Below are positions 1 through 32,257 of a stretch of 32,257 nucleotides of DNA, one piece after another. Position 1 is the stretch's first letter. Each line of letters starts with the position of its first letter. The translations under genes and the position numbers were made by a program. The notes beneath the pieces are model-generated. The model was not told the origin of the DNA, made no database searches, and saw only the letters and a program-made list of their open reading frames with translations. Origin of the DNA: Nitrospirales bacterium (GTDB lineage Bacteria > Nitrospirota > Nitrospiria > Nitrospirales > UBA8639); NCBI GenBank assembly GCA_021604365.1, contig BQIZ01000021.1, positions 1-32,257 of the forward strand, read 5' to 3'.

Positions 1-13
1 AAAAAATAATGAC

Positions 14-418
14 ATGACATCAACGATTTATCAACCAACTGCAAAGGATCTTCGCTCGTTTGGCTTGTTAATGGGCGGAGTCTTTTTGATAGTAGCGTTA
101 TGGCCATTGGTCATTCATGGAGAAGGCATTCGAGTATGGGCGAGTCTTATTGCCGGGACCTTTGTGGCAATGGGAATGGTTTTTCCAAAAGGTCTGGGGC
201 CCTTGCATCGAGTCTGGATAAAGATCGGGGAAAAATTAGGATGGATCAATTCCCGAATAATATTAAGCCTAATGTTCTTTGGGATGTTTACTCCCATGGC
301 GTTTGTCATGGGAATATTAGGAAAACGACCATTGCAACTTGGTTATGACCCCAAGGCGAACAGCTATCGCATTCCCAAAAAGGCCAGGTCCGTGGACCAT
401 GTGCTGAAACCCTTCTAA
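14..418 (+). CDS. SxtJ-family membrane protein
   Basis: The 134-residue product begins with a short polar leader followed by an Arg-Ser-Phe-Gly motif. Two hydrophobic stretches at about residues 18-35 and 40-56 follow, then a third at about 82-102, and a basic C-terminus (YRIPKKARSVDH). This matches the SxtJ family of small membrane proteins. In other genomes these sit with a DUF5989 protein, and often a carbamoyltransferase, in surface-glycan or natural-product loci. The next gene here is indeed a DUF5989 protein 14 bases downstream, which strongly supports the call. The biochemical role of the family is unknown to me. The start is the first ATG after an in-frame stop at the window edge. The ribosome binding site and promoter, and any carbamoyltransferase partner, would lie outside the window. 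Confidence 0.85.
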   Translation: MTSTIYQPTAKDLRSFGLLMGGVFLIVALWPLVIHGEGIRVWASLIAGTFVAMGMVFPKGLGPLHRVWIKIGEKLGWINSRIILSLMFFGMFTPMAFVMGILGKRPLQLGYDPKANSYRIPKKARSVDHVLKPF

Positions 419-424
419 AGGAGG
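417..424 (+). promoter_or_regulatory. Shine-Dalgarno site of the DUF5989 gene
   Basis: AAAGGAGG overlaps the stop of the SxtJ-family gene and lies 8 bases before the ATG at 433. This strong site is the main support for calling a gene of only 50 codons. Confidence 0.8.
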
Positions 425-432
425 AACAACAG

Positions 433-585
433 ATGACAGGTTTTCTTGGGGAATTGTGGGACTTTATGCGGGAACGAAAAAAGTTCTGGCTCGCCCCCAT
501 CATCATCATGCTCTTATTGCTCGGCGGCCTTATAATCCTAAGTGAGGGTTCAGCCGTTGCCCCCTTCATCTATACCTTGTTCTAA
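433..585 (+). CDS. DUF5989 family small membrane protein
   Basis: This 50-residue protein opens with MTGFLGELWDFMRERKKFW, followed by one transmembrane helix at about residues 20-36 (PIIIMLLLLGGLIIL) and a short tail ending APFIYTLF. The pattern, an amphipathic WDFxRERKKFW head, a single helix and a terminal F-I-Y-T-L-F, is diagnostic of the DUF5989 family. That family is nearly always encoded next to SxtJ-like proteins, as here. The two genes are 14 bases apart with a near-consensus Shine-Dalgarno between them and are surely cotranscribed. It is probably an accessory subunit of a membrane complex with the SxtJ-like protein (inference); no catalytic residues are visible. Confidence 0.88.
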   Translation: MTGFLGELWDFMRERKKFWLAPIIIMLLLLGGLIILSEGSAVAPFIYTLF

Positions 586-588
586 ATC

Positions 589-626
589 GAAGGGGAGGAT
601 TGGAGCTGAAGGGGAGGATTGGAGCT
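589..626 (+). repeat. Perfect 19-bp tandem duplication
   Basis: The unit GAAGGGGAGGATTGGAGCT occurs twice with no spacer, at 589-607 and 608-626, starting four bases after the DUF5989 stop codon. It most likely arose by replication slippage. No gene follows on the plus strand, so its SD-like GGGGAGG has no obvious start codon to serve. Confidence 0.95.
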
Positions 627-676
627 ACTAGGATAACCTGAAACCTGATTGAGTGGCAGGCAATAGCTTGCATAGT

Positions 677-714
677 AAAAAAAAGGAGGGAGCTTTAATC
701 TCCCTCCTTTTCAG
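677..714. terminator. Bidirectional intrinsic terminator, strongest for the minus strand
   Basis: A perfect 12-bp stem (AAAAGGAGGGAG at 681-692 with CTCCCTCCTTTT at 700-711) encloses a 7-base loop. On the minus strand it is followed by eight consecutive T (complement of 677-684), an ideal rho-independent terminator for the exported-protein gene at 763-1071. On the plus strand only four T follow, so it would end the SxtJ/DUF5989 transcript more weakly. Confidence 0.85.
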
Positions 715-762
715 ACCCCCTGGTACTCCCGATTGTTCGGGGACGGTTTGCAAACTTATACC

Positions 763-1071
763 CTACTTGCCGGAATCACTCTTTGTGTTCATGGACTTTG
801 CTCCCCCAGGCGGCACAATATTCGGACGTTCTTCCTTTCCAGGATTCATGGCATGTGAATCATGAAATCTGGAAGCTTGTTGCAGCGATTCATCCCGGCT
901 GGGGTGAGATTGCCCCGGGTCATTGGCCACCGACTGGCCCGTCACCGGGGATTTGGCATCTCCCATGGGATAACCCGGATGGTCCGGCAGCATTCCAGGA
1001 TTTCCCAAAGCCAAGGTACTTCCAAATACGACACTCCCAATTACGTTAATTGTGCAAAGTTTACGGTTCAT
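763..1071 (-). CDS. Small exported protein, Pro/Gly-rich, function unknown
   Basis: The 102-residue product has a lysine/arginine head and a hydrophobic stretch (about residues 8-22, VINVIG-like to TLALG) that looks like a signal peptide. A polar, Pro/Gly/Asp/Ser-rich mature part follows, with short motifs such as LPDHPGYPMGD and PVTGQSVANDPGQ. No catalytic motif and no internal cysteines are seen after the signal. I associate this composition with small periplasmic or exported proteins of Nitrospira, from memory only. An ATG also exists six bases upstream (1077). The start at 1071 was chosen because the AGGAGGG Shine-Dalgarno (1078-1084, minus strand) is 6 bases from it but abuts the upstream ATG. 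A strong terminator lies just past the stop, so it is probably monocistronic. Confidence 0.7.
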   Translation of the reverse strand: MNRKLCTINVIGSVVFGSTLALGNPGMLPDHPGYPMGDAKSPVTGQSVANDPGQSHPSRDESLQQASRFHDSHAMNPGKEERPNIVPPGGAKSMNTKSDSGK

Positions 1072-1084
1072 GTTCATCCCTCCT

Positions 1085-1908
1085 TTTTATTCAATACGAT
1101 CGGGAATCAGGGGTACAGAACCAGAACCTAGTCTATTTTTATTGAAGACCTCTTTGGTTGTCCTCCATTTTAGGGGCCCTCCCGTTTTAATTGTGGGTAT
1201 TATCGACTTTGTTGGAAAAGGCAATTGGGCCAAAGATGAGTTTCAGTGCTTCACTTGTCTATGGCATACCTTCTTTTGGTTTGAGGGTTTAAACAGGAAA
1301 TAAATCTTAGATCAATGCTGTAAAAGATCCCCTTTCTTCTCACTTTCGCTAAAGCCAGGAAGGTCGCTGTCCCGATTCACACCCGTGCGGGACTTAATCT
1401 AGGCTAAATCTTGCTTAACTTCTCGTGAAGAGGGTGAGGAGGATTTCTTGATGGTGTGCAATACAGCATAGGTTCACCGCATTGATTGACGGGATATTTA
1501 AGTCTATGACTTGATGTTAAAACTGGACTATGGCAATGGGCAAGTGGCGCAAATTAGGGCAGAACTGAACTGGTGAGTGAGATATAAATGAAAAATATTC
1601 TGGGAAAGTTGCGATATTTCAATAGTTTTTGAAATGTAAACCCAAAAACTAAAAAACGGCCAAATGAAAAGAAAGACGATCACAAAAAGATCGAATTCAT
1701 AGGAAAAATGAAGTTGGAAGAAGAAAGATTAAACATCACCATTTCGTGAATAAAAAAACCTGAGGGTTGTCGACAAGCACTGTGCGAAAATTTTTCCGGG
1801 ATTATGCTTGTTAATGAGCACTACGTGGGCGTGGGGTAGTTCCACCCATTTTCAATTTAGTTAAGGGATTTGCGCCGTCTTTTACTCCTCAACAGGCTTT
1901 TTTTGACT
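1085..1908. other. Non-coding stretch with no gene recognised
   Basis: The part upstream of the exported-protein gene presumably carries its promoter, but I could not define convincing -35/-10 boxes. The rest (about 1300-1900) is A-rich in places. It has a 10-bp palindrome TTGTCGACAA at 1767-1776 and no ORF with a plausible start, Shine-Dalgarno or protein-like composition on either strand. It may be a decayed region. Confidence 0.6.
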
Positions 1909-2220
1909 TCAGGGATCCCCATTTATGGGAAAATCCAACGGCAACTCCTCATACGATGAGGCATAACGGTTGCGGAGAGTGTGGAGAATGTGCGTTTGAT
2001 TGAGGTGCCATTCGCCCCCATGAAGCAATTGAAATTCCTGGTCGTTCCCCGGGTCAGTTCCCTCCCATTTCACACTGCACCCCAATATGCGGGTTATGGT
2101 CGAAGTTGGCATCCCTATCGCGTCCTCCTCCATCTGATTCTCAAAGAATTCTAAAAGGGGAAAGGGATCTGTGGTTTTTTGGTAAGAATATCGTTTTCCG
2201 GAATACCCCTTGACTCTCAA
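1909..2220 (-). CDS. Doubtful hypothetical protein or gene remnant
   Basis: An open frame of 103 codons with protein-like composition and varied codon use runs from a TTG to a TGA. It has no transmembrane segment or signal peptide, aromatic residues are spread evenly, and there is a region resembling a small alpha/beta domain (ITRILGCSVKWEG). I do not recognise the family. No Shine-Dalgarno precedes the TTG, and the frame stays open for ten further codons upstream to a stop at 2251-2253 without an ATG or GTG. It could therefore be the 3' part of a gene that lost its start. It is divergent from the Bat operon and alone on its strand. Confidence 0.35.
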   Translation of the reverse strand: MRVKGYSGKRYSYQKTTDPFPLLEFFENQMEEDAIGMPTSTITRILGCSVKWEGTDPGNDQEFQLLHGGEWHLNQTHILHTLRNRYASSYEELPLDFPINGDP

Positions 2221-2244
2221 AAATGGTAATTTATTATTAATAAG

Positions 2245-2279
2245 AGGACTTCAGACATCCAGAAGGGTGAAGTTGTCCT
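2245..2279 (+). promoter_or_regulatory. Imperfect inverted repeat upstream of the Bat operon
   Basis: AGGACTTCA (2245-2253) can pair with TGAA (2268-2271) plus GTCCT (2275-2279), giving a 9-bp stem with a 3-base bulge. It lies about 70 bases before the MoxR start, in the leader or promoter region of the operon. It could be an operator or a transcript hairpin; no T-run follows. Confidence 0.3.
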
Positions 2280-2319
2280 GTGCCATTTAATAAGGGACTC
2301 ATTAGTAATTTGACGACAG

Positions 2320-2334
2320 GAACCCACCGGGTTC
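2320..2334 (+). promoter_or_regulatory. Hairpin just upstream of the MoxR start codon
   Basis: GAACCC (2320-2325) and GGGTTC (2329-2334) form a perfect 6-bp stem with a 3-base loop, ending 12 bases before the ATG at 2347. No Shine-Dalgarno is visible between the hairpin and the ATG, so translation initiation here is unusual and may depend on local structure. Confidence 0.4.
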
Positions 2335-2346
2335 ACATCAAGACAC

Positions 2347-3321
2347 ATGTCTGGATCTGAACACGAGCAGCTATCAAGGCTTCGAGCCTTCCTGAATCAA
2401 CAGGTAATTGGACAAGAGGGCCTCACTCTCAGGCTATTGATTGCCCTGATGGCTGATGGACATCTTCTGGTTGAGGGTGCGCCAGGTTTAGCCAAAACTA
2501 CTGCCATTAAAGCGTTGGCTTCTGGAATTGAGGCCGATTTTCACCGGATTCAGTTTACCCCGGATTTACTCCCCGCTGATATTACCGGGACCGATATCTA
2601 TCGTCCCAACGACGGCTCCTTTCGCTTTCAACCAGGGCCGATTTTTCACAATCTTGTCTTGGCGGATGAAATCAATCGGGCTCCGGCTAAGGTACAGGCA
2701 GCCCTGTTAGAGGCCATGGGAGAACATCAAGTAACGATCGGGCGGACCAGTTATCCTTTGCCCGAGTTGTTTTTAGTCATGGCCACACAAAATCCCATTG
2801 AACAGGAAGGGACTTATCCGTTGCCTGAGGCCCAACTGGATCGCTTTCTTCTCTATGTCCGGGTGCAGTACCCAGATGTGGAAGGAGAGCGAAAGATTGC
2901 CGAGCTTGTTCGTCGACAGGCGAGGGCGATTCCTGGGGATGGAGTGACAACCCCCACGCCGGTTCCTCAAAAGGTGATTCTGGCGGCTCGTCGACAGATG
3001 TGGGATATGTACGTCGCGCCCACACTCGAAGAATATATCGTCCAATTAGTCATGGCCACGCGTGAACCCGGCCCCTATAGCTCTATGCTGAAGCGGTGGA
3101 TCCGGTTTGGAGCCAGTCCCCGGGCGACCATAGGAATGGAGCGGTGTGCCAGGGCGCATGCCTGGTTGGAAGGACGTGATTATGTCTCGCCAGAAGATAT
3201 ACAGGCCGTCGCCCATGATGTCTTGCGTCACCGAGTCTTACTGACTTTTGAAGCCGAAGCGGAGGGGATCAGGACCGATCAGGTGATCTCAGAGATTTTG
3301 AATCATGTGGCCGTTCCGTAA
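2347..3321 (+). CDS. MoxR-family AAA+ ATPase
   Basis: This cytoplasmic ATPase probably acts as a chaperone for assembly or activation of the VWA-domain proteins encoded next. Visible motifs are Walker A GAPGLAKT (residues 44-51), Walker B LVLADE (103-108) followed by INRAPAKVQAALLEAM, sensor 1 ATQNP (146-150) and the EAQLDRF segment with the arginine finger (161-167). These are all in the order typical of MoxR proteins, and the length of 324 residues is normal. It is the first gene of a tightly packed operon with DUF58, DUF4381, BatA, BatB-TPR and BatD, the classic context of the family. It overlaps the DUF58 gene by 17 bases. No Shine-Dalgarno is visible before the ATG. The family assignment is certain; the client proteins are inferred from context. 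Confidence 0.95.
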   Translation: MSGSEHEQLSRLRAFLNQQVIGQEGLTLRLLIALMADGHLLVEGAPGLAKTTAIKALASGIEADFHRIQFTPDLLPADITGTDIYRPNDGSFRFQPGPIFHNLVLADEINRAPAKVQAALLEAMGEHQVTIGRTSYPLPELFLVMATQNPIEQEGTYPLPEAQLDRFLLYVRVQYPDVEGERKIAELVRRQARAIPGDGVTTPTPVPQKVILAARRQMWDMYVAPTLEEYIVQLVMATREPGPYSSMLKRWIRFGASPRATIGMERCARAHAWLEGRDYVSPEDIQAVAHDVLRHRVLLTFEAEAEGIRTDQVISEILNHVAVP

Positions 3322-4312
3322 AACGCCATCACCATCAGAATTCCCGCCGAACCGTCCTCCAGGATTTCAAGGAGTAGAGGTTCGGCTCACCGATCTCATC
3401 AATATGCGTCACCAGACAGGTGTATTGGGAACCAAGACCCGGAAGCGGGTGCACACCCTTTTGGCTGGAGGAGAGCGATCTCCGTTTAAAGGCAGGGGCA
3501 TGGATTTTGAGGAGTCTCGCCGGTATCAACCGGGCGATGATGTCCGCCTCATGGATTGGCGGGTGATGGCGAGAACCCATGAACCCTACCTCAAGGTCTT
3601 TCGCGAAGAGAGGGAGCGACCCGTCTTCTTCGTAGTGGATAATAGAAAGGGAATGCGATTCGGGACCAAAGTGGCCTTTAAGTCAGTCATTGCAGCGCAT
3701 GCTGCCGCATTATTGGGTTGGGCATCGCAAGAGCGAGGAGACCGGATTGGGGCGGTGATTTTTTCAGATGTGGACCATGTGGAACTCAGACCCAGAGGAG
3801 GAAGAACCGGAGTCCTTCAACTTCTCAACCTCCTAGCTCGAGATAGTGTGCACCCGTCAGAGGTGAATGAACGGCAGAATCCCTCTACCTCACCTCTTCA
3901 GTTGGCCTTAAATCGAGTCCAGACAACCGCGAAGCCCGGAAGCCTCATTTTCCTTTTGAGTGATTTTCGGGATTGGGATCAGCAGGCCAAACAGACCCTC
4001 ATTCGGTTGGGGGGACACCAGGATGTGGTGGTGATTTTCATGTATGATAAATTGGAGCAAGAGCCGCCACCTGCCGGCCAATATCCTGTGACGGACGGTA
4101 TACGAACAGGAATATTGAATACAGGATCTGCCAAAACAATCCAATCCTATTCAGCATGCTTCAAGGAACGTTATGAAGATGTTCGGACGTTGTGCCTGAC
4201 CCGTGGAATCGGATTCATTTCATTGGGAACCCACGACGATATTCTTTTCCAATTACGGGGTGGGTTACAGGATATCGGGCATCGCCGAAGCGCCCAACAG
4301 AGCATGGCATAA
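3305..4312 (+). CDS. DUF58 domain protein
   Basis: The 335-residue product carries the DUF58 signature at about residues 63-85 (GRGMDFEESRRYQPGDDV then RLMDW). A VWA-like fold follows, starting at VVDNRKGMRFG (about 110-120). The metal-binding DxSxS motif of true VWA domains is replaced by D-N-R-K-G, so a standard MIDAS is absent in this copy. No transmembrane segment is evident, unlike many DUF58 proteins, so it is probably cytoplasmic or membrane-associated. DUF58 proteins are regular partners of MoxR ATPases. The start lies inside the end of moxR (17-base overlap), consistent with translational coupling. The biochemical role of the family is not established. Confidence 0.9.
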   Translation: MWPFRKTPSPSEFPPNRPPGFQGVEVRLTDLINMRHQTGVLGTKTRKRVHTLLAGGERSPFKGRGMDFEESRRYQPGDDVRLMDWRVMARTHEPYLKVFREERERPVFFVVDNRKGMRFGTKVAFKSVIAAHAAALLGWASQERGDRIGAVIFSDVDHVELRPRGGRTGVLQLLNLLARDSVHPSEVNERQNPSTSPLQLALNRVQTTAKPGSLIFLLSDFRDWDQQAKQTLIRLGGHQDVVVIFMYDKLEQEPPPAGQYPVTDGIRTGILNTGSAKTIQSYSACFKERYEDVRTLCLTRGIGFISLGTHDDILFQLRGGLQDIGHRRSAQQSMA

Positions 4313-4327
4313 CGGGAATGGGCTAGC

Positions 4328-4825
4328 ATGCCGACATCAGGTTCTCTCTTACAAGAGCTTCGGGATGTGCATCTGCCAGATCCGATTTCTCTGTGGCCTC
4401 CAGCGCCGGGTTGGTGGATTACCTTCGGTTTGGTCATGATGGGAGGCATAGTGTTCCTGTGGATTCTGAGGAATCGACGTCGGACACAGGCGCGTCGACT
4501 TGCAATGAATGAACTTGGTGCAATCAAACAGCATTATGACACTCACCGAGATGATCAATGGCTGATTCAACGACTTTCAACCATTGTCCGCCGCTATGCC
4601 ATGGTAACTTTTCCTCGAACAGAGGTAGCAGGATTGGTAGGAGTATCATGGCTGCAGTTTTTAGATCGGTCGGGTCGGACCAATGAATTCACTGCCGGAG
4701 TTGGCCATCTGTTGAGTTCAGGGCCATACCAGCAGCAGGCGGTCGTGTCGGGAACCGAGCTGATGCAATTGGTCGAACATTGGATTCAGCACGTGACTCC
4801 CTCCAACGGGAGGGAGAGGACATGA
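4328..4825 (+). CDS. DUF4381 domain membrane protein
   Basis: This 165-residue protein has the N-terminal family motif LRDVHLPDPISLWPPAPGWW (residues 11-30), one transmembrane helix (about 29-48), a basic stop-transfer segment (RNRRRTQARR) and a helical cytoplasmic domain. DUF4381 proteins are encoded between DUF58 and BatA genes in MoxR/Bat operons, exactly as here. It starts 15 bases after the DUF58 stop and ends in an ATGA overlap with the batA start. It is presumably a membrane adaptor in the Bat complex (inference). Confidence 0.88.
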   Translation: MPTSGSLLQELRDVHLPDPISLWPPAPGWWITFGLVMMGGIVFLWILRNRRRTQARRLAMNELGAIKQHYDTHRDDQWLIQRLSTIVRRYAMVTFPRTEVAGLVGVSWLQFLDRSGRTNEFTAGVGHLLSSGPYQQQAVVSGTELMQLVEHWIQHVTPSNGRERT

Positions 4826-5871
4826 TGACGTTGGCCTGGCCGTGGGCGTTGGCGTTTGTTTTGTTTCCCTGGATGGTGCGGCGCTGGGCACCTTCTGTGT
4901 CCAATTCATCCGGTCGCGCCATGAAAGTGCCGCACTTTGAAGACATCATGAGTCTTCAATCCAGCCAGCTGATGGGAGTGAATCGTTCCAGGCGCTCAAC
5001 ATTGTTTTGGGTGGGGATAATCATTTGGTCTGCCCTGCTCTTGGCGGCAGCCCGTCCCCAGTGGAGTGGTGACCCTGTGGGGTTGCCAACCAGCGGGCGA
5101 GATCTGATGTTGGCAGTCGATATTTCAGGGAGCATGAAAATTCCGGATTTTTCGGTTAACGGGCGGGAAGTCACCCGCTTGGAGGTTGTGAAGGCTGCAG
5201 CCGGGGAGTTCATCGCCCGCCGAACCGGCGATCGAGTGGGTTTGATTGTATTTGGTTCTCGGGCCTACGTGCAGACACCTCTGACATTTGATCGGGACAC
5301 GGTAAAGGCTATGATGACGGAAACAGAAATTGGCCTGGCGGGGCAGGAAACCGCGATTGGGGATGCGATCGGCCTTGCCGTGAAACGGCTCAAGGAACAA
5401 CAGGCGGGAAGCCGGGTATTGGTGCTATTAACCGATGGAGCCAATACTGCGGGAGAAGTGTCACCCACACAAGCGGCGGCGTTGGCTGAGGAACAAGGTA
5501 TTCGAATCTATGCCATCGGGGTTGGTGCCGATCGGATGGAAATTGCATCATTTTTCGGCACACAGACTGTAAATCCTTCTCGCGATTTGGATGAAGATAC
5601 CCTTCGCCATCTTGCACAACGGACCGGAGGGCTGTACTTGCGTGCGAAAGATACTGAGGGACTCATGAAGGTTTATGAAGAACTGGATCGTCTCGAGCCG
5701 GCGACCACTGAAACGGAACTGTTTAGACCGACGACCGAATTATATATATGGCCGTTAGGATTTGCCTTGGCCCTTTCGTGTGTAATGGTCATGTCTTTCA
5801 TCTGGAAAAAGGAATGGTTTCTCAGACCAAGATGGAAGGCGGAAGGGATCCCAGCGCGAGCAGGACGATAA
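4822..5871 (+). CDS. batA: BatA-like VWA-domain membrane protein
   Basis: The 349-residue protein has N-terminal hydrophobic helices (about 4-20 and 60-77), a von Willebrand A domain and a C-terminal helix before a basic tail (FIWKKEWF). The MIDAS residues are complete: DISGS (100-104), T177 in ETAIGDAIG and D205 in TDGANT. The domain should therefore bind a divalent metal and engage protein partners on the periplasmic side. I chose the ATG at 4822 over one 42 bases upstream. It makes a 4-base ATGA overlap with the DUF4381 stop, is preceded by GGGAGGGAGAGG, and gives the usual BatA N-terminus with a hydrophobic segment near the start. Bat proteins are linked to oxygen or stress tolerance in Bacteroides; the role here is inferred. 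Confidence 0.9.
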   Translation: MMTLAWPWALAFVLFPWMVRRWAPSVSNSSGRAMKVPHFEDIMSLQSSQLMGVNRSRRSTLFWVGIIIWSALLLAAARPQWSGDPVGLPTSGRDLMLAVDISGSMKIPDFSVNGREVTRLEVVKAAAGEFIARRTGDRVGLIVFGSRAYVQTPLTFDRDTVKAMMTETEIGLAGQETAIGDAIGLAVKRLKEQQAGSRVLVLLTDGANTAGEVSPTQAAALAEEQGIRIYAIGVGADRMEIASFFGTQTVNPSRDLDEDTLRHLAQRTGGLYLRAKDTEGLMKVYEELDRLEPATTETELFRPTTELYIWPLGFALALSCVMVMSFIWKKEWFLRPRWKAEGIPARAGR

Positions 5872-5872
5872 A

Positions 5873-7786
5873 ATGTCCATGTTTCATTTTTTACGACCGG
5901 AATGGTTATGGGGATTGCTTCCCTTGTTCGGGCTCTTCCTGCTAGCAGCCAGGAGTGGGAGAACAGCTCAGATATGGGAATCGGTGTGTGATACCCATTT
6001 ACTCCCTCATTTATTGGTGGGCACGGAGGGAGCGACGCATCGCATGCCTCTCGTGCTTCTTGGATTAGGCTGGACTGTGGCGGTCTGTGCCCTTGCCGGG
6101 CCCGTCTGGTCCCAATTACCCCAGCCTGTGTTTCGAGCAGAATCGGCGTTGGTGATGGTTTTGGATTTATCTCGTTCAATGGATGTGCAGGATGTGACTC
6201 CCTCCAGGTTGACCCGAGCCAAACACAAAATTCTTGATATGCTCAAGGCCAGGAAGGAAGGGCAAACCGCTCTGGTGGTCTACGCCGGTGAATCTTTCGT
6301 GGTGTCCCCATTGACTGATGATGTCAACACCATGGTGCCCCTTGTGCAATCCCTCGAGACAGAACTCATGCCATTCCAGGGTAGCCGAACTGATCTCGCT
6401 TTGCAGAAAGCCTATGAACTCCTTCAGCACGTCGGGCAGTCGGAGGGAGATGTGCTATTACTGACGGATGGCGAGGGAGATCCTGCAACATTGAAGGTGG
6501 CTGAAGAGTTACGCCGTCAAGGGGGGCGTGTGTCTGTGCTTGGTGTTGGGACTGTCGATGGAGCCCCTATTCCGGAAACAGGCGGATTTCTCAAAGATCA
6601 GGATGGAGCGGTGGTTATTCCCAAATTAGATATTCCGTCTCTTCAAGGTATTGCTCGAGTAGGAGGAGGTCGTTATGTCACGGTGACCGCCGACGATCAG
6701 GATATCAACCGGGTCTTTCCTGCCAATGTGTCCACGAGGGCGCTATCCTCTTCAACATCTGAACAGCGAACAACCGATCTGTGGCGAGAGGAGGGACCCT
6801 GGCTCGTCCTCCTGCTCCTGGTTTTGGCATTGCCCGCATTTCGACCGGGATGGTTAGGAATGATGCTGGCATTCCTGCTTATTCCTCAGATCAGCGAGGC
6901 CTTTTCCTGGGAAAATCTCTGGGTTCGTCCCGATCAACAGGGGATTAAGGCATTAGAGCGTGAGGCCCCGGAAGAAGCGGCAGCCTTGTTTCAAGACCCC
7001 GGTTGGAAGGGAATAGCTCATTATCGGGCAGGAAAATATCAGGAAGCAGAAGAAGCCTTTTCCATAGTTGATACGCCGGAGGGGCATTACAATCGAGGTA
7101 ATGCCTTGGCTCGTCTCGGTCGTTATGAAGAAGCCCTGGCATCATATCAAGCAGCCCTCACTCAGCAACCAAATCATGCAGATGCCAAACATAATCTAGA
7201 AATCATCAAGCAGCTCTTGGATAAACCATCATCCGCGGATCAGGAAGGAGAACAATCCCAAGAATCGGATGATTCCTCTGCAAAACCGAAAAATAATAGG
7301 GATGAGACCGGAGTTGAAGGAGAAAAATCAGAGGAGGCTTCTGACTCAACCCATAAGCAATCCGATTCGGAAAAAGTTGACTCTCAAAAAGGAAAACAAG
7401 AGGAGTCAGACCAAGCCGTCAGATCAGGGTCGGATCCTGCCTCGACCTCTAACCGGTCGAATGGCGATCAGCACGTTTCTAAAGAAAATATTGAGAGAGA
7501 GGCCCAGGGGGTAGATCCTTTGAAGGCGGAACAACCTAAAAAGCCGGTGTCGGCACAATCGGCAATGGAAGAAAAGTCGGAAGATCAGGCGGAGCATTCA
7601 GGAGTGTCTTCCGCCGTGGACGAAGCACTAACACGGGAAAGGCAGCAGTCTGAGCAGGTTCTCCAACAATGGCTTCGCCGGATCCCGGATGATCCCGGCG
7701 GTTTGTTACGCCGAAAGTTTCTTTTGGAGCATCAACGCCGTGTAGAGGCTGGAGGGTCGACTATTTCTCAAGGAAAGCGCTGGTGA
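5873..7786 (+). CDS. batB: BatB/BatC fusion: VWA domain plus TPR region
   Basis: This 637-residue protein has two N-terminal helices (about 10-26 and 60-77) and a VWA domain with DLSRS (98-102) and TDG (D199) MIDAS residues. A pair of helices follows (about 303-340), then TPR repeats with GHYNRGNALARLGRYEEAL and AKHNLEIIKQ (about 365-445). After that comes a roughly 140-residue Ser/Glu/Lys/Gln-rich low-complexity stretch, and a conserved end RRIPDDPGGLLRRKF that in my experience closes BatB/BatC-type proteins. In Bacteroides the VWA (BatB) and TPR (BatC) parts are separate genes; here they are fused. The start is one base after the batA stop; a second Met two codons later is possible. The stop overlaps the batD GTG. 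The VWA and TPR parts probably face the periplasm. Confidence 0.9.
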   Translation: MSMFHFLRPEWLWGLLPLFGLFLLAARSGRTAQIWESVCDTHLLPHLLVGTEGATHRMPLVLLGLGWTVAVCALAGPVWSQLPQPVFRAESALVMVLDLSRSMDVQDVTPSRLTRAKHKILDMLKARKEGQTALVVYAGESFVVSPLTDDVNTMVPLVQSLETELMPFQGSRTDLALQKAYELLQHVGQSEGDVLLLTDGEGDPATLKVAEELRRQGGRVSVLGVGTVDGAPIPETGGFLKDQDGAVVIPKLDIPSLQGIARVGGGRYVTVTADDQDINRVFPANVSTRALSSSTSEQRTTDLWREEGPWLVLLLLVLALPAFRPGWLGMMLAFLLIPQISEAFSWENLWVRPDQQGIKALEREAPEEAAALFQDPGWKGIAHYRAGKYQEAEEAFSIVDTPEGHYNRGNALARLGRYEEALASYQAALTQQPNHADAKHNLEIIKQLLDKPSSADQEGEQSQESDDSSAKPKNNRDETGVEGEKSEEASDSTHKQSDSEKVDSQKGKQEESDQAVRSGSDPASTSNRSNGDQHVSKENIEREAQGVDPLKAEQPKKPVSAQSAMEEKSEDQAEHSGVSSAVDEALTRERQQSEQVLQQWLRRIPDDPGGLLRRKFLLEHQRRVEAGGSTISQGKRW

Positions 7787-9588
7787 GAATTTTGAGATGC
7801 CGATGGGTGATGGTTGTTTGCATTGGAATGATGGGGCTTAGCACTCCGGTTTCGGCCCAAACGGTCAGGGCCTATGTGGATCGGAATCCGGTCATGGCAG
7901 ATGAGACCTTCCAGCTCATCGTGGAGACGGATCAGACTGCTTCCGGTGAATCGCCTGATTGGGATAGCTTAGGCGCGGATTTCGATGTGTTGGGCACGAC
8001 CCAAAGTCAACAAACTTCGATCATCAATATGCGGACCACTTCATTGGTTCGATGGATTGCGACGCTGGCGCCAAAGCGAACAGGAGCAGTGACCATTCCT
8101 CCTATCGCCGTGGGTCCTCATCAGACTGGCCCCATTCAACTGATGGTCAATGAGCCGAATCACAGCAGCGGCGCGAACGAGGATCGAGATATTTTCCTCG
8201 AAGCTGATGTGGACTCACATTTTCCCCATCTTCAAGGGCAGGTTCTTCTGACGCTTCGTTTGGTCAGTGGGATTTCCGTTCAGGAAGGCCGATTAGATGA
8301 ACCGGAAATTGATTGGGGCATAATGGAGCGCGTCGGAAAGGATGCCTCCTACGAAGCCACTCGAAGCGGGCGGCGGTATCATATCACCGAGCGTCGTTAT
8401 GTGATCACCCCGCAACAAAGCGGGACTCATGTTATTCCCGAGGTTCTCTTTTCTGGAACGGTGCAGGATGGACGAACCCGTGGGAGGCTCTTTGAAGAGT
8501 TATTTGGCAATCGGTCCGGGAGTCTGGGGGGAAATCCTTTCAAAACCTCACAATCGATTCATAGGCGAAGTCCGAAGATTGAGCTCACGGTCAAAGATCC
8601 TCCGCCAGATTTGAATGGGCGGTTATGGCTGCCGGCGAAAGCACTGACCCTCACAGAAAAATGGTCGGGTGATACCGATACACTTCAAATAGGGGATTCC
8701 CTTACTCGAACGATCCTGATGCGTGCGAAAGGTCAGCGTGGGGAGCAACTGCCTGAAGTGACTATGCCCTCACAACCCATCGTAAAGATCTATCCGGACA
8801 AGGCTAAAACCCAAACAGATTTTGATGGGAAATGGGTGGTAGGGTCCAGGGAAGAAAAATTCGTGTTTGTGCCGACTCAACCTGGCACGGTGACGTTGCC
8901 CGCTATTCATGTTCCCTGGTGGAACATTGAGGCTTCCCGGTGGGAAGAAGCCAGCCTCCCCGCTAAGGTTCTGACGGTTCTCGGCACGCTTCCACCAGGA
9001 TCCTCAGCACAAATTCCCACGTCAGTTCAGGCCCCGTCTGTTTCTTCAATAGAGAGTGATCATCAGGTGAATGCCCAAATGCCGGCTAACTTCGGCATCT
9101 CTGATCGTGCCGAGCCATTACCATGGTCCTGGATAACAGGGGGATGCTTAATCTTGTGGTTGGTGACCCTGGCGGCCTGGTGGCGAGAGCGTCAAAAACG
9201 GAAAGGACGGATTCAGGAACCAGCGAAAAAAGATGGTGGGAAATTGGAATCGGAACGAAAGGCCATTCAAGTGGTCAAGACAGCATGCTTTGAACAGTCG
9301 GCAAGAAAAACGCGCGATGCGCTACTGCAATGGGCTTCCTTCAAGGAAGAAGGGCGTCCCTGTCGGAGCCTAAGATTGGTTGAGCGTATATTGAGTCAGC
9401 CTATTTCTGATCAGGATGCGATTTCCGCAGCCATTTGGAACCTTGATCGGACTTTGTATACTAACTCCACAGAACAAGAGACTTGGGATGGTCGGCAGTT
9501 TTGGGAAACAGTCAAGCCGGCCATAACAGCCAAGCCGCCAAAATCTCACAAACACGCAAAAGAGTTGCCCCCATTGTATTTCCATTGA
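7783..9588 (+). CDS. batD: BatD-like protein (oxygen tolerance family)
   Basis: The 601-residue protein has a signal peptide (basic start, hydrophobic core, PVSA-Q cleavage near residue 25). A long beta-rich periplasmic region begins TVRAYVDRNPVMADETFQL, the typical opening of BatD with its 'double-edged' Ig-like repeats. A transmembrane helix near residues 445-467 (WITGGCLILWLVTLAAWW) and a cytoplasmic helical tail follow. The GTG start overlaps the batB stop as GTGA, showing coupling. BatD proteins close MoxR/Bat operons, so gene order supports the call. It is the last gene of the operon; an 88-base gap follows before the ABC genes, with no clear terminator. Confidence 0.9.
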   Translation: MRILRCRWVMVVCIGMMGLSTPVSAQTVRAYVDRNPVMADETFQLIVETDQTASGESPDWDSLGADFDVLGTTQSQQTSIINMRTTSLVRWIATLAPKRTGAVTIPPIAVGPHQTGPIQLMVNEPNHSSGANEDRDIFLEADVDSHFPHLQGQVLLTLRLVSGISVQEGRLDEPEIDWGIMERVGKDASYEATRSGRRYHITERRYVITPQQSGTHVIPEVLFSGTVQDGRTRGRLFEELFGNRSGSLGGNPFKTSQSIHRRSPKIELTVKDPPPDLNGRLWLPAKALTLTEKWSGDTDTLQIGDSLTRTILMRAKGQRGEQLPEVTMPSQPIVKIYPDKAKTQTDFDGKWVVGSREEKFVFVPTQPGTVTLPAIHVPWWNIEASRWEEASLPAKVLTVLGTLPPGSSAQIPTSVQAPSVSSIESDHQVNAQMPANFGISDRAEPLPWSWITGGCLILWLVTLAAWWRERQKRKGRIQEPAKKDGGKLESERKAIQVVKTACFEQSARKTRDALLQWASFKEEGRPCRSLRLVERILSQPISDQDAISAAIWNLDRTLYTNSTEQETWDGRQFWETVKPAITAKPPKSHKHAKELPPLYFH

Positions 9589-9676
9589 GTGGAGAGGGAG
9601 TGGATCAAATCAGGTAGCGGGAGCACGACATGTGCGACAGGGCATTTCATAAAATTATTGAGATAAAGAGGGTAGA

Positions 9677-10633
9677 ATGGAAATCATGGTTGAAATTAAA
9701 AACTTGCGAAAAGCATTTGGGCCGATTGTTGCGGTGGATGGTGTGTCATTTACCGTGGGAAAAAGGGAGGTGCTGGGTTTCCTAGGGCCGAACGGAGCAG
9801 GTAAATCCACAACCATGAAAATGATCACGGGTTTTCTTACGCCGACGAGCGGTACGGTGCATATTTGTGGGCATAATATTGAAGATCAACCCATCGAAGC
9901 TAAAATGCGTTTAGGCTATCTGCCAGAAGGGGCCCCGGCTTATCAGGATATGACTCCAGCCTCGTTTCTCACATTTATCGGAGAGATGCGGGGATATCGT
10001 GGAGCAACGCTTAAGCGAACCGTTTCGGAAACGGTCGAGAAGGTGAATTTGCAATCGGTGTTGAATCAATCGATCGAAACCTTGTCTAAAGGGTTTAAGC
10101 GTCGGGTGGGATTGGCTCAGGCGATCCTTCATGACCCGGACATTTTAATTTTAGATGAGCCCACCGATGGATTGGATCCCAATCAAAAGCATGAAGTTCG
10201 AACACTGATTCGGGCTATGGCCCAGGAGAAGGCCATTATTCTCTCTACACATATCTTGGAAGAAGTGCATGCACTCTGTTCCCGCGCCATGATCATTGCG
10301 AAGGGGAAAGTGGTGTTTGATGGCACTCCAGCGGAATTGGAAGGAAAGTCTCCGGCTCACAATACGGTCCTGGGCACGATTGCGGGTGTGGATCCCTTGG
10401 TTTTACATCATCACCTGATGACGGTGAAAGGGGTCAAAAAGATTGAGGAGTTGGGTCGTGACGGTGACCTGGTGAAATTTCGTATTTACCCCGATGACGG
10501 GCAGTGGATTCTCCCGGATATTGGACATTGTGTCCGGGAACAGGGGTGGGAAGTGAGGGAATTATATCCCGACCGGGGGAAGTTAGATGAGGTGTTTCGT
10601 TTGTTGACGACTCCCAAGCAGACAATCTCCTAA
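9677..10633 (+). CDS. ABC transporter ATP-binding protein, GldA-like
   Basis: The ATPase domain is complete: Walker A GPNGAGKST (37-45), signature LSKGFKRR (136-143), Walker B ILILDEP (156-162), D-loop GLDP (165-168) and switch histidine STH (H192). A roughly 100-residue C-terminal extension follows, as in GldA/NosF-type ATPases. Length (318) is normal. AGAGGG lies 5 bases before the ATG at 9677; a second in-frame ATG at 9686 is possible. The next genes are a GldF-like permease, a GldG-like auxiliary protein and a DUF4340 protein, the conserved partners of this subtype. In Bacteroidetes, GldA/F/G are linked to gliding motility. In other phyla the substrate is unknown, so the gld name marks similarity only. 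Confidence 0.93.
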   Translation: MEIMVEIKNLRKAFGPIVAVDGVSFTVGKREVLGFLGPNGAGKSTTMKMITGFLTPTSGTVHICGHNIEDQPIEAKMRLGYLPEGAPAYQDMTPASFLTFIGEMRGYRGATLKRTVSETVEKVNLQSVLNQSIETLSKGFKRRVGLAQAILHDPDILILDEPTDGLDPNQKHEVRTLIRAMAQEKAIILSTHILEEVHALCSRAMIIAKGKVVFDGTPAELEGKSPAHNTVLGTIAGVDPLVLHHHLMTVKGVKKIEELGRDGDLVKFRIYPDDGQWILPDIGHCVREQGWEVRELYPDRGKLDEVFRLLTTPKQTIS

Positions 10634-10709
10634 TAAGCGATTGTTCTGGAAGGCGGGGTACTCCGAGCAGGTGAGGCGCGTAGCCAGTGTGCACCCAAAA
10701 ATTACCAGG

Positions 10710-10726
10710 AGCGCATCCCCTGCGCT
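10710..10726 (+). promoter_or_regulatory. Small hairpin between the ATPase and permease genes
   Basis: AGCGCA (10710-10715) and TGCGCT (10721-10726) form a 6-bp stem around a TCCCC loop in the 150-base gap between the two ABC genes. No T-run follows, so it is not an intrinsic terminator. It may set relative expression by RNA processing, but this is speculative. Confidence 0.3.
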
Positions 10727-10791
10727 TCTGAGAGACCGGTGGCGGAGAATTAAAGGGACTGAAAGACGTATTCGTGAGTGAAGGAGGAATT

Positions 10792-11529
10792 GTGGGACGA
10801 ATTGGAGTGATTTTCCAACGTGAATTGGCCGGGTATTTTGCCACACCGATCGCGGCAGTATTTATAGTCATATTTTTGTTACTCAGTGGAGCGTTCACAT
10901 TTTATCTGGGGAATTACTTTGCGCGAGGTCAGGCCGATCTGGTGCCGTTTTTTGATTTTCATCCCTGGCTTTATCTTGTGTTGATCCCTGCATTGGCCAT
11001 GCGCCTATGGGCGGAAGAACGTCGTTCCGGAACGATTGAGCTGTTGCTGACCCTGCCGGTCACCATGTGGGAGGCCGTGGCAGGGAAGTTTTTAGCCGCA
11101 TGGTGTTTCACAGGAATTGCCTTGGCCCTGACCTTTCCCATGTGGCTCACGGTGAATCTGTTGGGCGATCCGGATAATGGCGTCATCCTTGCCAGCTACC
11201 TCGGCAGTCTATTGATGGCCGGGGGGTTTTTAGCCATCGGCTCCTGCATCTCCGCTTTGACCAAAAACCAGGTGATTGCCTTTGTGGTCAGCGTCGTCAT
11301 TTCCTTGGGATTCATCCTGAGTGGGTTCCCCCTCGTTCTGGAACTATTCAGCGGGTGGGCGCCACAATTTCTGCTTAATGCCATTAGCTCATTTAGCTTT
11401 TTGACGCATTTCCAATCGATCAGCAAAGGTGTCCTGGATTTACGGGATATTCTCTTTTTTCTGTCGCTGATTGCATTTTGGCTATTTGCGACGGCTACGG
11501 TTATTGATATGAAAAAGGCTGAATCATAA
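10792..11529 (+). CDS. ABC transporter permease, GldF-like
   Basis: The 245-residue integral membrane protein opens with a short cytoplasmic start (GRIGVIFQRELAGYFATP), typical of ABC-2-type permeases. It has about six hydrophobic helices separated by short loops, including the AEERRSGTIELLLTLP coupling segment found in GldF/NosY permeases. The start is a GTG at 10792, chosen because AAGGAGG (10781-10787) stands just 4 bases before it and the N-terminus then matches the family. A GTG at 10774 in the same frame would put the Shine-Dalgarno inside the gene. It pairs with the preceding ATPase to form the membrane channel or exporter. Confidence 0.9.
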   Translation: MGRIGVIFQRELAGYFATPIAAVFIVIFLLLSGAFTFYLGNYFARGQADLVPFFDFHPWLYLVLIPALAMRLWAEERRSGTIELLLTLPVTMWEAVAGKFLAAWCFTGIALALTFPMWLTVNLLGDPDNGVILASYLGSLLMAGGFLAIGSCISALTKNQVIAFVVSVVISLGFILSGFPLVLELFSGWAPQFLLNAISSFSFLTHFQSISKGVLDLRDILFFLSLIAFWLFATATVIDMKKAES

Positions 11530-11577
11530 GGGAATGCCAAGGGGTCGGGTGTGAACTTTTGCTAATGAGGAGTGATG

Positions 11578-13503
11578 ATGAATAGAAAAATACTCACGGG
11601 AAGCGGTCTTATCATGGCCGCCGTCCTGTTCGGTGCCTTCAATATGATGAGTAACGCGGCGTTCAGTTCCGCACGGTTCGATCTGACAGAACATGACCTG
11701 TATACGTTGTCCGATGGCACCAGAAATGTTCTTAGGAATTTGGAGGAACCCATCACACTGCGGTTTTATCTCTCTCAAAAGCTGGCAACCGGTTTGCCAG
11801 GAATTAAAAGTTACGCGACGCGCGTCCAGGAAATGTTAGAGGAATACGCACAAGTTGCTGGAGATCAATTGTACTTGCAGGTGATGGATCCAGAGCCGTT
11901 TTCAGAGGAAGAAGATCGAGCGGTAGCCTACGGTTTGCAGGGTATCCCCTTGGATAATGGCAGTACGCAGTTTTACTTTGGATTGGCCGGGACCAGCTCC
12001 ACCGATGAGTTGGAAGTGATCCCATTTTTTCAACCGGAGCGAGAAGAGTTTTTGGAATATGATCTGACGAAGATGATTCACACGCTGGCAAATCCCAAGA
12101 AAAAGATTCTTGGTCTACTGAGTACGCTACCCATTGATGGGAGTGGGGGCATGCCGTTTATGCCACAACAAGGAGGCAGCCAACCCTGGCTCATACTTTC
12201 TCACATCGAACAAATGTTCCAAGTAAAAAAAATAGAACCGACGGCGGTGGCTATTCCTGAAGAGATTAGTGTCTTAATGATTGTGCATCCTAAATCGCTG
12301 AGTGAGGCGACCATCTATGCGATTGATCAGTATGTGTTGGGAGGTGGGCATGCCATGATTTTTGTGGATCCCCTTGCCGAATCGGATAGTGGAGGCGGCA
12401 ATCCTATGAACCCGATGGGAGGAGGAGGTCCCCGGGATTCAAATATGCCCAAATTGTTTGAAGCCTGGGGTGTTGAGTTGGTGAAAGGGCAGGTGTTGGG
12501 AGATTTGCCATTGGCCAAAAAGGTGCAAGTGCAACAACAAAGCCGGCTACAGGTGGTGGATTACCCAGTCTGGATTGATTTCCGGCAGGAGCATTTCAGT
12601 GACAAGGATATCGTGACGGCTCAAGTGCCGTCGATCACGGTGGCATCAGCAGGAATCATTCGGAAGAAAGGGGAGACCGGGACCACAGTCGAGGCGCTCA
12701 TTCAATCAGATGAAGCCGCGATGCAGATTGAAATATCTCGCTTGTCAGCCATGCCGGATGTCGGTGGATTACTCAATAGTTATCGTCCCGAAGGCGAGAA
12801 GTTTGTCGTGGCCGCCAGGATAACCGGAACCGTGAAAACGGCTTTTCCTGAGGGAAAACCAAAAGAGGTGCCAACCAAGGATGAGACTCCGGTTACGGTT
12901 CCAGAAACCGAAAGCCAGACCAAAGACCACCTCCAGGGATCGAAAGAGCCTATCAACGTAATTGTGGTGGCAGATACGGATATTTTACAGGACCGGTTTT
13001 GGGTTCAAGTTCAAAATTTCTTCGGGCAACGGATTGGTATTCCTAACTCCGGCAATGGAACGTTTGTCACGAACGCCTTAGATAATTTGACGGGAAGCAA
13101 TGATCTCATCAGCGTCAGAAGTCGCGCCGGATATTCCCGGCCATTCACACTTCTGCGAGTGTTGCAACAAGAAGCCGAGCAGCAGTTCCGGCAAAAGGAG
13201 CAAGTACTCCAGGAACAACTCAAGGTCACGGAACGAAAAATTCAAGAACTGCAAAGCCAAAAGCCTGAAGGAAATTCCATGATCCTGAGTGTGGAACAGC
13301 AGGAGGCCATGGGACAATTTCGCAAGGAGTTGCTTCAGGTTCGCAAGGAATTAAGAGGTGTGCAACATGAGCTTGGCAAAAATATTGAGCGTGTGGAGAG
13401 TTGGGTGAAATTTATCAATATCGGACTTGTGCCATTGTTGATTGGTATAGCGGGTGTGTGGATCAGTTCTTCCGGGATCAGGAAGAAGCGGACAAAAGCT
13501 TAA
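11578..13503 (+). CDS. GldG-like ABC transporter auxiliary protein
   Basis: This 641-residue protein has an N-terminal helix (about 5-22). The short motif FDLTEHDLYTLSDGT after it marks GldG/ABC-auxiliary proteins. A large extracytoplasmic domain comes next, with a GGGHAMIFVDPLAE segment. A charged coiled coil (QQFRQKEQVLQEQL onward) precedes the C-terminal helix (INIGLVPLLIGIAGVWI) and a basic end. Three in-frame starts lie together (GTG 11572, ATG 11575, ATG 11578). GAGGAG at 11567-11572 is 5 bases from the last, so 11578 is preferred. In GldF-GldG systems this protein is thought to extend the transporter into the periplasm, but its precise role is not known. It is followed by a DUF4340 gene 58 bases downstream. 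Confidence 0.9.
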   Translation: MNRKILTGSGLIMAAVLFGAFNMMSNAAFSSARFDLTEHDLYTLSDGTRNVLRNLEEPITLRFYLSQKLATGLPGIKSYATRVQEMLEEYAQVAGDQLYLQVMDPEPFSEEEDRAVAYGLQGIPLDNGSTQFYFGLAGTSSTDELEVIPFFQPEREEFLEYDLTKMIHTLANPKKKILGLLSTLPIDGSGGMPFMPQQGGSQPWLILSHIEQMFQVKKIEPTAVAIPEEISVLMIVHPKSLSEATIYAIDQYVLGGGHAMIFVDPLAESDSGGGNPMNPMGGGGPRDSNMPKLFEAWGVELVKGQVLGDLPLAKKVQVQQQSRLQVVDYPVWIDFRQEHFSDKDIVTAQVPSITVASAGIIRKKGETGTTVEALIQSDEAAMQIEISRLSAMPDVGGLLNSYRPEGEKFVVAARITGTVKTAFPEGKPKEVPTKDETPVTVPETESQTKDHLQGSKEPINVIVVADTDILQDRFWVQVQNFFGQRIGIPNSGNGTFVTNALDNLTGSNDLISVRSRAGYSRPFTLLRVLQQEAEQQFRQKEQVLQEQLKVTERKIQELQSQKPEGNSMILSVEQQEAMGQFRKELLQVRKELRGVQHELGKNIERVESWVKFINIGLVPLLIGIAGVWISSSGIRKKRTKA

Positions 13504-13561
13504 GACGCTCGCGATTATCAGAAGGCCGCATCAGATTATTCAAGAATATTAAGGGAAGCGA

Positions 13562-14752
13562 ATGAAAGCCAAAACACTAGGTATTTTAGCCGCCATAACC
13601 ATTGTAGGAATTGTCGTGGCCGTTTTCGTGAGTCAAGAGCCGGCTTCTCAGTTGCCAGGTAGTGGTGAACTCTTGTTCCCGTCACTGTTGTCGGTGGTGA
13701 ATAATGTGAGCGAAGTGGTTGTGGAGACGAAAGATCAGACCGTGACGCTGGTGCGTGGGGAGAAGACTTGGCGGGTCAAGGAGAAGGCAGGGTATCGCGC
13801 TGATGTGGAGAAGGTAAAGCAGACTCTCATCGGGTTGGCGGAGGTGCGAATACTGGAACCCAAAACGAAAAATCCGGAGTTATACGATCGATTGGGTTTA
13901 CAAGACAAGGAGCAAGAAGGCTCGCTTTCGACAACCGTGACTTTGAAAACTCCGAATAATTCTGAGGCGGCAGTGGTGATTTTGGGGAATCAGCGTCCTG
14001 CAAAGGGGAATCCACGGATGAGTGAAATCTATGTTCGGAAACCAGGAGATCCCCAAACCTGGCTGACAATAGGAAATTTGCCGTTGGAAAAAGTGGCCGG
14101 AGAATGGCTGGACACGGAAATAACGGCACTGACGACCAAACGGGTGCATCGAGTGACGGTCACGCATCCCGGCGGGGAAAGTCTTCTCGTTTTAAGAGAG
14201 AAGCCGGATGATCTTGATTTTCAATTGGATTCGATCCCTGCAGGTTCCAAGGTGGCATCTCAGTTTAATGTGAATAATGTAGTGGGAACTCTTGTGCAGC
14301 TCTCCCTAGAAGATGTGAAAAAAGAAGAAGAGATGAATTTTCAGAATCACACAGGAGTAACCGTCGTGTTGGAAACCTTTGACGGTCTCAGGCTTCATGT
14401 CCAAACGGCCAAGCAGGAAGGCAAATTTTTTGGAAAATTTTCTGCGGAATTTGATCAGAAACTGGTTCAATCTGTGAGGGACGCGCCTCCCCCAGAGAAA
14501 GGGGAAACGGTCCAAGCTCAGGATTCTGCTCAAGACGAAATGGACCTGGGATCGCCGGAAGGGAAGCAAACAGATGAAGAGCAGGGGAAGCGTTCCTCCA
14601 AAGAAGAATCAATATTAAAAAAACCGGAAGAGGTTCAGGGAGAAGTTGAGGCGTTCAATCAGCGTGTGCAGGGGTGGGCGTATCAATTGCCAACGTTCCG
14701 GGTCGAGAACTTTTCAAAAGCCAAGAGTGATCTTCTTGCCACAATTCCCTAA
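13562..14752 (+). CDS. DUF4340 domain protein
   Basis: The 396-residue protein has a single N-terminal membrane anchor (LGILAAITIVGIVVAVFV) and then a soluble beta-rich region with the repeated pattern of DUF4340 (VVVETKDQTVTLVRGEKTWRV, then RADVEKVKQTLIGLAEVRIL). A Glu/Lys/Ser-rich low-complexity insert lies near residues 310-350, and the end contains GWAYQLPTFRVENF. DUF4340 proteins regularly follow GldG-like proteins in ABC operons, as here, and probably sit on the periplasmic face. AAGGGAAG precedes the ATG by a few bases. It is the last gene of the plus-strand block and converges on a minus-strand gene 63 bases away; no clear terminator is visible between them. Confidence 0.9.
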   Translation: MKAKTLGILAAITIVGIVVAVFVSQEPASQLPGSGELLFPSLLSVVNNVSEVVVETKDQTVTLVRGEKTWRVKEKAGYRADVEKVKQTLIGLAEVRILEPKTKNPELYDRLGLQDKEQEGSLSTTVTLKTPNNSEAAVVILGNQRPAKGNPRMSEIYVRKPGDPQTWLTIGNLPLEKVAGEWLDTEITALTTKRVHRVTVTHPGGESLLVLREKPDDLDFQLDSIPAGSKVASQFNVNNVVGTLVQLSLEDVKKEEEMNFQNHTGVTVVLETFDGLRLHVQTAKQEGKFFGKFSAEFDQKLVQSVRDAPPPEKGETVQAQDSAQDEMDLGSPEGKQTDEEQGKRSSKEESILKKPEEVQGEVEAFNQRVQGWAYQLPTFRVENFSKAKSDLLATIP

Positions 14753-14774
14753 ATTAGACCATTCAGGTTCATAC

Positions 14775-14784
14775 AGGAGGTGAT
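14775..14784 (+). promoter_or_regulatory. Orphan perfect Shine-Dalgarno sequence
   Basis: AGGAGGTGAT matches the full anti-SD complement, yet no substantial ORF follows. An ATG overlapping its end (14783) opens only 21 codons, and a TTG at 14791 opens five. It lies between convergent genes and may mark the start of a gene that has been lost. Confidence 0.4.
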
Positions 14785-14815
14785 GAAAGATTGTTTCTCT
14801 ACGTTTGAGACAGCT

Positions 14816-15457
14816 TCAGGCATTCTCGGGCTTATTCGAACCCTTTAAGGAAGGAGCCGTCAACGCGTCCAGTAATTCCTGATGGACCTGCATAAGGCGG
14901 GAATCCTCAAGCCGGTAGGCAAAGGATAACAGGATCAAGCCTCCTGCCAGCACTAAAAAGCCCAAGGCGGTTATCCCGACTACCCAAAAAACTCCCCCAA
15001 TTGTGCTCATCCCTCCATCAAGAATAAATAGTACGACAAACGTGAGAGTGCCTCCAATGACAAAAAGTAGCCATAACAGGGTGAGAATAGCTGACGACCA
15101 GGGAATACGCTTGGACAAATGAAGCAGGAGTTGGGTGCCGGCTGAACTTACGTCAATTGTCCCCTTCAATGGCCATGCTGTGCGAAAACTCAGGGAAAAG
15201 AGTTGGTAATAGGGACGGATCACAATGACCTGTCTGTCTTCCACCCAGCGGGCAATCCCATGAGGCAAGGGCAGTGCGTCAGACTTGTGAAAAGCATGGG
15301 AAATGGGGTGGGCTGGATGAGAATCCAGAGCTTTCTGCCTGTGGGCCAAGGGACATCCATACCGGCCGGCCCAACTTTTCAATGTGGTGAATTGAAACCA
15401 GTCACCAATGACTAGGCATAGAAACAGCAGGATGGCAATGATTCCGGCAAACATCAT
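14816..15457 (-). CDS. Membrane protein of unknown function
   Basis: The 213-residue protein has an N-terminal helix (about 3-19). A roughly 95-residue soluble segment follows, with a CPLAH motif (C35) and a DRQVIVIRPYYQLFSLSFRTAWP stretch, then two helices (about 122-146 and 152-180). The acidic-basic tail (RLEDSRLMQVHQELLDAL) is probably helical. I do not recognise the family. Two adjacent ATGs (15457 and 15454) are possible starts; no clear Shine-Dalgarno precedes either on the minus strand. It is convergent with the DUF4340 gene and divergent from the tRNA gene, whose promoter occupies the shared upstream space. Confidence 0.75.
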   Translation of the reverse strand: MMFAGIIAILLFLCLVIGDWFQFTTLKSWAGRYGCPLAHRQKALDSHPAHPISHAFHKSDALPLPHGIARWVEDRQVIVIRPYYQLFSLSFRTAWPLKGTIDVSSAGTQLLLHLSKRIPWSSAILTLLWLLFVIGGTLTFVVLFILDGGMSTIGGVFWVVGITALGFLVLAGGLILLSFAYRLEDSRLMQVHQELLDALTAPSLKGSNKPENA

Positions 15458-15509
15458 AGGAAGGAGAAGATACCATAGTGTCTTCTTCTGCTAAACTCCT
15501 GTTTTTGCA

Positions 15510-15539
15510 TTGACTTCTCGACCATCCCTCCTCTACTAT
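15510..15539 (+). promoter_or_regulatory. Candidate sigma-70 promoter of the tRNA-fMet gene
   Basis: TTGACT (15510-15515) and TACTAT (15534-15539) resemble -35 and -10 boxes with an 18-base spacer. The -10 box ends only 5 bases before the mature tRNA 5' end, so a start about 6-7 bases after it would leave little or no 5' leader. Confidence 0.45.
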
Positions 15540-15544
15540 CGACT

Positions 15545-15621
<77 letters not shown>

Positions 15622-16050
15622 CCTCGGTATCCCATCAAAGAACCCACTGGTTTCCACTATGCTTTCCTGCGATTTTTCTGCTTTGAAACTCAAGAATGTA
15701 TTTCCCCTGAGCCTGGGAGCCGTAGTCTCTCTTGATAGGGGACCCCTCTGAGGGTTGATTTCTCTTGGGTTTTCGTTCTGGGAACCGATAAATTTCTGGT
15801 GGGGGTGAAAGCAGCTCACTCGAGGACTTGTGGATTTATTAGCCCCCAATTGAATTTGAAATGGTTTGCCTCACTTTTAGACGCCAATGCACGCATGGAC
15901 AAGAATTGTCCATCAAGGCTGGATTTCTTTCTGCTCGGTGGATCTGGCTATACCAAAAATTTTAGGGAATTTCCCACTAGTTTCCTACTTAAGTGCCTGT
16001 GAAGGACTGTCTTGAGCCGAATGTGTTTGTCAGTCCAATATGATTAGGGT
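15622..16050. other. Non-coding stretch downstream of tRNA-fMet
   Basis: No convincing gene is seen in these 429 bases on either strand, and there is no integrase, IS end or copy of the tRNA 3' end. The frames that stay open lack a Shine-Dalgarno and protein-like composition. The last 50 bases carry the inverted repeat noted separately and must include the leader of the glycosyltransferase gene. Confidence 0.6.
16004..16036 (+). promoter_or_regulatory. Inverted repeat before the accessory cluster
   Basis: GGACTG (16004-16009) and CAGTCC (16031-16036) are exact inverted copies separated by 21 bases, ending 14 bases before the ATG of the first cluster gene. This could be an operator or an mRNA hairpin. 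Confidence 0.3.
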
Positions 16051-17166
16051 ATGAACAAAATTTCTCAAGATGACAAAGGCAAGAAGGACAGTGGTCCGTT
16101 ATTATCCATACAGGGAATAACCATTTCTATTGTTGTTCCTGTGTACAACGGGGGTGAGCCCTTTCGTCAATGCCTGATGAGCCTGGTTGCTTTAGAACCT
16201 CCTCCCATGGAAATAATCGTTGTCGCCGATGGTGAATCCGATGGATCCTGGCAAGTGGCGAAACAGTTTGGTGCCCAAGTCATTCGACTTCCGACCACTT
16301 CTGGGGGACCGGCACAGCCCAGAAACATTGGGGCACTTCAGGCCAAAGGCGAATATCTTTTCTTTGTCGATGCCGATGTGTGTGTGCATCCGGATACTTT
16401 GCGACAGGTGGCAGAAACGTTTCATTTTAATCCGGACCTCACTGCATTGATCGGATCGTACGATGACACTCCTGCCGAAAAAAACTTTTTATCCCAATAC
16501 AAAAATCTCTTTCACCATTATGTCCATCAACATGCCCAAAAGGAGGCTTCCACCTTTTGGGGGGCTTGCGGGGCCATCCGCCGTGATATTTTCTTGGAAA
16601 TAGGTGGGTTTGACGAAAAATATCGACGTCCTTCAATTGAAGACATTGAGTTAGGATATCGATTGAAAAAGGCTGGTCACAAGATTCGGTTGTGTAAAGA
16701 TATCCATGTCAAACATTTGAAACGATGGGGTATCTGTTCAATGCTCAAAGCAGACTTTTTTTACCGCGCAATCCCTTGGACAGAGTTAATCCTTCGAGAT
16801 CGCAGGTTTACGAATGACTTAAACATCCGGCATTCCGAGCGCCTTTGTGTCGTATTGACGTATGGGCTTGTGGGAGCACTGCTGGGATCGGTCTGGTGGG
16901 TTTCATTGCTGGGAGTGGCGGCGGTGATCATGGTTTCGCTCGTGATCATCAATGCTCCACTTTATCGCTTCTATCTAAACAAACGTGGGATTCGATTTGC
17001 CCTGCAGAGTGTTCCCTGGCATTGGCTGTACTACCTGTATAGCGGCTTGGCGTTTGCTATAGGCCTGGCACGACATGTTTTTTGTGGGGGCAACCGGAAG
17101 GGGTCGACAAAGCCGGCTCTTGTCCATGAACCCTTCGACACCTTCAGGAAGTCAGGGGGGCAGTAG
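16051..17166 (+). CDS. GT2-family glycosyltransferase with membrane C-terminus
   Basis: This 371-residue enzyme has a GT-A domain. It opens with ISIVVPVYNGGEPFRQCL (about 25-42), has IIVVADGESDG (55-65), the metal/nucleotide-sugar DxD in VDADV (107-109), the acceptor-side GACGAIRRDIF and GGFDEKY, and the EDIELGYRL catalytic-base motif. Hydrophobic helices occupy about residues 270-310 and 325-350, so it is membrane-bound and probably uses a lipid-linked or membrane acceptor. It is the first gene of the cluster. Its TAG stop overlaps the GTG start of the flavoprotein by one base, which implies joint function. The sugar donor cannot be told from the sequence. Confidence 0.9.
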   Translation: MNKISQDDKGKKDSGPLLSIQGITISIVVPVYNGGEPFRQCLMSLVALEPPPMEIIVVADGESDGSWQVAKQFGAQVIRLPTTSGGPAQPRNIGALQAKGEYLFFVDADVCVHPDTLRQVAETFHFNPDLTALIGSYDDTPAEKNFLSQYKNLFHHYVHQHAQKEASTFWGACGAIRRDIFLEIGGFDEKYRRPSIEDIELGYRLKKAGHKIRLCKDIHVKHLKRWGICSMLKADFFYRAIPWTELILRDRRFTNDLNIRHSERLCVVLTYGLVGALLGSVWWVSLLGVAAVIMVSLVIINAPLYRFYLNKRGIRFALQSVPWHWLYYLYSGLAFAIGLARHVFCGGNRKGSTKPALVHEPFDTFRKSGGQ

Positions 17167-19004
17167 TGGCATCCCATCCTGTCGTGGTGATTGGTGCGGG
17201 TCCAGCTGGTCTCACGGCGGCCTATGAGTTGGGGAAAAACAGTTCTTCCTCCCTCATCCTTGAGGCCGGGAAACAGGTAGGTGGTATATCGCAAACCGTC
17301 AATTATCGAGACTTCCGTTTTGATATCGGTGGCCACCGATTTTTCTCCAAAGTGCCGATGGTGACTGAGTTATGGAATGAAATCCTCGGTGACAACTTTC
17401 TCCTTCGACCTCGGATAAGCCGAATCCATTACAACCAGCATTTTTTTGACTATCCGCTGAAGGCCACCAATGCGTTGGCCGGACTGGGAGTCGTTGAGGC
17501 CCTCCTGGTCTGTTTCAGTTATGCCAAGACCAAGGTGTTTCCAAATGCCCAAGAGGATAATTTTGAACAATGGGTCATCAATCGTTTTGGATATCGCCTA
17601 TATCAGATATTTTTCAAAACCTACACGGAAAAGGTCTGGGGAATTTCCTGTACCGAGATATCCGCCGATTGGGCCGCGCAACGAATCAAAAACCTTTCTT
17701 TGAAAGAAGCGGTTCGCAATGCTCTACTTGGTCAAAGGGGTGGGAAGAAGGGTGAAATCGTGACCTCGCTCATTGAGCAGTTTCATTACCCTCGCCTGGG
17801 ACCGGGGATGATGTGGGAACGGTGCGAAGAATTGGTGGCTGGTTTTGGATCTCAGACATTAAAAGGCATTAAAGTCGAGCGTATCCGGCATCGCCATGGC
17901 CTGGTAGATTGTGTTTCCGGGCGAGCATCATCAGGGGAACATGTAGAATTCGAGGGCAGCGATTTTGTGTCGACGATGCCTCTTCGCGAGTTAATCGAGG
18001 CCATGGACCCTCAACCCCCTGCGAAGGTCGTGGAGGCTGCCCTTGGTCTGCGGTATCGGGATTATTTAACCGTGGTCCTGGTGGTTAACTGCGAGGACGT
18101 ATTCCCTGATAACTGGATCTATATCCATTCACCTGAAGTCAAAATGGGACGAATACAGAATTATAAAAATTGGAGCCCGTACATGGTGCCGGATCCCTCA
18201 CGGACTTCCCTGGGCCTTGAGTATTTTCTCTGGGACAAAGACGATGAATGGACATGGTCGAACGACCGGTTAATCGAATTCGGTACACGGGAATGTGCGC
18301 AACTCGGGCTCATTAATCCCCGCGATGTTGAAGACGGAACCGTGGTTCGTATGGAAAAGGCCTATCCGGTTTACGATCATCACTATCAGGATCATGTCCG
18401 GACGATTCGAGAGTATCTGGAAACATTTTCAAATCTTCAGACCATTGGACGAAATGGCCTGCATCGCTATAACAACCAGGATCATTCCATGGTAACAGGA
18501 GTGTATGCCGCGAGAAACATCATGGGTGAAACGCATCATGATGTATGGGCGGTCAATACGGAAAAGGAATACCATGAGGAGGGCCGTGCGACTTCGGTCA
18601 ATGTCGGCGATCGAATGGTGCCGATGCGGGTTAAGGAATACGTCGATGAACTTCCCATGGAAAACGAAGAAGAATTAATCGAGATTGTATTTGCCAAACT
18701 GGACCCTGTCGCTTTGGGTGTGGCTGTCGGTACCGTGAGCGGCCTCCTCATCTTGATCGGGACTGTAATTCTGGTTCTCAAAGGAGGACCGGTAGTGGGG
18801 CCAAACTTGTCTCTGCTTGGGAATTTTTTAATTGGATTTCAAGTGACATGGGGTGGTTCTCTTGTAGGTTTCCTAGAGGGAGGAATCGGGGGGTTTGCGA
18901 TAGGATACTCAGGAGCCTCACTCAGAAACTGGAGCATGAAGGCCTATGCGCAATTCATCCGGTGGCGAGAGGAAGCGAATCGTCGTCGTAATCTTCTAGA
19001 TTAG
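17166..19004 (+). CDS. UDP-galactopyranose mutase-like flavoprotein with membrane tail
   Basis: This 612-residue protein begins with a dinucleotide-binding fold, VVVIGAGPAGLTAAYEL (GAGPAG at 10-15), then LEAGKQVGGISQT and FDIGGHRFFSK. This pattern is shared by UDP-galactopyranose mutases and protoporphyrinogen-oxidase-like amine oxidases. EKVWGISCTEISADWAAQRI and a late FAD-binding segment (RYNNQDHSMVTGVYAARNI) support this. After about residue 510 comes a roughly 100-residue extension with two hydrophobic helices, absent from ordinary members. It is homologous to the next gene's product. The gene starts at GTG and overlaps the glycosyltransferase stop. It is probably a FAD enzyme acting on a nucleotide sugar or lipid-linked sugar at the membrane. 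The reaction is not determined, and UGM activity itself is uncertain. Confidence 0.85.
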   Translation: MASHPVVVIGAGPAGLTAAYELGKNSSSSLILEAGKQVGGISQTVNYRDFRFDIGGHRFFSKVPMVTELWNEILGDNFLLRPRISRIHYNQHFFDYPLKATNALAGLGVVEALLVCFSYAKTKVFPNAQEDNFEQWVINRFGYRLYQIFFKTYTEKVWGISCTEISADWAAQRIKNLSLKEAVRNALLGQRGGKKGEIVTSLIEQFHYPRLGPGMMWERCEELVAGFGSQTLKGIKVERIRHRHGLVDCVSGRASSGEHVEFEGSDFVSTMPLRELIEAMDPQPPAKVVEAALGLRYRDYLTVVLVVNCEDVFPDNWIYIHSPEVKMGRIQNYKNWSPYMVPDPSRTSLGLEYFLWDKDDEWTWSNDRLIEFGTRECAQLGLINPRDVEDGTVVRMEKAYPVYDHHYQDHVRTIREYLETFSNLQTIGRNGLHRYNNQDHSMVTGVYAARNIMGETHHDVWAVNTEKEYHEEGRATSVNVGDRMVPMRVKEYVDELPMENEEELIEIVFAKLDPVALGVAVGTVSGLLILIGTVILVLKGGPVVGPNLSLLGNFLIGFQVTWGGSLVGFLEGGIGGFAIGYSGASLRNWSMKAYAQFIRWREEANRRRNLLD

Positions 19005-19038
19005 CTATAAACAAGAGGCAGTGTCCTGGAGGGAAGAT

Positions 19039-19347
19039 ATGGGAACGGATTCCAAGAGTAATGAAGAGCTTAGCCGGGTTGTGGCCAAAATTCAGGGAGG
19101 GGTATTGGCAGTGGTTTGTGGGCTAATGGGTGGATTAGGGCTTTTTATCATGACGATTTGGCTTCTGCTCGAAGGCGGCGAACAGGTTGGATCCCACCTT
19201 CAGTTACTTTCTAACTTTTTCATTGGGTATTCAGTCACGTGGAAAGGGAGTCTGCTAGGCCTTTTTTACGGAGCACTCACTGGTGGGGTTCTGGGTTGGA
19301 CCATCGGGTTTATTTATAACAGAGTGGTGGGAATCCGAGGACGGTAA
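19039..19347 (+). CDS. Small membrane protein homologous to the flavoprotein tail
   Basis: The 102-residue protein consists of a short polar start, a hydrophobic helix (about 20-44), a loop EGGEQVGSHLQLLSNFFIGY and a second glycine-rich helix (about 70-93). It aligns end to end with the C-terminal extension of the preceding flavoprotein, sharing GG..VG..L.LL.NF.IG..VTW.GSL.G with the same spacing. The ATG at 19039 is chosen over a GTG at 19021 because GGAGGG (19028-19033) lies 5 bases before it. It sits 34 bases after the flavoprotein stop, so it is cotranscribed. It could form a heteromeric membrane unit with the flavoprotein tail. I know no assigned function. Confidence 0.85.
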   Translation: MGTDSKSNEELSRVVAKIQGGVLAVVCGLMGGLGLFIMTIWLLLEGGEQVGSHLQLLSNFFIGYSVTWKGSLLGLFYGALTGGVLGWTIGFIYNRVVGIRGR

Positions 19348-20042
19348 GCGGCATTCCTCAGGATTTTCTTGATTGAATACGGATAGTGAACGATTTCATC
19401 GTTTGCCAATCTGTAAAGGGAAAAAACGTTAGGGACTATCGTGTAGAGAAAAATTCAGAACACAAAAAATAATAAACCATGAAAATCCTGATCATGAAGG
19501 AATCCGGTTCTGTGGAAAACCATCTGGCTAAGGGCTTGCGAAAACGGACCAGGCAGGGTGAAGCTTTATTTGACCGACAAAATTTACCTCTGTTCTTGAT
19601 TAATCTTGAATGGCAAAGTAAATATTGCAATTCTGTCGCCTTTAAACGGCCTATTCATGGATATAACCAGGCCTACCATTCAAGTGTTCGGAAATTCAGG
19701 GGCAATCCACCATCTAGAAAAGGGGTGATGGTCCTCTGAATGGCGGGAGAACCAGGCACGTAAGTGCCCAACCAATTCTCGTGCCGCCGAATCAGGCCTT
19801 TCCTCTATACACATGAAGACAACCTAAAATTATCATTCGGTTAAACGGAGTGTTGCTTCATCCTCAGGCGGATTTGTCAGTGTAAGGCTTGAGAACCTAC
19901 CTATTGAAATATCAACTCACTGTCCGGAAAGTCCGATACTATTTGGGCGACACTGTCGTGGGCTGGTCTAGCGAGATGAAAAGTATCTTGGCTCAGATCT
20001 AAAGGCTCTTCACTCCCATTTTTCAATCAGGGAATCAACGGC
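19348..20042. other. Long intergenic stretch with possible gene remnants
   Basis: These 695 bases hold no gene I can support. A plus-strand frame at 19479-19739 (86 codons) lacks a Shine-Dalgarno and protein-like character. Near 19885-20001 a short stop-bounded frame reads as plausible protein (LKYQLTVRKVRYYLGDTVVG) and may be a remnant. A small hairpin GGCACgtaaGTGCC lies at 19755-19768. The gap splits the sugar genes (glycosyltransferase, flavoprotein) from the ligase/acyltransferase genes and may hide a promoter, not identified. Confidence 0.5.
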
Positions 20043-20885
20043 GTGATAAACGAAGGTGCGACCTACTGGGAATCCATAGCAGACGAATGGAAAAAGACAC
20101 GCCCGGATCAGCTCTGGAGAAAACATAGTGATACGGTTAATCAGTCCCTTCTTCTCCGTTGGCTTCCCGAACACCCATCTCCTCGGTTGCTAAAGACTGA
20201 TACGTTTGACGAAGCGGTGGGAGGGGGGCTTATTCAATTCCTGAAGACACGTGCTCACAAGATCGTTGGAATGGATCTCTCATTCCAGAATGTGCAATTG
20301 GCCTGTCCTAGGGATATGAGCATTCGTGGAGCATGCGCAGATGTGCGTCATCTTCCTTTCGGAGAGGAATCGTTCGATGTGGTGGTGTCCAATTCCACCT
20401 TGGACCATTTCCAAACCCTCGATGAGATCATTGTGAGTTTGCGGGAATTGCACCGGGTGCTTCGCAAAGACGGGCAGCTAATCCTGACATTGGACAATCC
20501 TGCTAATCCCATTATTGCCGCGCGTAACATTCTTCCATTCAAATTATTAAACCGGTTGGGTATTCTTCCCTACTATGTTGGAGCCACCTGTGGTCCCTGG
20601 CGATTACAGAAGTTGCTGCGGGAAATAGACTTCGAGGTGAGAGAGGTCACGGCAGTGCTTCATTGCCCGCGTATCTTCGCCGTACTCGCCGCCAAGCTCT
20701 TGTGCTCCTGCGCGAAGGGTTCTGTGCAACAACGATTTTTGCGTTGGCTGGAGGCATTTGAACATCTGTCGCGCTGGCCCACGCGGTATGTGACAGGGAA
20801 CTTTATTGCTGTCAGAGCTGAAAAAATAAATCCATCCGAGCGGGGTGTACCGAGATTAAATGATTTTTCTACAGAATGTTTGTGA
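20043..20885 (+). CDS. Class I SAM-dependent methyltransferase (MT1)
   Basis: This 280-residue protein has a Rossmann-type methyltransferase core: a motif I region (LLKTDTFDEAVGGGL, about 49-63), an acidic strand end (IVGMDLS, D78), motif II-like ADVRHLPFGEESFDVVVSNSTLDH (about 99-122) and LRELHRVLRKDGQLILTLDNPAN. Motif I departs from the common VLDxGCGxG: K-T-D-x-F-D-E stands in its place, a variant that I believe defines a recognised subgroup. The C-terminal 100 residues contain a hydrophobic stretch (IFAVLAAKLLCSC). The start is a GTG with AGGGA about 9 bases upstream. It heads the ligase/acyltransferase part of the cluster. The substrate is unknown. Confidence 0.85.
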   Translation: MINEGATYWESIADEWKKTRPDQLWRKHSDTVNQSLLLRWLPEHPSPRLLKTDTFDEAVGGGLIQFLKTRAHKIVGMDLSFQNVQLACPRDMSIRGACADVRHLPFGEESFDVVVSNSTLDHFQTLDEIIVSLRELHRVLRKDGQLILTLDNPANPIIAARNILPFKLLNRLGILPYYVGATCGPWRLQKLLREIDFEVREVTAVLHCPRIFAVLAAKLLCSCAKGSVQQRFLRWLEAFEHLSRWPTRYVTGNFIAVRAEKINPSERGVPRLNDFSTECL

Positions 20886-20991
20886 GTCGCGTCGTATGGG
20901 CGAACCTGGTTGGGCAGCGAGGCATTATTATTGCGCCCACGTTTTGTTGAATGAAAACAGAAGTAAGAGAAGAGACGCCGCATTATAACGA

Positions 20992-22293
20992 ATGATGTTG
21001 TTAGACGGATGGAAAACTTTTCGGTTAATTCGACAAGCTCTGGCTTCCAGTCGGTGGAGCCTGGTGGATCTACGTCAGGTACAGGAGGAGCGGATTCGGA
21101 TGCTCCTCAATCATGCCTACCATAACGTTCCACTCTATCGAAGGCTTTACAAGGAGGCGGGTTATCACCCTGAGGAATTTCGTTCTTTGGATGATATAGG
21201 GGAAATACCTATTCTTCAAAAGAATCGTCTCAAGCAAGCAAGTCCGGAGGAAGCTGTTGCACAGGGGATTGATCCACGTCAATGTGGAGTCGTTGAAACG
21301 AGCGGTTCGACAGGAACTCCCTTGCGGATCTTTCTTGGAGCCACAGATCAGCAGTGGCAGCGGGTGGTTGCCTGGCGCATTCTTTTCGAACATGGTTTCC
21401 GCTGGACTGACCGCACGCTTGAAATTCGCATGACTTTTGGTCGGCAGTTTTTCGTCCAACGGCTTGGTATCGCTCCAAAAGATTGGTGTTCGATTCTTGA
21501 CCCACCAGAGTTCTGGGCACAACGCATGGTTAAGACGAGGCCGGACGTGATCGTTGCAGGGGCAGGTACGCTGCATGCCTTGGCGGAAACTGTCCAAACG
21601 CTGGGGCTCAAGCTGCCCGCGCCCCGACTCATCGTCTCCGATAGTGAAACCCTCTCGCCGGCCACTCGCCAACTGGTTCGGGGTGCGCTCGGAAGGGATC
21701 CTGTCGATGTGTACGGGTTGGTTGAGCTTTCGAATTTCGCGTGGGAGTGCGAGCGTCGTTCTGGATTTCACGTAAGCGCTGATAGCCACATTGTGGAGGT
21801 TGCTGCGGATTCAGGGGAGCCTGGCCCAATCATCACCACAGCATTAGGCATGTGGACCATGCCGATGATTCGCTATGAAACAGGAGACCTAGCTGAGGTT
21901 GAAACCACACTATGTCCTTGTGGGCGCACTCTTCCTCTTCTTAGACGAATCTATGGACGCAGGGTAGATTCAGTCGCTTTGCAAGACGGCAGGCGAATCT
22001 TCTGGCCATTTTTTCACGAGGTCCTGGGGCGCTATGACGAGTTACGTCAGTGGAGAATTTTGCAAGATGAGATAAACGAAGTCCATCTCCAAATCGTTGT
22101 GCCCAATAGCGCTCACGGTCTTCTTTCGAAGATAGAATCGGATTTTCAAGCTGTCTTGCCTGGTGAAGTCCATCTGCGCGTTGAGCGAGTCGAAGCGATC
22201 CCGTTTAGCCCGGGAGAGAAGACCAGGATGATCATCTCGAAGGTTGGGACTGCAAATGAGCAACATCCTGACTCCGTGGGGCAAGAGCACTAG
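20992..22293 (+). CDS. PaaK/CapK-like adenylate-forming ligase 1
   Basis: This 433-residue protein of the phenylacetate-CoA ligase-like superfamily would activate a carboxylic acid with ATP. Visible motifs are the phosphate loop SGSTGTP (104-110), YGLVE (241-245), RYETGDL (294-300) and the catalytic lysine in GEKTR (K410). A Cys pair CPCGR (308-312) with WECERR (251-256) resembles the metal-binding cysteines of PaaK-like proteins. It lacks a fused carrier or thioesterase domain. The FEHGFRW segment (132-138) is shared with the next gene. The ATG is one base before the ATG at 20993-20995 set; two adjacent ATGs (20992 and 20995) are possible. It ends directly against the next start. The substrate is not predictable by eye. 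Confidence 0.88.
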   Translation: MMLLDGWKTFRLIRQALASSRWSLVDLRQVQEERIRMLLNHAYHNVPLYRRLYKEAGYHPEEFRSLDDIGEIPILQKNRLKQASPEEAVAQGIDPRQCGVVETSGSTGTPLRIFLGATDQQWQRVVAWRILFEHGFRWTDRTLEIRMTFGRQFFVQRLGIAPKDWCSILDPPEFWAQRMVKTRPDVIVAGAGTLHALAETVQTLGLKLPAPRLIVSDSETLSPATRQLVRGALGRDPVDVYGLVELSNFAWECERRSGFHVSADSHIVEVAADSGEPGPIITTALGMWTMPMIRYETGDLAEVETTLCPCGRTLPLLRRIYGRRVDSVALQDGRRIFWPFFHEVLGRYDELRQWRILQDEINEVHLQIVVPNSAHGLLSKIESDFQAVLPGEVHLRVERVEAIPFSPGEKTRMIISKVGTANEQHPDSVGQEH

Positions 22294-23634
22294 ATGGAAA
22301 TTCTTCGAACATGGAAGTACCTAATGGATCTGAGGTCGAACGTCACACGCTCTCCTGCAAATCTCAGATGGTTGCAAGATCGTTTGTTCCGCGACGCTAT
22401 CATCCATGCCTACGACAACGTCCCCTTTTACCGGCGTGTTTGGGACGAAGCGGGTGTAGATGTCCAAGCCATTCGAGGCATTCAAGATCTGGATCGAATT
22501 CCAATCATCACCGCTCCCCTGGTGCGAGAATCTGCAAGACTTGGTGAGTTGCTGGCGCGGGGAGTGGACACCTCATCCTGCACTTATCTTGAGACAAGCG
22601 GCTCATCAGGTGCAGCACTACGGATTTGGAAACGGCCGCTCGAGGAACGGGTGCGAAGAGCCGTGGGACTGCGAATATGGTTTGAACACGGATTTCGTTG
22701 GCGCCATAACACGGCGCAATTTCAGATAAAGCCGGGTCCCTCGCACATACTGCAACACTTCGGTATTTCTCGGAAGACGTGGATCTCGACGGAACGATCC
22801 ATCGAGGACCAGTTGGCACAATTGTTGGAGGCAAAGGCTGATGTAGTGGTTGGAACGGCGACAGCCCTTCGCCGCATTGCGCGAGCGAGCGAGGCGGTTC
22901 AGGGCGCACTTAAACGGCCCCGTGTGGTGTTTTGCGCAGGAGAGCTGGTGGATGCTGAAACCCGTCAATTGGTCACCAGAGTCTTCGGCCGTGAACCGGT
23001 CGGGCTGTATGGCCAGACCGAGGTCGGGTATATCGCCTGGCAATGCGAACACCGTGGGTCGTTCCATGTGAATGCGGATACACATTTTGTTGAAGTATTG
23101 CGGGATGGGATACCGGCCCATCCGGGCGAATTAGGGACAATTGTCGTGACAGATTTGCGCGCCCGGACCATGCCACTCATACGTTACAACACGGCTGATC
23201 TGGCAATAGCTGCATCAGGTGGATGTTCCTGCGGCCGGCAACTGCCTCTGATGGGTTCAATTGAAGGGCGGGAACGAGCCTCAATTTTACTCGGAGACGG
23301 GCGTCTCCTTACAACCCGAAAGATACTTGACCACCTCGCGGGAACACTCCGCCTCGGAGAGTTCCGCCTGTACCAGGAAAGCCTAAAGAAGTTTCGGCTC
23401 GAGCTCACCTGCCACGCCCTCGTCGGCCATCCAGGGATCGAGGACGTAGACCCCGGTTCGCATGTCCATCTGACTATTCTGGGTCATCTACGAAAGCTCC
23501 TTGGTGAGGTCGATCTATCAATCAGGATTGTTCAGGCATGGCCGGCAGATGGCACGGGAAAGACTCATGCAATCTTTTCGGGGGTCAATCTCAATGAGGA
23601 TTCTCTCAGAGACACCACGGGAGCGGCGTCTTGA
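22294..23634 (+). CDS. PaaK/CapK-like adenylate-forming ligase 2
   Basis: This 446-residue paralogue of the preceding ligase starts at the base after its stop. Motifs are TSGSSG (101-106), YGQTE (239-243), RYNTADL (297-303), CSCGR (311-315) and the lysine in GTGKTH (K423). The residue after the threonine of the 'TGD' motif is Ala rather than Gly, unlike the other two ligases in the window, which may alter activity. The FEHGFRW segment (130-136) is identical to that in ligase 1, pointing to tandem duplication followed by divergence. Like ligase 1 it is a stand-alone enzyme and presumably cytoplasmic. The GNAT gene follows after a 97-base gap. Confidence 0.88.
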   Translation: MEILRTWKYLMDLRSNVTRSPANLRWLQDRLFRDAIIHAYDNVPFYRRVWDEAGVDVQAIRGIQDLDRIPIITAPLVRESARLGELLARGVDTSSCTYLETSGSSGAALRIWKRPLEERVRRAVGLRIWFEHGFRWRHNTAQFQIKPGPSHILQHFGISRKTWISTERSIEDQLAQLLEAKADVVVGTATALRRIARASEAVQGALKRPRVVFCAGELVDAETRQLVTRVFGREPVGLYGQTEVGYIAWQCEHRGSFHVNADTHFVEVLRDGIPAHPGELGTIVVTDLRARTMPLIRYNTADLAIAASGGCSCGRQLPLMGSIEGRERASILLGDGRLLTTRKILDHLAGTLRLGEFRLYQESLKKFRLELTCHALVGHPGIEDVDPGSHVHLTILGHLRKLLGEVDLSIRIVQAWPADGTGKTHAIFSGVNLNEDSLRDTTGAAS

Positions 23635-23731
23635 AGCGCGACAATATCATGATTGTGTGGAAACTACGACAGAGGGAACCTTGCGACTGTGGTTGCGGCC
23701 AGTCGAAACAAAAACAGCGGGCACGGACAGG

Positions 23732-24895
23732 ATGAATCATTTAAAAAACATGATGATAGAGTGGGTCATCTCCCGCCTTTCCGGCAAGGCACAAACCTTG
23801 ATTCCGCGATATGGTTTTTACGCGTGGGCGTGCCTGGGGTTACGAGGGGTCCCGGTTGCGTTGTTGAGGGGGCCCACCCTTCAATCCGGGCAAATTGGGA
23901 CACTATTGGTGGCGGGCCATGATCCCTGGGTTGCCTATTTGCCAAACAGGTTTTTCGTGGGGGAGCCGCAACGCGAGCTGGTAGGAAATGTGTCCTTACG
24001 GGACCTGCCGGCTCTGCTAGATCGCCTGCATGAAGCAGCCGATCTGACTATCGTTCGTGCAGACCGATTGTCAGCGGAAAAATTCTTCGGAAGAGACTAT
24101 CTCGCCGTTCCTGAATGGATTGACATGCGGCTCGCCGTTCCTGGGGATCTCGATGAGTTGGTGCGTAGGAATCGAAGTATCCGCGAGGATATGCGTCTGG
24201 TCCGCAAACATCAGTTGCAGCCATTGGTCACCGAAGGGGAGGAGCGATTTGACGAGTTTTTTGATTCCATGTACGTCCCTTTCTCGAGAGACCGTCACGG
24301 AACCATGGCCATCATCAAAGGCCGGCAGGAATTGCGGCGCTTTATCCGAAAAGGGGGAATCCTCTGGGTTATGAGAGATCATCAGCCACTTGCGGGTGTT
24401 CTCTATGAACGAAATCAGGACACATTTAACCTTTTGGCCATAGGCATGGCTTCGGGTGAACTCCCGCTGAAAAAAAGAGGAATTATGGCCGCGCTCTACT
24501 ATTACAGCATCCAGCATGCCCGCCAGTCGGGGTTTGCTGAGGTAAATTTTAGAGCCGCTCGGTCTTCCCTGCATGACGGATTGCTTCGCTATAAACGAAA
24601 ATGGGGAAATGCTCTGTTTGACAATCCTAATTCGTATTTTGATCTGATGATCCGTTGGAATAGCGTAAACGGCGTAGTGAAGGACTTTTTCTCTCACACG
24701 GGCCTTATCTTTCGGGACAATGGAGGCTTGTCTGCAATCCATGCGGACGAATCACAGAGTCGCCGATCTCTCTGGATTGAAGGGCTCCATCGGCTCTACC
24801 TCCTGACTGAGTCCGGTCGCCAACCGATGATAGATGAGGGAGTTCCCTTTAAGCGTAACCGGAGTCACACCCGATTCTCATCGACCCTTTCATGA
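23732..24895 (+). CDS. FemAB/BioF2-like GNAT acyltransferase 1
   Basis: The 387-residue protein has a variable N-terminal half and a GNAT-fold C-terminal half of the FemAB/BioF2-like type. This includes RNRSIREDMRLVRKHQL (about 147-162), MYVPFSRDRHG (180-190), LAGVLYERNQDTFNLLAIG and the closing segment SLHDGLLRYKRKWGNAL (279-295). It closely resembles the product at 28956-30260 along its length. The open frame extends upstream to 23501 and would overlap the ligase gene by 134 bases. I chose the ATG at 23732 because the resulting N-terminus matches the paralogue in length. It probably transfers an acyl or aminoacyl group to an amine; donor and acceptor are unknown. Confidence 0.82.
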   Translation: MNHLKNMMIEWVISRLSGKAQTLIPRYGFYAWACLGLRGVPVALLRGPTLQSGQIGTLLVAGHDPWVAYLPNRFFVGEPQRELVGNVSLRDLPALLDRLHEAADLTIVRADRLSAEKFFGRDYLAVPEWIDMRLAVPGDLDELVRRNRSIREDMRLVRKHQLQPLVTEGEERFDEFFDSMYVPFSRDRHGTMAIIKGRQELRRFIRKGGILWVMRDHQPLAGVLYERNQDTFNLLAIGMASGELPLKKRGIMAALYYYSIQHARQSGFAEVNFRAARSSLHDGLLRYKRKWGNALFDNPNSYFDLMIRWNSVNGVVKDFFSHTGLIFRDNGGLSAIHADESQSRRSLWIEGLHRLYLLTESGRQPMIDEGVPFKRNRSHTRFSSTLS

Positions 24896-24911
24896 TGCTT
24901 GAGGAAGCATC
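24894..24911 (+). terminator. Hairpin at the stop of GNAT 1
   Basis: GATGCTT (24894-24900) and AAGCATC (24905-24911) form a perfect 7-bp stem around GAGG, starting within the stop codon. No T-run follows, so it is at best a weak or factor-dependent terminator or an mRNA 3' stabiliser. Confidence 0.35.
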
Positions 24912-24996
24912 GAGGGCCCTATCAACATTCCCCACTTTGGGCCGATGATCAGTAAGGATACCTGTTGTGACGAGATACGAGGTTCAAAAAAATCCT

Positions 24997-25025
24997 TTGC
25001 CTAGAGAATTGTTTCTGACTATAGG
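24997..25025 (+). promoter_or_regulatory. Candidate sigma-70 promoter for asnB
   Basis: TTGCCT (24997-25002) and TATAGG (25020-25025) are separated by 17 bases, with an A-tract just upstream that could act as an UP-like element. It stands about 110 bases before the asnB ATG in the largest gap of the ligase/acyltransferase part. Each box matches consensus at 4 of 6 positions. Confidence 0.35.
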
Positions 25026-25135
25026 AATGCGCTGTAACCAGCCGTTAATTTGAAACCCATCAACTAGGACCCGGACCAAACGCATTTTACCGAGGGTTGG
25101 CTAGTGATACGCGACACACAAGAGTAGGAGTACCT

Positions 25136-27025
25136 ATGTGCGGATTGTGCGGCGTGGTGTATTCCGATCCCAAGAGGCCGGTCAATCGGGATATGCTTCA
25201 TCATATGACAAACATGTTGTCCCATCGTGGACCGGATGGGAATGGGTACTTTGTTAAACCGGGTATCGGTCTCGGCTTCCGTCGACTGAGCATCATTGAT
25301 TTGGAAACCGGCGATCAGCCCATTTCCAACGAGGATAATTCTGTCACCGTTTTATGTAATGGAGAGATCTACAATTATAAGGAATTGCGTCAGGATCTAG
25401 AGGCTGCAGGTCATCGTTTCAGGACACATTCGGATGTCGAAGTCATTGTCCATTTGTACGAGGATTATGGGGTGCGTTGTGTAGATTTTCTGAGAGGCAT
25501 GTTTGGCTTCGCCATTTGGGATTCCCGGTATCGCCGTCTCATGTTGGCCAGAGATCGGTTCGGTATCAAACCTCTCAGCTATGCCATCAAACCCGATGCT
25601 CTGCTTTTTGGATCGGAGTTGAAGTCCATCCTTGCAAGCGGGTGTATTGACCGTCAGGTTGATGCCGGTGCCATGAAGGAGTTGTTTGCGGTCGGATTTG
25701 TTCAAGCGCCCAAGACCCTCTTGTGCTCAATACGGCGGCTCCCACCCGCGCATTATCTCCTCCATGAAAACGGGAAGATCACGATCCAGCGTTATTGGGA
25801 TCTCTCCTTTCCATCATTGGGTGAGGAAGGCTTTCAACGAAGCGCCCAGGAATGGGCCGAGGCGGTTCGGGATAAACTTGAAGAGTCCGTTCGCCTCCAC
25901 CTCCGGAGCGATGTGCCATTAGGTTGTTATTTGAGCAGTGGAATCGATTCAAGTGCTATGGCGGGATTGATGAGCCGAGAAATCTCAGATCCTATCCACA
26001 CTTTTTCTGCGGCGTTTGAAGATCCGTTGTTTAATGAGATTGGTCCGAATAGGATTCTCACAGATTTCTCGGGCTACAATCTCAGCAATCACATTACCAC
26101 CTGCAGAACCGCCGATTTTGATCTGTTGCCGGATATGATTTGGCATCGCGAAGATCCCAATATCTCATCGGGGGGCATCCCTCATATGTTGCTCGCCAGG
26201 ATAGCGGCGCAGCAGGTGAAAGTCGTCTTGACCGGGGAGGGCTCGGATGAAATATTCGGGGGCTACCCTTGGTACCGTGTTGAGCGGTTGCTTGAACCAT
26301 TCATCAATCTTCCACTCAGTGTGCGCCAACTCATCGCAAACATCCCCTTCCTGAGGAAAAAATATTCTCGATCAAGCCGGGCATTCGCCTCCCACGCCAC
26401 GATGGATCTGTCTCGATACACCCGCATCATCGATAATGCCTCCCACCGAAGTTACGAGGATCTTTTTTCCGATCACCTTAGCAACATCCATAGTTCGTTC
26501 AACGATTCAGAACCGCATTTCTTTCTTCCGAAGGATTTTGAAGGATGGAATCGTTTTGTTCAATTACAGTATTTGGATATCAATGTACGTCTTTCGGACT
26601 TTATTACGAGAACCCTCGATGCCGCCTCCATGGCTTATGGCCTAGAGGCACGTGTGCCATTCCTCGATCATGAATTTGTCGAATTATGCAGCCAGATTCC
26701 CTCCGACTTAAAAATGCGAGGGCTTCAGGAAAAGCATATTCTTCGACGGGCCCTGGAAGGTGTCTTGCCTGAGGAAATTCTGAAAAGAAAGAAAAGGGGG
26801 CTTTCCGCCCCATTCTGGCCATGGCAGGGTCGTTTGCCGGAATTTGTCGCAGACGCTCTGTCCGAAAGCAGGCTCCACACCAAAGGGTATTTCAATTCTC
26901 ATACTGTTCGACACATGCTTCAGCAACATCAAAACGGCAAGGCGAATTTTGGAAGAGAGTTAATCGGTGTCCTGAATATTCAATTATGGGATGACCTATT
27001 TGTCCAAGGGTGCCGTCCGTCGTGA
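25136..27025 (+). CDS. asnB: AsnB-type glutamine-hydrolysing amidotransferase
   Basis: The 629-residue protein starts MCGLCGVV, placing the nucleophilic Cys2 of the class II glutaminase directly after Met. RGPDG (31-35) and CNGEIYN (74-80) are glutaminase-domain motifs. The synthetase domain shows the pyrophosphate loop SSGIDSS (267-273), TGEGSDEIFGGY and LEARVPFLDHEFVEL. The upstream frame is open to 25097, but the ATG at 25136 is required for Cys2 and is preceded 5 bases away by TAGGAG. It could make asparagine. Given its neighbours it more likely amidates a carboxylate in the cluster's product, as AsnB homologues do in many glycan and peptide clusters (inference). It overlaps ligase 3 by 4 bases (GTGA). 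Confidence 0.93.
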   Translation: MCGLCGVVYSDPKRPVNRDMLHHMTNMLSHRGPDGNGYFVKPGIGLGFRRLSIIDLETGDQPISNEDNSVTVLCNGEIYNYKELRQDLEAAGHRFRTHSDVEVIVHLYEDYGVRCVDFLRGMFGFAIWDSRYRRLMLARDRFGIKPLSYAIKPDALLFGSELKSILASGCIDRQVDAGAMKELFAVGFVQAPKTLLCSIRRLPPAHYLLHENGKITIQRYWDLSFPSLGEEGFQRSAQEWAEAVRDKLEESVRLHLRSDVPLGCYLSSGIDSSAMAGLMSREISDPIHTFSAAFEDPLFNEIGPNRILTDFSGYNLSNHITTCRTADFDLLPDMIWHREDPNISSGGIPHMLLARIAAQQVKVVLTGEGSDEIFGGYPWYRVERLLEPFINLPLSVRQLIANIPFLRKKYSRSSRAFASHATMDLSRYTRIIDNASHRSYEDLFSDHLSNIHSSFNDSEPHFFLPKDFEGWNRFVQLQYLDINVRLSDFITRTLDAASMAYGLEARVPFLDHEFVELCSQIPSDLKMRGLQEKHILRRALEGVLPEEILKRKKRGLSAPFWPWQGRLPEFVADALSESRLHTKGYFNSHTVRHMLQQHQNGKANFGRELIGVLNIQLWDDLFVQGCRPS

Positions 27026-28386
27026 GATGCACGAGTGTGTTGGCCTCCAATCCTGTGTCCACGCTCTATTCCATGCTTCGCCATCCGCATGTCGGACAGG
27101 AGCAGCTTGTGGCCTTTCAAAACGAACGGGTTTGCCGGTTGGTCGCACATGCCTATCGCCATGTGCCCTATTACCGTGGGCTCTTTGATCGACATGGACT
27201 GAAACCCCAGAATATCCGAACGGTCGAGGATTTGGGGGCCGTGCCCATCACCTCGAGGAGTGATTTGCAAGCCTTGCCGGTCGATGAAATCATCGCCCGG
27301 AATGTGGACCCGGGGTCTTTGATCACACGCACCTCCAGCGGGTCCTCCGGGCGACCATTTGTTGTGCGCCGCACTTGGCTGGAGGAACGCCTTCATGGGG
27401 CCTTTCGGTGGCGTGCGCTCCACGCGTTGGGCCTCCGTTCGAGCGACAAGATTTGTTATGTGATGGGGAACTGGAATATCCAACGGCAGGACCAGGTCGC
27501 CAAGCGTATCCTGGACACCCTCGGGATGGCCCGGCGAAAGGTCATTGATGCCCTGCAGCCACCGGAGGACATTGTCCAGGCTCTGCAGAAGTTCAAACCT
27601 ACGGTCGTGGGGGGGTATCCCGGCGTGTTGGCCAGGATTGCGCAGACTGTGAATTGCGACGTACTACGGTCTCTTCGACTCCGCTTTGTGAATCCCGGTG
27701 GAGAAGTTCTGACACCACTCATGCGCCAACAGATTCAGGACGGGTTTTCCGCGCCAGTCTATGAAACGTATGGAAGTATCGAATTTTACCTTCTGGCCTG
27801 GGAATGCCCAACAACCGGGGAATATCACTCATGTGACGATGGCTTAATTATCGAAGTGCTGCGGGATGGGGCTCCGGCGGGTGAAGGAGAGAGGGGAGAG
27901 CTTGTTGGAACCGACTTGCATTCGTTTGCGATGCCGCTGATCCGATACCAGCTCGGCGATGTCGTCACAAAGGGAAGCCAAACCTGTCGATGCGGACAAC
28001 CGTTTTCGACGATTCGATCGATCCAGGGACGTATGATCGATTACTTCGTGCTTCCCGGCGACAGGGTTGTCCATCCCTATGAGTTGGGGGTCAGAAAGGT
28101 CCCCTGGATTCGAGAGTTTCAAGTGACCCAGGAACGCTTGGAATTCATCGTGATGAAAGTCGTCCCGTTTCATACACCCTCCGCCCAGGAGATGGCAGCG
28201 TTGGTTCAACCGGTGATGGCGTTGCTGGGATCGGACGTGCAGTTCCAGGTAGTGTTGGTGGACACAATCCCGAGAGAGGCAAACGGGAAATTTCGGGTAT
28301 ATCGTTCCCATATTCGATCGGCTTATGACGCATTTGCGTGGCCGGATCAAAAAATGGTTCCTCCTGGAGTCAATGACGACTGCTAA
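27022..28386 (+). CDS. PaaK/CapK-like adenylate-forming ligase 3
   Basis: This 454-residue ligase has SSGSSGRP (105-112), YGSIE (250-254), RYQLGD (308-313), CRCGQ (322-326) and the lysine in EANGKFR (K423). It is more distant from ligases 1 and 2 than they are from each other: it lacks the FEHGFRW segment and has FRWRALHALGL instead. The GTG at 27022 forms a 4-base GTGA overlap with the asnB stop; a GTG at 27010 in the same frame is the alternative. The coupling to AsnB suggests the two act on the same compound. The C-terminus is longer than in the other two and ends in a cysteine. Confidence 0.87.
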   Translation: MRCTSVLASNPVSTLYSMLRHPHVGQEQLVAFQNERVCRLVAHAYRHVPYYRGLFDRHGLKPQNIRTVEDLGAVPITSRSDLQALPVDEIIARNVDPGSLITRTSSGSSGRPFVVRRTWLEERLHGAFRWRALHALGLRSSDKICYVMGNWNIQRQDQVAKRILDTLGMARRKVIDALQPPEDIVQALQKFKPTVVGGYPGVLARIAQTVNCDVLRSLRLRFVNPGGEVLTPLMRQQIQDGFSAPVYETYGSIEFYLLAWECPTTGEYHSCDDGLIIEVLRDGAPAGEGERGELVGTDLHSFAMPLIRYQLGDVVTKGSQTCRCGQPFSTIRSIQGRMIDYFVLPGDRVVHPYELGVRKVPWIREFQVTQERLEFIVMKVVPFHTPSAQEMAALVQPVMALLGSDVQFQVVLVDTIPREANGKFRVYRSHIRSAYDAFAWPDQKMVPPGVNDDC

Positions 28387-28442
28387 TTCTCATGACGATA
28401 GTGCGGTGGATAAGGAACACCAGGTGACTTTTGCTTACACCC

Positions 28443-28800
28443 TATCATGAAATCTTTAAGAAACGCGGATATCTCAATCATCAAGCGATGACGATGTCTC
28501 CTCAGGCACGTATTGAAGAGCCTGGTCATGATGTCCGCATAGGCCGACATGAAGGACAGAGGGGTTGTCTGCAAGGCCTCATCGGGTGATGATTACGTGA
28601 AAATCTTTTTCGATCGCGGCGACTCTCCTTCATATCGAAACGTCCGAGATGTTTGCTGATCTCTGTGGACGGGTTCAGTCTTGCTGCGTTGCACCATCTC
28701 GATGAAAACGAACGGTTCATTATGGAGCCGTATCGAGCGTCACGAAGCGGAGACACCTTAACGATTGCCGAGGAGATGGGTTGCTCCGGTCATCCACCGG
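28443..28800 (+). pseudogene. Decayed SAM methyltransferase, paralogue of MT2
   Basis: Pieces in different frames match the methyltransferase at 30265-31011 in order. YHEIFKKRGYLNHQAM (from 28443) matches EYRAIFKKRGHLYHQAM. LLHIETSEMFADLC (from 28628) matches ALCHIETSDVFAALC. FSLAALHHLDENERF followed by EPYRASRSGDTLTIAEE (about 28671-28790) matches SLAALHHVDEKDRF with EAYRMLRKGGTLTIADV. The stretch between the second and third pieces is missing about 27 codons. A TGA closes the first frame, and a one-base loss explains the shift before the second piece. No intact reading frame spans it. It lies between ligase 3 and GNAT 2. Confidence 0.85.
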
Positions 28801-28955
28801 GTACCAATAACCGGGATGCCCTACAGGTATTATGGTTGAAAATCCAAACACATGCAGCGGGCATCGTTTTCGGTTTATAGAACAGGAACGCCGGTGCCGT
28901 CGCCCCTGTTTTCTTGAGGTTGGTCCTCGGAGAAATGAGTCTCTAAGAGTTGGAA

Positions 28956-30260
28956 ATGGGCATGGCTAATCAAAAAATACCACGCTTCAACGACTGGGCG
29001 TGGTGGCTCTATGAGCATGCTCCAGCCGGCCTGGACCATGCAGCCAAGAGATGTGCCCCGTGGGTCTTGCCATGGGTTGCGCTTCGCGTACCTGTGGCTA
29101 TTCTGCGAGGGCCAACCAGACATTCCGAGCGATCGGCAATCATCGTAGTGGCCGGGCTTCAACCCTGGGCCGATTACCTGCCGCATCGCTTGTTTGCATG
29201 TGCGCCTCGGCGAGAGCTCGTTGGAGCCGTGCCTGTATGGGCTCTTCCTTCGTTCCTAAAACGTTTGGCTGTCGATGCGGACATAATTGTCGCGCGCGTC
29301 GATCGTGTCTCTGCCCGCCTCTTCTTCGAAGACGGTTATCTTGTGGTTCCCGAAAGCCTCGGCTGCCGACTGTCATTGCCGGTCGATCTTGACAAACTTG
29401 CACGTGCCAGCCGCAGCGTAAAGGAAGATTTGGGTACGCTCCGGCGTGAGGGTTTCACGATGGAGGTCTCACACAGGGAGGCAGACTGCGAGGTGTTTTA
29501 CTCATCGATGTATCTTCCCTTCGTCCAGAAGCGGCACGGAGAGTTCGCCGTGATCCATAACTTGCATCAGCTCCGTCGAAAGTTTCGTCGTGGGGGGCTC
29601 ATCTGGTTGCGGCGGGGCGATCATCGCATTGCCGCGGCGCTGTTTGAGCAGGAAGGTGACGTCTTCCGTGGAGTGGCTTTGGGCACAAAAGGGGGGGATC
29701 TCACGTTGATGAAGCAGGGCGCCCTTGCGGCACTCTACATTTTCGAAATCAAGTGCGCCGAAGAGGGGAGATGTGCAAGCATTGATTTCGGTGGCACCCC
29801 GCCGGTTCTCAATGACGGACTTCTTCGCTTCAAGAGGAAGTGGGGAGTCCAGCTCATGGATGAACACCAGACTCCCTATGACTATTTGGTCCGGTGGGAA
29901 CGACCAAATGAGCAGGTCCTCGAATTCCTTGCTGATGTGCCGTTAATTTTCAAGAACCACGGTCACCTGGCGGGGCTGACTGCTCTCAGGCTCAATGGCG
30001 TAGCCCACCAGGTCCAAGCGTCTATGATGCATCGTTCGTTGTGGATCGCAGGGCTGCAGCGACTCTTTGTGGCGGTGCCAACCGGATGTGGTTTACAGGA
30101 GATGGGTGCGCTTCCCAGCCAGAACAGAGGCGGGATGTCTTCTGTTGGCGGGACGGAATTCTGCAATGTTGAACGGATTCTTTCTACGTTAGGGGGGAAT
30201 CAGCGGACATCGTCAAAATCGCATGGAAATCCCGCGGTGGGCAAAAAGAATACGAGGTGA
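28956..30260 (+). CDS. FemAB/BioF2-like GNAT acyltransferase 2
   Basis: The 434-residue paralogue of the product at 23732-24895 shares the same order of segments: VPVAILRGPT near residue 45, RASRSVKEDLGTLRREG, MYLPFVQKRHGEFAVI, then NDGLLRFKRKWGVQLMDE and RSLWIAGLQRLF. A C-terminal tail of about 50 residues rich in Gly, Ser and Asn is absent from GNAT 1. The frame is open to a TTG at 28950. ATG 28956 is preferred, with AAGAG 6 bases upstream, and ATG 28962 is also possible. By eye its base composition is more GC-rich than the Bat/Gld block. The stop falls 4 bases before the MT2 ATG. The donor and acceptor are unknown. Confidence 0.82.
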   Translation: MGMANQKIPRFNDWAWWLYEHAPAGLDHAAKRCAPWVLPWVALRVPVAILRGPTRHSERSAIIVVAGLQPWADYLPHRLFACAPRRELVGAVPVWALPSFLKRLAVDADIIVARVDRVSARLFFEDGYLVVPESLGCRLSLPVDLDKLARASRSVKEDLGTLRREGFTMEVSHREADCEVFYSSMYLPFVQKRHGEFAVIHNLHQLRRKFRRGGLIWLRRGDHRIAAALFEQEGDVFRGVALGTKGGDLTLMKQGALAALYIFEIKCAEEGRCASIDFGGTPPVLNDGLLRFKRKWGVQLMDEHQTPYDYLVRWERPNEQVLEFLADVPLIFKNHGHLAGLTALRLNGVAHQVQASMMHRSLWIAGLQRLFVAVPTGCGLQEMGALPSQNRGGMSSVGGTEFCNVERILSTLGGNQRTSSKSHGNPAVGKKNTR

Positions 30261-30264
30261 TTGC

Positions 30265-31011
30265 ATGTTTCCGGAATATCGCGCAATTTTCAAAAAACGG
30301 GGCCATCTATATCATCAAGCAATGATCCGGTACCCGAACGCTCGTGCAGAAGAATTTCTTCATATCGTCCGTATGGCCGACATGAAAGACGGAGATATCG
30401 TTTGTGATATTCCTTCCGGCGGTGGGTACTTAAGGCACTTTGTGGATCGGGCCACGGCTCTTTGCCATATCGAAACCTCAGATGTGTTTGCCGCTCTCTG
30501 CAGAGCGAATGGCGCTCACCACGTGTTGCTCTCAACTCTGAGGGATATTCCTGTCGCAACCGGGGCGGTGGATAAAATTATCAGTCTCGCGGCCTTGCAC
30601 CATGTGGATGAAAAGGATCGGTTCTTCTCTGAGGCTTATCGAATGTTAAGAAAGGGAGGGACGCTTACCATTGCTGACGTACAAGCGGGGTCGGCTGTTT
30701 CCGAATTTCTGGACGGTTTTGTCAACGAACACAATAGAATGGGACACAAAGGCACTTATATCTCCCCCAAAACTCAAGATGAGATCGAACGATGGGGATT
30801 TACTGTGAGGGATTCTTCGTTGATCCCCTTTCACTGGGATTTTGATTCTCCCCAGGCCATGGGACAATTTTCTCAACTGTTGTTCGGTATCGATAAAGCA
30901 GACTCTGCCCAGGTAGTAGAGGGTATCCGAAAGCACCTGGGCTATGTTCTCGACAGCAACGCGTGTCGCATGAATTGGGCGCTGTTATTCCTCAATGCAG
31001 AAAAGCCTTAG
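30265..31011 (+). CDS. Class I SAM-dependent methyltransferase (MT2)
   Basis: The 248-residue protein has a motif I DIPSGGGYLRHF (about 48-59), a strand end HIETSDVF (68-75), a SLAALHHVDEKDRFFSEAYRML core (107-128) and KGGTLTIADV (130-139), all typical of class I methyltransferases. The ATG at 30265 is preferred to one at 30223: GAGGTGA (30254-30260) lies 4 bases before it, and the N-terminus then matches the decayed copy at 28443. The gene follows the GNAT 2 stop directly and closes the cluster. It is unlike MT1 in sequence, so the two probably act on different groups. The substrate is unknown. Confidence 0.87.
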   Translation: MFPEYRAIFKKRGHLYHQAMIRYPNARAEEFLHIVRMADMKDGDIVCDIPSGGGYLRHFVDRATALCHIETSDVFAALCRANGAHHVLLSTLRDIPVATGAVDKIISLAALHHVDEKDRFFSEAYRMLRKGGTLTIADVQAGSAVSEFLDGFVNEHNRMGHKGTYISPKTQDEIERWGFTVRDSSLIPFHWDFDSPQAMGQFSQLLFGIDKADSAQVVEGIRKHLGYVLDSNACRMNWALLFLNAEKP

Positions 31012-31289
31012 CCAGCAATCGTGGCCGGCCATAATGGGTACCTGCTAAACAGGCAATAGCTCGGTTCGGAGGGGCTGCGAACCAGTAAAAAGATCCTCTT
31101 ATACCAATGTCTGATCTTTGATGACTCTTTAGAACATGAAGTTTGGAACTTATTTTGTAAGCCGCGGGCAAGAAACGACAACCAGTTCTTGCGTGAGCAA
31201 GGTTTCAGCACCTATCAAGATATCCCGCATGCTATCTCATCGGCCACTTCATGGTTGTTCGAGTCTTGAAGTCTTGAAAGGGATTTTCG
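31012..31289. other. Intergenic region before the dehydrogenase
   Basis: No gene is seen. GGTTCG (31063-31068) and CGAACC (31078-31083) form a 6-bp hairpin with a 9-base loop, without a T-run. The region should contain the end of the cluster transcript and the promoter of the dehydrogenase gene; neither could be defined. Confidence 0.5.
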
Positions 31290-32257
31290 ATGGCCGCTTT
31301 ACTCAGAGGAGGTGACGGCGTGGAGGTGCATCGAGAGTTGAGGGATGACAACCAACTCGTCTGCACGGTTGCTCGAGGTTCCGAAGTCATGGGGTGCGTC
31401 GTCGTAGACTCGACCGTATGTGGCGTCTCGCGAGGGGGGCTTCGCATGTCTACCAATGTGAGCGAAGCAGAAGTGCGTGGTCTGGCCCGTACCATGACAC
31501 TCAAGTGCGGATTCTTAAGACAACCACAAGGTGGCGCGAAGGCAGGCGTGCGTTTCAACTCGGAGGCTCCGCTCGCGGAACGCCGGCAGCACTTGGAAGC
31601 GTTTGGGCGAGCGATTGCTCCGCTTCTGATCAACCGCATCTTTATTCCCGGCCCTGATATGGGTACGAATGACACAGACATCCGCGCGATGCTCGATGCG
31701 GTTGGAGTGAAGCTCAAGTGGCGGGAATTGCGCGACACGCAATCGGGTCAGTACACGGCGGCGACCGTGTTCATCAGTGCTAAACGGGCGATCCAGCATT
31801 TGGGCTTGACGCTCCCTCGCTGTACGGTAGCCATTGAAGGCTTCGGCAAGGTGGGGAGTGCCTTGGCCAGCCTGTTGGACGAAGCCAATGCCAAGGTGGT
31901 GGCAATCTCCACCGCGAGGGGAGCGATTGTGAATCCGCATGGTCTGAATGTGAGGCAGCTCAACCAGTTCGCCGACCGGCACGGCAGCCGCGTCGTAGAT
32001 TATTATGCCGATGCCGAGCGTATTTCCTGCGCTGAATTGTTGGAGTTGCCCGTGGATCTGCTCTGCCCTTGTGCGACTCATCATAGTCTCCATGCCGACA
32101 ATGCTCCTCGAGTGCTCGCGCGACTCATCTGCCCCGGAGCCAACAACCCAGTGACGGCCGAAGCCGAGAATATTCTGTTTGAACGGGGACTGGTGTATCT
32201 TCCCGACTTTGTGGCCAACTGCGGCGGGATACTCGGGAGTACGATGGCCTTCGCCTC
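31290..32257 (+). CDS. Glu/Leu/Phe/Val-type amino-acid dehydrogenase (partial, cut by window end)
   Basis: At least 322 codons are open to the window edge. The product shows the family's substrate-binding and catalytic landmarks: STVCGVSRGGLRM (41-53), TMTLKCG with a lysine at 72, GGAKAGV with the catalytic-type K84, and GPDMGTND (121-128) with the aspartate D123. A nucleotide-binding GFGKVGS (184-190), then CPGANNPVT (281-289) and FVANCGG (308-314) follow. These features point to oxidative deamination of an amino acid, or reductive amination of a keto acid, with NAD(P). Glutamate versus leucine/phenylalanine specificity cannot be told. The ATG at 31290 has AAAGGG 7 bases upstream; a GTG at 31320 with AGGAGG (31307-31312) is an equally good start. 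The C-terminus lies beyond the window. Confidence 0.9.
   Translation, partial: MAALLRGGDGVEVHRELRDDNQLVCTVARGSEVMGCVVVDSTVCGVSRGGLRMSTNVSEAEVRGLARTMTLKCGFLRQPQGGAKAGVRFNSEAPLAERRQHLEAFGRAIAPLLINRIFIPGPDMGTNDTDIRAMLDAVGVKLKWRELRDTQSGQYTAATVFISAKRAIQHLGLTLPRCTVAIEGFGKVGSALASLLDEANAKVVAISTARGAIVNPHGLNVRQLNQFADRHGSRVVDYYADAERISCAELLELPVDLLCPCATHHSLHADNAPRVLARLICPGANNPVTAEAENILFERGLVYLPDFVANCGGILGSTMAFA

Follow-up and report, generated by a model that had tools for sequence, protein, structure and literature searches.

A conserved block of ligase, GNAT, AsnB and methyltransferase genes in a putative surface-glycan locus of Nitrospirales

The window, i.e. the whole stretch of DNA analysed here, is a single contig of 32,257 nucleotides; the genome to which it belongs has its named relatives among the Nitrospirales. 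Pfam and NCBIfam scans together with translations confirmed on the plus strand, which carries all features described below, every gene named in the earlier note, one methyltransferase gene being decayed. The core of the locus consists of three genes. The first encodes a GT2 glycosyltransferase (16051..17166; PF00535, E 3.9e-28) with hydrophobic stretches at its C-terminus. It is followed by the gene for a FAD protein of the amine-oxidase fold (17166..19004) that resembles UDP-galactopyranose mutases, the best relatives in the PDB (E 3.4e-24), scores 693.7 bits with NF005548 (NCBIfam PRK07208.1-4; cut-off 389) and ends in a C-terminal extension with two transmembrane segments (2-TM). The third core gene (19021..19347) encodes a small 2-TM protein resembling this C-terminus; its counterpart in relative G018 shares 47% identity with the FAD protein over residues 495-581 of the latter. 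Among the 19 loci examined, GT2 adjoins the flavoprotein in 18, and the small protein is likewise found in 18 (17 by ORF label and that of G155 by tblastn).

The core is followed by a methyltransferase-like gene, MT1 (20043..20885; PF08241, E 1.5e-15), and by the genes for two stand-alone adenylate-forming ligases of the PaaK/CapK type, LigA (20992..22293) and LigB (22294..23634). Then come GNAT1 (about 23732..24895), an AsnB-type glutamine-hydrolysing amidotransferase (25136..27025, in an ORF that opens at 25097), a third PaaK/CapK-type ligase, LigC (27010..28386), the 5' end of which overlaps the 3' end of asnB, the decayed methyltransferase gene (28387..28949), GNAT2 (28956..30260) and the SAM methyltransferase MT2 (about 30262..31011, in a listed ORF opening at 30223; PF08241, E 2.1e-12). 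One listed ORF opens at 23501, inside LigB; GNAT1 itself probably starts at 23732. The contig ends within a gene of the glutamate dehydrogenase family (GDH, 31290..32255; PF00208, E 1.8e-41). We disfavour GDH as a member of the unit, as it is split over two frames in G013 and unmatched in the MT2-bearing contig of G016; it probably lies outside the cassette. An 86-residue ORF at 19479-19739 is also disfavoured as a gene, being unmatched in G018 and G009 and fast-evolving in comparison with G013. Translation of the gaps in the window revealed no further convincing gene or carrier protein, and the scanned window proteins contain no PP-binding, PKS or NRPS domain, which upholds the absence of such modules noted earlier. 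Operon structure was judged from gene order and gaps only, because promoter- and terminator-like sites are no more frequent than in shuffled sequence.

PaaK/CapK-type ligases are recognised by a P-loop, YGxxE, RYxxxD and CxCG motifs and a C-terminal lysine, all of which are present in LigA, LigB and LigC. The best PDB match of each is the phenylacetate-CoA ligase 4r1l (E 6.9e-25, 2.3e-16 and 2.4e-25, respectively), and LigA and LigB are paralogues with 35% identity. The three proteins thus share sequence family and adenylation motifs with PaaK, AjiA1 and BagE/FevW but score below the cut-off of every NCBIfam model that they match. AsnB starts with MCG, providing the N-terminal cysteine, carries the synthetase motifs SSGIDS and GEGSDE and exceeds the cut-off of TIGR01536 (475.4 bits versus 267.1), which places it by sequence in the glutamine-hydrolysing AsnB family.

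GNAT1 and GNAT2 are paralogues (37-39% identical), GNAT2 forming an old, separate branch in the tree. Neither matched a Pfam or NCBIfam model at E<=0.001; at E<=1 only Acetyltransf_6 (0.15) and FemAB (0.28) appeared, both below cut-off, and profile searches against PDB sequences yielded nothing useful. The assignment as Fem-type is based on the structure model of GNAT1. This model exhibits a double-GNAT fold as in FemX/FemA, Sba18/Sbb17 and Orf11 of BD-12, although the window GNATs have no family-level sequence match to these aminoacyl-tRNA-dependent transferases. The closest folds are streptothrisamine-acting peptide synthases, a kind of GNAT enzyme described in PMC12945691. The proximity to Fem-type enzymes makes amino acids on tRNA the likelier donor for the GNATs than ligase-activated acids, while a Fem-like fold alone is no proof that GNAT1 uses aminoacyl-tRNA. 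The earlier proposal that the GNATs transfer the acids activated by the ligases is not established, the modelled fold pointing rather to tRNA-borne amino acids. An invariant lysine is present in GNAT1, for which we claim no correspondence to FemX Lys305.

Where a glycine-rich SAM motif would be usual, alignment of MT1 with relatives from Nitrospirota and Planctomycetes shows LLKTDxFDE, which is invariant. The decayed gene at 28387-28949 was recognised by tblastn with MT2 (39% identity over 152 residues, with a second piece in a different frame) and is also decayed in the three relatives compared, where the gap shows 81-88% identity in blastn. GNAT2, defined by alignment, tree and reading frames, is intact in the window, G009 and G016 and frame-broken in G018 and G013; the frame of MT1 is broken in G018. 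Each of these genes is therefore either dispensable or misread in the genomes concerned. Compared with three relatives, dN/dS is 0.10-0.30 for MT1, LigA, LigB, GNAT1, AsnB, LigC and MT2 and 0.21-0.48 for GNAT2, alignments being partial for genes with a broken frame in the relative (GNAT2 in G013 and G018, MT1 in G018). Save for the decayed methyltransferase gene, the cluster genes are thus open and under purifying selection.

The ligase-GNAT-AsnB-methyltransferase set that the earlier note treated as one cluster holds as a conserved unit, with nested co-occurrence in 395 Nitrospirota genomes and the same order in relatives. GNAT1 homologues (>400 bits) occur in seven of these genomes, MT1 homologues in eight including all seven GNAT1 carriers, and LigC orthologues (>500 bits) in six, all among the seven. 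In every GNAT1-bearing genome the cluster genes sit in the GT2-flavoprotein locus. Chance neighbourhood is ruled out by this co-occurrence, the chance values ignoring relatedness. The order GT2, flavoprotein, 2-TM, MT1, LigA, LigB, GNAT1, AsnB, LigC, (decayed MT), GNAT2, MT2 is kept in G018, G013, G009 and, on two contigs, in G016; MT2 follows GNAT2 in these four and in G003. In G155, MT1 and two GNATs occur but neither ligases nor AsnB, and five Planctomycete loci showed only MT1 and GNAT of this gene set. The ligases and AsnB are accessory for this reason and may not work in a single pathway. G400 has two further ligases, with just 25-31% identity to those of the window. LigB relatives are absent from three of five Planctomycete genomes and represented by a single match in each of the other two (88 and 19 bits). 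An obligatory MT1-GNAT pair in Planctomycetes holds only partly. MT1 accompanies GNAT in all five GNAT-anchored loci (the GNAT of L109 carries a stop) and is found in four of 294 sampled genomes; in the three of these four that were newly found, the stretches examined, one of them ended by a contig end, showed no GNAT.

Synonymous divergence points at exchange of the block. Between G000 and G018, dS is 0.11-0.25 for the eight genes from LigA to GDH versus 0.35-0.81 for 13 upstream genes. Because dS falls about three-fold across the LigA-GDH block between two species, we take it to be horizontally mobile. The signal depends on the pair: G018 and G009 show 0.14-0.30 throughout, dS between G013 and G018 is clearly low only in GNAT1, AsnB and LigC, and in the closest pair, G000 and G013, the block does not lie below its flank.

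Farther along in the relatives, an SGNH/GDSL protein and a flippase of the Wzx type are encoded, in some cases with glycosyltransferases in between. In G018, the downstream genes include glycosyltransferases of the GT2 and GT4 types, Gfo/Idh/MocA, P450, SGNH/GDSL and a MOP/Wzx flippase (PF13440, E 4e-10). Wzx relatives reside in 12 of the 19 loci that contain the core genes (partial in one) and in G016. The relatives thus feature the Wzx/MOP flippase and glycosyltransferases of a Wzx-dependent polysaccharide locus, evidence that comes from the relatives as the window's contig ends short of this point. A Wzy polymerase was not recognised among the scanned proteins, a subset of the ORFs. The earlier note had envisaged either decoration of a surface glycan or lipid made with the upstream GT2 and flavoprotein or a small secreted amide. 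The former is favoured because the same locus holds glycosyltransferases and a Wzx-type flippase in relatives with longer contigs.

We consider it rather probable that the block serves decoration: as an interchangeable, mobile cassette within a Wzx-dependent surface-glycan locus of Nitrospirales, it would aminoacylate, acylate and amidate sugars. Variants elsewhere also speak for this reading: G400 adds a MurF-like ligase and an ATP-grasp protein, and in G259, which belongs to a distant family, genes for AsnB, a MurF-like ligase, a PaaK ligase, a GNAT and a DegT-type aminotransferase are arranged consecutively. We infer substrates, donors, order of steps and final structure as follows. GT2 and the UDP-galactopyranose-mutase-like flavoprotein would supply a sugar and load it onto a carrier lipid in the membrane. 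GNAT1 would then transfer amino acids, probably taken from aminoacyl-tRNA, to amines of the sugar or to an amino acid already in place, as would GNAT2 in genomes where it is intact. The PaaK-type ligases may adenylate small carboxylic acids, which would be passed on to form additional acyl or amide substituents. AsnB would convert a carboxylate, belonging either to a uronic acid or to an acidic side chain, into the amide, and MT2, perhaps also MT1, would methylate a substituent. Finally, the lipid-linked, decorated unit would be flipped by Wzx, whose gene lies farthest along the locus. In our search of the literature we found nothing describing such a glycan locus in Nitrospira-type bacteria.

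The best reading by analogy is that the cassette may work like the Wbp/Vim linking-sugar pathway (VimA, VimE and WbpS with WbpA/B/D/E) with PaaK-type ligases added. As set out in PMC7468200, VimA, a GNAT-family protein, is proposed to be responsible for Ser or Gly on the sugar amine, and the AsnB-type WbpS makes the uronamide in a surface-glycan context; the window cluster encodes an AsnB-type enzyme and GNATs as well. AsnB passes TIGR01536 and GNAT1 has a Fem-like double-GNAT fold in the model, the two being candidate counterparts of WbpS and VimA, respectively. The window cluster differs in encoding three ligases of the PaaK type, a pair of GNATs and two methyltransferase-like proteins, and it has no known protein-anchoring system. 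No full Wbp set, VimE deacetylase or WbpA/B/D/E was found among the scanned window genes or 11 scanned G018 downstream proteins, and no CE4 deacetylase among the latter.

Stand-alone adenylating ligases, Fem-like transferases, AsnB and methyltransferases are all found in natural-product clusters. It is conceivable, if unlikely, that the product of the block is a small secreted amide or N-acyl amino acid, the block being a tiny NRPS-independent cluster merely situated beside the glycan locus. The peptide synthases nearest to the GNAT1 model and the mobility of the block would fit, as would the extra MurF-like and ATP-grasp ligases of G400. However, the block has no recognised exporter, regulator or carrier protein of its own, and it adjoins GT2, the UGM-like flavoprotein and, in relatives, Wzx; moreover, the MT1-GNAT pair in Planctomycete locus L107 lies near Kdo-transferase-type, UDPGP and GDP-mannose-pyrophosphorylase-type genes. 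We regard it as improbable that the cassette makes an amino-acid-bearing linking sugar anchoring secreted proteins via a non-exosortase system, like Wbp/Vim in type IX secretion: the two-enzyme logic of GNAT amino-acid transferase and AsnB/WbpS amidotransferase (PMC7468200) and the membrane-linked glycan context agree, but the Wbp set was not seen in the locus.

An exosortase/PEP-CTERM exopolysaccharide locus, or its remnant, is largely contradicted already and very improbable. XrtA/XrtW loci resemble the window cluster in that genes for an AMP-forming ligase, a FemAB-like and an AsnB-type protein lie close to glycosyltransferases; distant relatives of the window GNATs accompany exosortase W, a TIGR03098-like ligase and AsnB in G391, and AsnB scores 530 bits with TIGR03108, the model for the XrtA-system amidotransferase. 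This score, however, lies under the cut-off of 817, the ligases match PaaK-type models, TIGR03098 not being among their matches, and the GNATs fall outside TIGR03019, which has no match in the window and one sub-cut-off match elsewhere in the genome. The exosortase family PF09721 is present in 10 of 17 genomes searched and in three of the eight that carry the cluster in whole or in part (G003, G009, G015). It was not found in the other five (G000, G008, G013, G016, G018), among them G018, which consists of one contig and has a completeness rating of 100%, and G013, rated 99%; in the single-contig G009 it resides 1.3 Mb from the cluster. An exosortase locus just beyond the window edge, by which the earlier note would have been refuted, is rejected by this search.

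If the decoration cassette is real, the amino-acid-on-sugar and amide chemistry of type IX cargo anchoring extends to a distinct glycan locus that is exchanged horizontally; elsewhere such chemistry is known mainly from protein-anchoring sugars and suspected in exosortase systems. The cluster would then provide a defined gene set for testing which donors Fem-type GNATs use and what stand-alone PaaK ligases do in glycan loci. Nitrospira-type bacteria are generally known to be nitrite oxidisers that live in flocs and biofilms, and GNAT1, MT1 and LigC would be genomic markers for a surface trait that differs among close relatives. As a tentative extension, possible rather than probable, a mix-and-match, NRPS-free amide assembly of PaaK ligases, Fem-type GNATs and AsnB, in some lineages with MurF-like and ATP-grasp ligases, could equip a lipid-linked Nitrospirota surface sugar with a short substituent of peptide-like or acyl-amide character, be traded between species as a block and yield a protein-anchoring amino-acid sugar or a variable surface antigen without an exosortase.

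Every gene that the earlier note had listed for the cassette is found in the window, on a single strand, and the ligase-GNAT-AsnB-methyltransferase set is real; its conservation as a unit is confirmed by nested co-occurrence across the sampled genomes. Within the genus, GNAT1 or GNAT2, the two Fem/GNAT-type paralogues, are present in eight of 20 genomes, own included; neither was detected in 16 genomes of the family's other genera, and weak matches appear in two genomes at the order level. Among 395 sampled Nitrospirota genomes, 16 feature any GNAT match and seven a match above 400 bits. All seven also encode MT1, the first methyltransferase-like protein, which occurs in eight genomes altogether (E<=1e-20), the eighth (G314) with a 99-bit match. 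The ligase LigC is detected in 26 genomes at E<=1e-40 and exceeds 500 bits in only six, all of them within the seven. The flavoprotein encoded upstream matches in 47 genomes at E<=1e-100 and exceeds 850 bits in 19, including all seven. The probability of such overlaps by chance is 2e-10 or less in a hypergeometric count that ignores the kinship of several close-relative genomes; with the own genus collapsed to one, four lineages are left (own genus, G400, G287 and G155).

The window is a complete contig (C21, 32,257 bases) of a 4.02-Mb assembly in 303 contigs, and named records of the genus are Nitrospirales bacterium NPIRA03, Nitrospira sp. HKST-UBA08, Nitrospirota bacterium 4_1_May_SF_Bin33 and Nitrospiria bacterium Co_bin.365. 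All three ligases are of the PaaK type with intact adenylation motifs. AsnB retains the N-terminal cysteine and the synthetase motifs and scores over the NCBIfam cut-off of TIGR01536 and under that of TIGR03108, while neither GNAT passed a family model in Pfam and NCBIfam scans of the window proteins. Methyltransferases usually carry a glycine-rich SAM-binding motif. In MT1 (20043-20885) its place is occupied by LLKTDxFDE, which is also invariant in the relatives of MT1 from Nitrospirota and Planctomycetes (alignment A5); MT1 is a putative methyltransferase that may or may not be active. The contig starts with a small PF19588 (SxtJ-family) protein (2-418), a Pfam name that does not imply toxin synthesis; in the relative G018 a PF19588 protein adjoins a NodU-like carbamoyltransferase (L033:8572-10440). 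MoxR/DUF58/VWA/BatD genes and then a gliding-type ABC transporter with auxiliary protein follow at 2347-14752 in an order conserved in the genus.

The cassette can now be placed in a surface-glycan locus. Alignment of 19 loci on the flavoprotein shows a GT2 gene next to it in 18 and a 2-TM protein likewise in 18 (17 by ORF label, G155 by tblastn). The cassette comes after these three genes in the own genus and before them in G400, G287 and G155. Gene order is MT1, two ligases (25-31% identical to those of the window), GNAT1, MurF-like ligase, AsnB, LigC, MT2, ATP-grasp protein, 123-aa ORF and GT2 in G400, MT2-like, MT1, GNAT1, AsnB, LigC and GT2 in G287, and MT1, two GNATs and GT2, without ligases or AsnB, in G155; G330 has a decayed GNAT and GT2. 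The ATP-grasp protein and the stand-alone MurF-like ligase of G400 lie at L080:12359-13705 and 17833-19140. Among proteins of solved structure the flavoprotein is closest to UDP-galactopyranose mutases, so that a furanose, or another rearranged sugar, would be a reasonable guess. In G018, GT2- and GT4-type glycosyltransferases, a Gfo/Idh/MocA oxidoreductase, a cytochrome P450, an SGNH/GDSL protein and a Wzx-type flippase are encoded 3' of the cassette. Twelve of the 19 loci (G133 only in part), as well as G016, encode a Wzx relative, and several others end early at a stretch or contig end; the distance from MT2 to the GDSL-Wzx pair is ~2.1 kb in G013, with a broken dehydrogenase gene between, and ~0.6 kb in G016. 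The P450 (L031:9171-10553), also present in G009 and, as a partial match of 95 residues, in G003, resembles terpene-type P450s and is unusual for a polysaccharide locus. The own genome (G000) contains a second glycan locus (contig C2, L160:7579-15281) with a DegT aminotransferase, a sub-cut-off FemAB match, a Wzx-type flippase and a partial AsnB-like protein.

An exosortase-linked locus with its genes just outside the window, which the earlier note had considered, is rejected on a search of 17 genomes with the exosortase model PF09721. It matched in ten, among them G003, G009 and G015 of the eight genomes with a whole or partial cluster, and was not found in the other five (G000, G008, G013, G016 and G018), including G018, whose single contig is rated 100% complete; in G009 the positions are 2.26 Mb for the exosortase and 3.56 Mb for the cluster. 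In G391, distant relatives of the GNATs do occur in an exosortase locus, as five paralogues in tandem (L096, 6525-12233) close to an exosortase W gene, a TIGR03098-like ligase and an AsnB. Both types of locus thus draw on one toolkit.

The nearest described logic is that of the Wbp/Vim pathway. There, VimA determines whether serine or glycine is placed on the sugar amine, WbpS makes the uronamide, and exosortase loci also hold VimA-related and AsnB-type genes (PMC7468200). By analogy, the GNATs would aminoacylate a lipid-linked sugar, AsnB would perform an amidation, the PaaK ligases would activate further acids for the same sugar and Wzx would then flip the decorated product; we infer the chemistry of every step from this likeness.

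Related arrangements recur in distant lineages. G259, from another family, has AsnB, MurF-like ligase, PaaK-type ligase, GNAT and DegT-type aminotransferase genes in a row; its GNAT is 29% identical to GNAT1 and its MurF-like protein 33% identical to that of G400. In all five Planctomycete loci found, the GNAT and MT1 genes lie back to back beside a secA gene, and in three (L107, L108, L110) a Kdo-transferase-type gene is adjacent too; S-adenosylmethionine synthetase and sugar-nucleotide genes come after in L107. The pairing is not reciprocal: three further MT1-bearing Planctomycete genomes have none in the DNA stretches examined. The GNAT at L109 (10001-10936) contains an in-frame stop and may be decayed or misread.

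Surface-antigen genes often transfer between species. Between the own genome, G000, and G018, dS ranges over 0.35-0.81 across the 13 genes tested upstream, is 1.12 for MT1 and falls to 0.11-0.25 over the eight genes from LigA to the glutamate-dehydrogenase-family gene (GDH) at the contig end. For G013 and G018, values of 0.11-0.17 for GNAT1, AsnB and LigC compare with 0.40-0.86 upstream and are less reduced or not reduced for LigA, LigB and GNAT2 (0.38-0.39), MT2 (0.26) and GDH (0.52). G018 and G009 show 0.14-0.30 for upstream genes and block alike, and in the closest pair, G000 and G013, the block (0.08-0.34; GDH 0.57) is not below the upstream genes (0.10-0.24; 2-TM protein 0.52). A mis-joined contig could cause the drop between G000 and G018 but not that between G013 and G018, since both of these assemblies are near-complete. 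Judged from these substitution rates, the cassette or parts of it have probably moved between species.

Compared with G013, G018 and G009, dN/dS amounts to 0.10-0.30 for MT1, LigA, LigB, GNAT1, AsnB, LigC and MT2 and to 0.21-0.48 for GNAT2. The GNAT2 frame is unbroken in G009, G016 and the window itself and broken in G018 and G013, as is that of MT1 in G018, by real decay or assembly error. Between LigC and GNAT2 lies a methyltransferase remnant that is degraded both here and in all three relatives compared; the gaps align with 81-88% identity, so the gene probably decayed before these genomes diverged.
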